A DNA stretch of 64,000 bases, from assembly GCF_013359735.1 (NCBI RefSeq), contig NZ_JABFMX010000014.1, forward strand, positions 1 through 64,000, written 5' to 3'. The notes below the pieces were generated by a model. It had not been told where the DNA came from. It did not search any database and saw nothing but the letters and a program-made list of their open reading frames with translations. The DNA comes from Arthrobacter sp. C9C5 (GTDB taxonomy: Bacteria > Actinomycetota > Actinomycetes > Actinomycetales > Micrococcaceae). Made by a program: the position numbers and the translations under genes. Numbering within the stretch: the first letter of the stretch is position 1; the number at the start of each line of letters is the position of its first letter. This document shows positions 1-64,000 of this stretch, in pieces.

Positions 1-38
1 GCAACGCCACCGAGCAGGAGAGCGCCTCCTCGCGCTAG
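1..38 (+). CDS. C-terminal tail of an upstream gene (partial)
   Basis: The third forward frame is open from the window edge to a TAG at 36-38 and gives the tail NATEQESASSR. It is followed at once by a strong terminator, which supports a real gene end. Only 11 residues are visible, so the product cannot be identified. In related genomes a tRNA-modifying enzyme (mnmA) often precedes ligA, but nothing visible here proves that. Confidence 0.5.
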   Translation, partial: NATEQESASSR

Positions 39-52
39 GCGGAACAGTTTCC

Positions 53-92
53 CGACCAGCCCGGACGCAGCCGCGTCCGGGCTGGTCGTTTT
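53..92 (+). terminator. Intrinsic terminator ahead of ligA
   Basis: A perfect 16-bp stem (53-68 with 73-88), a 4-nt loop (agcc) and a T4 run at 89-92. It lies 14 bases after the upstream stop codon and separates that gene from ligA. Confidence 0.9.
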
Positions 93-152
93 AAGGGGCT
101 GTCCTAAGGCGGCCGGGCACCGGCATGCTGCGTCGCCCGGACCCGCCCCTGA

Positions 153-3280
<3,128 letters not shown>

Positions 3281-3385
3281 CACGGCGCTTCCGAGCGGGC
3301 GCTGCCGGGCCTGCCCTGCCGCCCGGCGCCTGATAGTTCAGTCACGGAAACTGCCCGTTGGTCCCTGGCCCGGCGCGGGCACCCG

Positions 3386-3391
3386 TAACAT
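3386..3391 (+). promoter_or_regulatory. -10 element of a probable leaderless promoter
   Basis: TAACAT lies exactly six bases upstream of the GTG of the acetyltransferase gene, and no Shine-Dalgarno sequence is present. This is the geometry expected for a leaderless actinobacterial mRNA. No convincing -35 is visible. Confidence 0.5.
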
Positions 3392-3397
3392 GGACAG

Positions 3398-3901
3398 GTG
3401 CATTCGCAGATCCTCATTCGCCCCGCCGTCCCGGCCGATTACGACGCCGTCGCCCGCATCACCCGGGACGCCTACCTGGCCGCGGGCCACTTTGAGGACG
3501 CGGACCACCCGTACATGCAGGAAATCCAAAAGGTTGCCCAGCGGCACGGGAACGCGACCATCTGGGTGGCGGAGCGCGCCGGCCGGATTGTGGGTTCGGT
3601 GACGCTCGCCGTCGCGGGGGAGCCCTACGCGGACATCGCCCGGGCGGACGAGTTGGAATTCCGGATGCTCGTGGTGGATCCGGCGGTGCAGCGCAGCGGC
3701 GCCGGCAAGGCCATGGTGCAGGCCATCATCGAGCACGCCAGGTCCCTGCCGGGCATCACCGGCGTGGCACTGACCACCGGCCTGACCTGGGAGAGCGCCC
3801 ACGGCCTGTACCGGAAGACCGGTTTCCAGCGTGTCCCCGAGCGCGACTGGTTCGTCCCGGGCACGGACATCAAACTGCTCGTCTACCGCCTCGACCTCTA
3901 G
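3398..3901 (+). CDS. GNAT family N-acetyltransferase
   Basis: A 167-residue single-domain GNAT protein. It begins with the typical IRPAVPADYDAVARIT strand-helix and carries the acetyl-CoA pyrophosphate loop in VVDPAVQRSGAGKAMV (Q/RxxGxG/A), followed by a terminal strand with a LYRKTGF motif. The start is a GTG with no ribosome binding site but with TAACAT six bases upstream. The acceptor substrate is unknown. It stands alone between the phosphatase gene and an unknown gene. Confidence 0.9.
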   Translation: MHSQILIRPAVPADYDAVARITRDAYLAAGHFEDADHPYMQEIQKVAQRHGNATIWVAERAGRIVGSVTLAVAGEPYADIARADELEFRMLVVDPAVQRSGAGKAMVQAIIEHARSLPGITGVALTTGLTWESAHGLYRKTGFQRVPERDWFVPGTDIKLLVYRLDL

Positions 3902-4011
3902 AAACGACCTCTAGAACCGGCCCCTAGCTTCGGACCGTTCCGGGTAGGGTTGCAGCCAGAGCACCACCCCTAACGCACGCTGGCAACAGCACGAGTACGG
4001 CTGGAGGATCC

Positions 4012-4533
4012 ATGGCACCGCACATCCCCGACACTATCGACGAGAAGCTGCTCGGACTCTATCTGTCGGACCACCTGACCGGCGCCACCGCCGGACTGGG
4101 CAGGATCGAGCGGATGGCCAAGGACTTCACCGACACCCCGGTCCACGCCGAGCTCGCCACCCTCGCCGCGGCGATCGGCCGGGAGCGCGAACTGCTCCGC
4201 AAGCTGATCCATGAGCTGGGCATCCGCCAGCGCCCGCACCGCCAGGCCGCCGCCTGGCTGGCGGAACACGCCGGCCGGCTCAAGCTCAATGGCCGGCTGC
4301 TGAGCCGTTCGCCGATGACCCTGGTGCTGGAATCCGAACTGATGCGCGCCGCCATCCTGGCCAAGATCGGCGGCTGGCAGACGCTGGAGGAACTGGCGCC
4401 GGACCTCGGCCTCGAGCCGTCCAGATTCGCCGGCCTCAGCACCGAAGGGCAGGCGCAGATCGAAACCCTGGGCCGCGTCCACGACCACGCCCGCCGCAAC
4501 GCCTTCCGCAGGGGACGCAGCATCACCGGCTGA
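4012..4533 (+). CDS. Hypothetical helical protein
   Basis: I do not recognise this 173-residue protein. It is predicted to be almost entirely helical and has no signal peptide or membrane segment. Charged helices at about 1-60 (EKLLGLYLSDHLTGATAG), 65-80 (GRERELLRKLIHEL) and 105-125 suggest a four-helix bundle, perhaps ferritin-like, but the metal ligands of ferritins are not evident. The ATG follows an excellent ggagg element at 4002-4006. It is convergent with the CitB-like regulator only 20 bases away. Confidence 0.8.
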   Translation: MAPHIPDTIDEKLLGLYLSDHLTGATAGLGRIERMAKDFTDTPVHAELATLAAAIGRERELLRKLIHELGIRQRPHRQAAAWLAEHAGRLKLNGRLLSRSPMTLVLESELMRAAILAKIGGWQTLEELAPDLGLEPSRFAGLSTEGQAQIETLGRVHDHARRNAFRRGRSITG

Positions 4534-4553
4534 GCGGCCGGTCGAGGGAGTTC

Positions 4554-5225
4554 CTAGCGGCCGGAGTCCGCGGGCACCCCGTAGCGGTGTTCCGGTCGGC
4601 CGGTCGTGCCGTAGCGCAGCTGGATGTCGACGGCGCCGTCGTCCGCCAGCGAGGAGAGGTAGCGCTGCGCGGTGGCCCGGGAGACGCCCACCCGGGCGGC
4701 CACTTCCGCCGCCGAGTACTGTTCCCCCGGTTCCAGCGATTCCAGCACCGCCGCCTCCGTGGCGGACCGCGGCCGGGCGGAGGCCGTGACGTCACCCGGG
4801 ATGAGGGCGCGCTTGGCCCGTTCCACCGTCTCCTGCGTGAGGTTCCCCGGCTGGGCCAGGATCCGTCGGTAGCGCGCGTAGGAGCGCAATTGCTGGGAGA
4901 GCGACTCGGCCGTGAACGGCTTGAGCAGGTAACCGAGGGCGCCGCGCCGGAAAGCGACCCGGATTGACGCCGCATCCGAGGCGGCGCTGAGGATCATGGT
5001 GTCCACATCCAGTTGGTGCAGCAGGTCCAGCCCGGAGGCGTCCGGCAGGTAGACATCCAGCAGGACCAGGTCCGGGCGGAGGCTGTGGATGGACTGCAGG
5101 GCCTGGGACGCCGAACCGGCCGGCGCCAGCGCCAGGAAGCCCGCCACGGAATCCACATAGGCCGCGTGGAGCTTGGCGACATGGAAGTCGTCGTCCACGA
5201 TCAGCACCCGGAAATCGTCAGACAT
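4554..5225 (-). CDS. CitB/DcuR-type response regulator
   Basis: A cytosolic transcriptional activator of a di/tricarboxylate-sensing two-component system. It has an N-terminal receiver domain with acidic pocket DDD (residues 11-13), phospho-acceptor D57 in VLLDVYLPD and K102 in YLLKPF. The C-terminal part (about 150-215) is a winged-helix domain (YSAAEVAARVGVSRATAQRYL). The 223-residue length matches the CitB/DpiA family. The start overlaps the end of the sensor kinase gene by eight bases. It probably controls the divergent citrate symporter gene. Confidence 0.93.
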   Translation of the reverse strand: MSDDFRVLIVDDDFHVAKLHAAYVDSVAGFLALAPAGSASQALQSIHSLRPDLVLLDVYLPDASGLDLLHQLDVDTMILSAASDAASIRVAFRRGALGYLLKPFTAESLSQQLRSYARYRRILAQPGNLTQETVERAKRALIPGDVTASARPRSATEAAVLESLEPGEQYSAAEVAARVGVSRATAQRYLSSLADDGAVDIQLRYGTTGRPEHRYGVPADSGR

Positions 5226-6957
5226 CGTTGTCTCCTTCGGTCAAGTCGGCGATGGTCCCCGGGAGGGTCGCCATGAACACGGCGCCCGGGCCGCCGGGAG
5301 CTCCCCGCTCCAGCACCGTCACGTCACCCCCGCGGCGCCGGGCCAGCTGCCGGGCCAAGGCCAGCCCCAGGCCCTGCCCGGCACCGGCCCGGGCGGGTTG
5401 CCCCGAGGTGGTGAAACCCTCGGCAAAGACGTCGTCTGCGCGGTCGCCGGCACCGCCGCCGGCAGAAGTGAAACCGTCGCCGCCGCCGGGCAGGCCGTCG
5501 CCGGAGTCGCCCACGATGATGTGCAGGGTGCCGGCGGCACCGCCGTCGCCGGGTGCGTCCAGCACCTCGACTTCCACCCAGCGGTCGGCCGCGGCGCCGG
5601 CGACCGCGGCGTTCACGGCGTTGTCGATCAGGTTGCCCAGTACGGTGGTGACCTCCTGCGGCTCGATGACGTGGCCGCGGACCAGGGTTTCGGGGCCGAG
5701 CCGCAGGCTGACACCGCGCTCGTCGGCTTCCACGCCCTTGGCGCCCAGGAACGCCTGCAGATAGGGGTCCTGCAGCAACTCGGCCTGCTCCACCGGGAAC
5801 TTCAACGGCCCGGTGGCCGCCAGTCGGGCCAGGTAGTCGCGGGCCTGCTGGTGCTGCCCGATGCTCATGAAGCCGGCGATCGTGTGCAGCTGGTTGGCGA
5901 ACTCGTGGCGTTGGGCGCGCAGCGCGGTGGACATGGTGCCCACGGCATCGAGCTGGCGGGTGAGCTGCTGGAGCTCGGTCCGGTCCCGGAGCATGACCAC
6001 CCAGCCCAGATCTTCCCGGCCGTGCAGGGCCTTGCGGGCACTCGCCACCAGCACCCGGCCGCCGGCCAGGAACTCCACGGCGTCCCCTTCGGTGGCGTCC
6101 GGCCTGGTCAGGGCCTTGAGCGGGACCGGCACCGGCGCCGCCGCCCAGCTGGTTCCGGCCAGGTCCGGCTGGTCCAGCATCCGCCGGGCCGCGGCGTTGA
6201 AGACGCTGATCCGGCCGTCGGCGGAGACGCCGATCACGCCGTCGTCCACGCCCTGCAGGACCGCCACCTGGTCGTGGACCAGGGTGCTGATTTCCTCAGG
6301 TTCCAGTCCCAGGGTCAGCCGGCGGAGCCGGTGCCGCAACAGGAACGAGACGAGGACTCCGGCCAGCAGCGCACCGGCCGCGGTCAGTGCGATCGGGACG
6401 ATGTCGCGGGCGAGGCTCTGGCCGATGGTCTCGGTGGAGTAGCCCACGCTGACCTCGCCCACCACGGTGGACGAGCCCGGCGCGAAGACCGGGACCTTGG
6501 CGCCGGCCGAGGGGCCCAGGGTGCCGGTGTTCCGGGTGGTGACCTCCTTGCCGGAGAGCGCCTCGGAGGGATCGGTGCTGACCCGTTGGCCCAGGCGGTC
6601 GGCGTCGGGGTGCGCCAGCCGCAGTCCGGTCTCGTCGGTGACGACGACGAACAGCGCGCCGGTGCGCGCCCGGGCGCCCTCCGCGGCGGCCATCAGCGGG
6701 CCGGCGAGCAACTCGGCGGGCGGGGGAGTGCCGGGCCGTGCGCTGATCTGCTGCACCTCGGCCCGGACCGCCGGGTCCGACGCCACCGTGCGGGCCAGGG
6801 TCAGTGCCTGGTTCTCCGCCTCGCGGCCCAGCCGCTCGTACGTCAGCCAGGCGTGCACGGCGCTGCTGAGCAGCACCACGAGTGCCACCACCCCGAGCTG
6901 CAGCAGCAGCGTCTGGGTCGTGAACCGCAAGGGAGTGCGGCCTTTGGGGGCTCCCAC
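5218..6957 (-). CDS. CitA/DcuS-type sensor histidine kinase
   Basis: A membrane sensor for citrate or a related carboxylate, partner of the adjoining response regulator. From the chosen start it has 579 residues: TM1 (about 11-33), an extracytoplasmic PDC-type sensor domain (about 34-185), TM2 (about 187-207), a PAS domain (about 226-320), the phosphorylated His in RAQRHEFANQLH (about H351) and a GHKL ATPase domain with an N-box (NLIDNAVNAA) and glycine-rich loops. The GTG at 6957 is chosen because aaggagg lies six bases upstream. An earlier in-frame start at 7038 adds 27 residues without a ribosome site. Confidence 0.93.
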   Translation of the reverse strand: MGAPKGRTPLRFTTQTLLLQLGVVALVVLLSSAVHAWLTYERLGREAENQALTLARTVASDPAVRAEVQQISARPGTPPPAELLAGPLMAAAEGARARTGALFVVVTDETGLRLAHPDADRLGQRVSTDPSEALSGKEVTTRNTGTLGPSAGAKVPVFAPGSSTVVGEVSVGYSTETIGQSLARDIVPIALTAAGALLAGVLVSFLLRHRLRRLTLGLEPEEISTLVHDQVAVLQGVDDGVIGVSADGRISVFNAAARRMLDQPDLAGTSWAAAPVPVPLKALTRPDATEGDAVEFLAGGRVLVASARKALHGREDLGWVVMLRDRTELQQLTRQLDAVGTMSTALRAQRHEFANQLHTIAGFMSIGQHQQARDYLARLAATGPLKFPVEQAELLQDPYLQAFLGAKGVEADERGVSLRLGPETLVRGHVIEPQEVTTVLGNLIDNAVNAAVAGAAADRWVEVEVLDAPGDGGAAGTLHIIVGDSGDGLPGGGDGFTSAGGGAGDRADDVFAEGFTTSGQPARAGAGQGLGLALARQLARRRGGDVTVLERGAPGGPGAVFMATLPGTIADLTEGDNDV

Positions 6958-7000
6958 GGCGGCCCTCCTTCGGTGATCCGGTGGTTTCAACAGCTGTGAG

Positions 7001-7018
7001 CAAAATGCGCAAAATGCG
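7001..7018. promoter_or_regulatory. Tandem 9-bp repeat, candidate CitB-type binding site
   Basis: CAAAATGCG occurs twice head to tail (7001-7009 and 7010-7018) in the 179-bp divergent region between the sensor kinase and the symporter. Directly repeated AT-rich half-sites are typical for response regulator dimers. The assignment is inference from position. Confidence 0.45.
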
Positions 7019-7136
7019 TCCAACAAGCAGTATGCCAATCAATTGAGGCAAAGGCACTCCCGTGACGCACGCCACCCTAACGTCTGTAGTGCGCATCACA
7101 GCGGAGTGGTGCGGAACACAGAAGAAGGAGCCGGCC

Positions 7137-8609
7137 GTGCTGGTATTACTTGGATTCGCCATGATTGCGGTCTTCATGGTGCTGATCATGACGAAGAAGC
7201 TGACGCCGGTACTGGCGCTCATCATCGTCCCCACCGTTTTTGGACTTTTCGCCGGCGCCGGCCTGGGCATCGGCCCCATGGTGCTCGACTCGATGAAGTC
7301 GATGACGTCCACGGCCGCGCTGCTGATGTTCGCCATCATCTACTTCGGCCTGATGATCGACGTCGGGCTCTTCGACCCGCTGGTCCGGTTCATCCTGCGC
7401 AAGCTCGGCAACGACCCGGCCAAGGTGGTCCTCGGCACCGCGATCCTCGCCGCGGCGGTTTCGCTCGACGGCGACGGCTCCACCACCTTCATCCTCACCA
7501 CCGCTGCCATGCTCCCGGTCTACCTGCGGCTGAAGATGAGCCCCGTGGTCCTCACCTGCGTGGCCGGCCTGGCCAACGGCACCATGAACATCCTGCCCTG
7601 GGGCGGCCCCACCGCCCGCGCCGCCTCCGCGCTGAAGATCAGCGTCTCCGACGTCTTCGTCCCGATGGTCCCCGCGCTGGTCGCCGGCCTCGTCATCGTG
7701 TTTGTCTTCGCCTGGCTGCTGGGCCTGCAGGAACGCAACCGGCTGCGCACCGTGGCCCCGGAGATCTGGGCCGAGGGCGTTGAGTTCGACGGCGGAGCCG
7801 GCGCTGCTGCAGCCGGCGGCACCGGCCGCTTCGGCTTCGGCTTCGGACGCAAGGTGACCGGCCGCACTGGCGGCGGGAGCGCCGCCGGCGGAGGGTCCGC
7901 CGTCGCCGTGCTGGAGCGCACCGAAGACCTCGTCGACGAGCACGATTCCGCCATGGCGGACACCGCGCTGGATCCCAACCGCAAGACCCTGCGTCCCAAG
8001 CTGTTCTGGTTCAACCTCGGCCTGACGGTCGCAGTCATGGTGACGCTCGTCGCCAACATCATTCCGCTCCCGTTCGTCTTCATGGTGGGCGCCGCCATCG
8101 CCCTGCTGGTCAACTTCCCCAAGGTCAAGGACCAGAGCGCCCAGCTGATCGCCCACGCACCCTCGATCGTCGCCGTCGTCAGCATGGTCATGGCCGCCGC
8201 GGTCCTGACCGGTGTCCTCAACGGCACCGGCATGGTCAAGGCCATGTCCGAATGGCTCGTCCAGATCATCCCGGCCGACATGGGCCCGTTCATGGCCGTC
8301 ATCACCGGCGTCCTGAGCATCCCGATGACGTTCTTCATGAGCAACGACGCCTTCTACTTCGGCGTCCTGCCGGTCCTCAGCGAAACCGCAGCCCACTACG
8401 GCGTCGGAGCCGCGGACATGGCCCGCGCCTCGATCACCGGCCAGCCCTTCCACCTGCAGAGCCCGCTGGTGCCGGCCATCCTGCTCCTGGTCTCCCTGGC
8501 CAAGGTGGACCTGGGCGACCACCACAAGAAGGTCCTCTGGCGCACCGCCGTCATCTCCCTGGTCATGCTGGGAGTAGGAGTCCTCACCGGAGCCATCGGC
8601 ATCGGCTAA
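7137..8609 (+). CDS. CitMHS family citrate-metal ion/H+ symporter
   Basis: An inner-membrane transporter importing citrate complexed with a divalent cation (Mg2+ or Ca2+ types exist). The 490 residues form about 12 membrane segments in two halves joined by a hydrophilic loop (about 195-275) rich in Gly and Ala. Recognisable family stretches are VSLDGDGSTTFILTTAAMLP and FFMSNDAFYFGVLPVL. GTG 7137 is chosen because aaggag ends six bases before it; the longer reading from 7062 lacks a ribosome site. It is divergent from the CitAB-type genes, the usual arrangement for carboxylate-induced uptake. Confidence 0.93.
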   Translation: MLVLLGFAMIAVFMVLIMTKKLTPVLALIIVPTVFGLFAGAGLGIGPMVLDSMKSMTSTAALLMFAIIYFGLMIDVGLFDPLVRFILRKLGNDPAKVVLGTAILAAAVSLDGDGSTTFILTTAAMLPVYLRLKMSPVVLTCVAGLANGTMNILPWGGPTARAASALKISVSDVFVPMVPALVAGLVIVFVFAWLLGLQERNRLRTVAPEIWAEGVEFDGGAGAAAAGGTGRFGFGFGRKVTGRTGGGSAAGGGSAVAVLERTEDLVDEHDSAMADTALDPNRKTLRPKLFWFNLGLTVAVMVTLVANIIPLPFVFMVGAAIALLVNFPKVKDQSAQLIAHAPSIVAVVSMVMAAAVLTGVLNGTGMVKAMSEWLVQIIPADMGPFMAVITGVLSIPMTFFMSNDAFYFGVLPVLSETAAHYGVGAADMARASITGQPFHLQSPLVPAILLLVSLAKVDLGDHHKKVLWRTAVISLVMLGVGVLTGAIGIG

Positions 8610-8722
8610 CCCCGGGCCGGCAGGACACGGACATTCTCCGCGTGCTCGCTCGTTCCTCGCTTAGACGCACGCTTCCGAATCCCCGTGCCCTGCCGTCGCC
8701 ACCGGCAGCCTCGGTGAACCCG

Positions 8723-8763
8723 CGAGACTGTCGAGTCCGAGTTTTCCGGACTCGACAGTCTCG
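8723..8763. terminator. Perfect 17-bp hairpin downstream of the citrate symporter
   Basis: Arms 8723-8739 and 8747-8763 are perfectly complementary around a 7-nt loop (agttttc), followed by tttgg. It probably ends the symporter transcript, although it sits 114 bases after the stop. Confidence 0.6.
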
Positions 8764-8945
8764 TTTGGTGAGAGGGGCACGACGGCGACGGGACGGACAT
8801 CCTGCCGGCTGCGTCTAAGCGAGGGCCCACGCCGTCAGGGTTCCCTGCCCGAGCTTGCGAGGGGAGGGGGACGGTGGGGAGGACGAGCGAGCAGCCAAAG
8901 GATCGTCCGGCCTGGCGCCGGACAGTAACAACACGCAGGGACACG

Positions 8946-8951
8946 TAGACT
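8946..8951 (+). promoter_or_regulatory. -10 element of the gatCAB promoter
   Basis: TAGACT, a good match to the actinobacterial TANNNT, lies 36 bases upstream of the gatC ATG, leaving a short leader with an aggggag ribosome site at 8976-8982. The same hexamer precedes metY. Confidence 0.5.
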
Positions 8952-8987
8952 GGGACGGAAAATAATCCGAACTTGCAGGGGAGATCC

Positions 8988-9284
8988 ATGGCTGCGATCA
9001 ACCGCGACGACGTCGCGCATCTCGCGCGTCTCGCGCACATCGAGATGAGTGCTGAAGAGCTGGACAGGATGGCCGGCGAACTCGCCGTCATCGTCGATTC
9101 GGTTAAGTCCGTCAGTGAAGCCGCCGGTGATGACGTCCCGGCCACGTCCCACCCGATCCCGCTGACCAACGTGTTCCGCGAGGACGTTGTGGGCCACACC
9201 TTCACGGCCGAGCAGGCACTTTCCGGAGCCCCCGACGCGTATGAGGGCCGCTTCAAGGTCCCGGCAATCCTGGATGAGGACTAA
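8988..9284 (+). CDS. gatC: Aspartyl/glutamyl-tRNA amidotransferase subunit C
   Basis: The small subunit of GatCAB, which converts Glu-tRNA(Gln) and Asp-tRNA(Asn) to the cognate amide forms. GatC wraps around the GatA-GatB interface. The 98 residues show the typical [20 protein letters not shown] start and the late MREDVV-type motif (here [11 protein letters not shown]). ATG 8988 is preferred over an upstream in-frame start because it follows aggggag at correct spacing. gatA begins four bases after the stop. Confidence 0.96.
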
Positions 9285-9288
9285 GACC

Positions 9289-10857
9289 ATGACTGAAACC
9301 ACCCCCGAGCTGTTCCGCCTCTCCGCGGCCGCGCTCGCCGAGAAGCTCGCCGCGCGCGAGGTCACCGCCGTCGAGGTCACCCAGGCGCACCTGGACCGGA
9401 TCGCCGCCGTCGACGGCAAGGTCCACGCCTTCCTGCACGTCAACGCCGAAGAAGCCCTCGCCGTCGCCGCCGAGGTGGACGCGATCCGCGCCGCCGGCGG
9501 CGCCGCTGCCGAAGAGTTGCACGTGCTCGCCGGCGTCCCGATCGCGGTCAAGGACCTGATCGTCACGATCGGCCAGCCCACCACCGCCGGCTCCAAGATC
9601 CTCGAAGGCTGGCACAGCCCGTACGACGCCACCGTGGTGGAGCGCCTCCGCGCCGCCAAGATGCCGATTCTGGGCAAGACCAACCTGGACGAGTTCGCCA
9701 TGGGCTCCTCCACCGAGCACTCCGCGTTCGGCCCCACCCACAACCCCTGGGACCTGGACCGCATCCCGGGCGGCTCCGGCGGCGGTTCTGCTGCCGCCGT
9801 CGCTGCCTTCGAAGCCCCGCTCGCGCTCGGCACGGACACCGGCGGGTCCATCCGCCAGCCCGGCGCCGTCACCGGCACCGTCGGCGTGAAGCCCACCTAT
9901 GGCGGCGTCTCCCGCTACGGCGCCATCGCGATGGCCTCCTCGCTGGACCAGATCGGCCCGGTCTCCCGCACCGTGCTGGACTCGGCCCTGCTGCACCAGG
10001 TGATCGGCGGCCACGACCCGCGCGACTCCACCTCACTGCCGGACCCGCTGGAGGACCTCGTGGCCGCGGCCCGGACCGGCAACGTCGAGGGCATGAAGAT
10101 CGGCATCATCAAGGAGCTCCACGGCGAGGGTTACCAGGCCGGCGTCGAGAACCGCTTCAACGAGGCTCTGGAGCTGCTCAAGGGCGCCGGCGCCGAGATC
10201 GTCGAGGTCTCCTGCCCCAACTTCAAGTACGCCCTGGGCGCCTACTACCTGATCATGCCCTCCGAAGCCTCCTCCAACCTGGCCAAGTTCGACGGCGTCC
10301 GGTTCGGCCTGCGGGTGCTGCCCGAAGAGGGCCCGCTCACGATCGAGCGCGTCATGGGAGCCACCCGCGCGGCCGGCTTCGGCGACGAGGTCAAGCGCCG
10401 CATCATCCTGGGCACCTACGCGCTCAGCGCCGGCTACTACGACGCCTACTACGGCTCGGCCCAGAAGGTGCGCACCCTGATCCAGCGCGACTTCGACGCC
10501 GCGTTCGCCCAGGCCGACGTGCTGATCTCCCCGACGGCGCCGACCACGGCATTCAAGCTCGGCGAGAAGCTGAACGACCCGCTCGCGATGTACCTCAACG
10601 ACGTCGCCACGATCCCGGCCAACATGGCGGGCGTACCGGGTCTGTCCCTGCCGGGCGGCCTCGCCGACGAGGACGGACTGCCGGTGGGCGTCCAGCTGCT
10701 CGCCCCGGCGCGCCAGGACGCTCGGCTGTACCGTGTCGGTGCCGTGCTCGAGTCGCTGCTCGAGGCGCAGTGGGGCGGCCCGCTGCTGGACAAGGCTCCT
10801 TCTTTGACGGCCCCTTCCCTTAACGACACCGTCGCGAGCCACGGAGGTTCACACTAA
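9289..10857 (+). CDS. gatA: Aspartyl/glutamyl-tRNA amidotransferase subunit A
   Basis: The glutaminase subunit of GatCAB: it releases ammonia from glutamine and channels it to GatB. It is an amidase-signature enzyme with the Ser-cisSer-Lys triad visible: K88 in PIAVKDL, S163 in GGSGGGS and S187 in TDTGGSIRQ. The 522-residue length is normal. ATG 9289 is chosen, four bases after the gatC stop, where GatA homologues begin. The stop overlaps the gatB start by one base. Confidence 0.97.
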
Positions 10858-12362
10858 TGACTGACGCAACCCTCAGCTTCGAAGAGGCGATGGAGAAGTA
10901 CGATCCCGTCCTGGGCTTCGAGGTCCACGTGGAGCTCAACACCAAGACCAAGATGTTCTCCTCCGCGCCGAACGTCTTCGGTGACGAGCCGAACACCAAC
11001 GTCAACGAGGTGGACCTTGGCATGCCCGGCGTGCTGCCCGTGGTGAACAAGACCGCGATCGAATCCTCGATCAAGATCGGCCTGGCGCTGAACTGCAAGA
11101 TCGCGGAGACCTGCCGCTTCGCCCGGAAGAACTACTTTTACCCGGACACTCCGAAGAACTTCCAGACGTCCCAGTACGACGAGCCGATCGCGTACGACGG
11201 CTACCTGGACATCGAGCTCTCCGACGGCACCGTGTTCCGGGTCGAGATCGAACGCGCCCACATGGAGGAGGACGCCGGAAAGCTCACCCACATGGGCGGC
11301 GCCGCCGGCCGCATCCAGGGTGCGGACTACTCGCTCGTGGACTACAACCGCTCCGGCGTGCCGCTGGTCGAGATCGTCACCAAGCCGATCGAGGGCGCGG
11401 GCAGCCGTGCCCCCGAGCTTGCCAAGGCGTACGTCGCCGCGGTCCGCGAGATCGTCAAGAACCTCGGCGTCTCGGACGCCAAGATGGAACGCGGCAACGT
11501 CCGCTGCGACGCGAACGTCTCGCTCCGCCCGCACGGCCGCGAACGTTTCGGCATCCGTTCCGAGACCAAGAACGTCAACTCGCTGCGCGCCGTCGAACAC
11601 GCCGTCCGTTACGAGATCCAGCGGCACGCCGCCGTGCTGGAGTCCGGCCAGCCGGTCATCCAGGAGACCCGGCACTGGCACGAGGACACCCGCTCCACCA
11701 CCTCGGGCCGGCCGAAGTCCGACGCCGACGACTACCGCTACTTCCCGGAACCGGACCTGGTGCCGATCGTCGCATCGCGCGAGTGGGTCGAGGAGCTCCG
11801 GGCCACGCTGCCCGAGCCGCCGGCCGCCCGCCGCAAGCGCCTGCAGGCCGACTGGGGCTACTCCGACCTGGAGTTCCGCGACGTCGTCAACGCCGGCGTG
11901 ATGGATGAGATCGAGGAGACCATCGCCGCCGGCGCCACCGCCACGGTGGCTCGCAAGTGGTGGATGGGCGAGATCGTCGGACGCGCCAAGAACGCCGACG
12001 TCGACCCCGGCCAGCTCGGCGTCGCCCCGGCCACCATCGTGGAACTGAACCAGATGGTCGAGGACGGCAAGATCAACAACAAGATGGCTTCCGAGGTCCT
12101 GGACGGCGTCCTCGCCGGCGAGGGCACCCCGGCGGAAATCGTCGAGAAGCGCGGCCTCGCCGTAGTCTCCGACGACGGCCCGCTGCTCGAAGCCATCGAC
12201 GCGGTCCTCGCCGCGCAGCCCGGCGTCGCGGACAAGATCCGCGCCGGCAAGCTCCAGGCGATCGGCGCGATCGTCGGCGGCGTTATGAAGGCCACCCGCG
12301 GGCAGGCCGACGCCGGCCGCGTCAAGGAGCTGATCCTGGAGCGCCTCGGCGTCGAAGGCTAG
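10857..12362 (+). CDS. gatB: Aspartyl/glutamyl-tRNA amidotransferase subunit B
   Basis: The kinase/transamidation subunit, which phosphorylates the misacylated Glu or Asp and transfers ammonia to it. The 501 residues contain the GatB signature near the N-terminus (GFEVHVELNTKTKMF), the DYNRSGVPLVEIVT motif, and a C-terminal YqeY-like tail domain (about 355-500) that contacts tRNA. The start is coupled to the gatA stop (TAATGA). The gene ends four bases before the convergent LysR gene. Confidence 0.97.
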   Translation: MTDATLSFEEAMEKYDPVLGFEVHVELNTKTKMFSSAPNVFGDEPNTNVNEVDLGMPGVLPVVNKTAIESSIKIGLALNCKIAETCRFARKNYFYPDTPKNFQTSQYDEPIAYDGYLDIELSDGTVFRVEIERAHMEEDAGKLTHMGGAAGRIQGADYSLVDYNRSGVPLVEIVTKPIEGAGSRAPELAKAYVAAVREIVKNLGVSDAKMERGNVRCDANVSLRPHGRERFGIRSETKNVNSLRAVEHAVRYEIQRHAAVLESGQPVIQETRHWHEDTRSTTSGRPKSDADDYRYFPEPDLVPIVASREWVEELRATLPEPPAARRKRLQADWGYSDLEFRDVVNAGVMDEIEETIAAGATATVARKWWMGEIVGRAKNADVDPGQLGVAPATIVELNQMVEDGKINNKMASEVLDGVLAGEGTPAEIVEKRGLAVVSDDGPLLEAIDAVLAAQPGVADKIRAGKLQAIGAIVGGVMKATRGQADAGRVKELILERLGVEG

Positions 12363-12365
12363 CCC

Positions 12366-13274
12366 CTAGCCACCCACTAGATCGGTCATGATGGTCTGCA
12401 GCGCTTCGCAGACCATCATGACCGATTTGCGTTTAAGGTTCTCCGGCCGGGCCAGGATGTCGATCCGGCGCCTGGTGCTGATCCCCTCCAGCGGCTTGAG
12501 CACGATCTCCGGGTTGAGCACAGGCCGCGCGGTGTGCCGGGGCAGCAGCCCGATCACGCTCCCGGTCGCCACCAGCGCCGCCACCGTGGAGTAGTCGTTG
12601 ATCCGGTGCACGATGTTCAGCTCGCGGCTGGACACGGCCGCGACGGCGGAGAGCACGTCGGCGGGGGAGTAGCCGGTGTGGCTGGTCACCCAGGGTTCGC
12701 CGACGACGTCGTCCGCCGTCACCGCCCGCTGCCCGGCGAGCCGGTGCCCGGCCGGTAGCGCCACGTCCAGCGGCTCGTGCGCGAGCGGGATCACCGCCAC
12801 CCGCTCCTGGGGCCATCGCGGGCTGTGGTCCATCCGGTGCGCGAGGACCAGGTCATACCGGGCGGTCAGCGCCGGGAAATCCTGCTGGGCGACATCCTCG
12901 TCGGAGAGCTGGATCCTCGGCTGCCCGGGTTCGGCCAGCAGCCGGGCCAGCGGCGCGAACAAGGCCTGGCCGGCGCTGTGGAACCCGCTCAGGGTCACCG
13001 GCGCCACCGGCGAGCCGTGGTACGCGCCGATCGCCGTCCTCGCGTCCGCCATCGCGCTCACGACGGCGGCCCCGGCGTCCGCGAGCACCTGGCCGGCCTC
13101 GGTGAGGACCAGGTTCCGGCCCTCCTTCCGGGTCAGCGGCACGTCCACGGACTTCTGCAGGGCGGCCAGTTGCTGGGACACGGCCGAGGGCGTGACCAGG
13201 AGCGTTTCCGCGACCGCCTTGACGCTGCCCAGGGCGCCGAGTTCGCGGAGCATTTCGAGCTGGTGGATCTCCAT
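12366..13274 (-). CDS. LysR family transcriptional regulator (possible threonine catabolism regulator)
   Basis: It has an N-terminal winged helix (residues 1-60, with GSVKAVAETLLVTPSAVSQQLAAL) and a periplasmic-binding-like effector domain (about 85-290). The start at 13274 (MEIHQLEML) is preferred; 13283 is also possible. It is divergent from tdh-kbl, a standard layout for a LysR protein controlling its neighbour, so threonine, glycine or a derivative may be the effector; that is inference. The last about 16 codons coincide with a long bidirectional hairpin, so the C-terminus is encoded by the terminator. Confidence 0.9.
   Translation of the reverse strand: MEIHQLEMLRELGALGSVKAVAETLLVTPSAVSQQLAALQKSVDVPLTRKEGRNLVLTEAGQVLADAGAAVVSAMADARTAIGAYHGSPVAPVTLSGFHSAGQALFAPLARLLAEPGQPRIQLSDEDVAQQDFPALTARYDLVLAHRMDHSPRWPQERVAVIPLAHEPLDVALPAGHRLAGQRAVTADDVVGEPWVTSHTGYSPADVLSAVAAVSSRELNIVHRINDYSTVAALVATGSVIGLLPRHTARPVLNPEIVLKPLEGISTRRRIDILARPENLKRKSVMMVCEALQTIMTDLVGG
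12378..12427. terminator. Bidirectional terminator between gatB and the LysR gene
   Basis: A long inverted repeat, atcggtcatgatggtctgc with gcagaccatcatgaccgat, with a short agcgcttc loop, lies between convergent genes. It is inside the reading frame of the LysR gene, whose stop is at 12366-12368, so for that gene termination would have to occur after the coding region is transcribed in full. Confidence 0.8.
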
Positions 13275-13300
13275 GGCCACCATCCTAGAGGTAAGCAACA

Positions 13301-13319
13301 GCTAAATCGTCGATTGAGA
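13301..13319. promoter_or_regulatory. Candidate LysR operator in the tdh divergent region
   Basis: An imperfect palindrome, CTAAATCG-T-CGATTGAG (core AATCGTCGATT at 13305-13315), lies 30 bases upstream of the LysR start and about 105 bases upstream of tdh. It fits the T-N11-A style of LysR sites only loosely. Confidence 0.35.
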
Positions 13320-13419
13320 AAAATCCGGTTGTGCTAATGCTTTCCGCCGGGTCTAATGAGGTGAGTTGTCCCACACCACCGCTCCCATCCCGGAGCGGCC
13401 AGCACAGTAAGGCAGGCCC

Positions 13420-14466
13420 ATGAAGGCTCTCTACAAGTCCGGCGCCCACGCGGGATTCGAACTGGTCGACCGCCCGGAGCCGGAAACCGGGGCCGGGGAC
13501 GTCAAGATCCGCGTCATGACCACCGGAATCTGCGGCACGGACCTGCACATCCAGTCGTGGGACGCCTGGGCGCAGGGCATCATCAACGCACCGCTGATCG
13601 CCGGCCACGAGTTCTACGGTGAAGTCGTGGAGATCGGCGAGGACGTCATGGACGTCAAGGTCGGCGACCGGGTCTCCGGCGAGGGCCACATCGTCTGCGG
13701 AATCTGCCGCAACTGCCGCGCCGGCCGCAAGCAGATGTGCATCAACACCGTCAGCGTCGGCGTCCAGCGCGACGGCGCGTTCGCCGAATACGTCGTCATC
13801 CCGGAAACCAACGTCTGGGTCCACCACGATCCGTCCGTGACCCCGGAGCTCGGTGCCATCTTCGACCCGTTCGGCAACGCCGTGCACACCGCGCTGAGCT
13901 TCCCGCTGGTGGGCGAAGACGTGCTCATCACCGGCGCCGGACCCATCGGCCTGATGGCGATCGCCGTCGCCCGCCACGCCGGGGCCCGCAAGATCGCCAT
14001 CACCGACGTCTCCGCCCCGCGCCTGGAACTGGCCCGCCGGCTCGGCGTCGACCTCGCGATCGACGTTTCCAAGATGCGCGTCAAGGACGCCCAGCGCGAA
14101 CTGGGCATGCGCGAAGGCTTCGACATCGGCATGGAAATGTCCGGGCACCCCACCGCGCTGCCTGAGATGATCGACAACATGAACCACGGCGGCCGGATCG
14201 CGATGCTGGGGCTGCCCAGCCAGTCCATCGACATCGACTGGGGCAAAGTGGTCACGCACATGCTGACCATGAAAGGCATCTACGGCCGCGAGATGTTCGA
14301 GACCTGGTATGCCATGAGCGCCATGCTGTCCTCCAACCCGGTGCTGCACGCCAACATCTCCGCCGTGGTCACCGATACGCTGCCCGCCTCGGACTGGGAA
14401 AAGGGCTTCGAGATCGCCCGCGCCGGCGTCGGCGGCAAGGTCGTCCTCGACTGGACTGGCTTCTAG
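13420..14466 (+). CDS. tdh: L-threonine 3-dehydrogenase
   Basis: Oxidises L-threonine with NAD+ to 2-amino-3-ketobutyrate. It is a zinc-dependent medium-chain dehydrogenase of 348 residues: catalytic zinc ligands C38 (GICGTDLH), H63 and E64 (AGHEFYGEV); structural zinc cysteines C93, C96, C99 and C107; and the Rossmann glycines GAGPIG at 172-177. The next gene, kbl, uses its unstable product, which supports the assignment. A small hairpin (gctcc/ggagc) sits in the leader just before the gene. Confidence 0.95.
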
Positions 14467-14522
14467 CCCCCGCCCGTTTCCGGTACCGTACAAAAATTCA
14501 CCCCTGCACAGGAGCGCAACCC

Positions 14523-15737
14523 ATGTATTCAGCCATCAAGGACCAGCTGCAGCACGAACTCGACGAGATCCGCGGTGCCGGCCTGTTCAAGACCGAACGG
14601 CACATCGATTCCCCGCAGGCCAGCCACATCAAGGCGGGCCAGCTCGGCCAGGGCAGCTCGGAGGTGCTGAACTTCTGCGCCAACAACTACCTCGGCCTTG
14701 CGGACCACCCGGAGATCATCGCGGCCGCCAAGGAGGCCATGGACTCCCGCGGCTTCGGCATGGCCAGCGTGCGCTTCATCTGCGGCACCCAGGACCTGCA
14801 CCTGGCCCTCGAGGCGCGGGTGTCGAAGTTCCTTGGCACCGAGGACACCATCCTGTTCTCGAGCTGCTTCGACGCCAACGGCGGCGTCTTCGAGTCGCTC
14901 TTCGGCCCGGAGGACGCCGTCATCTCCGACGCGCTGAACCACGCCTCGATCATCGACGGGATCCGGCTGTGCAAGGCCCAGCGCTTCCGCTACGCCAACC
15001 AGGACATGGCGGACCTCGAGGCCCGGCTGATCGAGGCCAGCACGCAGGAGAACCCGGCCCGCCGCAAGATTATCGTCACCGACGGCGTGTTCTCGATGGA
15101 CGGCTTCCTCGCACCGCTCGAGGCGATTTGCGACCTCGCCGAAAAGTATGACGCCATGGTCATGGTGGACGACTCGCACGCCGTGGGATTCATGGGCGCC
15201 ACCGGTGCCGGCACCCCGGAGCACGCCGGCGTCTCGGACCGGGTGGACATCTACACCGGCACCTTCGGCAAGGCCCTTGGCGGCGCGTCCGGCGGCTACG
15301 TCTCGGGCCGGCGCGAAGTCATCGCCATGCTCCGCCAGAAGGCACGCCCCTACCTGTTCTCCAACTCGCTGGCACCGGCCATCGTCGCCGCCACGCTCAA
15401 GGCCCTGGACCTGGTGGAGAACTCCGGCGAACTGCGCAGCAAGCTCTTCGCCAACGCGGAACTCTTCCGCCGCCGGATGGGTGAGGAAGGCTTTGAGCTG
15501 CTCGACGGCGAACACGCGATCGTCCCGGTCATGTTCGGCGACGCCGTGATGGCGGCCAAGGTCGCGGACGCGATGCTCGCCAACGGCGTCTTCGTCACCG
15601 CCTTCAGCTACCCCGTCGTGCCCAAGGGCGCCGCCCGGATCCGCGTCCAGCTCTCCGCCGCGCACAGCGCGGACGACGTCGAGAGCTGCGTCCAGGCGTT
15701 CGTCCGCAGCCGCGAGACGGTGGCTGCGAGCTCGTAG
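14523..15737 (+). CDS. kbl: Glycine C-acetyltransferase (2-amino-3-ketobutyrate CoA ligase)
   Basis: Cleaves 2-amino-3-ketobutyrate with CoA to glycine and acetyl-CoA, completing the two-step threonine route begun by Tdh. It is a PLP-dependent alpha-oxoamine synthase of 404 residues: PLP-binding HA motif in [10 protein letters not shown] (about 216-225), Schiff-base lysine K250 in [10 protein letters not shown], and the conserved [10 protein letters not shown] near residue 50. The ATG follows aggagcg. It lies 56 bases after tdh, so the two are almost certainly one operon. Confidence 0.96.
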
Positions 15738-15797
15738 CGGCGGAGCCGCCGCCGGAAACTACAGACGTGACCTCCTGCCGGGTGCAAGGATGGAGGC

Positions 15798-16913
15798 ATG
15801 TCAGCTAAATACGATGTCGTGATCGTGGGCGGCGGCATTGCCGGCCTGTCCCTGGCCTCCGCCCTCGCCGGCAAATGCAGCGTGGCCCTGGTCGAAGCCG
15901 AGCAGTCGCTGGGCTACCACACCTCCGCACGCTCGGCCCGGCAGCTGATCCCCAGCTACGGGCCGCCCGTGGTCCAGGAGCTCACCATGCGCACGCTCGA
16001 GCTCATCGGCACCAAGGAGGGCACGCGGCCCGAACCCGTGCTCTCGCCGCGCCGCTTCATGCTGATCGGTGACGAGGACGCCGTCCAGCAGCAGGCCAGT
16101 GGCTTCATGCACCGGATCAGCCACGCCGAGGCCCTGGAAATCTGCCCCGCGCTCAAGCCCGACTCCTTCGCGGCCGCCGGCCTGGACTCCGGATCCTTCG
16201 CCTGCAACGCGTCCCTGCTGCTGGAGGACCACCGCGAGCGGGCCGTCGAGGCCGGCGTGGACATCATCACCGGCGCCAGGGTCCACTCGGCGCAGCGCCT
16301 CGGTTCCGGCTGGGAGCTCGGCGCCGGGCAGGAAGGCTTCGAGGCCGCCGTCGTGGTCAATGCCGCCGGCGCCTGGGCTGACGAATTCGCGGTGCTCAGC
16401 GGCGTCGAGAAGCTCGGACTCCAGCCCTACCGCCGCACCGCGGCGATCGTCGACGTCGAACACCCCCTCCCGCAGGGCTGCCCGATGGTGGCGTCGGCCG
16501 GCAGCTTCTACTTCCGCCCGGACGGACGGCGCCAGGTGCTGATCTCGCCGTCCGAAACCGTGCCCAGCGGCCCCGAGGACGCCCAGCCGTATCCGGGCGA
16601 CATCGAGGCGCTGATCGACCGGCTCAACACGGTTACCACGATGGGGATCGGCAGCGTCCGCCGCGCGTGGACCGGGCTGCGGACCGAGGCCTCCGACGGT
16701 ATCCCCGTGGTGGGGTTCGACGCCGAGGCCACCGGCTTCTTCTGGCTCGCCGGCCAGGGCGGCTACGGCTTCCAGACCTCCTCCGGCATCGCGGAGCTGG
16801 CCGCGGAGCTGATCCTCGCCGGCCAGGGATCGGCACAGCCGCTCCCTGCCGACAGTCCGGCATCCCGGACAGCCGCGGCACTGGCAGCGACCCGGATGTC
16901 CATCCGGGGCTGA
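15798..16913 (+). CDS. FAD-dependent oxidoreductase, DAO family
   Basis: The N-terminal FAD-binding motif VVIVGGGIAGLSLASAL (about 6-23) and a C-terminal GxxGxG-like stretch (LAGQGGYGFQTSSG) define a D-amino-acid/glycine oxidase-like fold; 371 residues is normal. It follows kbl by 60 bases and could act on glycine, sarcosine or another small amine in the threonine route, or on an intermediate linked to the next gene hutI. The substrate is not readable from sequence. Confidence 0.88.
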   Translation: MSAKYDVVIVGGGIAGLSLASALAGKCSVALVEAEQSLGYHTSARSARQLIPSYGPPVVQELTMRTLELIGTKEGTRPEPVLSPRRFMLIGDEDAVQQQASGFMHRISHAEALEICPALKPDSFAAAGLDSGSFACNASLLLEDHRERAVEAGVDIITGARVHSAQRLGSGWELGAGQEGFEAAVVVNAAGAWADEFAVLSGVEKLGLQPYRRTAAIVDVEHPLPQGCPMVASAGSFYFRPDGRRQVLISPSETVPSGPEDAQPYPGDIEALIDRLNTVTTMGIGSVRRAWTGLRTEASDGIPVVGFDAEATGFFWLAGQGGYGFQTSSGIAELAAELILAGQGSAQPLPADSPASRTAAALAATRMSIRG

Positions 16914-16924
16914 AGAATGGACCC

Positions 16925-18136
16925 ATGAGCACCCTCATCACCAACATCGCCGAACTGATGACCCAGGACGCGGACCACCGGGTCCTGAAGGATGCGGCCA
17001 TCGTGATCGAGGGCGAACGCATCGCCTGGCTGGGTGCCGCCGCGGACGCCCCGGCGGCGGACGACGCCGTCGACGCCGCCGGCCGCGCCCTCCTGCCGGG
17101 CTGGGTGGATTCCCACACGCACCTGATCTTCGCCGGCGACCGGACCGCGGAGTTCGAGGCGCGGATGTCGGGGGAGAGCTACAGCGCCGGAGGCATCGCC
17201 GTCACCACCGGCGCCACCCGCGCCACGGGCGACTTCGACCTCACCCGGCTCGCGCTGGGCCGCGTGGCGGAGGCCGTCGCCCAGGGGACCACCTGCCTGG
17301 AGACGAAGACCGGCTACGGCCTGGACGTGGAAAACGAGGCCCGCAGCGCGAGGATCGCGTCCACCGTCGCGGACGAGGTGACCTACCTCGGCGCGCACCT
17401 GGTACCGGACGGCATGGACGCGGAGGAGTACACGGACCTGGTCTGCGGACCGATGCTCGCCGCCGTCCGGCCCTACGTCCGCTGGGCCGACGTGTTTTGC
17501 GAACGCGGCGCGTTCAACGAGGACCAGTCCCGCCGGGTGCTCCAGGCCTGCCGGGACGCCGGACTGGGCCTGCGCGTGCACGGCAACCAGCTGGGGGAAG
17601 GCCCCGGCGTGCGGCTGGCGGTTGAATTCGGGGCCGCGAGCGTGGACCACGTGAACTACCTGTCCCGGGCCGACGTGCATGCCCTCGCGGACAGCTGGTC
17701 CGGCTGGGAGGCAGCGGCCGGCGCGGGCGAGCGGGGCACGGTCGCGACCTGCCTGCCGGCCTGCGACCTGTCCACCCGGCAGCCGCTGGCCCCGGCCCGG
17801 GAACTGCTCGACGCCGGCGTCCAGCTTGCGCTCGCATCCAACTGCAACCCCGGCACCTCCTACACGAGCTCGATGGCGTTCTGCGTCACCACCGCCGTGC
17901 TGCAGATGCGGCTCAGCGTGCACGAGGCTGTCCGCGCGGCGACGTACGGCGGTGCGCTGGCGCTGGGCCGGGAGTCCGGGAACGACGTCGACGGCCAGCG
18001 GGCGGTCGGTTCGATCGACGTCGGGCACCGGGCGGACCTGCACCTGCTCAACGCCCCGTCCGCCACCCATTTGGCCTACCGGCCGGGCATGCCGCTCACC
18101 CACGCCGTCTGGCGCGCCGGGGTCCGCGCCCGCTGA
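16925..18136 (+). CDS. hutI: Imidazolonepropionase
   Basis: Hydrolyses 4-imidazolone-5-propanoate to N-formimidoyl-L-glutamate in histidine degradation. It is an amidohydrolase of 403 residues: metal-binding SHTHLIFAGDR (H-x-H, about 61-71), ETKTGYGL (about 122-129), a later metal His in LRVHGNQ and ATNCNPG-type end motif (here ASNCNPGTSYTSSM). The other hut genes are not in the window, so hutI is separated from hutU/hutH here. The ATG lies 11 bases after the oxidase stop. Confidence 0.93.
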   Translation: MSTLITNIAELMTQDADHRVLKDAAIVIEGERIAWLGAAADAPAADDAVDAAGRALLPGWVDSHTHLIFAGDRTAEFEARMSGESYSAGGIAVTTGATRATGDFDLTRLALGRVAEAVAQGTTCLETKTGYGLDVENEARSARIASTVADEVTYLGAHLVPDGMDAEEYTDLVCGPMLAAVRPYVRWADVFCERGAFNEDQSRRVLQACRDAGLGLRVHGNQLGEGPGVRLAVEFGAASVDHVNYLSRADVHALADSWSGWEAAAGAGERGTVATCLPACDLSTRQPLAPARELLDAGVQLALASNCNPGTSYTSSMAFCVTTAVLQMRLSVHEAVRAATYGGALALGRESGNDVDGQRAVGSIDVGHRADLHLLNAPSATHLAYRPGMPLTHAVWRAGVRAR

Positions 18137-18167
18137 GCAGCCGCACCGGAGGCCAAGGAGGAATGAC

Positions 18168-19556
18168 ATGGCCGACTTCGCCAGGGAACTCGCCATCATG
18201 ATCGATCTGGTGCGGGCCAAGCGCGGCGGCCCGCGTGCCCTGGCCCGGCGCCGGGACGCCCGGCTGGCCGCCCTCGTGGCCCACGCCCGCACCAGCTCCC
18301 CGTTCTACCGGGAGCTCTACCGCGGCCTTCCGGAGAGCGTCCTGCTCCGGGAGTTGCCTCCGGTCACCAAACCGGAGCTGATGGCGCACTTTGACGACTG
18401 GGTCACCGACCCCGCCGTCACCCGCGCGGACCTGGAGGCCTTCGTCGCCGATCGCTCCCTGGTCGGCAGCCGCTACCGCGGCCGGTACTTCGTCTGCACC
18501 AGCTCCGGAACGACGGGCCATCCCGGGCTGTTCGTTCATGACCCCGGCGCCGTCGCGACCTACCGGGCACAGGCCGTCCGGGCCTTCGGGGCCGCCCTCG
18601 ACGCCGGCCGGCTGCCGGCCATGCTTCGCCGGCGAGGCCGTACCGCCGTCGTGGTGGGCACGGGCGGGCATTTCGCCGGCGTCGTGTGGCTCGAGTCCGA
18701 ACGGCGCCGCAGCCGGGGACGGCGCCGCGCCTACCGGCTGATCTCAGTGCAGCAGCCGCTGCCCCGGCTGGTGCAGGAGCTCAACGACTTCGACCCGGCC
18801 CTCCTGATCGGCTACCCCAGCGCACTCGAACTCCTGGCCGCAGAGCAGGACGCGGGCCGGCTGCACATCCGGCCCGTGGTGGTGGAGTCCAGCGGCGAGT
18901 CCCTTGGCGACCGGGCGCGCCTGGCAGCGGCGCTGGGCGCCGAGGTCCACAACGTCTACGCCGCCTCGGAGTTCAGTCCCATCGCCTTGGACTGTCCCCG
19001 CGGCTGGCTGCATGTGAACAGCGACTGGGTCATCCTGGAGCCGGTCGAGGAAGACTACCGGCCCACGCCCGCGGGCCAGCCCTCGCACACGGTGCTGCTG
19101 ACCAACCTCGCCAACCGCGTGCAGCCGCTGATCCGCTACGACCTCGGCGACTCCGTGATCGCCAAGCCCGGTCCCTGCGAATGCGGCAACCCGCTGCCCG
19201 CGATCCGGGTGGCCGGCAGGCACGACGACGTCCTGCACCTGCAAAAGGCGGGCGGCGGCACGGTGAGTGTCCTGCCGCTCGCCATCACCGCCCCGATCGA
19301 CGACGCGCCGGGCGTCCACCGCTGCCAGCTGGTCCAGTCCGGTCCGGCGGAATTGCGGGTCCGGCTTCAGCTGGAGCCCGGCGCCGCGGGGGAGACGGTG
19401 TGGCAGGACGTGACCGCCAAGCTGGCCGGGTTCCTGGCCGGCCAGGGCTTGGCGAACGTCGACCTGGTCCGGGCGGAGGAGGCGCCGGACCAGACCGGCG
19501 CGAGCGGGAAGTTCCACCAGGTCATCGCGTTGAAGCCGCCCCCGGGCAGCGTCTAG
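18168..19556 (+). CDS. PaaK/CapK-like adenylate-forming protein
   Basis: A member of the ANL adenylating superfamily related to phenylacetate-CoA ligase and coronafacic/capsule CapK proteins. The P-loop-like CTSSGTTGHPGLFVHD (about 107-122), the Y(A)ASEF motif (about 264-268) and YDLGDSV (about 324-330) are visible. An effector domain follows. The 462-residue start at 18168 is set by the aaggagg at 18155-18161. The acid substrate is unknown. It follows hutI by 31 bases and may be transcribed with it, but a role in histidine degradation is not known for this family. Confidence 0.85.
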   Translation: MADFARELAIMIDLVRAKRGGPRALARRRDARLAALVAHARTSSPFYRELYRGLPESVLLRELPPVTKPELMAHFDDWVTDPAVTRADLEAFVADRSLVGSRYRGRYFVCTSSGTTGHPGLFVHDPGAVATYRAQAVRAFGAALDAGRLPAMLRRRGRTAVVVGTGGHFAGVVWLESERRRSRGRRRAYRLISVQQPLPRLVQELNDFDPALLIGYPSALELLAAEQDAGRLHIRPVVVESSGESLGDRARLAAALGAEVHNVYAASEFSPIALDCPRGWLHVNSDWVILEPVEEDYRPTPAGQPSHTVLLTNLANRVQPLIRYDLGDSVIAKPGPCECGNPLPAIRVAGRHDDVLHLQKAGGGTVSVLPLAITAPIDDAPGVHRCQLVQSGPAELRVRLQLEPGAAGETVWQDVTAKLAGFLAGQGLANVDLVRAEEAPDQTGASGKFHQVIALKPPPGSV

Positions 19557-19567
19557 AAGAACAGCCC

Positions 19568-20248
19568 TTAGAAGAACATCGGCGGGGCGTCCAGCACGGT
19601 TTCGTCCACCCGGCGGTCCTCCCACTGGCTGAACGGCTTGTCCAGCTCGTACTTGCCTTGCCGGGTGCGCAACAGGGTGCGGATCTCGGCATTGTCCGGG
19701 TTGTTCAGCGACTCGAAGTACTCCACCGACCAGTGGAACCAGCGCATGCAGAACAGCCGCATGGTCAGGCCGTGCGTCACGAACAAGGCGTTCGGCGCAT
19801 AGTTCGGCTTGGACCAGTGCCGGTAAAGGGTCTCCATGAACGAGGAGATCCGGTCGTAGACGTCGGAGCCGGATTCGCCTTCCCGGAACCGGTAGAAGAA
19901 GTGGCCGTAGGCGTTGCGGAGCTCCTTCTGGTCCTCGATGTCGCCCGCGATCTGGAAGTTCGCCCAGTCCTGCTCGCGCAGCCGCGGTTCTTCGATCACG
20001 CGTTCGGTGAGGGACCCCAGCCGGAGCGCCTCGAGGGTCTGGTAGGCCCGGAGGTAGGGGGAGACGTAGACGCAGACCTTTTGCCCGTCCAGCTCCCGCC
20101 GCAGCTGCTCGCCGGCGGCCGTGGCCTGCTCGACGCCGAGCGGGGTCAACGGGATCCGGTAATCGGGCACCCGGTTGTAGATCGAGGTGTCGGCGTTGGC
20201 GGCGGACTGGCCGTGCCGGATCAGAAAAATTTTCCCGGGCGCACTCAC
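19568..20248 (-). CDS. Histidine phosphatase superfamily protein
   Basis: A phosphoglycerate-mutase-like phosphatase of 226 residues. The catalytic motif IFLIRHGQSAAN lies at about residues 7-18, with a later acid/base pair region and the second histidine in LFVTHGLTMRLF. GTG 20248 is chosen because it places RHG near the N-terminus and because TATGCT lies exactly six bases upstream, as in a leaderless gene. An in-frame TTG at 20275 is the alternative. It probably acts on a small phosphate ester; no specific substrate can be stated. Confidence 0.87.
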   Translation of the reverse strand: MSAPGKIFLIRHGQSAANADTSIYNRVPDYRIPLTPLGVEQATAAGEQLRRELDGQKVCVYVSPYLRAYQTLEALRLGSLTERVIEEPRLREQDWANFQIAGDIEDQKELRNAYGHFFYRFREGESGSDVYDRISSFMETLYRHWSKPNYAPNALFVTHGLTMRLFCMRWFHWSVEYFESLNNPDNAEIRTLLRTRQGKYELDKPFSQWEDRRVDETVLDAPPMFF

Positions 20249-20254
20249 AGCCCA

Positions 20255-20260
20255 AGCATA
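20255..20260 (-). promoter_or_regulatory. -10 element of a probable leaderless promoter
   Basis: TATGCT on the minus strand, six bases upstream of the histidine phosphatase GTG, with no Shine-Dalgarno sequence between them. Confidence 0.5.
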
Positions 20261-20304
20261 GGCACTTGGAGTCAACTCCCGGCAAAGGCAGGCAAGATAG
20301 AACC

Positions 20305-21081
20305 ATGTTGGTTCCCTCCCGCCGTCGGCTGCGGCTAGAAGTCTGGATCATCCTGGGCCTGTCCCTGGGGCAGTCGGCGGTGTATTCGGTGGTGCAACTG
20401 CTCGACAAGCTGACCCGGGCGCCGCTGGCGCAGGGCACCTCGACCCTGAACCGGTCGCAGAGCAGCCGCGAGTATTTCGACCTTACCTACCAGTTGCTGG
20501 ACATCATCTTCGCCCTGGTTCCGGTGGTGCTGGTGATCTACTTCCTGACCGAGCACCGGCCCGCGGGCCTGTCCGGGGGCACCGCCACTTCGGCCTTCCG
20601 GAAACTTGGCTTCAACTTTGCCCGCCCCGGCAAAGACCTGCTGCAGGGTCTGGGTCTCTTCGCCCTGATCGGCGTCCCGTCGCTGGGCCTCTACGCGGCC
20701 GGCCGGGCGCTGGGAATCACGACGGCGATCATCCCCAGCGCGCTGGACTCCTACTGGTGGACGGTGCCGGTCCTCATTCTCTCCGCGATCCGGCACGGGA
20801 TCGTGGAGGAGGTGATCGTGGTGGGCTACCTGCTCGACCGGCTCGGCAAGTTCGGCTGGCGCATGCCGCTGGCGATCTTCGCCAGTTCGATGCTGCGCGG
20901 CAGCTACCACCTCTACCAGGGCTTCGGGCCCTTCATCGGCAACGCCGTCATGGGCGTCATCTTCGCGCTTATCTACACCAAGACGCGCCGGGTGATGCCG
21001 CTGGTGATTGCGCATGCGTTGCTGGACATCGTTGCGTTCGTCGGCTTCAGCCTGTTCGGCAAGGCAATCGGCCTGGGCTAG
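20305..21081 (+). CDS. CPBP family intramembrane metalloprotease
   Basis: A 258-residue membrane protein with about eight hydrophobic segments and the Abi/CPBP motifs: motif 1 EEVIVVGY (E168-E169), motif 2 with H202 in GSYHLYQG and motif 3 HALLD (H237, D241). In the usual EExxxR motif the arginine is replaced by valine (V173); the glutamates and histidines thought to bind metal are kept. Known members process prenylated CAAX proteins, or protect against bacteriocins; the role here is unknown. It is divergent from the histidine phosphatase, sharing a 56-bp promoter region. Confidence 0.88.
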   Translation: MLVPSRRRLRLEVWIILGLSLGQSAVYSVVQLLDKLTRAPLAQGTSTLNRSQSSREYFDLTYQLLDIIFALVPVVLVIYFLTEHRPAGLSGGTATSAFRKLGFNFARPGKDLLQGLGLFALIGVPSLGLYAAGRALGITTAIIPSALDSYWWTVPVLILSAIRHGIVEEVIVVGYLLDRLGKFGWRMPLAIFASSMLRGSYHLYQGFGPFIGNAVMGVIFALIYTKTRRVMPLVIAHALLDIVAFVGFSLFGKAIGLG

Positions 21082-21219
21082 CGCCGAGGGCCCCGACGGG
21101 GTGCTGCAAGCCGAATGTCTTATTTCGACACGGGACTCTCCCTGCGGCGGCCGGGTCCGTAACATTGGAGCTGTTACAGGCTTCGGCTTGCCAAACCCGC
21201 TGCAAAGGACTATGCAAAG

Positions 21220-22233
21220 TTGACGCTCGAATCATTGCCCGTGTTGGATTTCTCCCGCCTGGACGCAGGCCCTGAAGAGGCCTCCCGGTTCCGGAACGAG
21301 TTGCGCGACGCCATGCGGGAGGTCGGCTTCATCTACCTGGCCGGCCACGGCATCCCGCAGGAACTCACCGACGCCATGCTTGACATCTCCCGCCGCTTCT
21401 TCGAACTGCCCGAAGACCAGAAGCTCGCGATCGAGAACGTCCACAGCCCGCAGTTCCGCGGCTACACCCGCGTAGGCGGCGAAATTACGGACGGCGCGGT
21501 GGACTGGCGCGAACAGATCGACATCGGCGTCGAGCGCGACGCCGTGGAGCCCGGCCCCGGCGTCGCCGACTACTGGCGGCTGGAAGGGCCCAACCTCTGG
21601 CCGGAGGCGCTGCCCGAGATGCGGGGGATCGTCTCCGAATGGACCGAGCGGCTCAGCGCCATCTCCCTGGACCTGCTGCGGGCCCTCGCGGTGTCCCTCG
21701 GGGCGCCCGAGGATACTTTCGATGCCGCGTTCGCTGCCCGGGCCTTCCCGCTGCTTAAGATTGTGCGGTATCCGGGGGAGTCCGATCCGGAGCCCAAGCA
21801 GGGCGTCGGATCCCACCGCGACGGCGGGGTCCTGACCCTCCTCCTTGTCGAACCCGGCAAGGGCGGACTCCAGGTCGAGTATCAGGGCAAATGGATCGAC
21901 GCGCCCCAGGTGCCCGGGACCTTCGTGGTCAACATCGGCGAAATGCTCGAGCTGGCCACCAACGGCTACCTGAAGGCGACCCTGCACCGGGTGATCTCAC
22001 CCCTGCGCGGAACGGACCGGATCTCCCTTCCGTTCTTCTACAACCCGGCGCTGGATGCGACCATGCCTCGGCTCGCGGTGAGCCCGGAGTTCCAGGCCAA
22101 GGCCCGCGGGCTGTCGGTCGACCCCACCAACAGCCCGATCCTGGAGACCTACGGGGACAACGCCCTGCGCTACCGGCTCCGCGCCCACCCCAACGTCGTC
22201 GAAGCCCACCACCCGGACCTGCTCGCGGGCTGA
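21220..22233 (+). CDS. 2-oxoglutarate/Fe(II)-dependent dioxygenase, isopenicillin N synthase family
   Basis: A cytosolic non-heme iron oxygenase of 337 residues. It has the N-terminal DIOX_N domain (PVLDFSRLDAG..., about 7-120) and the double-stranded beta helix with iron ligands H199, D201 (SHRDGG) and H256 (LHRVISP), and R267/S269 (RISLPFF), which would bind 2-oxoglutarate. The start is a TTG preceded by aaagg; GTG 21241 is an alternative. The substrate is unknown. Plant-hormone and antibiotic enzymes share this fold, and many actinobacterial members are uncharacterised. Confidence 0.87.
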   Translation: MTLESLPVLDFSRLDAGPEEASRFRNELRDAMREVGFIYLAGHGIPQELTDAMLDISRRFFELPEDQKLAIENVHSPQFRGYTRVGGEITDGAVDWREQIDIGVERDAVEPGPGVADYWRLEGPNLWPEALPEMRGIVSEWTERLSAISLDLLRALAVSLGAPEDTFDAAFAARAFPLLKIVRYPGESDPEPKQGVGSHRDGGVLTLLLVEPGKGGLQVEYQGKWIDAPQVPGTFVVNIGEMLELATNGYLKATLHRVISPLRGTDRISLPFFYNPALDATMPRLAVSPEFQAKARGLSVDPTNSPILETYGDNALRYRLRAHPNVVEAHHPDLLAG

Positions 22234-22290
22234 CGGCGGCCGTCCCGCCGCACCGGGGCGCGACGGCGCAAAGGACGGCTTAAAGGAATT

Positions 22291-22338
22291 CGGCCGCCAG
22301 CGGTGGGTGGCATCATTGGCACCCGCTGCTGGCGGCCG
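22291..22338. terminator. Bidirectional terminator
   Basis: Arms cggccgccagcggtgggt (22291-22308) and acccgctgctggcggccg (22321-22338) form an 18-bp stem with one mismatch and one G-T wobble around a 12-nt loop. It lies between the convergent oxygenase and glyoxalase-like genes. Confidence 0.8.
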
Positions 22339-22359
22339 AAGCTTTTCGGGCAGGAAGCG

Positions 22360-22998
22360 TCAGATCGTGACGGCTCCGGAATCGGTTTCGAAGGTGACGG
22401 ACAGGATTCCCGGCGTCCCGTGCGGGGCAAGCCAGTTCACGTCCACATCCTCCAGCGGCTTCTCGACCGGTTCACCCAGCCACTCGGTGACCCGCTCGGC
22501 CGAGCCGGCGATGGTGAGGGCAGACATCTTCACGTTGCTCTCGTAGGCGTTGGACGGGTGCAGCGCGGGGTCGCCTTCCCACTTCAGCATGTAGGGGACC
22601 TGCGGGTCCGCGATGAGGCCCAGGATGCCGATCTGCTTCCAGACCAGTTCGCGGCCGTCGGGGAACTTGCGGTTGCCGTTGACGGCGGAGCGGCCCAAGC
22701 GCTCCTCGAAGGGGGCCAGGTCGTCAACCTCGACGCACCAGCCCATCCAGCCGCCGCCGGCGGCCGAGCGGGCGCGGACTGCCTGCCCGAACGGCGCCTT
22801 GTCCGAGGCCGGGTGATCCAGGACCTCCACGACCTCGAGGTACTTATGCCCGGCAAGCGGGATAATCATGTTGCGGGTCCCGAACCGGGGGTGTACTCCG
22901 CCCTTGACGGCTTCTACCCCGAGGGCGGTCGCAATACGTTCGGTGGTGGCAGCCAGGCCATCTTGTTCACAGGCGTAAGAGACGTGATCCATGCGCAT
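22360..22998 (-). CDS. Glyoxalase-like (VOC fold) protein
   Basis: A 212-residue protein of the glyoxalase-like family that includes a long VOC domain. It starts with MRMDHVSYACEQDGLAATTERIA, the classic metal-binding His-x beta strand, and has HPRFGTRNMIIPLAGHKYLEVVEV as the second half of the first module. The second module is less regular. The function and substrate are unknown. It is convergent with the oxygenase gene and divergent from the metY riboswitch promoter. Confidence 0.85.
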   Translation of the reverse strand: MRMDHVSYACEQDGLAATTERIATALGVEAVKGGVHPRFGTRNMIIPLAGHKYLEVVEVLDHPASDKAPFGQAVRARSAAGGGWMGWCVEVDDLAPFEERLGRSAVNGNRKFPDGRELVWKQIGILGLIADPQVPYMLKWEGDPALHPSNAYESNVKMSALTIAGSAERVTEWLGEPVEKPLEDVDVNWLAPHGTPGILSVTFETDSGAVTI

Positions 22999-23196
22999 GC
23001 CCTCATCTTGGCACTTTGTGATGGAGCTCTCAGCTTAGGCTGTCCTAACCGTGATGGGATGTCATTTTCCGGGGCTGGCCGGGCGGATATTCCGGCCCGG
23101 ACCGCGGCACTTTCCGGCTCCCGCGGCGTGCGCGGGCTGCCGTGGGACCGTTCTTCATTTTCGTCACAAAGCTACCCAGCCGACGGGACGCGTTCC

Positions 23197-23202
23197 TAGA
23201 CT
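23197..23202 (+). promoter_or_regulatory. -10 element of the metY promoter
   Basis: TAGACT, seven bases before the riboswitch begins, so the transcript would start at about its 5' end. It is identical to the hexamer at gatC. Confidence 0.55.
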
Positions 23203-23208
23203 GAAGCC

Positions 23209-23320
23209 AGGTCATGAGCGCCAGCACCAAGCCCCGGCTTGCTGGCCGGCAACCCTCCTTGCGCGGTGGGGTGCCCCGGGTGAAGACCTGGCCCGCCGGC
23301 GTCCGCCGGCAGGCAAGCGC
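23209..23320 (+). ncRNA. SAM-IV riboswitch upstream of metY
   Basis: The leader has the SAM-IV core: ggtcatgagcgccagc, ccccggcttgctggccgg, caaccctcc, gcggtggggtgccccggg and gaagacc closing the basal stem with ggtc. Downstream, ggcaagcgc at about 23312-23320 can pair with the gcttgc loop to make the 3' pseudoknot typical of this class. SAM-IV aptamers are an actinobacterial S-adenosylmethionine sensor that represses sulfur-amino-acid genes. The metY start follows 70 bases later, so control could be by terminator or by access to the ribosome site. Confidence 0.88.
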
Positions 23321-23389
23321 GGCGCCAGCGCCGTTCCGGCCCCCTAGGAGGCCAGGGGCGGCCTGTGCCCAGTCCTAGGGAGCTCTCCG

Positions 23390-24706
23390 ATGTCCAACGC
23401 CTGGTCCTTTGAAACCCGCCAGATCCACGCCGGCCAGGAGCCGGACTCCGCCACTGGCGCGAGGTCGCTACCGATCTACCAGACGACGTCGTTCGTCTTC
23501 CCCAGTGCGGAAAGCGCCGCCAACCGCTTCGCCCTCGCCGAGCTCGCCCCCATCTACACCCGGATCGGCAACCCCACCCAGGACGCGGTGGAACAGCGGG
23601 TCGCGAGCCTCGAGGGCGGCCTTGGGGCGCTCCTGCTCAGTTCCGGCCAGGCCGCCGAAACCTTCGCGATCCTCAACATTGCCGAGGCGGGGGACCACGT
23701 CGTCGCCAGCCCCAGCCTCTACGGCGGGACCTACAACCTGCTGGCCCACACCCTGAAGAAGTTCGGCATCTCCGTGACGTTTGTGGAGGACCCGGACAAC
23801 CTTGAGCAGTGGCGCGATGCCGTGCAGCCGAACACCAAGCTGTTCTTCGGCGAGGTGGTCTCCAACCCCCGCCAGGACGTGCTGGACATCGAAGGCGTCG
23901 CGGACGTCGCCCACCGGGCCGGGGTGCCGCTGATCGTGGACAACACCCTCTCCACCCCCTACCTGATCCGCCCGATCGAGTGGGGCGCCGACATCGTGGT
24001 CCACTCGGCCACCAAGTACCTCGGCGGCCACGGTGCCGCGATCGCCGGCGTGATCGTCGACTCCGGCAACTTCGACTTCGGCAAGGACCCGGAGCGCTTC
24101 CCCGGCTTCAACACCCCGGATCCCACGTACAACGGCCTGGTCTACGCCCGGGACCTCGGGGCGGACGGGGCGTTGGGAGCGAACCTTTCCTTCATCCTCA
24201 AGGCCCGGGTCCAGCTGCTGCGCGACCTCGGTTCGGCCGTCTCGCCGTTCAACGCCTTCCTCATCGCCCAGGGGATTGAGACGCTGAGCCTGCGGGTGGA
24301 ACGGCACGTCGCCAACGCCCTGCGGGTGGCCGAATGGCTGGAAGCCAGGGACGACGTCGAATCCGTCGCCTACGCGGGGCTGCCGTCCAGCCCCTGGTAT
24401 GAGCGCGGCCGTAAGTACGGCCCGAAAGGCACCGGCGCCGTCGTCGCGTTCAACCTCGCCGGGGGAGCGGAGGCCGGCAAACGCTTCGTCGACGCTCTCG
24501 AACTGCACTCCCATGTGGCGAACATCGGTGACGTGCGCTCGCTGGTCATCCACCCGGCGTCGACCACGCACAGCCAGCTCTCGCCGGAGCAGCAGGCGGT
24601 CGCCGGCGTCAATCCCGGCCTGGTCCGGCTCTCGGTGGGCCTCGAGCACATCGACGACATCATCGCGGACCTCGACGCCGGCTTCCGGGCGGCCAAGAAC
24701 GCCTGA
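23390..24706 (+). CDS. metY: O-acetylhomoserine sulfhydrylase (MetY type)
   Basis: Makes homocysteine from O-acetylhomoserine and sulfide, or methionine with methanethiol. It is a Cys/Met-metabolism PLP enzyme of 438 residues with Schiff-base lysine K209 in VVHSATKYLGGHG, the SSGQAAETFAIL loop at about 84-95 and the C-terminal SLVIHPASTTH substrate motif. The length suits O-acetylhomoserine aminocarboxypropyltransferase, not cystathionine gamma-synthase (about 380). A SAM-IV riboswitch precedes it, and metX, which makes its substrate, follows. Confidence 0.95.
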   Translation: MSNAWSFETRQIHAGQEPDSATGARSLPIYQTTSFVFPSAESAANRFALAELAPIYTRIGNPTQDAVEQRVASLEGGLGALLLSSGQAAETFAILNIAEAGDHVVASPSLYGGTYNLLAHTLKKFGISVTFVEDPDNLEQWRDAVQPNTKLFFGEVVSNPRQDVLDIEGVADVAHRAGVPLIVDNTLSTPYLIRPIEWGADIVVHSATKYLGGHGAAIAGVIVDSGNFDFGKDPERFPGFNTPDPTYNGLVYARDLGADGALGANLSFILKARVQLLRDLGSAVSPFNAFLIAQGIETLSLRVERHVANALRVAEWLEARDDVESVAYAGLPSSPWYERGRKYGPKGTGAVVAFNLAGGAEAGKRFVDALELHSHVANIGDVRSLVIHPASTTHSQLSPEQQAVAGVNPGLVRLSVGLEHIDDIIADLDAGFRAAKNA

Positions 24707-24752
24707 GGTCACACAGCCGTCACATTCTTCGCGCTTGCGCCGCCGTGTTTCG

Positions 24753-24758
24753 TAGAAT
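24753..24758 (+). promoter_or_regulatory. -10 element of the metX promoter
   Basis: TAGAAT sits about seven bases before the second SAM-IV aptamer, indicating that metX has its own promoter in addition to any read-through from metY. Confidence 0.5.
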
Positions 24759-24764
24759 CGACGC

Positions 24765-24878
24765 AGGTCATGAGTGCCAGTGACAGCCCCGGCTTGCTGG
24801 CCGGCAACCCTCCATTTTGCGGCGGGGTGCCCCGGGTGAAGACCTGGCCTGCCGGTCAGCTGACGGCGGGCAAGCGCG
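24765..24878 (+). ncRNA. SAM-IV riboswitch upstream of metX
   Basis: Closely similar to the metY leader: aggtcatgagtgccag, ccccggcttgctggccgg, gcggcggggtgccccggg, gaagacct, then a second stem and ggcaagcgcg for the pseudoknot. The two copies differ mainly in loop sequences. The metX ATG is only 15 bases after the conserved 3' end, which favours control of translation initiation here. Confidence 0.88.
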
Positions 24879-24893
24879 AAGTTAGGTCCTCAC

Positions 24894-26075
24894 ATGACGA
24901 TTGCCGTCACCCGCACGGGTGTACCCGAAAGCAAATCCTCCACTGCCAACGCCGGAACGACCATGGCGGCGGCAGTTCCCGACGGTGCTGTTCCCGATGG
25001 GACGGTGCAGTACCTCCCAATCGGTTCCCTGACGCTTGAATCCGGTGCCACCCTGCCTGAGGTCACCCTCGCCTTCGAGACCTGGGGGACGCTGAACGCC
25101 GATGCCTCCAATGCGGTGCTGATCGAGCACGCCCTGACCGGAGACACCCACGTCACCCGCGGCGCCGGCGAGGAACCGGGCTGGTGGGAGCAACTGGCCG
25201 GCCCCGGCGCCCCGGTGGACACGGACAAGTACTTCGTGGTCTCCATCAACATCCTCGGCGGTTGCTACGGCTCCACCGGGCCCTCGACGCCGGCCCCGGA
25301 CGGCCGGCCCTGGGGCTCGCGCTTCCCGCTGGTCACCCTCCGGGACAGCACCGCAGCGGAAGCCCGGCTCGCCGACGCGCTGGGGATCAGCAGCTGGTAT
25401 GCCGTGCTCGGCGGCTCGCTCGGGGGAGCACGCGCGCTGGAGTGGGCGGTCAGCTACCCGGCGCGGGTGCAGCGCTGCGCCGTGATCTCGGTGGGCGCAC
25501 ACAGCACCGCCGAGCAGATCGCCTTCGCCCAGGCCCAGACCCTGGCAATCCGCCAGGACCCCCACTTCAACGGCGGCGACTACTACGGCGGCCCCGAACC
25601 GCACGCCGGACTGGCCCTGGCGCGCCGGATCGCCCACATCACCTACCGTTCCGCAGCCGAGCTGGACGGGCGCTTCGGACGGAACGCCCAGGCGGCCGAG
25701 GCCCCGCTGGAGGCCGGGTCGCTGGCCGGCCGCGGGCGCTACCAGGTGGAGAGCTACCTGGACCACCAGGGCAACAAGCTGGTGCGACGCTTCGACGCCA
25801 ACAGCTACATCGCCATCACCGAGGCGCTCATGAGCCACGACGTCAGCCGCGGCCGGGGAAGCCTGGCGCAGGCCGTCTCCCTCGCCACCGCGGAGTTCTT
25901 CGTGGCGGCCGTGGACTCGGACCGGCTCTACTTTCCGGCCCAGTCCCGAGAGCTCGCCGACGCCCTGCCGGGGGAGGTCCCGGTGCACGTCATCGAGGCC
26001 CCGATCGGCCACGACGGCTTCCTGACCGAAATCGGCCAGCTCAGCGAACAGCTCCGGGGCAACTTCTTCGCCTAG
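24894..26075 (+). CDS. metX: Homoserine O-acetyltransferase
   Basis: Transfers an acetyl group from acetyl-CoA to homoserine, the first committed step to methionine. It is an alpha/beta hydrolase fold enzyme of 393 residues: nucleophile S175 in GGSLGGARALEW, the family stretch NILGGCYGSTGPSTP (about 119-133) and the catalytic His in IGHDGFL near the C-terminus. Residues 1-38 are a poorly conserved extension, so a later start is possible. It forms the substrate of the neighbouring metY product. Confidence 0.95.
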   Translation: MTIAVTRTGVPESKSSTANAGTTMAAAVPDGAVPDGTVQYLPIGSLTLESGATLPEVTLAFETWGTLNADASNAVLIEHALTGDTHVTRGAGEEPGWWEQLAGPGAPVDTDKYFVVSINILGGCYGSTGPSTPAPDGRPWGSRFPLVTLRDSTAAEARLADALGISSWYAVLGGSLGGARALEWAVSYPARVQRCAVISVGAHSTAEQIAFAQAQTLAIRQDPHFNGGDYYGGPEPHAGLALARRIAHITYRSAAELDGRFGRNAQAAEAPLEAGSLAGRGRYQVESYLDHQGNKLVRRFDANSYIAITEALMSHDVSRGRGSLAQAVSLATAEFFVAAVDSDRLYFPAQSRELADALPGEVPVHVIEAPIGHDGFLTEIGQLSEQLRGNFFA

Positions 26076-26246
26076 ACGGCACCTCCGAGTGTGCATTTTT
26101 GCAGACGCACTCTGCGCGATTAGTCGTTGAGCCTGCCGCGATCGAAGTCCATACTCGTGGAGAATGACGCCGTGTGTTCCAACTCACATACACGTAGTCA
26201 ACCTAATGGTCCACAGGGTGTCGAAGACGACACCGAAGGAGTTCGC

Positions 26247-27629
26247 ATGAGCACGGAAAACGTCGCCGCAAGGCGCACAGAGGAGCCCGACGTCAAGACG
26301 TCCGGCCTGAAGAAGGTAGTAACGGCCTCCATGGCCGGCACGGTAGTGGAGTGGTACGAGTTCTTCCTCTACGCCTCCGCCGCCACCCTGGTGTTTGGCA
26401 AGATGTTCTTCCCCAACTCCGGAACGGAACTGGACGGCATCCTCGCCGCGTTCCTGACCTACGCGGTTGGCTTCGTGGCCCGCCCGATCGGCGGCATCGT
26501 CTTTGGCCACTTCGGTGACAAGTTCGGCCGCAAGAAGCTGCTGCAGCTCAGCATCATCCTGGTCGGCGTATCGACCTTCCTGATGGGCTGCCTCCCGGGC
26601 TTCGCGCAGATCGGCTACTGGGCCCCGGCCCTGCTGGTCTTCCTGCGCTTCGCCCAGGGCTTCGCCGTCGGCGGTGAATGGGGCGGCGCCGTCCTCCTCG
26701 TCGCCGAGCACAGCCCCAGCAAGTCCCGCGGCTTCTGGGCCAGCTGGCCGCAGTCCGCCGTCCCGCTGGGCAACCTGCTCGCCACTGCCGTGCTGTTCAT
26801 CCTGTCCTCCGTGCTGTCCTCCGCGGACTTCCTTGGCTGGGGCTGGCGGGTCGCGTTCTGGCTCTCCGCCGTGATCGTCGTCGTCGGCTACTACATCCGC
26901 ACCAAGGTCAGCGACGCCCCGATCTTCCTCGAGGCACAAAAGGAAGTTGTCACGGAGAACAAGGGCTACGGCGTCGCCGAGGTCTTCCGCCGCTACCCCC
27001 GCGGCGTCTTCACCGCCATGGGCCTGCGCTTCGCGGAGAACATCCTCTATTACCTCGTGGTCACCTTCTCGATCACCTACCTCAAGACCGTTGTCCACGC
27101 GGACACCGCCCGGATCCTGCTGCTCCTGCTCGTGGCGCACTTCATCCACTTCTCCGTGGTGCCGGTGGTCGGCAGGCTCTCGGACCGCTTCGGCCGCAAG
27201 CCCGTCTACATGGCCGGTGCCGTCCTGGGTGCCACCTGGGGCTTCTTTGCCTTCCCGATGATGGACACCGGTAACGACTTCATGATCCTCGCCGCCGTCA
27301 TCATCGGCCTGCTCTTCCACGCCCTGATGTACGCCGGCCAGCCGGCCATCATGGCCGAGATGTTCCCGACCCGGATGCGCTACTCCGGCGTATCGCTCGG
27401 CTACCAGGTGACCTCGATCGTGGCCGGTTCGCTCGCCCCGATCATCGCCGTCGCGCTGCTGAGCCAGTACAAGTCCTCCGTCCCGGTGGCCATCTACCTG
27501 CTGCTCGCCTGCGCCGTCACCGCCGTCGCGGTCTTCTTCCTGAAGGAAACCCGCGGCATCTCGCTGCACGACGTCGACGCCGCCGACGCCCAGGGCACTG
27601 CGGACCTGCTCGCCGCCGTTAAGCGGTAA
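26247..27629 (+). CDS. MFS transporter of the metabolite:H+ symporter (MHS) family
   Basis: A 460-residue membrane protein with 12 segments. The MHS signature is clear: ASMAGTVVEWYEFFLYASAA at about 23-42, GHFGDKFGRKK (loop 2-3) at about 91-101, and RFAQGFAVGGEWGGA at about 134-148. The substrate class is small organic acids or betaine/proline-like compounds, and it cannot be narrowed. The start at 26247 is set by gaagga six bases upstream. It stands alone after metX, separated by a 170-bp spacer with a weak hairpin at about 26086-26116. Confidence 0.9.
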   Translation: MSTENVAARRTEEPDVKTSGLKKVVTASMAGTVVEWYEFFLYASAATLVFGKMFFPNSGTELDGILAAFLTYAVGFVARPIGGIVFGHFGDKFGRKKLLQLSIILVGVSTFLMGCLPGFAQIGYWAPALLVFLRFAQGFAVGGEWGGAVLLVAEHSPSKSRGFWASWPQSAVPLGNLLATAVLFILSSVLSSADFLGWGWRVAFWLSAVIVVVGYYIRTKVSDAPIFLEAQKEVVTENKGYGVAEVFRRYPRGVFTAMGLRFAENILYYLVVTFSITYLKTVVHADTARILLLLLVAHFIHFSVVPVVGRLSDRFGRKPVYMAGAVLGATWGFFAFPMMDTGNDFMILAAVIIGLLFHALMYAGQPAIMAEMFPTRMRYSGVSLGYQVTSIVAGSLAPIIAVALLSQYKSSVPVAIYLLLACAVTAVAVFFLKETRGISLHDVDAADAQGTADLLAAVKR

Positions 27630-27658
27630 CCGGCACGCAGCTGCACGGGCTCAAAACA

Positions 27659-27697
27659 AGCAGCCCCCGTTCCCGCTCCGCGGGGACGGGGGCTGCT
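27659..27697 (+). terminator. Intrinsic terminator after the MHS transporter
   Basis: An 18-bp stem (27659-27676 with 27680-27697, one G-T or mismatch) with a very GC-rich body. It marks the left border of the accessory region. Confidence 0.8.
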
Positions 27698-27747
27698 GTC
27701 GTTGGGATCCCGAGTGGAAGGAAGGCCGCCACCCAGCCCGCGGGGTG

Positions 27748-28434
27748 CTACGCCCGTGTAGCGAACTGCACCTGGATGAGCATGAGCTCGGCGCGAGGAA
27801 GCACGGCGGTGACGACGCCGCCGCCCGCTAGTTCCGTGCCAATGCCGTATACAAACGGATCCGTATCGACCTCGGCACCGGGTACTTCGGCCCCATTCAC
27901 TATGACACCGACCTGATCGTTGACCATCCGGTCCATCACCGCCGCTGCGGGTTGGTCCCAGGAACCGTCGCTCAGTCCGAGCTCCTGCTGGTACCGGTTC
28001 CTGAGGATGTGGTTGACGTGTTCGACCAGCACGCTGCGGAGCGAGGTGCCGGGGGATGGGTTGCGGTGCCAGGTAGTTCGCACGGCCTCCCACAGGTGCG
28101 GGTATCGCATTCGCTCCACCTGCTCGACTAGCCATGCGGGTCGGGGCCATGGTGGAACGACGTCTATCGCAGCGCGAGCCTGATCGGTGAGGTCGGCGAG
28201 ATTTATCGGGTCCGAGCGGTCAGCTGGGTTTCGCCAGAGTGTGTAGCTGACACTCGCGGACATTTCACTGTATCCACGATCGTCCTCGCCGGATACCAGA
28301 CTTACGGCATCTGTGTCCTCCAGTGAGGGCTGGGACACGAGCCCCATCACCAGGATGGGCATGAGTTTCAGTCGCTCAACCTGCTCGGCCCGGGGATCGG
28401 GCGCGTCCTCAGGGAGAATTCCAGTCATCCTCAT
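27748..28434 (-). CDS. Hypothetical protein
   Basis: I do not recognise this protein of 228 residues. No signal peptide or membrane segment is visible. It has an amphipathic N-terminal half, a Trp/Pro-rich centre (VPPWPRPAWLVEQVERMRYP) and a beta-rich end (DTDPFVYGIGTELAGGG) that could be a C-terminal sheet domain. ATG 28434 is preferred because CATAAT lies six bases upstream; another in-frame ATG is at 28428 and the longest reading begins at 28470. The base composition is lower in GC than the surrounding core genes. Confidence 0.65.
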   Translation of the reverse strand: MRMTGILPEDAPDPRAEQVERLKLMPILVMGLVSQPSLEDTDAVSLVSGEDDRGYSEMSASVSYTLWRNPADRSDPINLADLTDQARAAIDVVPPWPRPAWLVEQVERMRYPHLWEAVRTTWHRNPSPGTSLRSVLVEHVNHILRNRYQQELGLSDGSWDQPAAAVMDRMVNDQVGVIVNGAEVPGAEVDTDPFVYGIGTELAGGGVVTAVLPRAELMLIQVQFATRA

Positions 28435-28440
28435 GCCACG

Positions 28441-28446
28441 ATTATG
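28441..28446 (-). promoter_or_regulatory. -10 element of a probable leaderless promoter
   Basis: CATAAT on the minus strand six bases before the ATG of the hypothetical gene, with no ribosome binding site. Confidence 0.4.
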
Positions 28447-28524
28447 AACCTGCACGTGATCGGGACGCACGGAGCAACCTCAGTAAGGAACAGTGGTCCC
28501 AGTTTCGGTTAGGAGACAGAGTCC

Positions 28525-28947
28525 GTGAAAAGTTTCTATGTCGCGTCGAGCTTCAGGAACATCGCCAACGTCCGGTACGTCGCGCAAACGTTGGAAAGCA
28601 TGGGCTACGTCAACATGTACGACTGGACCCATGAACGCCTCGGTGGCGACGCGGCCGCGATTACTATCGGTGCCCTGCGCTCCATCGGGGAGCGTGAGAG
28701 AGATGCAGTGACAGGGGCCGACGTCGTCGTGGTCTTACTTCCAGGCGGCAAGAGTACCCACGTTGAGCTTGGCATCGCGATTGCCCGCGGCAGGCGGACA
28801 ATCCTGCATTTGCCGGACGACGTCATCAACAATCTTGAGGCCACCAGCACGTTCTACCATCTGCCTGAACTGGAGAAGTGTCATGGAAACCTTGATGACC
28901 TTCTGGCCATGATCGTCGGCCAAGAAGAGACCGCTGCCGCCGTCTGA
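28525..28947 (+). CDS. Nucleoside 2-deoxyribosyltransferase-like protein
   Basis: A small (140 aa) Rossmann-like protein. MKSFYVASSFRNIANVRYVAQTLESMGY is the typical first strand and helix of the nucleoside deoxyribosyltransferase/DUF4406 superfamily. GADVVVVLLPGGKSTHVELGIAIARGR (about 64-90) corresponds to the conserved GxSTHxELG substrate-site motif. Such proteins exchange or hydrolyse nucleobases of nucleosides or nucleotides, but many small members have no proven activity. GTG 28525 follows aggaga. It is divergent from the unknown gene on the left. Confidence 0.8.
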   Translation: MKSFYVASSFRNIANVRYVAQTLESMGYVNMYDWTHERLGGDAAAITIGALRSIGERERDAVTGADVVVVLLPGGKSTHVELGIAIARGRRTILHLPDDVINNLEATSTFYHLPELEKCHGNLDDLLAMIVGQEETAAAV

Positions 28948-28976
28948 GATTGCGGAGCCTTGAAGCGAAGGCTGGG

Positions 28977-29867
28977 CTATTGCCCGGGACGGTTGGGAAA
29001 GTCGGCGTCCCACGTCAGATCTGCTCCCGCATTCAGTGGAAGCGCTTCGACGGCGGGGTCCCGCACTAGTGCCGATACGAGTTCATGACTGCCGGCGACC
29101 ACCGTGGAGTCGAAGTCTATTTCGGTCACCATGACCCAAGTTCTGTCCGCCGGCCATAGGATGTTCGGTGACTGCGGGAATTGTGGGGAATGATGCCAAG
29201 GCACGTGATGCACCCACCCGGTGTGACGGTAAAACTTTGGCGCGGCATCGAACAGGTAATAGGTGCGGCCCGGCAGGGTCAGTGTTTCGCCTTTGATCAC
29301 CTCCGCCGGCAGCAGGCCGCGATCAAGATCCGTGCCCAGCGCGGCGGCAGCGGAAGTATTCTCCACGGGCGTCGAGTCGTCCGAAAAAGTGAGCTGGGCG
29401 TAGCCGATGGAGCTTGTAAGTCCGCCCCATCCTTCCCAAATGGCGGTCACACCCTTGTTTGGCGTGGAGGTATGTTCACAGAGGCGGGCAGCCAGTGCTG
29501 CCAGTATGTTCGGTGCGAGGTTGCCGGTCAGGGGTTCAGAATAACGCCAGCCCTCACTGTCGAAGATTTCCTGCCGGTTCGGTGGCTGCCCAATAAGTCG
29601 GTGGAATTGGGCCAATGGGTGCATCTTGGTTCCGAAAGCACCCGCCACGTCAGACCAGCGGACCTGTTGCTCGTCGAGGGGGAAGACGCCTGTTCGGGAA
29701 TGCCCATGCCAGGAACCGGTGTCCTTGGGGCGGTCCCGCACTACCGGATGGAAGATTCTGGCGTAGGCGGGGAAGCCCCGTGGCACCACAGCGTGCATGT
29801 CGTGCCACACGGGATCCATCAGAGGCTTCAGCCATTCACCGGGCGCAGCAGTGGGCAACGATTCCAT
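28977..29867 (-). CDS. Hypothetical protein of an uncharacterised actinobacterial family
   Basis: A 296-residue soluble protein with no signal peptide. The N-terminal part contains DPVWHDMHAVVPRGFPAYAR and the C-terminal part a Trp/His-rich segment (GWVHHVPWHHSPQFPQSPN), followed by strands WVMVTEIDFDSTVV. I recognise it as a recurring uncharacterised type in actinobacteria but know no function. The His clusters could bind metal, which is speculation. It is convergent with the deoxyribosyltransferase-like gene. Confidence 0.75.
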   Translation of the reverse strand: MESLPTAAPGEWLKPLMDPVWHDMHAVVPRGFPAYARIFHPVVRDRPKDTGSWHGHSRTGVFPLDEQQVRWSDVAGAFGTKMHPLAQFHRLIGQPPNRQEIFDSEGWRYSEPLTGNLAPNILAALAARLCEHTSTPNKGVTAIWEGWGGLTSSIGYAQLTFSDDSTPVENTSAAAALGTDLDRGLLPAEVIKGETLTLPGRTYYLFDAAPKFYRHTGWVHHVPWHHSPQFPQSPNILWPADRTWVMVTEIDFDSTVVAGSHELVSALVRDPAVEALPLNAGADLTWDADFPNRPGQ

Positions 29868-29973
29868 GCGGCCAGCCTAATAGTCGGCGCGGGGCAACCC
29901 CCGGGATCGGTTGCGATGCGCAGCCGGATTGAAGCTGGCGCGACCCCGGGATGCCATAGGACCGCCGTCGTGC

Positions 29974-29979
29974 AAGAAT
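29974..29979 (+). promoter_or_regulatory. -10-like element before the GyrA-like ORF
   Basis: AAGAAT lies exactly six bases upstream of the ATG, with no Shine-Dalgarno sequence. It is weak as a hexamer because the first T is missing. Confidence 0.3.
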
Positions 29980-29985
29980 CGCCGC

Positions 29986-30258
29986 ATGGATGAGGATGAG
30001 CAGCGGATCAGGGATCACTTGATGGTCGTCGATGCCCTTGTACAGGCGATGGATCGCCGACACGAGGTGTTACAGGTCATTGACGATTCAGAGGACGTTG
30101 ACGAAGCAATCCGTCGGGTCGGCCAGCTGTTGGGTGTGGACGAATTCGGCAGCCGGGTAATCCTCGACCTGCAGTTCAGAAGGCTCACACGAGACCAGCG
30201 TCAGGCCCTTGCTGCCGAGGCAGAAAAACTTAGATCAAAGCTGCCTAATGGCCGCTGA
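29986..30258 (+). CDS. Orphan GyrA-like coiled-coil/tower domain protein
   Basis: A 90-residue protein that looks like the helical segment of DNA gyrase subunit A following its DNA-cleavage core. RIRDHLMVVDALVQAMD aligns by eye with the gyrase pattern HILxGLVxALDxxDEVI, and VDEFGSRVILDLQFRRLTRDQRQAL with the gyrase IDEIQAQAILDMQLRRLxxLERQ. The catalytic tyrosine domain, winged helix and C-terminal pinwheel are all absent. It could be a free-standing small protein that binds the gyrase dimer or a remnant. The reading frame is intact and preceded by a -10-like hexamer. Confidence 0.75.
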   Translation: MDEDEQRIRDHLMVVDALVQAMDRRHEVLQVIDDSEDVDEAIRRVGQLLGVDEFGSRVILDLQFRRLTRDQRQALAAEAEKLRSKLPNGR

Positions 30259-30323
30259 GGATTTTGTGTTCCCTGTCGATTCCACGCCGGCAATGTTGGC
30301 AAGACGGAGGACGCGAGCAGTGT

Positions 30324-30329
30324 TAGGGT
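30324..30329 (+). promoter_or_regulatory. -10 element of a probable leaderless promoter
   Basis: TAGGGT six bases upstream of the ATG of the SGNH hydrolase gene, with no ribosome site. Confidence 0.45.
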
Positions 30330-30335
30330 CCTGAA

Positions 30336-30932
30336 ATGACTTTGCGACTTGGGGTGTACGGAGACAGCATTTCCACGGGGTGGCGGGGGATTTCCCACGT
30401 CGACAAGCGGTGGACATCCATCGTGAGCCGGAACCTTGGTTTGGAGGAGCACAATTTCGCGGTGAATGGCCTGGGATTTCTTGCCAAGCGCGACACCGAC
30501 GCGTTTGAAAAGCATCCTCTGGATATGGTGATCGACGCGGATCCGCAAATCGCGCTGATTGCTCTCGGTGCCAATGACTACCCGCATCTTCCCGAGCACG
30601 AAGACAAGCTCCGCCGGACCATGATTCAGGACATGTCCCGGCTGCGCGATGCACTCCCGGACTCCCAAGTGCTCGTTGTCGAACCCTATTGGCCCTTCCG
30701 GGAGGAGCCGCCTCGAATCCGCCGAGTCTTCGATCTCCATGCAGAGTGCGCCGAGGAAACAGGCCTGCCGTTCCTGTTGGGCCAGTACGGCGTCTTCGCC
30801 GACGATCCCACCCCGTTCTTCTACCCGGAACCGGACCAGATCCACCCGAACGATCTCGGCCACGCCAGGCTAGGGGAGGTCATGACGGAAGCACTCGAAC
30901 CATACGTGGCCAGGGTCCGGGCCGCTGGCTGA
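30336..30932 (+). CDS. SGNH/GDSL-type hydrolase
   Basis: A 198-residue cytosolic esterase-like protein with no signal peptide. Block I GDSIS gives nucleophile S11, block III LGANDY gives N80, and block V DQIHPN gives D167 and H170, so the catalytic set is complete. The substrate is unknown; the fold includes acetyl esterases, lipases and peptidoglycan O-acetyl esterases. It begins 77 bases after the GyrA-like ORF and ends 12 bases before the clamp-like ORF. Confidence 0.87.
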   Translation: MTLRLGVYGDSISTGWRGISHVDKRWTSIVSRNLGLEEHNFAVNGLGFLAKRDTDAFEKHPLDMVIDADPQIALIALGANDYPHLPEHEDKLRRTMIQDMSRLRDALPDSQVLVVEPYWPFREEPPRIRRVFDLHAECAEETGLPFLLGQYGVFADDPTPFFYPEPDQIHPNDLGHARLGEVMTEALEPYVARVRAAG

Positions 30933-30944
30933 CTCACCTTTGGG

Positions 30945-31352
30945 GTGCCGTTGCCTGACCAAACTTTCATACCGGAGCTCGTCGATGTCGACTTCCCTTC
31001 CTATCGCAGCTGGCTCGGCCTCGGCAACCGCGAAGTCCCCGTCGATGCCTCTGCGTTGACTGCCGCACTCAACGCAGGTACCACCGAGACCTTCACCCGA
31101 GACAACGACGGCGTCGCTTACGACGTCAGTCGACTCAGCATCACTTCACGTGGAGTGGAGGTCGGCTCATCCGACGACCCGGACGCGCTGGTCATCGGGG
31201 TGAACCGCGCGTTTCTCTTGGACGCACTCGGCACCGGCGACCAGCTCACCCTCGGTCTGGACGATCCGATCGCGCCGCTGGCCATCCGTAACCCGGACCG
31301 AGACGGCACACTGTCGATCCTCATGCCGGTCCGCCTCGACCAGCCGGTCTGA
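30945..31352 (+). CDS. Orphan DnaN (sliding clamp) C-terminal domain protein
   Basis: A 135-residue protein resembling the last third of the DNA polymerase III beta clamp. DVDFPSYRSWLG corresponds to the clamp linker EFPxYRxLLP before domain III. ALVIGVNRAFLLDALG corresponds to xxIAFNPxYLxDGL, and the end SILMPVRL to the near-universal LLMPVRL. Domains I and II are missing, so no complete clamp can form. Actinobacteria also carry MerR-type regulators fused to clamp-like domains, of which this could be a truncated relative. GTG 30945 has no good ribosome site; an in-frame stop at 30930-30932 bounds it upstream. Confidence 0.75.
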   Translation: MPLPDQTFIPELVDVDFPSYRSWLGLGNREVPVDASALTAALNAGTTETFTRDNDGVAYDVSRLSITSRGVEVGSSDDPDALVIGVNRAFLLDALGTGDQLTLGLDDPIAPLAIRNPDRDGTLSILMPVRLDQPV

Positions 31353-31419
31353 GTCAAACGTCTCTGCTTGCCCGCCATGGGACGCCTCTGCCCACCCGGG
31401 TTCGACGGACAGCGCAGGC

Positions 31420-32523
31420 TTACAGGAGCACAACCCATTCGGCATAAAAGATTCCAAGTGCGACGGCGACGAAGAGACCCGCAATGATCCAGAAGCGGGC
31501 CACCACGGTGACCTGTTCCCAGCCCTTCAATTCAAAGTGGTGATGCAGCGGCGTCATGAGGAAGACGCGCCTGCCGCCCGAGAGTTTGAAGAAGCCCACC
31601 TGGATGATGACGGAGAGGGTGATCATGACGAACAGGCCGGCCATGATGACCAGGAGCAGCTCGGTGCGCGAGAGGATCGCGAAGCCCGCGATTGCGCCCC
31701 CGAGGGCGAGTGATCCGGTGTCACCCATGATGATCTTCGCCGGGGTGGTGTTCCACCAGAGGAATCCCACGAGGGAGCCGCACAGCGCAGCCGCGATCAG
31801 GGCCAGGTCGAGCGGATCCCGCACCTGGTAGCAAATATTGACCGGGACGCTGGGATCAGCGCACCGTTGGTTGAACTGCCAGATACCCATCAGCATGTAA
31901 GCGCCGAAGACAAGGATCGACGCTCCCGCGGCCAGACCATCCAGTCCGTCGGTGATGTTTACCCCGTTGGATGTCGCCGTGAGGATCAGGATGGACCAGA
32001 GGATGAACAGGACCGCGCCGACCAGCGGCCCGGCAAAGGCCAAGTCCAAGGACGTGTCCCGAACGAACGAGATTGCGGTGGAGGCTGGAGTGCGACCGCT
32101 CCCATCCGGAAAATTGAGCGCGAGTACGCCGAACGTCACCCCGACGGCTGTCTGGCCGACGATCTTCGCCGGCGCCGTGAGCCCGAGGCTGCGCTGCCTG
32201 GAGACCTTGATGCAGTCATCGAAAAATCCCACGAGGCCCATGCCGACGGTGACCATGAGGAGCAGCAGGCCTGAGGCTGTTGGGCCAGACGACGGACCAA
32301 GCATCGCCATGATCCAGTGCGTGGCGAAGTAAGCGATCACCACCGAACCAATGATCCACGCCCCGCCCATGGTGGGAGTGCCACGTTTGGTGTGGTGGGT
32401 GGTGGGGCCGTCGTCGCGGATGAACTGGCCGTACCTCTTCCTCACCAGATAGCGGGCGAGGACAGGCGTGCCGCTCAACGACAGAACCAAGGCCAAAGCA
32501 GCGGCGATCAGCAGCGCAATCAT
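31420..32523 (-). CDS. mraY: MraY (phospho-N-acetylmuramoyl-pentapeptide transferase), stand-alone copy
   Basis: Transfers phospho-MurNAc-pentapeptide from UDP to undecaprenyl phosphate, forming lipid I at the inner membrane. The 367 residues have about ten membrane helices and all catalytic motifs: DDCIK (D102, D103, K106), [10 protein letters not shown] (D192, D195), MGDTG (D268) and the [13 protein letters not shown] His cluster (H327-H329). None of its usual dcw neighbours (murF, murD, ftsW) is present, so this is probably a second copy. The atypical [20 protein letters not shown] loop lies between helices. The gene appears fully functional. Confidence 0.93.
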
Positions 32524-32867
32524 CGGGAGGCGCCCCTTCCATTTCCCGGACTAGGTCCGTCGCATGACTCGGGTGGATCGCCGGGCACCCCCGCCGACTC
32601 GTTCGACGCCGATCCTAGCCGATCGCTTCTTCACTACCAGCGTCAACGACTCTTCACTCGAGCCAAGGGAATCCCGCAGGCATGGCAGACGCGCGGCTGG
32701 ACACGGCCTCAAAGTCGTGGAGAGCCGGGGCGAGCGGCAGGTCTTGGGGTTCAACTGCCCCCGTCGGACGGAGCGGGCACGTGCCAGGTGAATGCATCCA
32801 CGCGACAAACGCTGGCAGCGCCGCGTTCGGACCGGCGTGGAAGCGACCGGATCCGAGGGGCGACTGC

Positions 32868-32873
32868 TCTAAT
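32868..32873 (+). promoter_or_regulatory. -10 element of a probable leaderless promoter
   Basis: TCTAAT exactly six bases upstream of the ATG of the S66 peptidase gene, with no Shine-Dalgarno sequence. Confidence 0.45.
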
Positions 32874-32879
32874 GATCAG

Positions 32880-33932
32880 ATGACGCCACAGAACCTCACT
32901 GCGCCAGCGAAGGTAAGCCCGGGCGATCGCGTTGCGATACTTTCCCCGGCGTTTGCCGCACCAGCTGTCTCAGCAGCCGTTCATGAACAGGCGATGAAAC
33001 GCTTGACGGAGATGACCGGTTTGATCCCAGTCGAGTACCCGACTACCCGGCAACTGGGTGCAAGCGCCCAGGCGCGGGCCGCTGACATCACTGCGGCGTT
33101 CGCCGATCCAAGGGTCCGTGCAGTCCTTGCGACCATCGGCGGCGACGACCAGATCACCGTCATCAAGCACCTCGACGCCGCCGTCATCGCCGACAACCCG
33201 AAGCCGTTCCTCGGCTACAGCGACAATACGAACCTGCACAACTTCTTGTGGGGCCTCGGGATTTCGAGCTTCTACGGCGGTTCCACGCAGGTGCACCTGG
33301 GGGCAGGTCCACGCGTGGATGACGTGCACCTGGCCTCGCTTCGCGCCGCACTGATCGACGGCGGAACCATGGCGTTAGCCGATCCTGGCGAGTCGGAAGA
33401 CTTCGGCATCCCTTGGACGGACCCCCGCGCTCTGACCCAGTTCGGTGACCGTGAAGCGACGGAGCCGTGGGTCTGGTCCGGTCCGAAGAAGGTTGTGGAA
33501 GGGCGATCGTGGGGCGGTTGCCTGGAGGTCATTGACCAGATTGCGATGGCTGACCGGATGCCGGCTGTGGCCGATCTCGAAGGCGCGATCCTGCTCTTCG
33601 AAACCAGCGAGGAGCTGCCAGCCGCAGACGAAGTGCGGAGATGGGTGCGGGCGCTGGGCGAGAGAGGAATCCTCGAAGCCGCCGCTGGCGTGCTGGTCGC
33701 CCGTCCGCCCGTCAGCTGCCTCGGGGAACCAGTTCCGGCGGCGGGAGAACGAGCCCGGCTCAGGGCAGAACAGCGGGAGGCGATCATCGAACAGGTCGGC
33801 GTGTACAACCCGAACGCCGTCGTCTGTGTCGGAGTTCCCTTCGGCCACACCCGACCCCAATGGATTCTTCCCCACGGCGGACTGATCCGGCTCGACGGAA
33901 TCGCCCAAACAGTTACCGCTGACTACCGCTGA
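32880..33932 (+). CDS. S66 family peptidase (MccF-like / LD-carboxypeptidase)
   Basis: A cytosolic serine peptidase of 350 residues. The S66 catalytic triad is complete: S114 in FLGYSDNT, E216 in WGGCLEVID and H323 in VPFGHTRP. Two activities occur in the family: removal of D-Ala from muropeptides (LD-carboxypeptidase) and cleavage of the peptide-nucleotide antibiotic microcin C7 (MccF), which gives self-immunity. The GYSDNT nucleophile motif and the length are closer to MccF-like members by eye. It is divergent from mraY with a 356-bp spacer. Confidence 0.9.
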   Translation: MTPQNLTAPAKVSPGDRVAILSPAFAAPAVSAAVHEQAMKRLTEMTGLIPVEYPTTRQLGASAQARAADITAAFADPRVRAVLATIGGDDQITVIKHLDAAVIADNPKPFLGYSDNTNLHNFLWGLGISSFYGGSTQVHLGAGPRVDDVHLASLRAALIDGGTMALADPGESEDFGIPWTDPRALTQFGDREATEPWVWSGPKKVVEGRSWGGCLEVIDQIAMADRMPAVADLEGAILLFETSEELPAADEVRRWVRALGERGILEAAAGVLVARPPVSCLGEPVPAAGERARLRAEQREAIIEQVGVYNPNAVVCVGVPFGHTRPQWILPHGGLIRLDGIAQTVTADYR

Positions 33933-33970
33933 GGCGCCCGGCCGTAGGCCGCCGGCGCAGCATGCCCTGC

Positions 33971-34879
33971 TCAGCCGGCGAGCACGTCCTGGCGTTCGGC
34001 GATCTCGGCCCGGACGGCCGCCACCACGGCCTGCACCGGCGCCGAACGCAGTGACTCGGCCCTGGCCACGGCCCAGATCGGCAGCTGCCGCTGGAAGTCA
34101 TCCGGCAGGACCGGTACGAACCCGGGCTTGCCGACGACGAGGAAGTTGGGCAGCAGCCCGATCCCGGCGGCGCGATGGACGGCCTCCAGCTGGGCGAAGA
34201 TGCTGGTGGCCTGGAAACTGGAGCGCGGCATCGGCAGCTGGGTGGAGCGGTGGCCGAGCTCGGCGACCTGCAGCGCCGACTCGACGTAGGAGACGAAGCC
34301 GTGCTGCCGGACGTCGTCGAGCGTCTCGGGCAGCCCGTGCTCGCGCGCGTACTCGGGGCTGGCGTACAGCCGCAGGAAGTAGTTGGACAGGAAGATGGTC
34401 TGCGCGTTGCTGACCTCCATGTTGCCGACCACCACCTCGAGGTCCACCCCGGAGCGGTTTTGGCTGACCTTGCGGGTGGCGCTGAGCATTTCCACGTTCA
34501 GCAAAGGATGTTCCTGCTGCAGCCGGACCAGGGCCGGGGCGACGAATTCCGCGCCGAAGCCGTCCGGGGTGCTGATCCGGACCAGGCCGGAGAGCACGTC
34601 CTCGGTCCGGGCGATCCGGCCGGACAGCGCGCCCAGGGTGGCTTCGATGGCCTCGGCGGCCGCCACGGCCTGGGACCCAAGCTCGGTGAGTTCCCAGCCG
34701 TGCGGGCTGCGCTCCAGCGTCCGGCCGCCCAGCTGCTTGTCCAGGGCGAGGATCCGGCGCGAGATGGTGGTGTGCGTGGTGCCCAGGGTCTCCGCGACCG
34801 CGTTGAACCGGCCCAGCCGGGCCACGGTCAGCAGGATCAGCAGGTCGTCCGGACTGGGAAGCCGCTTCAAGTCCACCAT
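33971..34879 (-). CDS. LysR family regulator divergent from mmsBA
   Basis: N-terminal winged helix (SPDDLLILLTVARLGRFNAVAETLGTTHTTISRRI, about 7-42) and effector domain. ATG 34879 starts the conserved MVDLKRLPSPDDLL; a GTG directly after it is better spaced from gaggag and is the alternative. It is divergent from the valine-catabolic mmsB-mmsA pair, so it probably regulates them in response to 3-hydroxyisobutyrate or a related acid, by position only. A perfect 9-bp palindrome lies directly upstream. Confidence 0.9.
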   Translation of the reverse strand: MVDLKRLPSPDDLLILLTVARLGRFNAVAETLGTTHTTISRRILALDKQLGGRTLERSPHGWELTELGSQAVAAAEAIEATLGALSGRIARTEDVLSGLVRISTPDGFGAEFVAPALVRLQQEHPLLNVEMLSATRKVSQNRSGVDLEVVVGNMEVSNAQTIFLSNYFLRLYASPEYAREHGLPETLDDVRQHGFVSYVESALQVAELGHRSTQLPMPRSSFQATSIFAQLEAVHRAAGIGLLPNFLVVGKPGFVPVLPDDFQRQLPIWAVARAESLRSAPVQAVVAAVRAEIAERQDVLAG

Positions 34880-34897
34880 GACTCCTCGGGATGATGA

Positions 34898-34917
34898 TAT
34901 GTGCATCTATGCACATA
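34898..34917. promoter_or_regulatory. Perfect palindrome, candidate LysR operator
   Basis: TATGTGCAT-CT-ATGCACATA, two perfect 9-bp arms with a 2-bp centre, 19 bases upstream of the LysR start and 107 bases upstream of mmsB. It contains a T-N10/11-A core, as LysR proteins prefer. Confidence 0.55.
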
Positions 34918-35023
34918 CCATCTGTAGTTTTTTACCTTGATTGCACTGTAACAGGGTGTGATGGTTGACACTGAACGTCCCGCGGTTGCGCCGGACGCAA
35001 TGCAAAGCAAAGGAGCTTATGCC

Positions 35024-35926
35024 ATGGCAGTTGTCGCCTGGATCGGACTGGGAAACATGGGCGGGTTCATGTCGGTGAACCTGGCCAAGGCCGGAAACGA
35101 GGTCCGCGGATTCGACCTCAACCCGGAGGCCCTCGCGGCCGCCGAGGCCGGGGGAGTCAAGCCCGCCGGCAGCATCGCCGAGGCCGTGGAGGGCGCCGAC
35201 GTCGTCTTCACGATGCTCCCCAAGGGCGAGCACGCCCGGGCCGTCTACCTGGGCGAGGACGGCGTACTGGCCCACGCCGACACCAGGACCCTGCTGGTGG
35301 ACTCCTCCACGATCGACATCGCCTCGGCCCAGGCCCTGCACGACGCCGCCGCGGAGGCAGGCTTCCGCTTCGTCGACGCGCCCGTCTCCGGCGGGATGAG
35401 CGGCGCCAAGGCCGCCACGCTCACCTTCATGATCGGCGGCGAGGCCGGCGCCGTCGCCGACGCCACCGAGTACATCCGCCCGATGGCCGCCAACATCATC
35501 CCCACCGGCGGCGCCACCACCGGCCAGGCCGCCAAGATTTGCAACAACCTGATGCTCTTCATCAACCTCGCCTCCACGGCGGAGGGCGCGGTGCTCGCGG
35601 ACCGCCTGGGACTGGACAAGCAGGTCTTCTGGGACATCGCCTCCGTCTCCTCCGGCGACAGCTGGGCGCTGCGCACCTGGTACCCGGTGGCCGGCGTCGT
35701 GCCCACCGCCGCCTCGAACAACGACTTCGCGCCGACGTTCACCGCCGAGCTCGCCAACAAGGACATCGGCCTGGCCATCAGCGCCGCCCGCGACACCGGG
35801 ACGCCGCTGGAGATCGGCGAGCACGTCCAGCAGCTTTTCCAGCGGCTCATCGACGGCGGCCAGTCCGGCACGGACTGCTCCGCCATCGTCAAGCTGGTCG
35901 ACGGCTCGTTCGAGTCCGCCAAGTAG
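35024..35926 (+). CDS. mmsB: 3-hydroxyisobutyrate dehydrogenase
   Basis: Oxidises 3-hydroxyisobutyrate to methylmalonate semialdehyde in valine breakdown. It is a beta-hydroxyacid dehydrogenase of 300 residues with NAD-binding GLGNMGGFM at 6-14, the substrate motif DAPVSGGMSGA (about 119-129) and catalytic lysine in GQAAKICNN (about K170). ATG 35024 follows aaaggag at 35009-35015. It is followed by mmsA after 31 bases. Confidence 0.95.
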   Translation: MAVVAWIGLGNMGGFMSVNLAKAGNEVRGFDLNPEALAAAEAGGVKPAGSIAEAVEGADVVFTMLPKGEHARAVYLGEDGVLAHADTRTLLVDSSTIDIASAQALHDAAAEAGFRFVDAPVSGGMSGAKAATLTFMIGGEAGAVADATEYIRPMAANIIPTGGATTGQAAKICNNLMLFINLASTAEGAVLADRLGLDKQVFWDIASVSSGDSWALRTWYPVAGVVPTAASNNDFAPTFTAELANKDIGLAISAARDTGTPLEIGEHVQQLFQRLIDGGQSGTDCSAIVKLVDGSFESAK

Positions 35927-35957
35927 CCCCCAAACCTTTTAGAAAGAGATCCTCCCC

Positions 35958-37442
35958 ATGGAACGCATTCCGCACTTCATCAACGGCGCCCTGGTGTCCG
36001 ACGCCGAGCGCTACGGCCCCGTCTTCAACCCCGCCACCGGCGAACAGGAAAAGGAAGTGGCGCTCGCCTCCGCCGCCCGGGTCGAGGAAGCCATCGCCGC
36101 CGCCCGGGCCGCCCTGCCCGGCTGGCGCGCCACGAGCCTGGCCAAGCGCACCACCATCTTCTTCAAGGTCCGCGAGCTGCTCATGCAGCGCCGTCCCGAA
36201 CTGGCCGCCCTGCTGACCAGCGAACACGGCAAGGTCCTCTCCGACGCGGAGGGCGAGATCACGCGCGGCCTGGAGAACATCGAGTTCGCCACCGGCCTGT
36301 CCCACGCGCTCAAGGGCGAACGCTCCGAGCAGGTGTCCGGCGGCGTCGACGTCCACTCCGTCCGGCAGCCGGTCGGCGTCGTCGCCTGCATTACGCCGTT
36401 CAACTTCCCGGCCATGGTGCCGCTCTGGATGATCGGCAGCGCCCTGGCCTGCGGCAACACCGTGCTGCTCAAGCCGAGCGAAAAGGACCCGTCCTCCGCT
36501 ACCTTCATCGCCCAGGTCTTCGCCGAGGCCGGCCTGCCCGCGGGCGTCCTCAACGTCGTGCACGGGGACAAGGAAGCCGTCGACGTGCTGCTCGAGCACC
36601 CGGACGTCAAGGCCGTCAGCTTTGTGGGCTCGACGCCGATCGCCCAGTCCATCTACAAGCGCGCCGCGGACCACGGCAAGCGCGTCCAGGCACTCGGCGG
36701 GGCCAAGAACCACATGGTGGTGCTTCCGGATGCGGACCTGGACATGGCCGCCGACGCCGCCGTCTCCGCCGCCTACGGCTCCGCGGGGGAGCGCTGCATG
36801 GCTGTCAGCGTCCTAGTCGCGGTCGGGAACATCGCGGATGAACTCGTGGACGCGATCAAGACCCGGATGGCAACGCTCAAGATCGGCCCCGGCACAGATC
36901 CGGCCTCCCAGATGGGTCCGCTGATCACCGCCGAGCACCGCGACAAGGTGGCCTCCTACGTGGCGGGCGCCGCGGACGAGGGCGCCTCCGTGGTGGTGGA
37001 CGGCCGGGAGCAGGAGTTCGACTCCAACGGCTTCTTCATCGGCGTGAGCCTGATCGACCACGTCAAGCCCGGCATGAAGGTCTACGACGACGAGATCTTC
37101 GGCCCCGTCCTCTCGGTGGTCCGCGTCGAGAGCTACGCCGACGCCGTCAAGCTCGTCAATGACAATGAGTTCGGCAACGGCGTGGCCATCTTCACCCGCG
37201 ACGGCGGCGCCGCCCGGCAGTTTGAGTTCGACGTCGAGGCCGGCATGGTGGGCGTCAACGTGCCGATCCCGGTGCCGGTGGGGACCTTCTCCTTCGGTGG
37301 CTGGAAGAACTCGCTCTTCGGCGACACCCACATGTACGGCCCGGAGAGCATCCGCTTCTACACCCGCGGGAAGGTGGTCACGACGCGCTGGCCGGATCCG
37401 TCCACCTCGGTGATCGACCTCGGTTTCCCGCAGGTCGACTAG
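35958..37442 (+). CDS. mmsA: Methylmalonate-semialdehyde dehydrogenase (acylating)
   Basis: Converts methylmalonate semialdehyde with CoA and NAD+ to propionyl-CoA and CO2, the step after MmsB. The 494-residue aldehyde dehydrogenase has catalytic cysteine C280 in YGSAGERCMAVSV, the family ITPFNFPAMVPLW segment (about 145-157) and the C-terminal PVPVGTFSFGGWKNS stretch typical of MmsA. It lacks the usual general-base glutamate motif, as acylating members do. Same operon as mmsB. Confidence 0.95.
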   Translation: MERIPHFINGALVSDAERYGPVFNPATGEQEKEVALASAARVEEAIAAARAALPGWRATSLAKRTTIFFKVRELLMQRRPELAALLTSEHGKVLSDAEGEITRGLENIEFATGLSHALKGERSEQVSGGVDVHSVRQPVGVVACITPFNFPAMVPLWMIGSALACGNTVLLKPSEKDPSSATFIAQVFAEAGLPAGVLNVVHGDKEAVDVLLEHPDVKAVSFVGSTPIAQSIYKRAADHGKRVQALGGAKNHMVVLPDADLDMAADAAVSAAYGSAGERCMAVSVLVAVGNIADELVDAIKTRMATLKIGPGTDPASQMGPLITAEHRDKVASYVAGAADEGASVVVDGREQEFDSNGFFIGVSLIDHVKPGMKVYDDEIFGPVLSVVRVESYADAVKLVNDNEFGNGVAIFTRDGGAARQFEFDVEAGMVGVNVPIPVPVGTFSFGGWKNSLFGDTHMYGPESIRFYTRGKVVTTRWPDPSTSVIDLGFPQVD

Positions 37443-37451
37443 CGTCTAGGG

Positions 37452-37946
37452 TCAGCCCTTCATGATCTCCGCGCGCTGGGCCATGTAGTCCTCCATGGCG
37501 AGCTCGCCGTTGCTGTACTTCTGGTCCAGCTCGGCGAGCTTGCGCGCGCGGTAGCCCTGCGGCCCTGACGGCACCGGCGGCACCGGCGGCACCTCCGGGG
37601 CGGCCGGCGTCGGGACCGGCGCCTGGGGCTGCCACTGCTGCGGTGGGGCGGGCCGCGGCGGGTTGTTCAGGTACTCCGGGCTGTCCTCGTACGGGACGGG
37701 GTACTGCTGGTTCGCGGGCGGCTGGTTGGCCGGGGGCTGCGGGGCGCCCAGCTGGCCGAATCCGCCGTAGTAGTCCCGCTGGGTGAAGCCGTCCCGCGGC
37801 TGGTTGCTCTGCTGGCCGGGGAACTGGCCCGGGAACCCGCCGGGCATGCCCTGGTCCTGTCCGCGTCCGCGGACTGATTTGCGGTACATGCGAATGGCCG
37901 CCGGGACCAGGAAGGACAAGATGATGATCCAAAGGAAAATGCTCAC
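37452..37946 (-). CDS. SHOCT-domain membrane-anchored protein
   Basis: A 164-residue protein with a single N-terminal membrane helix (residues 3-18, FLWIIILSFLVPAAIR), a long Pro/Gln/Gly-rich linker (about 30-125) and a C-terminal SHOCT-like motif (ARKLAELDQKYSNGELAMEDYMAQRAEIMKG, about 133-163). Function unknown; SHOCT modules are short oligomerisation motifs common in actinobacteria. It is convergent with mmsA across nine bases. Confidence 0.82.
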   Translation of the reverse strand: MSIFLWIIILSFLVPAAIRMYRKSVRGRGQDQGMPGGFPGQFPGQQSNQPRDGFTQRDYYGGFGQLGAPQPPANQPPANQQYPVPYEDSPEYLNNPPRPAPPQQWQPQAPVPTPAAPEVPPVPPVPSGPQGYRARKLAELDQKYSNGELAMEDYMAQRAEIMKG

Positions 37947-38036
37947 GGTACCGCGCCTCTCAAAAGATGTCTTTCCAGCTTAACGCGCACGCTGCGCCCA
38001 GGGTGCCGGGCCGCCCCGGCCCCCGGTATCGGGAGT

Positions 38037-38933
38037 TCAGGACCGCAGGGCATCCTCGGCGCCGGCTAGGCCCTCGCCCGAACCGGGCGGTCCCTCGCCC
38101 GAGCCGAGCGGAACCCCGGGGCCGAAGACCGGTCCGGCCAGCGGGCGCTTGGCGGTGATGCCGTCGCCGGAGGAGCGGTGCCGGAGCCGGCGGACCACCC
38201 ACGGGACAAAGTGCTCGCGGGCCCAGATGAGGTCCCCGGTGCGGGCCTCACGCCAGCTGCGCTGCGGCAGCGGCTTCGGGGACAGCGGCTCCAGGGTGTG
38301 CTGGACATTCAGCGAATCCAGCACCATGGCCGCGATCGTATGGTGGCCCAGCGGGGAAAAATGCAGCCGGTCCGCATCCCACATCTGCGGGTCGTTGAGC
38401 TGTCGCAGCGACCACATGTCGGCAATGACGGCGTCGTGCCGGGCCGCCACGGTGCGCAGGTTCTCGTTGTAGATCGCCACCTTGCTGCGGATCCGGCCCA
38501 GCACCGACGAGCCCGTGTCCGGCCCGTTGAACAGGACCACGGTGGCACCGCCCAGGCTCAGGATCTGCACCACGGAATCAAGCCGCTCGGCGAGGACATC
38601 CGGGTCCCCGCCGGGCCGGATCAGGTCGTTCCCGCCCGCGGACAGGGTCACCAGGTCCGGCTTCAGCGACAGGCAATGGGCCAGCTGCTGGTCCACGATC
38701 TGCTGCAGGAGCCGGCCCCGCACCGCGAGGTTGGCATAGGCGAAATCCTCTTGGCCGCGGCTCAATTCCTCAGCCACCCGGTCCGCCCAGCCGCGGTGCC
38801 CGCCCGGGCTCGCCGGCTCGGGATCGCCGATGCCTTCGGTGAAGGAGTCACCCATCGCCACGTAGCGGGTCCAGGGGTGGTTGACGGTCCGGTCCGGGAA
38901 ATTCTCCAACGCTTCTGTTTCGCTCACCTTCAT
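38037..38933 (-). CDS. SGNH/GDSL hydrolase
   Basis: A 298-residue protein with no signal peptide. The nucleophile is S30 in VAMGDSFTEG (block I), with LSAGGNDL as block III and a C-terminal HFSPLGHHT providing the catalytic Asp-His region. After about residue 250 a Pro/Gly-rich tail follows. ATG 38933 is chosen because gggaagggggc lies upstream at correct spacing. The substrate is unknown. It is divergent from the carboxylesterase gene. Confidence 0.88.
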   Translation of the reverse strand: MKVSETEALENFPDRTVNHPWTRYVAMGDSFTEGIGDPEPASPGGHRGWADRVAEELSRGQEDFAYANLAVRGRLLQQIVDQQLAHCLSLKPDLVTLSAGGNDLIRPGGDPDVLAERLDSVVQILSLGGATVVLFNGPDTGSSVLGRIRSKVAIYNENLRTVAARHDAVIADMWSLRQLNDPQMWDADRLHFSPLGHHTIAAMVLDSLNVQHTLEPLSPKPLPQRSWREARTGDLIWAREHFVPWVVRRLRHRSSGDGITAKRPLAGPVFGPGVPLGSGEGPPGSGEGLAGAEDALRS

Positions 38934-39003
38934 ATCCTGCCCCCTTCCCGCAAAGCGGCGCCAGCGTAGCTTGTTACTCCTAGGTAACTGTAAGAATGGA
39001 GCC

Positions 39004-39666
39004 ATGACTGAAGCCGCTGCCTATCCCGCTGCCTTTCCTGCCCCCGTTGTCCTGTGGTCCCGGCCCGAGGAGGACCGCGCCGGCAGGCCCCTGCTGGTGC
39101 TGCTGCACGGCTACGGCGCCAACGAGCAGGACCTGCTCAGCCTGGCGGACATGCTGCCGGAGGAATTTGTGGTGGCCTCGCTCCGCGCTCCGCTCGTCTC
39201 CGGCCCGGGCTTCACCTGGTTCCCGCTCACGGCGTCAATCGAATATTCGCTCGACGCCGTCAAGCACGCCGCTGCCTACGCGCAGGACTGGATCGACTCG
39301 GTCAGGGACAGCCACCCCTCGGTGACCCTGCTCGGCTTCTCGATGGGCATGGCCATGGCCACGACCCTGCTGCGGCAGCGCCCGGACGGCTACGCCGCCG
39401 TCGTCGGACTCTCCGGTTTTGCCGTCGACGCCGGCGCGGACCCCAGCTTCCGCGACGCGGAACTGGACGGAACCGTGCCGATGTTCTGGGGCCGCGACCA
39501 GCAGGACCCCGTGATCACCCCGGACAAGATCGAGTTCACCATGGGCTGGGTGCGCAAACACGTGAAGCTCACCAAGGTGCTCTACACCGGCATGTGGCAC
39601 GGCATCAACCAGCAGGAGATCGGCCACGTCGGCGAGTTCCTCACCCACGAGGTCCTCAACAAATAA
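39004..39666 (+). CDS. Alpha/beta hydrolase, phospholipase/carboxylesterase family
   Basis: A 220-residue cytosolic esterase. The oxyanion region LLVLLHGYGANEQDLL lies at about 30-45 and nucleophile S113 in GFSMGMAMA. The catalytic Asp and His lie near DPVIT and WHGINQQE. ATG 39004 carries ggag at -7 and also AAGAAT six bases before it. The natural substrate is unknown, as for most members of this family. Confidence 0.9.
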   Translation: MTEAAAYPAAFPAPVVLWSRPEEDRAGRPLLVLLHGYGANEQDLLSLADMLPEEFVVASLRAPLVSGPGFTWFPLTASIEYSLDAVKHAAAYAQDWIDSVRDSHPSVTLLGFSMGMAMATTLLRQRPDGYAAVVGLSGFAVDAGADPSFRDAELDGTVPMFWGRDQQDPVITPDKIEFTMGWVRKHVKLTKVLYTGMWHGINQQEIGHVGEFLTHEVLNK

Positions 39667-39700
39667 GCCCCGACGGCGGGTTACGCGCTGCTAGGCGCTG

Positions 39701-39937
39701 TTAAACTCCGTTGGGGGTGACGATCCGGACGGTCTGCCCGTTCACGGTGACGGTGTCGCCGTGGTGGAGCTGGCGTCCGCGGCGGTCGTCGATCTCGCCG
39801 TTGACCTTGACCAGGCCGTTCTTGATCAGCTCGGCAGCCTCCACCCCGTCCTCGACCAGGTTGGCCAGCTTCAGCAGCTGGCCCAGCCGGATCATGTCGT
39901 CGCGGATGGGAATGTCTTTGATTTCCGGGTTGCTCAT
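39701..39937 (-). CDS. S4 domain RNA-binding protein
   Basis: A 78-residue protein consisting of a single S4 domain: IRLGQLLKLANLVEDGVEAAELI followed by GLVKVNGEIDDRRGRQLHHGDTV, the alpha-L RNA-binding motif. It resembles the YbcJ/YaaA group of small S4 proteins, which bind structured RNA and are associated with ribosomes. It is convergent with the carboxylesterase and divergent from the next transporter. Confidence 0.88.
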   Translation of the reverse strand: MSNPEIKDIPIRDDMIRLGQLLKLANLVEDGVEAAELIKNGLVKVNGEIDDRRGRQLHHGDTVTVNGQTVRIVTPNGV

Positions 39938-39970
39938 ACAAGCAATAATGCCTGACCAAAGGTGGCACCA

Positions 39971-40972
39971 ATGACCCACGCACCGCGGCTTCCACTGCCC
40001 GTCGGACTGCTCCTCGCCGTTTCGGCCGGACTCTTCGTCCCCGTCCAGGGCCGGATCAACGGCGCCCTGGGGACCGTCCTCGCCGACGGACTCGCCGCCG
40101 CGGTGGTCAGCTTCAGTGTCGGCCTGGCGCTGATGATCGTCGTCTCCCTGGTCCTGCCGAAGGGACGCGCCGGATTGGCTCAAGTCCTGCCGGCGCTGCG
40201 GGAACGCCGCTTCCCGCGCTACTACGTGCTCGCCGGCGGCATCGGCGCGTTCTTCGTTTTCGCCCAGTCCTTCACGGTCGGGCTGCTCGGCGTCGCCCTG
40301 TTTACGGTCGCGGCCGTCACCGGGCAGACCCTCAGCGGACTGCTGGTGGACCGGATAGGGATCGTCCCGGCGGGCAAGAAACCCGTCACCGGCATCCGCG
40401 TGCTCGGCAGCATACTGACCGTCGCCGCCGTCGCCTGGGCCGTATCGCCGCGCTTCGACGGCAGCGCGGCGGGTGGCGCAGGCGCTCCTTCGGGGGCGGA
40501 GGCCGGCCCGCTGCAGCTGCTGGTTCCGGTGCTGCTGCCGGTGCTCGCCGGGTTCCTGATGAGTTTCCAGCAGGCAATGAACGGCACGGCCACCGTGCAC
40601 TACCGCACGCCCATCACCGCCACCCTGGTGAACTTCATCGCCGGCAGCATCGTCCTCTGGCTCGCCTGGTTGATCAAACTGGCGGTCGCCGGGCCCGGCC
40701 ACGCCCTGCCCGGCGAATGGTGGTACTACCTCGGCGGGCCGATGGGCTGCATCTTCATCGGCGTCGCCGCCTTCCTGGTCCGCGGCCTGGGCGTTCTGGT
40801 CACCGGGCTGGGCATGATCGCGGGGCAGCTGCTGGGCTCGCTCGGCCTCGACCTGGTGCTGCCCGCACCCGGCACCGTCGTCGCGCTGCCCACCGTGCTC
40901 GGCACGCTGCTGACGCTGGCCGCCATTATCCTGGCCAGCCTGCCCTGGTCCCGCGGAGCCCTCAAGAGGTAG
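39971..40972 (+). CDS. DMT family transporter with two DUF606 repeats
   Basis: A 333-residue membrane protein with about ten segments. Each half starts with a PVxxGLFVPxQGRINGxLG-like motif: residues 6-28 (PVGLLLAVSAGLFVPVQGRINGALG) and the second copy at about 185-205 (LPVLAGFLMSFQQAMNGT). This duplicated DUF606/YdcZ pattern is typical of small drug/metabolite transporters. The substrate is unknown. Confidence 0.87.
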   Translation: MTHAPRLPLPVGLLLAVSAGLFVPVQGRINGALGTVLADGLAAAVVSFSVGLALMIVVSLVLPKGRAGLAQVLPALRERRFPRYYVLAGGIGAFFVFAQSFTVGLLGVALFTVAAVTGQTLSGLLVDRIGIVPAGKKPVTGIRVLGSILTVAAVAWAVSPRFDGSAAGGAGAPSGAEAGPLQLLVPVLLPVLAGFLMSFQQAMNGTATVHYRTPITATLVNFIAGSIVLWLAWLIKLAVAGPGHALPGEWWYYLGGPMGCIFIGVAAFLVRGLGVLVTGLGMIAGQLLGSLGLDLVLPAPGTVVALPTVLGTLLTLAAIILASLPWSRGALKR

Positions 40973-40982
40973 CAGCGCGGGT

Positions 40983-41094
40983 AGGCTAGGAGTTTGCATC
41001 ACACCGTTCGCAACACCCCGCCCGGCAACCAGCCGGTGACCCGGGGCTGACAGCACGGACCGCACCCAGCGGCCCTGTAGAAATTGGAGTTCCC
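40983..41094 (+). promoter_or_regulatory. glyS leader with GC-rich hairpin
   Basis: A -10-like TAGGCT near 40983-40988, followed by a leader that folds around ccggc-aacca-gccgg flanked by ccccg/cgggg at about 41019-41050, then ggag before the start codon. I see no T-box core sequence. It may be a plain structured leader. Confidence 0.35.
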
Positions 41095-42480
<1,386 letters not shown>

Positions 42481-42482
42481 GC

Positions 42483-43490
42483 ATGGCGATCGAATACCGT
42501 GAATGGCGCGAGGGCGACGACCTCGCGCTGCTGGAAGTGTGGGGCGGGCCGGAGACGGACCAGGCCCGGCAGTTCCGCGGCACCCTGGCGCCCTCGGGCA
42601 ACGCCCCGTGGCGCCGCTGCATCGTGGCCGAGGACGTCGTCGACGGCGTCGCCATCCCCGTCGCAGCCGGCGTGGTCCACGAGGCCTCGCTGCACCCGGA
42701 ACGCCTCTGGGTGTACGTCGAGGTAGCCCGCGACCACCGCCGGACCGGCATCGGCTCCACACTGCTGGGCATGCTCCGGCACGAGGCTGAACGTTCGCCG
42801 TCGGGCATCTCCCGGCTGCGGACCAAGGTGGAGCCGGGCACGCCCGGCGCCGCCTTCGCCGAGGCGGCCGGCCTCGCCCCGATCCAGCGTTCGCGCCTGG
42901 TGGTCGTGGAGCCCGGGGCCCTGAAGCTCCCGGTCTTCGGCGACGGCTCGGAGGCTGCGGCCTCCGAGCAGGTGGAGGACCTGGCCACCGGCTCGGTGGA
43001 GCTGAGCGACGTCGTGGGCCGGTATTACACCGCCGTGCACCACTGGGACAGCCCCGGCGAGCTCAGCATCGCCACCGTGCAGCGGCTCTTCCTGGACGAT
43101 CTCAGCGGTGCGCACGGCGCGATTGTGCTGCGGGCGCCCAAGGCAAGTGCCTTCGGCGCGGGCGTGCCGGCCAGCAAGAAGGGCCGGCTCCAGGCGTTCG
43201 CGGTCAGCTACGCACAGGGCGCCCCGGAAATGGGCGGCCCCGAAGAGGGGCACGCGACGAAGGCCGGCGAACCCTCCGACGTGTTCCTGGGCCATGACCC
43301 GGAGCTGTCCGACGACGATGCCCGCGCCGCGGTCCGGGACCTGCTGGCGCTTATCGCGTACCAGTACCCGGTGCTGCTGGAACTGGACGATTCGATGACG
43401 GCCCTGCGCGCCGTCGTCGAGCCGCTGCTGGACAGCGGCAAGGCCCGGCAGTCCGGCGCGGACACCCTGATCGTCTCCGACCCCGCCTAG
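42483..43490 (+). CDS. GNAT family N-acetyltransferase
   Basis: A 335-residue protein with a GNAT domain in its N-terminal half: VYVEVARDHRRTGIGSTLLGML (about 78-99) is the acetyl-CoA loop. The second half (about 160-335) has no clear motif of its own and may be a degenerate second GNAT copy, since many actinobacterial members are duplicated. It follows glyS by two bases and is probably cotranscribed with it. The acceptor is unknown. Confidence 0.85.
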   Translation: MAIEYREWREGDDLALLEVWGGPETDQARQFRGTLAPSGNAPWRRCIVAEDVVDGVAIPVAAGVVHEASLHPERLWVYVEVARDHRRTGIGSTLLGMLRHEAERSPSGISRLRTKVEPGTPGAAFAEAAGLAPIQRSRLVVVEPGALKLPVFGDGSEAAASEQVEDLATGSVELSDVVGRYYTAVHHWDSPGELSIATVQRLFLDDLSGAHGAIVLRAPKASAFGAGVPASKKGRLQAFAVSYAQGAPEMGGPEEGHATKAGEPSDVFLGHDPELSDDDARAAVRDLLALIAYQYPVLLELDDSMTALRAVVEPLLDSGKARQSGADTLIVSDPA

Positions 43491-43502
43491 CCCCTAGATC
43501 GC

Positions 43503-43554
43503 AACTGACCCGCAGTTGTTGTCGCGTTGACGCGACAACAACAGCGGGTCAGTT
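43503..43554. terminator. Bidirectional terminator with a 24-bp stem
   Basis: Arms 43503-43526 and 43531-43554 are complementary over 24 positions with one mismatch around a 4-nt loop (ttga), followed by cggttt. It lies between the convergent GNAT and AtoE genes. The symmetry makes it work from either side. Confidence 0.85.
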
Positions 43555-43569
43555 CGGTTTAACCGGCGT

Positions 43570-45009
43570 CTAGGGGATCACCGGCGGGACGAACTGGAAC
43601 GTCATCCCGAGCAGCCAGACCAGCAGCAGCACCACCGGCAGGTGGAAGACGAACTGCAGGAAAGTGAAGCCGACCAGGTCCCGGGCGCGCAGCTTCAGCA
43701 CCGCGAGCAACGGCAGCATGAAGAAGGGGTTCACCAGGTTCGGCAATGCCTCGGCGATGTTGTAGATCTGCACGGTCCAGCCGAGGTTCATCTGCACATC
43801 GGTGGCGGATTGCATCACATAGGGCGCCTCGACCAGCCACTTGCCGCCGCCGGAGGGGACCAGCAGGCCCAGCACGGCGGTGTACAGCGCAATGACGACG
43901 GCGAACCCGCCGCCGCTGCCGATCTCCGAGAAGAATCCGGCGAGGTGCGCCGAGATGGACATCCCGCCGTGGCCGGTGGCCTTGGTAAGGATCGCCGCCA
44001 TCGCCGCGTAGAGCGGGAACTGCACCAGGATGCCGGCGGTCGCCGGGACCGCCTTGGTGACGGCCTGCAGGAAGTTGCGCGGCGTGCCGTGCAGCACCAG
44101 CCCCAGAATGAGGAAGACCAGCAGGTAGCCGTTGAGGCTGCTGACCACGCTCAGGAACGGCTTGGTGAGGAACTGCGAGACCAGCCAGCCCAGGGTCAGG
44201 ATGCCGGCGAGGACCGGCAGGATCTTGCTGTATTCGAGCCACTCGCCCGGACGGGACCGCGGCGCCGGTTCGCTCGGTTCGTCGTCGAGGTCGACGCCGA
44301 GATCCTCGGCGGTGCGGATCGCGCCGCCCTGCGGCGCCGAGAAGTGCGCGATCACCGTGGTCAGCGCCATCAGGATGGCCAGGGTCAGCAGTGACTGCCA
44401 GGTGAAGATCGTGGTGCCGAAGTCCAGGATGCCGGTGATCTTCAGCAGGGCCGGCGGCAGCGAAGCCGCCGTCGCCTGCAGCTGCGCGGCGGAGGAGGAC
44501 AGGCCGAGCGCCCAGACGGCACCCAGGCCCATGAAGGCGGCCGCGCCGAGGGCCCGGTAATCCACGGTGAGGTCTTTGCGGCGGGCAATGGCGCGGGCCA
44601 GCAGGCCGCCGAAAATCAGGCTCAACCCCCAGTTCAGGAAGGAGACGGACATCGACATCAGGGCCACGAAGCTCACGGCGGTGCGGGCGGTGGCCGGGAC
44701 CAGGGCCAGGCGGTTGATCAGCCGCGCAACCGGCGGGGACGTCGCCACGACGTAGCCGGTGAGGACCACCATGGCCATCTGCAGGGTGAAGGCGGTCAGG
44801 TCCCAAAAACCGTTGCCGAAGGAATCCGCGATGGACTGGGGTGAGGCGCCGATGGCCAGTGCGGCCAGGGCGATGATGATCACGCCGGCCAGGGCGAAGA
44901 TGTAGGCGTCCGGGAACCATTTCTCGGTCCACGCGGCCATCCGTTGGGCTATTCGGGCGAGACCGCGTTCTTCGCCGATTCCGCTTTTCGTCAGGACTGT
45001 GTTTGCCAC
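43570..45009 (-). CDS. Short-chain fatty acid transporter, AtoE family
   Basis: A 479-residue membrane protein with about 12 segments, of the family that takes up acetate/butyrate-like acids. The stretch LLVPSGGGKWLVEAPYVMQSA (about 376-396) is the family signature. A charged loop (about 220-250) separates the halves. GTG 45009 follows ggagagg and is preferred; ATG 45027 is 18 bases upstream with no ribosome site. The exact substrate is inferred from family only. Confidence 0.88.
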   Translation of the reverse strand: MANTVLTKSGIGEERGLARIAQRMAAWTEKWFPDAYIFALAGVIIIALAALAIGASPQSIADSFGNGFWDLTAFTLQMAMVVLTGYVVATSPPVARLINRLALVPATARTAVSFVALMSMSVSFLNWGLSLIFGGLLARAIARRKDLTVDYRALGAAAFMGLGAVWALGLSSSAAQLQATAASLPPALLKITGILDFGTTIFTWQSLLTLAILMALTTVIAHFSAPQGGAIRTAEDLGVDLDDEPSEPAPRSRPGEWLEYSKILPVLAGILTLGWLVSQFLTKPFLSVVSSLNGYLLVFLILGLVLHGTPRNFLQAVTKAVPATAGILVQFPLYAAMAAILTKATGHGGMSISAHLAGFFSEIGSGGGFAVVIALYTAVLGLLVPSGGGKWLVEAPYVMQSATDVQMNLGWTVQIYNIAEALPNLVNPFFMLPLLAVLKLRARDLVGFTFLQFVFHLPVVLLLVWLLGMTFQFVPPVIP

Positions 45010-45082
45010 AGAGGGGTACCTCTCCATTGAGTGCGATTTTGTACCCGATGGAGTTTAGTCAAGTCGCTGGGGTGAACCGGGC

Positions 45083-45922
45083 TTATCGGCGCCGGCTGCG
45101 CGCGCGCCGCGGTCCCTCGGCCTCGTCCAGCCGCTGCCGCTCCTCCTCGGGAGGGGCCCCGCCGCCGAGCGCGGCCGGCATCCACCACGCGCCGGGCGCC
45201 GGTTTCAGGGGGAATTCCGCGATGCCGACGTCGATCCCCGCCTGGAGGGCTTCGCGTAGCGCCTCGGTAGCCGCCGGAACGTCCAGCCCGGGGCCCGGAG
45301 TGAAGGGTTCACCCACGTGCACGCGCACGGGTGCCCGCCAGGCGCGGAGTGGCGAGAATCCGTGGTGCCGGGTCATGATCCGGTGCGCGCCCCAGACCGA
45401 GACCGGGATGATGGGCACCCCGGCCTCGGCGGCCATCCGCACAGCGCCGGTCTTGCACTCGCGGACCTGGAAGCTGCGGCTCACCCCGGCTTCGGGCAGG
45501 ATCGCGATGTATTCACCCTCGCGGAGCTTCTGCACGGCGGCGTCGTAGGCGTGCGCTCCGGTGTCATAGCCGACGACGACGTGCCCGGCGGCGCTGACGG
45601 CCGGCCCGGCGAACCAGTGGTCGGCCGCGCCCTGGGTGATCAGGAAGCGCATCTGGGCCCCGTTGTGCTGCCACAGCAGCAACTCGGCGAACGCGAAGTC
45701 GAGGTAGCCGAAATGGGTGATCGCGACGACGGCGCCCGTCCCCGGGGCGGGGTGCCGCGAGGCGCCTTGCGGGGCGCCGTCGCGTGCATTGTCCGGCAGC
45801 GCCGGAGGCAGGTGCTCCCGTCCGGTGACAACGACCCGGATCCGGAACAGCCAGCGCAGCGCCTGGCCGGTCCGGACGATGACGCGGTAGAAGCGGTCAC
45901 TGGGCGCGGGCCGCCAGCTCAC
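45083..45922 (-). CDS. Lysophospholipid acyltransferase family protein (PlsC-like)
   Basis: A 279-residue acyltransferase likely acting on a lysophosphatidic-acid-like acceptor. It has the catalytic HX4D motif as THFGYLD (about 69-75) and the binding motif as LPEAGVSRS (about 139-147), a variant of FPEGTR. The C-terminal 40 residues are charged and Arg-rich. It lies 15 bases downstream of the DUF1295 gene, in a likely three-gene operon. Confidence 0.87.
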   Translation of the reverse strand: MSWRPAPSDRFYRVIVRTGQALRWLFRIRVVVTGREHLPPALPDNARDGAPQGASRHPAPGTGAVVAITHFGYLDFAFAELLLWQHNGAQMRFLITQGAADHWFAGPAVSAAGHVVVGYDTGAHAYDAAVQKLREGEYIAILPEAGVSRSFQVRECKTGAVRMAAEAGVPIIPVSVWGAHRIMTRHHGFSPLRAWRAPVRVHVGEPFTPGPGLDVPAATEALREALQAGIDVGIAEFPLKPAPGAWWMPAALGGGAPPEEERQRLDEAEGPRRARSRRR

Positions 45923-45937
45923 GTCGAACCGCGCATC

Positions 45938-46747
45938 TCAGCGGTCCGCCGGCCGGCGCGGCGGCCAGGGCAGGAAACCGGAGGTCGATTCGACGTATTC
46001 CTTGTAGCCGGGCCGGGCGGACATGGCCTTCTCGGTCAGGGGCTTCCCGGTCTTGCCGGCCAGCGTCCAGATCATCAGCGCGGGGGAGAGGATGGTCAGC
46101 ACGCCGGGCCAGGAGTCCGCGGCGACGAGGAACAGCCCGGCCCAGACCGCGGCGTCGCCGAAGTAGTTCGGGTGCCGGGTGTAGCGCCAGAGACCTGTGT
46201 CCAGGACGGTGCCGCGTCTGGCCGGATCGGCCTTGAACTGTGCCAGCTGCCAGTCGCCGACAGTCTCGAAGACGAAGCCGACAATCCACAGCAGGACACC
46301 CAGCAGCGCCAGCCAGCCCAGGGCGCCGGTACTGAACATGCCGACCTGGATGGTGAGCGAGACGAAGAACATCACGACGCCCTGCGGCAGGTACACCCGG
46401 CGCAGCGCGTAGGTGTTGCGGGAGCCGGGGGCGGAGGAGAGCATGTCCACGTAGCGCGGATCCTCATGGCCGCCGCGGGCCCGGAGACCGATGTGGACGG
46501 CCAGCCGGATGCCCCAGACCGTCACGAGGGCGAGCAGCAAGAGGCGGCGGCCGCCGTCGCCGTGGCCTGCGGACAGCGCAAAGGAGACCGCGGCTGCCAC
46601 CACAAAGCCGAGGCCCCAGACGGTGTCGATGACCGAGTGTCGGCTCTGGCGCACGGCGATGGCGAAAGTCACGGCCAGCAGGGCCACCAGTCCCAGCGCT
46701 ACCCAGGGCAGGCTGGCCAGGAACGCGTCCAACGGGAAGGCCGGCAT
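45938..46747 (-). CDS. DUF1295 family membrane protein
   Basis: A 269-residue protein with about seven membrane segments, belonging to the steroid 5-alpha-reductase/isoprenylcysteine methyltransferase-like superfamily. The C-terminal signature TGLWRYTRHPNYFGD (about 178-192) is the conserved NADPH- or SAM-binding region. The chemistry is not known for DUF1295. The ATG overlaps the stop of the upstream hydrolase (TGATG). Confidence 0.9.
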   Translation of the reverse strand: MPAFPLDAFLASLPWVALGLVALLAVTFAIAVRQSRHSVIDTVWGLGFVVAAAVSFALSAGHGDGGRRLLLLALVTVWGIRLAVHIGLRARGGHEDPRYVDMLSSAPGSRNTYALRRVYLPQGVVMFFVSLTIQVGMFSTGALGWLALLGVLLWIVGFVFETVGDWQLAQFKADPARRGTVLDTGLWRYTRHPNYFGDAAVWAGLFLVAADSWPGVLTILSPALMIWTLAGKTGKPLTEKAMSARPGYKEYVESTSGFLPWPPRRPADR

Positions 46748-47499
46748 CAGAGCACCACCGGGAGGCTGGCCGCGGCGGGGAGGACCTGGCGGAGCGCGTC
46801 CGTGCCGGGGAGCTCAGTGCCGGCGCTGTTGCCGAAGGCGTCAAGGATGAAGCCGTTGGCGAGCGAGTTCCAGAGCCGGACCCGGCGGAACATGAAGTGG
46901 CCGGCGCCCTTGAGCGAGACGTAGTCGATCGACGCCGCCACGCCCTCTGCGCGCCGGGCATAGGCCAGCGAGTTCTTGGGACTCGTCCAGCGGTCCTCGC
47001 TGCCGTGCACGATCAGGACACGGCGCCCGGCGACGGGTTCCACCGGGGTGGACCGGTCCAGCCACGGGGCCAGCGCGACGACGGCTTCCACCTGCGGGTT
47101 GTCCGCGACGCAGAGCGCGGTGAGGCCGCCCATCGAGTGGCCCAGCAGGTACACGGGCACGCCGGGATGTTCGCGGCTGATCTGGGCGAGTGCCCAGCGG
47201 GCGTCCTGGACCGGGGACATGTCCGGCCCGTTCCAGCCCCGGTACCGGTTCCGGAGGGTCCAGACGGCCAGGCCGTGCGGGGCGCCCTCGTTCCGGAGCG
47301 CCTGGGCGAAGGGCAGCATCCTGGCCGGGCTGAGGTGCCGGGCGCGGACTGCCTCGAAGCTGTCCGCTCGGCCGCCGTGCAGCACCAGGGCGACGCCGCG
47401 GGTCTCCCCGGCGGCGTCCGCGATGCTGAGCTCGGCGCGGGCCGCCGGGCCTGCCCCGGCCGCCTGGTGCTCCCGGTCGTCTGTCATGCGTCTGGCCAC
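46747..47499 (-). CDS. Alpha/beta hydrolase
   Basis: A 250-residue hydrolase: LVLHGGRADSFEA (about 36-48) is the oxyanion region, GHSMGGLTAL (about 118-127) the nucleophile elbow, and the catalytic Asp/His pair lies at VHGSEDRWT and GAGHFMF. GTG 47499 is chosen because ggtggagg lies eight bases upstream; ATG 47487 is an alternative. It forms an operon with the DUF1295 and acyltransferase genes, so a lipid substrate is plausible but unproven. Confidence 0.88.
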   Translation of the reverse strand: MARRMTDDREHQAAGAGPAARAELSIADAAGETRGVALVLHGGRADSFEAVRARHLSPARMLPFAQALRNEGAPHGLAVWTLRNRYRGWNGPDMSPVQDARWALAQISREHPGVPVYLLGHSMGGLTALCVADNPQVEAVVALAPWLDRSTPVEPVAGRRVLIVHGSEDRWTSPKNSLAYARRAEGVAASIDYVSLKGAGHFMFRRVRLWNSLANGFILDAFGNSAGTELPGTDALRQVLPAAASLPVVL

Positions 47500-47816
47500 G
47501 TTTGTGTCCTCCACCTCGTTTGGTCCCTGCAATTACCAACAATAAGTTGCGCTGCGGCGTTCCCGTCAGCGTTTCCCCGCCGGTTTGCACGCGTATTCCC
47601 ACAGGTCATTCGCGGCCGGGTGGCCGGGGGATGGGCCCGGCAACGGCGGACGTGGCCGGGCCTCCTGCCGCGAACCCGGGGGCACCGGCCCGGACCCCTT
47701 GACGCGGTCCGGCCGAAGGAGTATTCCTGTGCTCGTAAACCTCCGGGCGCCATGCCGGCTGGGAGCACAGAACACCGTCCGGGTCGGAAACCACGACGAA
47801 ATCGACGGTACAAAAA
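47500..47816. other. Intergenic spacer, GC-rich, no gene seen
   Basis: A 317-bp divergent region between the hydrolase operon and the FAD-linked oxidoreductase gene. It has several short GC-rich inverted stretches (for example ggccggg/cccgg around 47630-47695) but no strong hairpin and no plausible ORF. tacaaa just before the ATG at 47817 may be part of the promoter. Confidence 0.5.
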
Positions 47817-49190
47817 ATGGATGGAACCGACTTCGAGAGCCTGCGCGGCCAGGTCCGCGGGCAAGTCATCACGCGCGGCGACGCGGACTATGACGAGGCG
47901 CGGGCGGTGCAGAACGGCATGATAGACAAGCGACCCGCGGCGGTGGTCCGCGTGTCCCAGGTGGCGGATGTGATCGCATCCGTCAACTTCGCCCGGGACA
48001 ACGGCCTGGCCCTGGCTGTCCGCGGCGGAGGCCACAGCGGCCCGGGTTTCGGCACGGCGGACGACGCGCTCGTGATCGACTTCGCCCGCACCCGCGGGGT
48101 CCGGGTTGATCCTGCAGCCAAAACGGCCCGGACGGAGGCCGGCGCCACCTGGGCGGACTTCAACCACGCCACCCACGCCTTCGGGCTGGCGACCACCGGC
48201 GGCGTCGTCGGTTCCACCGGCGTGTCAGGGCTGACCCTCGGCGGAGGCATTGGGTACCTCGACCGGAAATACGGGCTCAGTTGCGACAACCTCCTCTCGG
48301 CCGACGTCGTCACCGCGGAAGGAAAATTCGTCACGGCGAGCGAAACCGAGAATGACGATCTCTTCTGGGCGTTGCGCGGCGGCGGTGGGAACTTCGGCGT
48401 CGTGACCTCGCTGGAGTTCCGCGTGCATCCCGTGGACATGGTCCACGCCGGCATCATCATTTTCCCGGCGGAGCACGCCGAAACGGTGGCGAAGTTCTAC
48501 CGTGAGCACATGGCGTCAGCGCCGGAAGAGTTCGGCGCCTTCCTCGCCTTCCACCAGGGCCCGCCCGTCCCGTTCCTCCCCGAGCAGTGGCACGGGAAAC
48601 CCGTCTGCATTGTGGTCGGCATGTGGACCGGTGACCCCGCCGAGGGGCCGGCCCGGTGGCAGCCGTTCCTCGACGCGGCGCCAGTGGCCGGATCCATGGT
48701 GGGCCCCATGCCTTACCCGGCCTTGAACTCGGCCTTCGACGGCATGTATCCCAAGGGGCTCCTGGCCTACTGGAAAGCGGCCTTTCTGACCGAACTCAAC
48801 GACGGCGCCATCGAGGCCCACCTCGAGTACGGCCGCCGGGTACCCAGTGTGCAGACGGCCGTGCACATCTACCCGATCGACGGGGCAGTGCACCGGGTGG
48901 GCGTCACGGACACGGCGTTTCCCAACCGGAACGCCAAGTTCTCCCCGGTCATCGCCTGCCACTGGGAGGATCCGGCGGACAGCGAGGCGAACATCGCCTG
49001 GGTGCGGGACTACGCAGCGGCGCTGCAGCCCTTCTCCGAGACCGCGGGCTACATCAATTTCATGGACGGCGATGATCTGGGCCGGGTCCCGGACAACTAC
49101 GGCCCGAACTACGCCAGGCTGAGGGAGGTCAAGGCCAAGTACGATCCGCAGAACCTGTTCCACGTCAACCAAAACATCGCGCCTGCCTGA
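47817..49190 (+). CDS. FAD-linked oxidoreductase, berberine-bridge-enzyme-like
   Basis: A 457-residue vanillyl-alcohol-oxidase fold protein. LAVRGGGHSGPG (H73) is the histidine that binds FAD covalently; the FAD domain continues to the VVTAEGKFV stretch near 165-175. The C-terminal BBE motif NLFHVNQNI is at the end. The second covalent cysteine position of bicovalent members (before the GGG loop) reads VGSTGVSG, with no cysteine, so flavin attachment is probably through His only. Sugars, alkaloids and polyketides are all known substrates. No signal peptide is seen. Confidence 0.88.
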   Translation: MDGTDFESLRGQVRGQVITRGDADYDEARAVQNGMIDKRPAAVVRVSQVADVIASVNFARDNGLALAVRGGGHSGPGFGTADDALVIDFARTRGVRVDPAAKTARTEAGATWADFNHATHAFGLATTGGVVGSTGVSGLTLGGGIGYLDRKYGLSCDNLLSADVVTAEGKFVTASETENDDLFWALRGGGGNFGVVTSLEFRVHPVDMVHAGIIIFPAEHAETVAKFYREHMASAPEEFGAFLAFHQGPPVPFLPEQWHGKPVCIVVGMWTGDPAEGPARWQPFLDAAPVAGSMVGPMPYPALNSAFDGMYPKGLLAYWKAAFLTELNDGAIEAHLEYGRRVPSVQTAVHIYPIDGAVHRVGVTDTAFPNRNAKFSPVIACHWEDPADSEANIAWVRDYAAALQPFSETAGYINFMDGDDLGRVPDNYGPNYARLREVKAKYDPQNLFHVNQNIAPA

Positions 49191-49279
49191 CCCGGCGCCG
49201 CCTGCCTCTCCGGAGGGCGCATACGCAGCCGACACGGCCGCGGACACCGTAGAGTTTTCGGCATGAGGTTGAACTGCTG

Positions 49280-50716
49280 ATGGGCGCCGGACATTCACAC
49301 ACGACCCAGAGGCACCTCGACCCGACTCCCCGGGCGCTCGCCGCGCGGAAGAAGGCTAACTGGATCCTGGCCGCCGTCCTGGTGCCGCTGACCCTGCTGA
49401 CCATCGTTGCCATGGTGTTGCTGTGGCCCTCGGGCAGCAAGGAAGGCATCAAGCTGTCCAGTCCTTACGCGGCCGCGCCGGGCGTCAGCTTCGACACCGG
49501 CAAGATCCAGCGCGTCGTCGTGGCCGGCTGCATGGACGGCGCCGCACAGCCGGGCGCCCCGGCCGGAGCCGCGCCCGGGGAAGGTTCGCAGTGCACCTTC
49601 GCCTACACGGACCCGGACAAGGGCGGCAACCCGGTCAAGGTGGTGATCAACCCCGACGTCGCCAAGTCCCACGGCGTCAAGGTCGGCGACAACATCCGCT
49701 ACCTGAACCTATCGAAGGCCCAGGGTGCCGCCGCGGGAGGCGCGCCCGCGTACGTGTTCGTCGACTTCGTCCGGACGCTGCCGATCATCCTGCTCGCCGT
49801 CCTCTACGCCGTCGTCGTGATCGCGGTGGCGCGCTGGCGCGGGCTGCGCGCCCTCATCGGCCTCATTGGCGCCTATGCGGTGCTGGTCTCTTTCCTGCTT
49901 CCGGGCCTGGTGGAAGGCAAACCGCCGCTGCTGCTGGCGCTGGTCGGATCCACGGTGATCATGATCGGCGTGCTCTACTTCGCGCACGGCTTCACCGCGC
50001 GGACCTCGACGGCGCTGTTGGGGACGATGTTCGGCCTGGGCATCACCGCCGCGCTCGCGGCCTGGGCCACCGACGCGGCGAACCTCGCAGGGGTGGGGAA
50101 CCACGACGCCGCCACACTCGCCAACGTCTCGGACCACATCTCGATCTCCGGGATCATCCTGTGCGGGCTCATCATTTCCGGGCTCGGCGTGCTCAACGAC
50201 GTGACGATCACCCAATCCTCCGCGGTCTGGGAGCTCTGGGAACTCGCGCCCGGGACGTCCGCGCGGAAGCTGTTCGCCGCGGCCATGCGGATCGGCCGGG
50301 ACCACATCGCCTCCACCGTCTACACCATCGCCTTCGCCTACGCCGGGGCGGCCCTGCCGATCCTGATCATCGTGATGCTCTACGAGCGCCCGCTGGGCGA
50401 CGCGCTCACCAGCGCCGAACTGTCCGAGGAAGTGATCCGCACGCTCGTCGGCTCCATCGGTCTGGTCCTGGCGATCCCGGTGACCACGCTGATCGCGGTG
50501 CTCGTCGTCAAGGCCACCGGGCTGAAGGGCGGGATCGCGGCGGACGACGGCGGCCGCCGCGCCGTTGCTCCCGCCGTTGCTCCCGCCGGGGGTTCGCCCG
50601 ACGGCGGCTCGTCCGATGGGGGCTCAGGCGATGGGGACTCGGCCGACGGGGGCTCATTCGACGGGGGCTCGGCGCCGGCGAGCCGCCGTGGCCGACGCGC
50701 CGCCGTGCCCGGCTGA
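49280..50716 (+). CDS. YibE/F family membrane protein
   Basis: A 478-residue protein: TM1 at about 30-50, a soluble domain up to about 155, then about seven membrane helices (160-430) with the family stretch DHISISGIILCGLIISGLGVLNDVTITQSSAVWEL. The C-terminal 45 residues are a Gly/Asp/Ser repeat (units of DGGS, such as SPDGGSSDGGSGDGDSADGG) and an Arg-rich end. The function of the family is unknown. Confidence 0.9.
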   Translation: MGAGHSHTTQRHLDPTPRALAARKKANWILAAVLVPLTLLTIVAMVLLWPSGSKEGIKLSSPYAAAPGVSFDTGKIQRVVVAGCMDGAAQPGAPAGAAPGEGSQCTFAYTDPDKGGNPVKVVINPDVAKSHGVKVGDNIRYLNLSKAQGAAAGGAPAYVFVDFVRTLPIILLAVLYAVVVIAVARWRGLRALIGLIGAYAVLVSFLLPGLVEGKPPLLLALVGSTVIMIGVLYFAHGFTARTSTALLGTMFGLGITAALAAWATDAANLAGVGNHDAATLANVSDHISISGIILCGLIISGLGVLNDVTITQSSAVWELWELAPGTSARKLFAAAMRIGRDHIASTVYTIAFAYAGAALPILIIVMLYERPLGDALTSAELSEEVIRTLVGSIGLVLAIPVTTLIAVLVVKATGLKGGIAADDGGRRAVAPAVAPAGGSPDGGSSDGGSGDGDSADGGSFDGGSAPASRRGRRAAVPG

Positions 50717-50796
50717 CCGGGCCGCTGCGAGTCGCCCGGTACACGCCGCGATTTCCACATAGCCGGCCTGGATCCCGCCGATTTGCCCGGCTTTGA

Positions 50797-50802
50797 GACA
50801 AT
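50797..50802 (+). promoter_or_regulatory. -10-like element before dusB
   Basis: GACAAT lies six bases before the GTG, matching the leaderless spacing seen at other genes in the window. Confidence 0.35.
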
Positions 50803-50808
50803 GGACGG

Positions 50809-51987
50809 GTGACTGTTGTAGCAACGCCTCCCGCCCCCAAGCTGGAACTGCCGCCCCTGAAGCTGGGCCCCCTCACGGTGGACACCCCCGTGATCCTGGC
50901 TCCGATGGCGGGTATCACCAACTCCGCCTTCCGCAGGCTCTGCCGTGAATACGGCGGAGGCCTGTATGTGGCGGAGATGGTCACTTCCCGCGCCCTGGTG
51001 GAGCGCACGCCCGAATCGCTGCGCATCATTTCGCACGACGAGGACGAGAAAGTCCGCTCCGTCCAGCTCTACGGCGTGGACCCGGTGACCGTCGGCCAGG
51101 CCGTCCGGATGCTGGTCGAGGAGGACCGCGCGGACCACATCGACCTCAACTTCGGCTGCCCGGTGCCCAAGGTGACCCGGCGCGGCGGCGGCTCGGCGCT
51201 GCCCTGGAAGACGGACCTCTTCACCTCGATCGTCCAGACCGCGGTCAAGGAAGCGTCCAAGGGCAACATCCCGCTGACCATCAAGATGCGCAAGGGCATC
51301 GACGATGACCACCTCACGTACCTTGACGCCGGCCGCATTGCCCGCGACTCCGGCGTCGCCGCCGTCGCCCTGCATGGCCGCACCGCCGCGCAGTTCTACT
51401 CCGGCAAGGCCGACTGGTCCGCCATTGCACGGCTGCGCGAGGCGCTCCCGGACATCCCGGTCCTCGGCAACGGCGACATCTGGTCCGCCGAAGACGCGGT
51501 GCGGATGGTCCGCGAGACCGGCGTGGACGGCGTCGTGGTGGGCCGCGGCTGCCAGGGCCGGCCCTGGTTGTTCGGCGATCTCATGGCTGCCTTCGAGGGC
51601 AGCGACGTCCGCCACACCCCGGCGCTGCGCCAGGTGGCCGAAAGCATCTACCGCCACGCCGAACTGATGGTCGAGACCTTCGGTGACGAAGGCAAGGCGC
51701 TGCGGGAGATCCGCAAACACATGGCCTGGTACCTCAAGGGCTACGTGGTGGGCAGCGAGCTGCGGAACCGGCTGGCGCTGGTAACAAGCCTCGAGGTGCT
51801 CCGCGGCACCCTCGACGAACTGGACCTCGATTCGCCCTACCCGGGCGCCGACGCCGAGGGCCCGCGCGGCCGCGCCGGTTCACCCAAGAAGCCCGCCCTG
51901 CCCAAGGACTGGCTGCTCAACCGCAGCCTGGACTCCGAACAGACCCGCGACATCTCCTTCGCCGAACTGGATGTTTCCGGTGGCTGA
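50809..51987 (+). CDS. dusB: tRNA-dihydrouridine synthase (DusB-like)
   Basis: Reduces specific uridines of tRNA D-loops to dihydrouridine using FMN and NADPH. The 392 residues form a TIM barrel with LAPMAGITNSAFRRLCREYGG (about 27-47), catalytic Cys in NFGCPVPKVTRRGGGS (about 110-125), and VGRGCQGRPWLFGDL (FMN-binding) at about 245-259. A C-terminal helical domain follows. It is the first gene of an operon with dgt and dnaG; the stop overlaps the dgt start by 17 bases. Confidence 0.94.
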   Translation: MTVVATPPAPKLELPPLKLGPLTVDTPVILAPMAGITNSAFRRLCREYGGGLYVAEMVTSRALVERTPESLRIISHDEDEKVRSVQLYGVDPVTVGQAVRMLVEEDRADHIDLNFGCPVPKVTRRGGGSALPWKTDLFTSIVQTAVKEASKGNIPLTIKMRKGIDDDHLTYLDAGRIARDSGVAAVALHGRTAAQFYSGKADWSAIARLREALPDIPVLGNGDIWSAEDAVRMVRETGVDGVVVGRGCQGRPWLFGDLMAAFEGSDVRHTPALRQVAESIYRHAELMVETFGDEGKALREIRKHMAWYLKGYVVGSELRNRLALVTSLEVLRGTLDELDLDSPYPGADAEGPRGRAGSPKKPALPKDWLLNRSLDSEQTRDISFAELDVSGG

Positions 51988-53269
51988 AACCAGGACGAGC
52001 GCGCCCGTGCTGGACGGCTACGTGGACCGCGACTGCGCCCGCTGGGTCGAGGAACCGCCCAAGAGCACCTACCGGTCCGACTTCGAGCGCGACCGCGCCC
52101 GCGTGCTGCACTCCTCGGCGCTGCGCCGGCTCGGGGCGAAGACCCAGGTGGTCGCCCCGGACACGGATGACTTCGTCCGCACGCGGCTGACCCACAGCCT
52201 CGAGGTGGCGCAGGTGGGCCGTGAACTCGGCCGCGCCCTGGGCTGCGACCCCGACGTCGTCGACACCGCCTGCCTCAGCCACGACCTGGGCCACCCGCCG
52301 TTCGGCCACAACGGCGAATCGGCCCTGAACGAGGTCGCGCACGCGATCGGCGGCTTCGAAGGCAACGCCCAGACCCTGCGCCTGCTGACCCGGCTGGAGC
52401 CCAAGGTGCTGGCCCCGGACGGCCGCCCCGCCGGCCTCAACCTGACCCGCGCCAGCCTCGACGCCGCCGCGAAATACCCTTGGTCGGCCGAGAACGCCCC
52501 GGTGATCCACGGCCAGCGCACCAGCAAGTTCGGCGCCTACGAGGACGACCTGCCGATCTTCGACTGGATCCGCGAGGGCGCACCCGAGCGCCGCTCCTGC
52601 CTGGAGGCCCAGGTCATGGACCTCGCGGACGACATCTCCTACTCAGTGCACGACGTCGAGGACGCGATCGTCGCCGGGCACTTCCAGCTGCGCTGGATGG
52701 ACAATCCCGACCACCGCGCCCGGGTAGTGGGCTACGCGAAGCAGTGGTACCTGCCGCACAACGATCCAGCCGCCATCGACGCCGCCCTGGCCCGGCTGGA
52801 GGCCACGAGTGTCTGGGTCCGCGAGGCCGACGGCAGCCGCAAGTCCATGGCGGCCCTGAAAGACATGACCAGCCAGCTGATCGGCCGGTTCTGCCAGAGC
52901 GCGCTCGAGACCACCCGTGCCGTCTACGGCCCGGAAAACCTCACCCGCTACAACGCCGAACTCATCGTCCCGGACGAAACCGTGATGGAGATCGCCGTGA
53001 TGAAGGGCCTGGCCACCACCTTCGTGATGACCACCGAACACCGGCAACCCATCTACGAACGCCAGCGCGAGGTCCTGCATGCGCTGGTGACCGCGCTCAG
53101 CGCCAGCGGCGACCGCCACCTGGAGCCGATGTTCGCCGCCGACTGGCGCGCCGCGGAGGACGACGGCGCCCGGCTGCGCGTCGTCATCGACCAGGTCGCT
53201 TCGCTGACCGACGGCTCCGCGCTGGCCATGTACGAACGACTCGTCGGCAGCCTGCCGTCGCTGTGGTGA
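51971..53269 (+). CDS. dgt: Deoxyguanosinetriphosphate triphosphohydrolase-like protein
   Basis: An HD-domain dNTPase that splits dNTPs to nucleosides and triphosphate. The metal-binding motif runs H...HD...D: RTRLTHSLEVAQVGRELGRAL then TACLSHDLGHPPFGHNGE (about 90-120). The 432 residues match the family length. ATG 51971 lies inside the end of dusB; GTG 51980 is an alternative start and also overlaps. It lies between dusB and dnaG, a conserved actinobacterial order linking nucleotide pools to replication. Confidence 0.94.
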   Translation: MFPVAETRTSAPVLDGYVDRDCARWVEEPPKSTYRSDFERDRARVLHSSALRRLGAKTQVVAPDTDDFVRTRLTHSLEVAQVGRELGRALGCDPDVVDTACLSHDLGHPPFGHNGESALNEVAHAIGGFEGNAQTLRLLTRLEPKVLAPDGRPAGLNLTRASLDAAAKYPWSAENAPVIHGQRTSKFGAYEDDLPIFDWIREGAPERRSCLEAQVMDLADDISYSVHDVEDAIVAGHFQLRWMDNPDHRARVVGYAKQWYLPHNDPAAIDAALARLEATSVWVREADGSRKSMAALKDMTSQLIGRFCQSALETTRAVYGPENLTRYNAELIVPDETVMEIAVMKGLATTFVMTTEHRQPIYERQREVLHALVTALSASGDRHLEPMFAADWRAAEDDGARLRVVIDQVASLTDGSALAMYERLVGSLPSLW

Positions 53270-53309
53270 CCGGAGCCATACGCCGCCGATCGGCGTCGTA
53301 CCCGGGTAC

Positions 53310-53315
53310 TAGGAT
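53310..53315 (+). promoter_or_regulatory. -10 element of a probable leaderless dnaG promoter
   Basis: TAGGAT is six bases upstream of the dnaG GTG and no Shine-Dalgarno sequence lies between, so dnaG may have its own leaderless transcript besides read-through from dgt. Confidence 0.45.
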
Positions 53316-53321
53316 GGCACT

Positions 53322-55265
53322 GTGGCCGGCCTGATCAAACGTGAAGACATCGACGAGGTACGCCAGCGCACCGACATCAAGGAAGTCGTCGACGGCTACG
53401 TGACCCTCAAGGGTGCCGGGCTGGGGTCCTTCAAGGGCCTGTGTCCCTTCCACGACGAGCGCTCGCCCTCGTTCACCGTGCGCCCCCAGGTGGGCCGCTA
53501 CCACTGCTTCGGCTGCGGCGAAGACGGCGACGTCATCTCCTTCGTGCAGAAACTCGACCACACCACCTTTCATGAGGCCGTGGAAAAGCTCGCCGCCAGG
53601 ATCGGCTACGAACTGCGCTACGAGGACGGCGGCTCCGGACCCAACCGCGAAGAAATCGGCCGCCGCCAGCGCCTGCTCGACGCGCATAAGATCGCCGACG
53701 AATTCTTCCGCGCACAGCTGCTGACCCCGGGCGCCACCGAAGGCCGGAACTTCCTCTACGGCCGCGGCTTCGACCGCGCCGCGGCGGAACAGTTCGGCGT
53801 CGGCTACGCCCCGCAGGGCTGGGACTCGCTGCTCAAGCACCTCCGCGGGCGCGGCTACACCGACGCGGAACTCAAGCTCACGGGCATGTTTTCCGAGGGC
53901 GGTCGGGGGATCTACGACCGTTTCCGCGGCCGGCTGATCTGGCCGATCCGCGACATCGCCGGCGACACCATCGGCTTCGGCGCCCGCAAGCTCTACGAGG
54001 ACGACCAGGGCCCCAAGTACCTCAACACCCCCGAAACCGCGCTTTACAAGAAGTCGCAGGTTCTCTACGGGATCGACCTCGCCAAACGGAACATCGCCAA
54101 GGAACGCCAACTGGTGGTGGTTGAGGGCTACACCGACGTCATGGCCTGCCACCTGGCCGGGATCACGACGGCGGTTGCCACCTGCGGCACGGCTTTCGGC
54201 ACCGAGCACATCAAGATCGCCCGCCGGCTGCTCTCCGACGACGGCAGCGGGGGAGAAGTCATCTTCACCTTCGACGGCGACGCCGCGGGTCAGAAGGCGG
54301 CACTGCGCGCCTTCGAGGAGGACCAGCGCTTCGTGGCGCAGACCTACGTCGCCGTGGAACCCGGCGGTTCCGACCCCTGCGAGCTGCGCCAGGCCAAGGG
54401 CGACTCCGCCGTCCGGGACCTGATTGGCACCCGCCGGCCGCTGTTCGAATTCGCGATCCGCGCCAGCCTGAGGCGGCACAACCTGGACACCGTCGAGGGA
54501 CGGATCGCGGCCCTGCGCGAATCGGCTCCCGTGGTCGCCCAAATCCGTGATGCCGGCATCCGGCCCGCCTACGCCCGCGAACTGGCAGGCTGGCTGGGCA
54601 TGCCGGTCGAGGAAGTCAGCCGGGCCGTTGGCGCCGCGGCTAAACGCAACGCCCAGGGGACGTCCGGAGGCGCCGGGCAGGGCTACGGCCAGGGCCATGG
54701 CCAGAACCAGACGAGGTCCGCCGGACCGGCCCACGGGGCCGCCCCGGGCGTGGCGCCCCTGCCGCCGTCGGCCACGCTGCCGGCCTTTAACCGGCCCGAC
54801 CCGCGCGATCCGGTGGCCGCGATGGAACGCCAGGCACTCGAAGTGGTCCTCCAGCAGCCTGCGATCCTTGAGGGGGCGACGTGGCTGCGTTTCTCCGAGG
54901 CGCGGTTCTCAACGCCGGCCTACCTCGCGATCCACGAAGCGATCCGGGCCTCCGGCCAGGGTTCCATCGGAGACCCTGCACGGTGGGTGGAGCAGTTACT
55001 GCAGGAGGTCCCGGAGCCGCTCCGGCCGCTCGTGTCCGAACTCGCCGTCGTGCCGTTGCCTGCAAGCACCGCCGAAGCAGTCCAACGCTACTGCCGCGAT
55101 ATTCTGGCGCGGCTGTTCGAGCTGCAGATCACCCGGGTCAAGGCCGACAAGATGGGTCAGCTGCAGCGCCTCGATGCCACGGCGGACCCGGAGGCATTCC
55201 AGCGGCTGAACCGTGAACTCATGGAGCTGGAGATGCAGCGGCGCTCGCTCCGCATGGACTCCTGA
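53322..55265 (+). CDS. dnaG: DNA primase
   Basis: Synthesises RNA primers for replication. The 647 residues show the CHC2 zinc-binding domain (C41, H44, C62, C65 in LCPFHDER and YHCFGCGEDGD), the Toprim catalytic core with VVEGYTDVMACHLAG (about 265-280) and FTFDGDAAGQKAA (about 314-326), then a Gly/Gln-rich linker (about 445-490) and the C-terminal DnaB-binding helical domain. The GTG start matches the usual N-terminus. Confidence 0.97.
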   Translation: MAGLIKREDIDEVRQRTDIKEVVDGYVTLKGAGLGSFKGLCPFHDERSPSFTVRPQVGRYHCFGCGEDGDVISFVQKLDHTTFHEAVEKLAARIGYELRYEDGGSGPNREEIGRRQRLLDAHKIADEFFRAQLLTPGATEGRNFLYGRGFDRAAAEQFGVGYAPQGWDSLLKHLRGRGYTDAELKLTGMFSEGGRGIYDRFRGRLIWPIRDIAGDTIGFGARKLYEDDQGPKYLNTPETALYKKSQVLYGIDLAKRNIAKERQLVVVEGYTDVMACHLAGITTAVATCGTAFGTEHIKIARRLLSDDGSGGEVIFTFDGDAAGQKAALRAFEEDQRFVAQTYVAVEPGGSDPCELRQAKGDSAVRDLIGTRRPLFEFAIRASLRRHNLDTVEGRIAALRESAPVVAQIRDAGIRPAYARELAGWLGMPVEEVSRAVGAAAKRNAQGTSGGAGQGYGQGHGQNQTRSAGPAHGAAPGVAPLPPSATLPAFNRPDPRDPVAAMERQALEVVLQQPAILEGATWLRFSEARFSTPAYLAIHEAIRASGQGSIGDPARWVEQLLQEVPEPLRPLVSELAVVPLPASTAEAVQRYCRDILARLFELQITRVKADKMGQLQRLDATADPEAFQRLNRELMELEMQRRSLRMDS

Positions 55266-55334
55266 TTGTCCGCGCAGGATGTCCTGGCTGGAGCCCTACC
55301 GGGGGCCAATTTCGCTTCCCGGCACGGTGTTTGC

Positions 55335-55340
55335 TAGGCT
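55335..55340 (+). promoter_or_regulatory. -10 element of the first tRNA-Asn gene
   Basis: TAGGCT in ttgctaggct, 14 bases upstream of the mature tRNA. The copy at 55555-55560 (TAATGT in ttgctaatgt) has the corresponding position. Confidence 0.5.
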
Positions 55341-55354
55341 TATATCCGCTTCAT

Positions 55355-55427
55355 TCCTCCTTAGCTCAATTGGCAGAGCATTCGACTGTTAATCGAAGGG
55401 TTGCTGGTTCAAGTCCAGCAGGAGGAG
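55355..55427 (+). tRNA. tRNA-Asn (GTT), copy 1
   Basis: A complete 73-nt cloverleaf with a perfect 7-bp acceptor stem (tcctcct/aggagga), discriminator G, D-arm agctcaattggcagagc, anticodon loop ctgttaa with GTT, and a T-arm with ggttcaagtcc. The CCA end is not encoded. Confidence 0.97.
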
Positions 55428-55432
55428 CGCAC

Positions 55433-55468
55433 AGTCCCCGTTCCGGGTCACCGGGACGGGGACTTTTG
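55433..55468 (+). terminator. Terminator after tRNA-Asn copy 1
   Basis: A 9-bp stem agtccccgt / acggggact (55433-55441 with 55456-55464), with a minor inner stem, followed by tttt. Confidence 0.85.
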
Positions 55469-55554
55469 TATACCCGGTGGGGGTATGCGGCCGGGGTGGA
55501 GCGCGCGCCTTCCGTCTCCCGCGCCGCCGATTTCCCTAGCGGTAAAACCTTTGC

Positions 55555-55560
55555 TAATGT
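55555..55560 (+). promoter_or_regulatory. -10 element of the second tRNA-Asn gene
   Basis: TAATGT, 14 bases upstream of the mature tRNA, mirrors the promoter of the first copy. Confidence 0.5.
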
Positions 55561-55574
55561 CATACCTGCTTCAT

Positions 55575-55647
55575 TCCTCCTTAGCTCAATTGGCAGAGCA
55601 TTCGACTGTTAATCGAAGGGTTGCTGGTTCAAGTCCAGCAGGAGGAG
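55575..55647 (+). tRNA. tRNA-Asn (GTT), copy 2
   Basis: Identical over all 73 positions to the tRNA at 55355, and the flanks gcttcat (5') and gcg-acag (3') are also shared, so this is a tandem duplication. The gap between copies is about 150 bases. Confidence 0.97.
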
Positions 55648-55652
55648 CGGAC

Positions 55653-55696
55653 AGGTCCCGCGGCCGGTGAATAACCGGCTGCGGGGCCTTTTTTTC
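55653..55696 (+). terminator. Terminator after tRNA-Asn copy 2
   Basis: aggtcccgc...gcggggcct with an inner stem ccggt/accgg, followed by a run of seven T. It differs in sequence from the terminator of copy 1. Confidence 0.88.
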
Positions 55697-55791
55697 TTGC
55701 CTGGGTACCCTGCGTTGGTTTCCTGTCCGGTTCAGGTCACCGGTGCGGGCGCGGGCCGTCGGTGAGACTCCGGGTTTCGCTGTACGAGACC

Positions 55792-56199
55792 TCAGACGAA
55801 GAACATCTCGACCTGCAGGAAGCGCTCCGCCTCGGCCACGGCGGCCTGGAAGGCTTGATCCTCGGTGGGGGACTGCCGCGGCTCCCGCGGATGCCACTCG
55901 TGGGCTGAGGAATGGACGCGGGTGAAGCCGCCACGCGGGGGCGCGTAGAAGATGCCGAAGCGCTGCACCGGCCATTCGGGAGAGGTTTCGGGGGCTACCA
56001 GCAGGGCTGAGTCGTAGGCGGGGTTGTACCACTGCGCGATCGGCCGGCGCCGGTCCTCGGTGAACAGACCGGCCGCATAAAGGGCCGCCGACTGGGGGCT
56101 GGTCTGCGAGCACAGCCGATCCCACCACAGAGGCAGAATACCGTCGTCGCACCGCTGCCACGTGGCCGGTAGGGGAGGAGGGTCCTGCCAGTCAGGCAC
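55792..56199 (-). CDS. Hypothetical protein
   Basis: I do not recognise this 135-residue protein. It has no signal or membrane segment; it is Trp/Pro-rich at the N-terminus (MPDWQDPPPLPATWQRCDDG) and ends in a helix with QVEMFFV. The GTG start at 56199 has no ribosome site. The coding pattern is plausible (few rare codons, convergent with nothing). It lies directly downstream of the direct-repeat region. Confidence 0.6.
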   Translation of the reverse strand: MPDWQDPPPLPATWQRCDDGILPLWWDRLCSQTSPQSAALYAAGLFTEDRRRPIAQWYNPAYDSALLVAPETSPEWPVQRFGIFYAPPRGGFTRVHSSAHEWHPREPRQSPTEDQAFQAAVAEAERFLQVEMFFV

Positions 56200-56267
56200 A
56201 CAACAACTTTATCGCCAGCCGCAGGCCGCGAACAGGGCAGCATGGCCCCAGCCCGCACCCCTGCCGC

Positions 56268-56540
56268 TGGACATGCTCACAGCTGCCACGCAGCACGGGA
56301 CATGCCCCTCGGGTGCGCCCGGGAGTGGGCATATGCCTGTTCTGTCCAGTCCTGGCTGCAAGGACTGGACATGTCCACCGGAGAGCATGTCCAATGCGTG
56401 TGCGAGCCACGGGACATGCCCCTCGGGTGCGCCCGGGCGTGGGCATATGCCTGTTCTGTCCAGTCCTGGCTGTAAGGACTGAACATGTCCACCGGGGACA
56501 TGTCCACCGCACCTGCCGTGCGTTGGGCATGTCCCGGAAG
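56268..56540. repeat. Direct repeats with ACATGT palindromes
   Basis: Two roughly 100-bp direct repeats (about 56294-56393 and 56408-56506, offset 114) with few differences. Each unit contains gggacatgcccctcgggtgc, a gggcatatgcc palindrome, a hairpin cagtcct...aaggactg, then ggacatgtccaccgg. Near-identical ACATGT or GACATG words also occur outside the units (about 56268 and 56527). The region lies between two minus-strand genes, upstream of the 135-residue hypothetical gene. It may be an operator cluster or a minisatellite. Confidence 0.7.
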
Positions 56541-56550
56541 GCGGCCGGTG

Positions 56551-57774
56551 CTAGTGGATGGAAGGCACAGTCCGCGGCCGGACCACGAGCCAGAGGGACG
56601 CGGCTGCCAGCAGGATGCAGCCGGCTTGGACCGCGCCCATCGGCGTCGCCGAGCCGAGGCCCAGCCAGCCGACCACGGGGGAGATGATGCCGGCCATCAG
56701 GAAGGTCGCAGCACCGAGCAGGGAGGCCGCGGTTCCGGCCTGCGCGCCGTGCTTGGCCAGGGCCAGCACCTGGACGCAGGGGAAGGTGAATCCAGCGCCC
56801 AGGATGTAGAACCAGAGCGGCACCATGACGCCCCACAGGCCAAAGCCCAGCTGGTCGAAGACCACGATCAGCACCGCCATGAGGAACATCCACGCCGTCG
56901 AGCAGGCGAGGATCCACTGCGGCGGGACGCGTTTGATGAGCCTGGAGCTGGTCTGGACCCCCGCGACGATCCCCAGCGAGTTGATGCCGAACAGCAGGCC
57001 GTACTGCTGCGGTGAGAAGCCGTAAACGTCCTGGAACAGGAACGGCGAGGCCGAGAGGTACGTGAAGAGCCCGCCAAAGTTCATGCCGCCCAGCAGCAGC
57101 AGGCCCACGAAGATCCGGTCGGCGAAAAGGACGCCATAGCGCTGGCGCACCGTCAGGCCTGTGGTGCCGCGCAGCTCACGCGGCAGGGTCTCGCGCACCA
57201 CGAACACGGCCGCGATGATCACGCAGCTCCCGTAGCCGGCAAGGAAGAAGAAGATGCCCGGCCACGGCATCAGCAGCAACAGTTGCGATCCGATGACCGG
57301 TGCCAGGATCGGGGCCAGGCCGTTGACGAGCGCCATCCTGGAGAACATCCGGACCATCGCGTAGCCGCTGAAAAGGTCCCGCACCATCGCCATCGCGACA
57401 ACGCCTCCGCCGGCGGCACCGATGCCCATGAGGACCCGGAAGAGGCCCAGCGTGCCGATGTCGGTGGAAAGGGCGGCCCCGAGCGAGGCTCCGATATGCA
57501 CCCCGGTGGCCAGGATCAGCGGAAGACGCCGTCCGAACTTGTCACTCAGCGGCCCCACCACCAGCTGGCCCAGGGCGAAACCTACCGTCGTGCCGGTCAG
57601 GGTCAGCTGCACCGCGGCCTCGGTGACACCGAGGCTCGCCTCCAGGGCAGGAAACGCCGGAAGGTAGAGGTCCACCGTGAACGGCCCAAGGGCCGTCAAG
57701 GCGCCGAGCATCAGGATGTAGAGGAGCTTCCGACGGCGGGTCAGGGAGTCCCCGGGATTGCTGTGTGTATGCAC
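56551..57774 (-). CDS. Bcr/CflA family drug resistance MFS transporter
   Basis: A 407-residue drug:H+ antiporter-1 type membrane protein with 12 segments. The motif GPLSDKFGRRLPL (loop 2-3) at about 57-69 and the first-helix GALTALGPFTVDLYLPAFPAL are typical. GTG 57774 is chosen because TAGGAT lies eight bases upstream; the open reading continues to 58068 but that extension is Arg-rich and without family similarity. The substrates are unknown. Confidence 0.88.
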   Translation of the reverse strand: MHTHSNPGDSLTRRRKLLYILMLGALTALGPFTVDLYLPAFPALEASLGVTEAAVQLTLTGTTVGFALGQLVVGPLSDKFGRRLPLILATGVHIGASLGAALSTDIGTLGLFRVLMGIGAAGGGVVAMAMVRDLFSGYAMVRMFSRMALVNGLAPILAPVIGSQLLLLMPWPGIFFFLAGYGSCVIIAAVFVVRETLPRELRGTTGLTVRQRYGVLFADRIFVGLLLLGGMNFGGLFTYLSASPFLFQDVYGFSPQQYGLLFGINSLGIVAGVQTSSRLIKRVPPQWILACSTAWMFLMAVLIVVFDQLGFGLWGVMVPLWFYILGAGFTFPCVQVLALAKHGAQAGTAASLLGAATFLMAGIISPVVGWLGLGSATPMGAVQAGCILLAAASLWLVVRPRTVPSIH

Positions 57775-58093
57775 AGAGGTCAATCCTAGGCCCGCTCGGC
57801 GTAGCCCGCCGCGCCTGCTTGGCGTAGTCCGCGCCCCCGCACGTCGTCGTCCGCACTGCCCAGCCCGACGCCGCCCGCACCAGGAAGCCCGACGACGCCG
57901 ACGCGGCGCTCGTCGGACGCCGTCGTAAGCCGCCGGAAGCCGGCGCAGCCCGCCACGCCCGTCCGCACAGGGGCCGGCGGGACGCCGGCCGGACCCTGAA
58001 TGGTAGTTTTGACACCTGGGAGTGCGTGAAGCCGCGCAGACCCGGCAATCCAGCGGAAGCGGAATCACAGATGGAACCAGTTAGGCGGAACCG
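57775..58093. other. Divergent spacer, no gene seen
   Basis: 319 bases between the efflux pump and the holin-X gene. It is extremely GC-rich, with repeated gacgccg/gtcgtc words and a hairpin ggccggc-gggac-gccggcc at 57972-57990. The minus-strand frame is open but gives an Arg-rich low-complexity peptide, so I do not call it coding. The promoter of the plus-strand gene may lie near 57995-58020. Confidence 0.45.
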
Positions 58094-58975
58094 ATGAGCG
58101 GACGGCACACCGGCAGGACAAACGGGGGGCTGCGCCTTTCCGCGCTGCCCAAGACCCTGAGGCTGATCTTCAAGCTGGCACCCCGGCAGCTCAATGACGA
58201 GATTGCCTTCGCCAAGGCCGAGCTCAAGCGCAAGGGCATCCAGCTCGGCGTCGCTGCGGCTTTCTTCGGCGTCGCCCTCGTCTTTGTCGCCTTCCTCGTG
58301 ATCGGGCTCATCGTGGCGGCCATCATGGGCCTGGCCACCGTCATGCCGGCGTGGCTCGCGGCCCTGCTGGTCTGCGCCGCCTTCCTGGTAATTGCCCTGA
58401 TCGTGGGCCTGATCGGCTACGGCCGGTTCAAGAAGGCCATGCCGCTGCTCCCGGAGGAGACCATCCGCGGCCTCAAGTACGACCTGGGCATCGCGAAGGA
58501 AGGCTCTTCCTTCGATGCCGCCGTCCTTGACCCCAACTCCCCGCAGGCCAAGGCAGCCAAGGCCGCCAAGGAAGAGGCTGCCGCGAAGGCGAAGGCCGAG
58601 AAGGAAGCCAAGAAGGCCGCCGAACAGCCCGATCTTGGCCCCGCCCCGACCGAGGCCGAGCTGCGCCGCCGCCTCGAGACGCGCCGCCGGCACCTCACCG
58701 GCGTGCGCGACGAGCTCGGGCAGGAACTCGACGTCAAGACCCAGGCCCAGGCCCTCCTCGCCGCCACCCAGCACAAACTGGAGGAAGGCAAGGAGCTCGT
58801 GGACGACAAGATCGCCGGGTTCCGCAGCCAGGCCAAGGCCTCCGCCACCCCCGGTGCCACCGCCAACAAGTCCGGAGCCGCTGCCGAGCTCGGCAAGCGC
58901 TGGAAGCCGCTGGCCGCCCTTGCCGCCTCGACGACGGCCCTCGTGTTCCTGCTGCGCCGACTGCTCAAGGGCTAG
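58094..58975 (+). CDS. Phage holin-like (holin-X) membrane protein with DUF3618 tail
   Basis: A 293-residue protein: a soluble start, two membrane helices (about 50-80 and 90-115, each with many Ala/Val/Ile), a Lys/Ala/Glu-rich coiled-coil (about 155-180), and a DUF3618-like helix (TEAELRRRLETRRRHLTGVRDEL, about 191-213) with a third hydrophobic helix near the C-terminus. Despite the name, chromosomal actinobacterial members are not phage genes. The function is unknown. A pgsA-like gene follows 55 bases later. Confidence 0.85.
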   Translation: MSGRHTGRTNGGLRLSALPKTLRLIFKLAPRQLNDEIAFAKAELKRKGIQLGVAAAFFGVALVFVAFLVIGLIVAAIMGLATVMPAWLAALLVCAAFLVIALIVGLIGYGRFKKAMPLLPEETIRGLKYDLGIAKEGSSFDAAVLDPNSPQAKAAKAAKEEAAAKAKAEKEAKKAAEQPDLGPAPTEAELRRRLETRRRHLTGVRDELGQELDVKTQAQALLAATQHKLEEGKELVDDKIAGFRSQAKASATPGATANKSGAAAELGKRWKPLAALAASTTALVFLLRRLLKG

Positions 58976-59030
58976 GCTCCGCCCTGAACTCCGACACTAA
59001 CTCGTTGCCGGCTGTGGAAAGGGGGAACGG

Positions 59031-59705
59031 ATGAAGTTCATCGGCGCTGGTACACGCCCCGGGCAGCCCCAGATCCATCACGACTTGGTCTTCACCGTTC
59101 CCAACCTGCTGACCGTGGTCCGGTTCCTCGGCGTCCCGCTCTTCATCTGGTTGGTCCTGGCCAAGCAGGAATACGGCACCGCCGCCCTCGTGCTGGCGGT
59201 CATGGGCAGCACCGACTGGGTGGACGGCTACATTGCCCGCCGCTTCAACCAGATGTCGAATCTGGGCCGCATCATGGATCCCATCGCGGACCGGCTCGCC
59301 CTCATTGCGGTGGCCGTCACCCTCGTGATCGCCGGCGTCGTCGAGTGGTGGTACCTGACCGCACTGCTCGTCCCGGACCTCGTGTTGCTCTCCATCTCGC
59401 TGTTCTACTTCCACAGCCACCCGGACCTGCCCGTGAGCCGGATCGGCAAGATCCGCACCGCCTTGCTGCTCGTCGGCACGCCGCTGCTGGTGCTCTCCAA
59501 GCTCCCCATCCCCGGGACCGGCGCCTACTTTGTGTCAGCCTGGATCTTCCTGGGGCTGGGCCTCGTCGGGCACTGGATCGCGGCCTACAACTACTTCTGG
59601 GCCATCATCCGCAAGGGCCGGGACCTCAAAGCCGGCAACGCCGCCGGGGACCCCCGCGGACAGCACGCCAGCGAGGGCGACATCGACGACGGCGGCCTCC
59701 GCTGA
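59031..59705 (+). CDS. CDP-alcohol phosphatidyltransferase (PgsA-like)
   Basis: Transfers a phosphatidyl group from CDP-diacylglycerol to an alcohol, for example glycerol-3-phosphate or inositol-phosphate. The CDP-OH-P signature is complete: D62-xx-D65-G66-xx-AR, then G79, D83 and D87, in STDWVDGYIARRFNQM. Five or six membrane helices follow. The 224-residue length fits. The acceptor alcohol cannot be assigned. The stop overlaps the next start (ATGA). Confidence 0.9.
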   Translation: MKFIGAGTRPGQPQIHHDLVFTVPNLLTVVRFLGVPLFIWLVLAKQEYGTAALVLAVMGSTDWVDGYIARRFNQMSNLGRIMDPIADRLALIAVAVTLVIAGVVEWWYLTALLVPDLVLLSISLFYFHSHPDLPVSRIGKIRTALLLVGTPLLVLSKLPIPGTGAYFVSAWIFLGLGLVGHWIAAYNYFWAIIRKGRDLKAGNAAGDPRGQHASEGDIDDGGLR

Positions 59706-60610
59706 TGGTGTGGTTGGCAGTTGTGCTGGCGGTACTTGGCGCCTTCTTCCTGGCCTTCGGCGCCCAACGGCAGGGGAGTGCGGTCAAGGCGGACACCGGA
59801 GGGCTGGCGCTCAGCTCCCACGGGCTGCTCCGCCTGATCCGCAACCCGCGCTGGGTCCTGGGGCTGGTGCTGCTCTGCATTGGGACGGCGATGAATGCCG
59901 TCGCCTTGGTCTCGGCGCCGCTGACCGTGGTCCAGCCGATCGGGGCGATCGCCCTCGTCATCACCACCATCATCAACGCCAAGGACCAGGGGCTCAGCAT
60001 GAACCGGGCCACCGTCGTGGCCATCAGCTCCTGCGTCACCGGCTCGGCCCTGTTTGTGGTGCTCGCGGTGAACGTCACGCAGGAAAACCACCACGTCAGC
60101 GGTTCGGACGAGCTGACCATCGTGCTGCTGCTGGCCCTGGTCGTGAGCCTCTTCGGAACCTTGGCGCTGCTCTTCAAGCACCGGATGAGCGCGTTCGTGT
60201 ACATCCTTGGCGCAGGCATGTTGTTCGGCTTCGTAGCGGTCCTGACCCGCATTATCGGCAAGCACCTGGTCGACCCGAACGGGCTGTTCCTGCTCAATGT
60301 CCAGTGGTACACGCTGGTGGCCATCCTTGCCGCCGGCGGGCTGGGCTCCTGGTTTGTGCAGAGTGCCTACTCCGGGGGTCCGCCCGACCTGGTGATCGCC
60401 GGACTGACCGTCATCGACCCGATTATCGGCATCGCGATCGGCATCGTGATCCTGGGGGAGCTGCGGCCCGACGTCCACGCCGTGACGGCGATTGCCATGG
60501 GCGCGGCCGCACTCCTTGCTATCGTGGGAGTGATCGCCCTTTCACGGCACCACCCCGAGGTCACCAAGCGCAAGAAGGACGCGCGGAAAGCCGCGGGACG
60601 GCTGTCCTAG
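59705..60610 (+). CDS. DMT superfamily (NIPA-like) transporter
   Basis: A 301-residue membrane protein with about nine segments, of the NIPA/EamA group in which some members carry Mg2+. LVSAPLTVVQPIGAIALVIT (about 72-91) is characteristic, as is the second-half GLTVIDPIIGIAIGIVILGE (about 230-250). The ATG overlaps the stop of the phosphatidyltransferase by four bases, implying coupled translation. The substrate is not known. Confidence 0.87.
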   Translation: MVWLAVVLAVLGAFFLAFGAQRQGSAVKADTGGLALSSHGLLRLIRNPRWVLGLVLLCIGTAMNAVALVSAPLTVVQPIGAIALVITTIINAKDQGLSMNRATVVAISSCVTGSALFVVLAVNVTQENHHVSGSDELTIVLLLALVVSLFGTLALLFKHRMSAFVYILGAGMLFGFVAVLTRIIGKHLVDPNGLFLLNVQWYTLVAILAAGGLGSWFVQSAYSGGPPDLVIAGLTVIDPIIGIAIGIVILGELRPDVHAVTAIAMGAAALLAIVGVIALSRHHPEVTKRKKDARKAAGRLS

Positions 60611-60713
60611 GGCGGCGCCACAGACTTCTGGCGCAGGCCCGCCGCCTGCGCCGACGGCCAGCCGGCCACCTACAGCCCCGCTGACCGCACCGTGACCACC
60701 AGGAGCTATCCCC

Positions 60714-61919
60714 GTGACCATGCCCGAGAATGACCAATCCGCCAAAAAGCTGACCATCCTGATTGCGGCGGACACCTACCCGCCGGATGTCAACGGTGCC
60801 GCACAGTTCGGCTACCGCCTGGCCAAGGGCATGACCGGCCGGGGGCACGACGTCCATGTCCTCGCGTGCCGGCCCAGCAAGGGCAAGAGCTTCAGCGAGT
60901 TCCGCGACGAGGCCACCGTGCACCGGCTCCGCTCGCACTCGGTGCCGACCCACGAGTACTTCCGGATCACCTTCCCGTGGGAGATCAAGAAGGAAATCGG
61001 CCTGCTGTTCGACCGGATCCAGCCCGACGTCGTGCACATCCAAAGCCATTACATGATCGGCGAGCACGTCCTCTACGAGGCGGTCAAGCGCGGCATCAGG
61101 ATCGTCGCGACCAACCACTTCATGCCCGAGAACCTGAACCCATTCCTGCCCTTCCCGCAGTGGTTCAAGGACATCGTGGGCCGCGTGTCGTGGCGCGACA
61201 TGGGCAAGGTCATGGGTCAGGCCGACGTCGTCACGACGCCGACGCCGCTCGCCGCCAAGGCCATGCACCAGCACGCCTTCCTGCGGAAGGTACTGCCGCT
61301 GTCCAACGGCATCGATGCCGCAGCCTACGAACTGAAGCCAGGCGAGGAGGCAACGCCGCACGCCAGCCCCACCGTGCTGTTCGTCGGCCGCCTCGCCGAG
61401 GAAAAGCACATCGACGTGCTGATCGACGCCGTATCCAAGACGCCCGCCGCGCTCGACGTCCACCTGGAGGTCGTCGGCGGCGGCGAGGTCCGGCCCGCGC
61501 TCGAGGCGCAGGTCGAACGGCTGGGCCTGCAGGACCGTGTGAAGTTTCTTGGCCTGGCCAGCGACGAGGAGTTGCGCCGGGCCTACCTGAGCGCGGACCT
61601 GTTCTGCATGCCCGGCACCGCCGAGCTGCAGTCCCTCGTTACCCTGGAGGCGATGTCCGCGTCCACCCCGGTGGTGCTGGCCGACGCCATGGCGTTGCCT
61701 CATCTGGTGCACGACGGCGAGAACGGCTATCTGTTTACCCCGAATGACAGCAACGACCTGGCGGCCAAGATCGAACGGGTGCTGTCATTGCCGGCGCATG
61801 AGCGTGCGGCCATGGGCAAGGCGAGCCGAAGCATGGTGGAAAGCCACAGCATCGAACGCACGCTGCAGACCTTCGAGGACATCTACCGCGGCGCCAGCTA
61901 CGACGACCTGGTCGTCTAG
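60714..61919 (+). CDS. GT4 family glycosyltransferase
   Basis: A GT-B fold retaining glycosyltransferase of 401 residues. The N-terminal half starts LTILIAADTYPPDVNGAAQFG; the C-terminal half contains VLFVGRLAEEKHIDVLIDAV (about 221-240) and the E-x7-E element as PGTAELQSLVTLEAMSAS (about 296-313). GTG 60714 follows aggag. It may act on a lipid acceptor such as diacylglycerol or phosphatidylinositol, in keeping with the phosphatidyltransferase two genes upstream, but this is inference. Confidence 0.9.
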   Translation: MTMPENDQSAKKLTILIAADTYPPDVNGAAQFGYRLAKGMTGRGHDVHVLACRPSKGKSFSEFRDEATVHRLRSHSVPTHEYFRITFPWEIKKEIGLLFDRIQPDVVHIQSHYMIGEHVLYEAVKRGIRIVATNHFMPENLNPFLPFPQWFKDIVGRVSWRDMGKVMGQADVVTTPTPLAAKAMHQHAFLRKVLPLSNGIDAAAYELKPGEEATPHASPTVLFVGRLAEEKHIDVLIDAVSKTPAALDVHLEVVGGGEVRPALEAQVERLGLQDRVKFLGLASDEELRRAYLSADLFCMPGTAELQSLVTLEAMSASTPVVLADAMALPHLVHDGENGYLFTPNDSNDLAAKIERVLSLPAHERAAMGKASRSMVESHSIERTLQTFEDIYRGASYDDLVV

Positions 61920-61973
61920 GCGGCCCGGAGCGCCGTCGGCGGTCGTTGCCCGAGCCGGGGCGACTACTATTGC

Positions 61974-61979
61974 TAGAGT
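61974..61979 (+). promoter_or_regulatory. -10 element of the CAT-anticodon tRNA gene
   Basis: TAGAGT, in tgctagagtg, about 52 bases upstream of the tRNA, the only TANNNT-like hexamer in that interval. A GC-rich hairpin follows it at about 61988-62029. Confidence 0.4.
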
Positions 61980-62031
61980 GTTTTTTGCCCGGAACGGTCC
62001 GGCCCGTCAGGGCGTGACCGTTCGGGCCCAC

Positions 62032-62105
62032 GGGGCTATAGCTCAGCTGGTTAGAGCGCGGGACTCATAATCCTAAGGTCCTCGGTTCAAGTCCGAGTAG
62101 CCCTA
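62032..62105 (+). tRNA. tRNA with CAT anticodon (elongator Met, or Ile2)
   Basis: A complete 74-nt cloverleaf: 7-bp acceptor with a terminal G-T pair (ggggcta/tagccct), discriminator A, D-arm agctcagctggttagagc, anticodon loop ctcataa and T-arm ggttcaagtcc. The CAT anticodon could be elongator Met or the lysidine-modified Ile2; these cannot be separated reliably by eye. No CCA is encoded. It lies just before the secreted-protein region. Confidence 0.92.
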
Positions 62106-62196
62106 CCTGATGATTCTGCGGGTGTCTGTCTGTTCCGAAAGGTTCCTGCAGAAGCCCGTGGCACTATCTTGGCATTACGTTTAGTTATCCACAGGC

Positions 62197-62236
62197 AAAG
62201 CACTCGTCGTGGCCTCATCGTCACGGCGGGTGCTTT
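62197..62236. terminator. Terminator between the tRNA and the small minus-strand gene
   Basis: Arms aaagcactcgtcgtg (62197-62211) and cacggcgggtgcttt (62222-62236) with two wobble pairs and a 10-nt loop. It ends the minus-strand gene at 62244 and perhaps the tRNA transcript. Confidence 0.65.
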
Positions 62237-62243
62237 CTGCTTC

Positions 62244-62453
62244 CTAGTGCTCGTGCCATTCCTCCGTTAGGGGAGCGATCGCCCAATAGAGTGCTCGCAG
62301 TTCCTGCTCGACGAGATGAGCCTGCCCGTACAGCAGCCATTGCAGGTGGGGCGCCCGGTAAGATTTTCGCGTCTGAACACCGTTGTGCATGCTGACGAGA
62401 TGGATCGTATCCGAGTCGGCGTCATATCTGTCAGCGCTGAGGGAGCGCGCCAT
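62244..62453 (-). CDS. Small hypothetical protein
   Basis: 69 residues from the ATG at 62453 (MARSLSADRYDADSDTIHLV...). It is rich in charged residues in its centre and ends in ELRALYWAIAPLTEEWHEH. There is no signal peptide and no family I recognise. A longer open frame to 62618 adds 55 residues that contain a terminator-like hairpin, so the shorter start is preferred. Confidence 0.4.
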   Translation of the reverse strand: MARSLSADRYDADSDTIHLVSMHNGVQTRKSYRAPHLQWLLYGQAHLVEQELRALYWAIAPLTEEWHEH

Positions 62454-62844
62454 GTCGTTCCGTACGGAGATGATTGAGCGGAGCACTGGCACCACGAAGG
62501 GAAAGTGCTCAACGCAGAACACCCCGGAATCATTTAGGCATCGGGGTGTTTCTGCTGGCGAACTCGGTGCATCAGAGCGATTCCTCCGCTTGTTCCTTCG
62601 CTGCTCCGGGTACCGCAACAGTCATCAACCGTGGAGGCTCCATGGCTGCAGACGAGGTCGCCTCACTGGCAGGGGCAGAGGTTGCCCGAACCCCGGCTCC
62701 AACGTGAGGGCCTCGTGCGGTGGGCGCACCGTGGGTCCCTATTGGGGAAGGCAGGGAGGTGGGCGTGCGGCTTCGGACAAGAGCAAAAGCCTTAGGGCCC
62801 GCTTACCTGCACTGCCCAGCAGCTCCCGTCCACACCTTGCCAGG
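62454..62844. other. Intergenic region with one hairpin
   Basis: 391 bases with lower GC than the core. It holds a hairpin aacaccccg / cggggtgtt at about 62518-62550 that could terminate minus-strand transcripts coming from the secreted-protein genes. I see no other supported feature. Confidence 0.45.
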
Positions 62845-63276
62845 CTAGAAGCCCACGCAGGCGTAAACCGTCTTGGTTGTGCAGTAGACGCCGCCAGTCC
62901 CAAGATCAGCGGTCCAGCTTCCCGGACTGCCGACGAGGGGGGTTGTGCCGCTCCAGACCGCCACAATGCCGGTCTTGAGCGGACCAACAACTTTTCGTTC
63001 CGCGACTGCACGGACGTACTTTTGGGTCCAAGTCCCCCAGAGGGTGAACCCGCCGCATCCATTAGGATCGGTTTCCGCTGTCATGGCGTTCACCCAGTTG
63101 GCGTTGTCATCACTCAACTGGATGAGTACAGGTTGGCTCGCATAGGCGGTCCCCATCTTGGCGTACTTGAAGCAATAAGTGCCTCCGGACAGCGCGTTAG
63201 CTGACGGGGCGACAGCAACTGAACCAACCATGACTAAAGCCAGGGCGGAGAGCGCGGTAGTGATCTTGCGAAGCAT
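62845..63276 (-). CDS. Small secreted protein, four-cysteine family (copy 1)
   Basis: 143 residues. The N-terminus is a classic Sec signal (MLRKITTALSALALVMVGS, cleavage after PSANA). The mature protein has four cysteines (C35, C74, C132, C140) and the motifs GGTYCFKY, NGCGGFTLWG, KYVRAV and GSPGSWTADLG. It is a paralogue of the next two genes. I recognise no named family. The mature protein would be about 115 residues and is probably disulfide-bonded. Confidence 0.85.
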   Translation of the reverse strand: MLRKITTALSALALVMVGSVAVAPSANALSGGTYCFKYAKMGTAYASQPVLIQLSDDNANWVNAMTAETDPNGCGGFTLWGTWTQKYVRAVAERKVVGPLKTGIVAVWSGTTPLVGSPGSWTADLGTGGVYCTTKTVYACVGF

Positions 63277-63324
63277 GATGATCTTCTCTCATCGAGGATT
63301 GATTTCTGGTGCCGACCTGACTCT

Positions 63325-63747
63325 CTAACGGCAGGGCGCGTATCTGACCCAGCTTGCGCAAAGGACAAGTCCTGAACCGAGATGGACGAGGGATTGTCCG
63401 GGAAGCCCGACAACTGGCGACAGTCCACGATTGCGCTGCAATATTTGTCCGTCAGGACTGAGCAAGTCCCATTGCGCCAGCGCACGGACGTACATTCCTC
63501 TGTATTCGTAACCAAGTACGAAGTAGCCGCAGCCCTTCTCGTTACTGGTCGTGGGGAGGATGCCGTACCAGAATTTTCCGTCATAGCTCACATCAATGTA
63601 GACGGGCTTCTTGTCATAAGGAGTGTGGTCCTCAAAGTGGAAACAGTAGGTACCGCCCGCTGAAGCGTTTGCAGGCGGAACGATGGCGAGTGACCCTAAA
63701 AGAACCAATGCCATCGCTGCGAGTGCCGTAGTGATTTTGCGGAACAT
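63325..63747 (-). CDS. Small secreted protein, four-cysteine family (copy 2)
   Basis: 140 residues, paralogous to copy 1. The signal MFRKITTALAAMALVLLGS is nearly identical, followed by cleavage after PPANA. C35, C73, C130 and C139 keep the same order, with GGTYCFHF, KGCGYFVLG and MYVRALA. The C-terminal half is more divergent. ATG 63747 follows gaagaagg. Confidence 0.85.
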   Translation of the reverse strand: MFRKITTALAAMALVLLGSLAIVPPANASAGGTYCFHFEDHTPYDKKPVYIDVSYDGKFWYGILPTTSNEKGCGYFVLGYEYRGMYVRALAQWDLLSPDGQILQRNRGLSPVVGLPGQSLVHLGSGLVLCASWVRYAPCR

Positions 63748-63872
63748 GATGCCTTCTTTCTTGCTTGGCAGCCGGTTGCGGACCCGACTCAGTAACGGGG
63801 GCTGAAAGCCTTGGCATCCACCGTCCATTCCCGAGGCACTGACCTATCTTCCTCGACCCAGGGCATCAGTTA

Positions 63873-64000
63873 TTAGCATTGGGATGCGTTATCCACGCTC
63901 GCGCAGATGACAACGTTGCTCCCCAGCGAGTCGTACTGAGTTCCCGGAGAACCGGCGATTGTGAACCCGGTCCAGTGTTGACGAAGTTCCCCGTTGGTGC
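63873..64000 (-). CDS. Small secreted protein, four-cysteine family (copy 3, partial)
   Basis: The minus-strand frame ends at TAA (63873-63875) and is cut by the window edge. The visible 41 residues end TGFTIAGSPGTQYDSLG...VICASVDNASQC, matching the C-terminal region of copies 1 and 2 (GSPGSW..., then two cysteines nine residues apart). The signal peptide lies outside the window. Confidence 0.75.
   Translation of the reverse strand, partial: TNGELRQHWTGFTIAGSPGTQYDSLGSNVVICASVDNASQC

Follow-up and report, generated by a model that had tools for sequence, protein, structure and literature searches.

According to PMC7762955, the regulator TipA is made from two start codons as a long regulatory protein and a short drug-binding form, and it is autoregulated; the sliding clamp is mentioned in that article only in the reference list. 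MerR-regulated promoters are described as having 19- or 20-bp spacers (PMC7722741). The sliding clamp DnaN (TIGR00663; PF00712, PF02767 and PF02768) possesses a pocket, of which PMC11139829 lists 18 positions, that is described there as also binding known clamp partners. Two drugs, griselimycin and mycoplanecin, fill both of the pocket's subsites (PMC10817943). Griselimycin is made by Streptomyces (PMC11139829), and mypR, a homologue of griR, is a second DnaN gene that sits in a biosynthetic cluster (PMC10817943), GriR and MypR being the self-resistance DnaN copies of the griselimycin and mycoplanecin producers. A literature search that covered few subscription journals found no paper on fusions between MerR proteins and the clamp.

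Such fusions exist in databases, for instance as Streptomyces atratus plasmid genes annotated 'MerR family transcriptional regulator'. Here we describe a fragment of the same family in Arthrobacter sp. C9C5 that corresponds to their C-terminal third and differs from them in having no MerR helix-turn-helix (HTH), no clamp domain II and no operator. It resembles DnaN in the motifs and fold of domain III, and differs from it in lacking domains I and II and in its origin, which is very probably a MerR fusion and not dnaN. The intact fusions, in turn, are like GriR and MypR in bringing a second clamp pocket into an actinobacterial genome, and unlike them in lacking domain I and carrying a MerR HTH.

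Results

A DnaN domain III homologue that is not an independent domain

The window, that is, the whole stretch of 64,000 nucleotides analysed, contains on its forward strand an ORF of 135 aa (30945..31352) that starts with GTG and whose first nine or so residues derive from a junction described below. The initial annotation had recognised in it the clamp motifs FPxYR, VNRAFLLDAL and LMPVRL, all of which are present, and had remarked on the absence of clamp domains I and II; we found neither domain by inspecting the sequence or with Pfam, and a GDSL hydrolase gene lies upstream instead. Similarity to DnaN domain III is weak at the profile level yet consistent: Pfam PF02768 matches with E=5.6e-4 and 20.2 bits, under its 27-bit cut-off, PHROG 947 with E=7.4e-5, and the best of the solved clamps with E=1.7e-6 (phmmer), spanning residues 6-131, while the equivalog cut-off of TIGR00663 is not reached (19.8 bits versus 137.65). 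The AlphaFold2 model has a mean pLDDT of 77.4, with residues 1-16 and 133-135 below 50. In a Foldseek search with this model 49 of the 50 top rows bear sliding clamp or Pol III beta subunit titles, the sole exception being 8xla, a mismatch repair complex; only 2 of the 50 have E<=0.001 (best 3.9e-4, TMq ~0.5). VIA-align superposes residues 28-131 of the model on 7rzm with a Z of 9.5 and an rmsd of 2.3 over 90 residues. The domain III profile search that the annotation had proposed thus identifies a DnaN domain III homologue, though with PF02768 below cut-off. This homologue is real but is not an independent domain, because close relatives encode it as the end of an intact fusion gene.

The fragment as the probable 3' end of a MerR–clamp gene

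The same sequence forms the last third of intact genes made of MerR, clamp II and clamp III parts in two genomes of the genus, G044 and G018 (346 and 347 aa). Domain III of the fragment is 88.4% identical to that of G044 and 89.1% to that of G018; four genes that belong to different families within the order (L119-L122) share 59-76% identity with it, and the included Streptomyces, Embleya and Geodermatophilus genes 41-44%. In a tree the fragment groups with the two intact genes with a support of 100, the support within the group being 59. DNA homology to the 3' end of the MerR–clamp genes runs over 30973..31385 (+) at 86-87% identity, the match to G018 reaching only 31364. By comparison with G044, this stretch holds the linker between domains II and III, domain III, the stop and 33 bp downstream. 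It begins at 30973, at the clamp II/III linker and 40 bp past the stop of the unrelated GDSL gene. When the whole genome was searched with the G044 protein, residues 215-346 matched at the fragment, and the other matches were four partial ones of 26-33% identity, of MerR or DnaN type; no copy of the MerR HTH and clamp domain II was found at comparable identity.

The ORF is very probably a 5'-truncated remnant of a gene for a MerR–sliding-clamp fusion regulator. Of the two readings initially offered, a truncated relative of actinobacterial MerR–clamp fusions is the one borne out by the identity to G044 and G018. The other, a stand-alone domain III competing for clamp partners, finds no support: close relatives carry the intact parent gene, and the G044 and G018 genes reveal the decayed end of a full gene that the annotation itself had named as contrary evidence. 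Nor does a free domain III recur as an intact frame: of 396 genomes surveyed across the order, 19 contain a match, and the one in the window alone lies in an open frame of less than 200 aa.

The distant DnaN homology would also be expected if domain III of the chromosomal dnaN had been captured, one full dnaN being present elsewhere in the genome, but the chance of this is negligible. The fragment is 88-89% identical to MerR–clamp genes; the ORF, searched against its own genome, missed the host dnaN at E up to 10, though the gene is there; and position 247 is W in the fragment and in four of six Micrococcales-type fusions and L in the host DnaN. We rejected a direct copy of dnaN on these grounds. 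It is also very improbable that unrelated sequences were joined at 30926-30972 by the assembly, which is a draft of 47 contigs. The GDSL–domain III junction is indeed seen in one genome only, but it lies inside a 125-kb contig, and the assembly contains no other copy of the parent gene of comparable identity.

A tile in a mosaic block

The left junction, from the end of GDSL homology to the start of MerR–clamp homology, measures 47 bp (30926..30972); missing at this point are the MerR part, clamp domain II and the promoter with its operator. The right junction, between MerR–clamp homology and homology to an accessory mraY, measures 34 bp (31386..31419). Directly upstream, and in the same reading frame as the ORF, is an intact GDSL hydrolase gene (30336..30932, +; PF13472, E=2e-19), whose relative in G199 (87% DNA identity) is followed by an unrelated ORF. 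The GDSL stop is in frame with the fragment (30930-30947), so that read-through would yield a GDSL–domain III fusion. On the other side, and convergent with the fragment, lies the mraY-like gene (31420..32523, -), which is additional to the genome's best PF00953 match and has close relatives (86-89% DNA identity) only in G024, G044 and G166 among 206 genomes of the genus. An LD-carboxypeptidase gene (S66; 32682-33932) lies near it, and the two are possibly a pair that protects against cell-wall antibiotics.

Comparison with relatives delimits a variable block of ~6.2 kb (27703..33948) that holds the fragment, a hotspot with an MFS transporter gene on one side and a LysR gene on the other. Its flanks (23300-27702 and 33948-39679) are conserved. 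Gaps between the flanks, computed from alignment coordinates, are ~15 bp (G104), 26 bp (G199) and 33 bp (G166) in near-empty relatives and 0.9 kb (G044), 1.8 kb (G024) and 3.0 kb (G018) in differently filled ones. The GDSL gene matches G199, the clamp fragment G044 and G018, and the mraY-like gene G024, G044 and G166, while the stretches 27754-28448 and 29951-30261 adjoin each other in G018. Because its pieces match different places in different genomes, the block is a mosaic, in which the fragment is one tile with two junctions.

Two other ORFs of the block, of 296 aa (28977-29867, -) and 240 aa (27748-28470, -), have no Pfam match at E<=1; relatives of the stretches that hold them occur in G104 and G018. 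A 115-aa ORF (29911-30258, +), whose stretch sits beside the relative of 27748-28470 in G018, matches DNA gyrase/topoisomerase IV subunit A below threshold (PF00521, E=6.7e-6; 25.7 bits versus a cut-off of 31), and a 140-aa ORF (28525-28947, +) matches nucleoside 2-deoxyribosyltransferase, also below threshold (PF05014, E=1.7e-4). No structured RNA of Rfam matched in 27500-34200. A role as a defence system was considered and rejected, there being no PADLOC match at E<=0.01 among the eight proteins scanned.

Age of the break

Pairwise dN/dS is 0.145 between the fragment and G044, 0.152 between the fragment and G018, and 0.105 between the two intact genes. With substitutions polarised by outgroup counts and the first six codons set aside, the branch of the fragment carries 15 synonymous changes and 6 non-synonymous ones, compared to 23 and 5 for the two intact genes together (Fisher p=0.49). 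The neutral expectation is 2.83 non-synonymous changes per synonymous one, from which the branch of the fragment deviates (P=1.8e-5). When those six codons are counted too, the ratio is 16:11 for the fragment versus 23:5 for the intact genes (p=0.08). There is no stop or frameshift past the junction. If the intact and neutral ratios are taken as the two extremes, constraint would have been absent for ~7% of the fragment's branch, an estimate made from small counts. These data disfavour an old neutral relic. The mostly synonymous changes past the junction imply that the break is recent or that some constraint is left: a recent relic fits the pattern, and a residual function may persist.

Such a function can be imagined as a free domain III, made from the GDSL transcript, that serves as a decoy to clamp partners or to the host clamp. 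The frame is open, its substitutions are constrained, it shares strand and frame with the GDSL gene, with its GTG 12 nt past the GDSL stop, and its domain III is predicted to fold like clamps. However, all seven pocket positions of domain II are missing, we saw no Shine-Dalgarno sequence ahead of the GTG when inspecting the sequence, and a search for sigma-70-type promoters found none in 30200-31450. Moreover, no other open frame of less than 200 aa was found among the 19 matching genomes of 396, and degraded copies of the family occur elsewhere. We consider a still-working fragment improbable, and rather see in it a recent gene relic that would have no regulatory role left. Any protein that is produced, for example from a GDSL transcript that extends into the fragment, would amount to a domain III with an incomplete pocket. 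The initial annotation had held that domain III carries most of the partner-binding pocket, which is right by count, since the fragment holds 11 of the 18 positions (in the linker and domain III), 7 of them identical to the host DnaN, but subsite I is only partly present. Having these 11 positions and no MerR part, operator or internal start, the window copy is incapable of the function that we propose below for its parent.

Architecture and distribution of the intact family

The parents consist of a MerR HTH, clamp domain II and clamp domain III; the model shows a long helix lying between them. In the G044 and G018 proteins, Pfam recognises PF13411 (MerR_1) and PF02767 above cut-off and PF02768 below it. 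PF13411 is present in all three fusion proteins scanned (E=2.9e-12, 3.6e-12 and 2.1e-12), and the TipAS domain PF07739 was not found in these three at E<=1. The model of the L071 fusion has a pLDDT of 84.2 and a pTM of 0.62, and its best Foldseek rows are clamps (E 7e-16).

Within the genus, the ORF found a match in 7 of 121 genomes, strong only in the window's own, G044 and G018, and a survey of 206 genomes for the fusion gave matches in four at E<=1e-12, three of them with the clamp part. A domain III profile matched 19 of 396 genomes of the order, of which 18 were inspected for motifs; an HTH was recognised in many frames and not in others, and, since the motif script read some frames on the wrong strand (L127 and L131; also L067), no count of fusions is drawn from this. 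A scan of genome contigs confirmed no relative with the ORF as query and yielded 52 loci with profile A4. Viral contigs gave no match, phage records one weak partial match to a primase/helicase, and plasmid records six, in Streptomyces and Embleya. We accepted 45 of the 52 profile loci as full coding sequences. The others are L075, L107 and L114, which look intact but were rejected by a stricter pattern; L101, L116 and L117, dropped as broken; and L115, a clamp-type frame of a Thermotogae MAG, dropped as having no HTH motif.

The fragment is not the only broken copy of the family. Compared with the intact L025, L026, on a Streptomyces plasmid, has lost in frame a segment that extends from the HTH into clamp domain II; L117 fuses the first MerR residues to the domain III region and has changes of frame, as has L116, and the HTH of L101 is interrupted by a stop. 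These Streptomyces copies suggest repeated loss in the family. Some broken copies come from draft genomes, where single-base breaks may be sequencing errors, deletions being less likely so.

A putative operator found only at the gene's own promoter

The motif TTGACC[CT]T[CG][AG] lies within 120 nt upstream of 43 of the 45 full coding sequences, nearly always at a constant distance. In the two others, L067 and L111, the exact motif is absent and variants occur upstream. Two controls were used, the density of matches over all loci and counts of reversed patterns. Across both strands, 841,144 bases, the motif has 51 matches in all, those 43 among them. As read from the sequence rows, a 19-bp spacer separates it from a CAGAGT-like hexamer and is filled by a dyad of the type CTCGA...TCGAG, often imperfect; this length agrees with the 19- or 20-bp spacing of the -35 and -10 elements at MerR-regulated promoters.

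At the scale of genomes, allowing one mismatch at most, we found one site per genome in all six of the order's genomes that carry an intact fusion, and none in G024, G166, G199 or the window's genome (G000); the window itself has no operator-like site at up to three mismatches. With a pattern fitted to Streptomyces, there is one site in each of 11 Streptomyces genomes. By their coordinates all 11 directly precede the genome's own fusion gene, and the upstream sequences show the six sites in the order ahead of theirs. In 17 of 17 genomes, therefore, the operator-like site was found only at the gene's own promoter; the patterns used were stringent, being derived from these promoters and allowing no more than one mismatch, and weaker sites would escape them. 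The reversed control pattern had one match each in G629 and G723.

A predicted internal start ahead of the clamp part

An internal ATG with a Shine-Dalgarno-like 4-mer lies just ahead of clamp II in 48 of 52 genes (the 45 full coding sequences and 7 of 13 further loci), compared to a background of 50 of 1299 overlapping windows. Left out of this count were L122, which does not have the search motif, and L031 and L033-L036, missed by the pattern. When these were inspected together with L028-L030, which are the same genes as L111, L114 and L113 and so already counted, only L122 had an ATG with such a 4-mer (1/9). Distant members (L111, L113, L114, L031 and L033-L036) do not have this internal start, and in L067 it is GTG. 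Most members of the clade nearest the window's copy carry the putative internal start before the clamp part, from which a short product is predicted.

Retention of the clamp pocket

We compared 33 of the fusions found with a reference set of 28 actinobacterial DnaN sequences, left from 30 loci by a length and motif filter. At the 16 pocket positions that are at least 50% conserved in DnaN, the fusions keep the DnaN residue at 0.79 on average, versus 0.28 at 143 non-pocket positions of equal conservation (Mann-Whitney p=5e-7) and 0.36 at non-pocket positions within four residues of the pocket (p=7e-4). In three further alignments no circular shift of the pocket mask reached 0.79 (0 of 239, 239 and 240). 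When DnaN conservation of at least 90% is asked for, only four pocket positions are left (1.0 versus 0.53 kept, p=0.03), and retention is lower in the Micrococcales type (0.67). As judged from these alignments, the intact fusions have retained the pocket while losing other conserved clamp positions. A role in the packing of domain II against domain III could instead explain why the pocket residues are kept.

Discussion

Because they combine a self-directed operator-like site, a putative internal start and a retained pocket, the intact parents can be read as autoregulated closed loops of the TipA kind, with the clamp pocket as the proposed sensor. Like regulators of the TipA/SkgA/AlbA type, they have a MerR HTH and an operator at their own promoter, and they may also make a short product consisting only of the ligand-binding part; unlike TipA, whose effector part is TipAS, they use two clamp domains for this purpose. 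TipA also activates several genes including tipA itself (PMC7762955), whereas for the parents only their own promoter was found. In such a loop, a ligand entering the clamp pocket would switch on the MerR part, which would act at the sole known operator, the gene's own promoter. This would raise the level of the full-length regulator. In the clade nearest the window's, most members would make more of the short clamp II-III protein as well, and the latter would capture the ligand. Cyclic peptides directed at the clamp, such as griselimycin and mycoplanecin, are candidates for this ligand, as are peptides with the clamp-binding motif. The architecture, the operator-like site with its position and the retention of the pocket are observed; activation by a pocket ligand, the short product, sequestration and the choice of a drug over a partner peptide as ligand are all steps that we infer.

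We tentatively propose, as a possible rather than a probable reading, that the parent gene is a one-gene alarm and sponge against clamp-directed antibiotics, which controls only itself, whose sensor copies the drug's own target pocket and whose short pocket-only product would absorb the drug; the window would then hold a dying copy of it, a partial mimic of the target. The clamp part of the parent might instead sense replication partners, through peptides with the clamp-binding motif, during replication stress. Known partners bind the same pocket (PMC11139829), and the pocket is retained in the fusions; but the single operator site found, at the gene's own promoter, and the rare and scattered occurrence of the family (4/206 genomes of the genus) would agree better with an accessory, resistance-type trait than with a core stress response, so that we think partner sensing rather unlikely.

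The fragment itself is an ordinary relic, which it would be wrong to label as a new, free-standing domain of the clamp. It points, though, to a more interesting object than itself, the intact family: a scattered group of actinobacterial regulators in which the partner and drug pocket of the sliding clamp has been placed under a self-directed MerR switch. If this pocket binds griselimycin-like peptides, the family would represent resistance to clamp-targeting antibiotics by target mimicry, exerted through a self-inducing regulator, and it would offer a ready-made biosensor for new antibiotics of this class.
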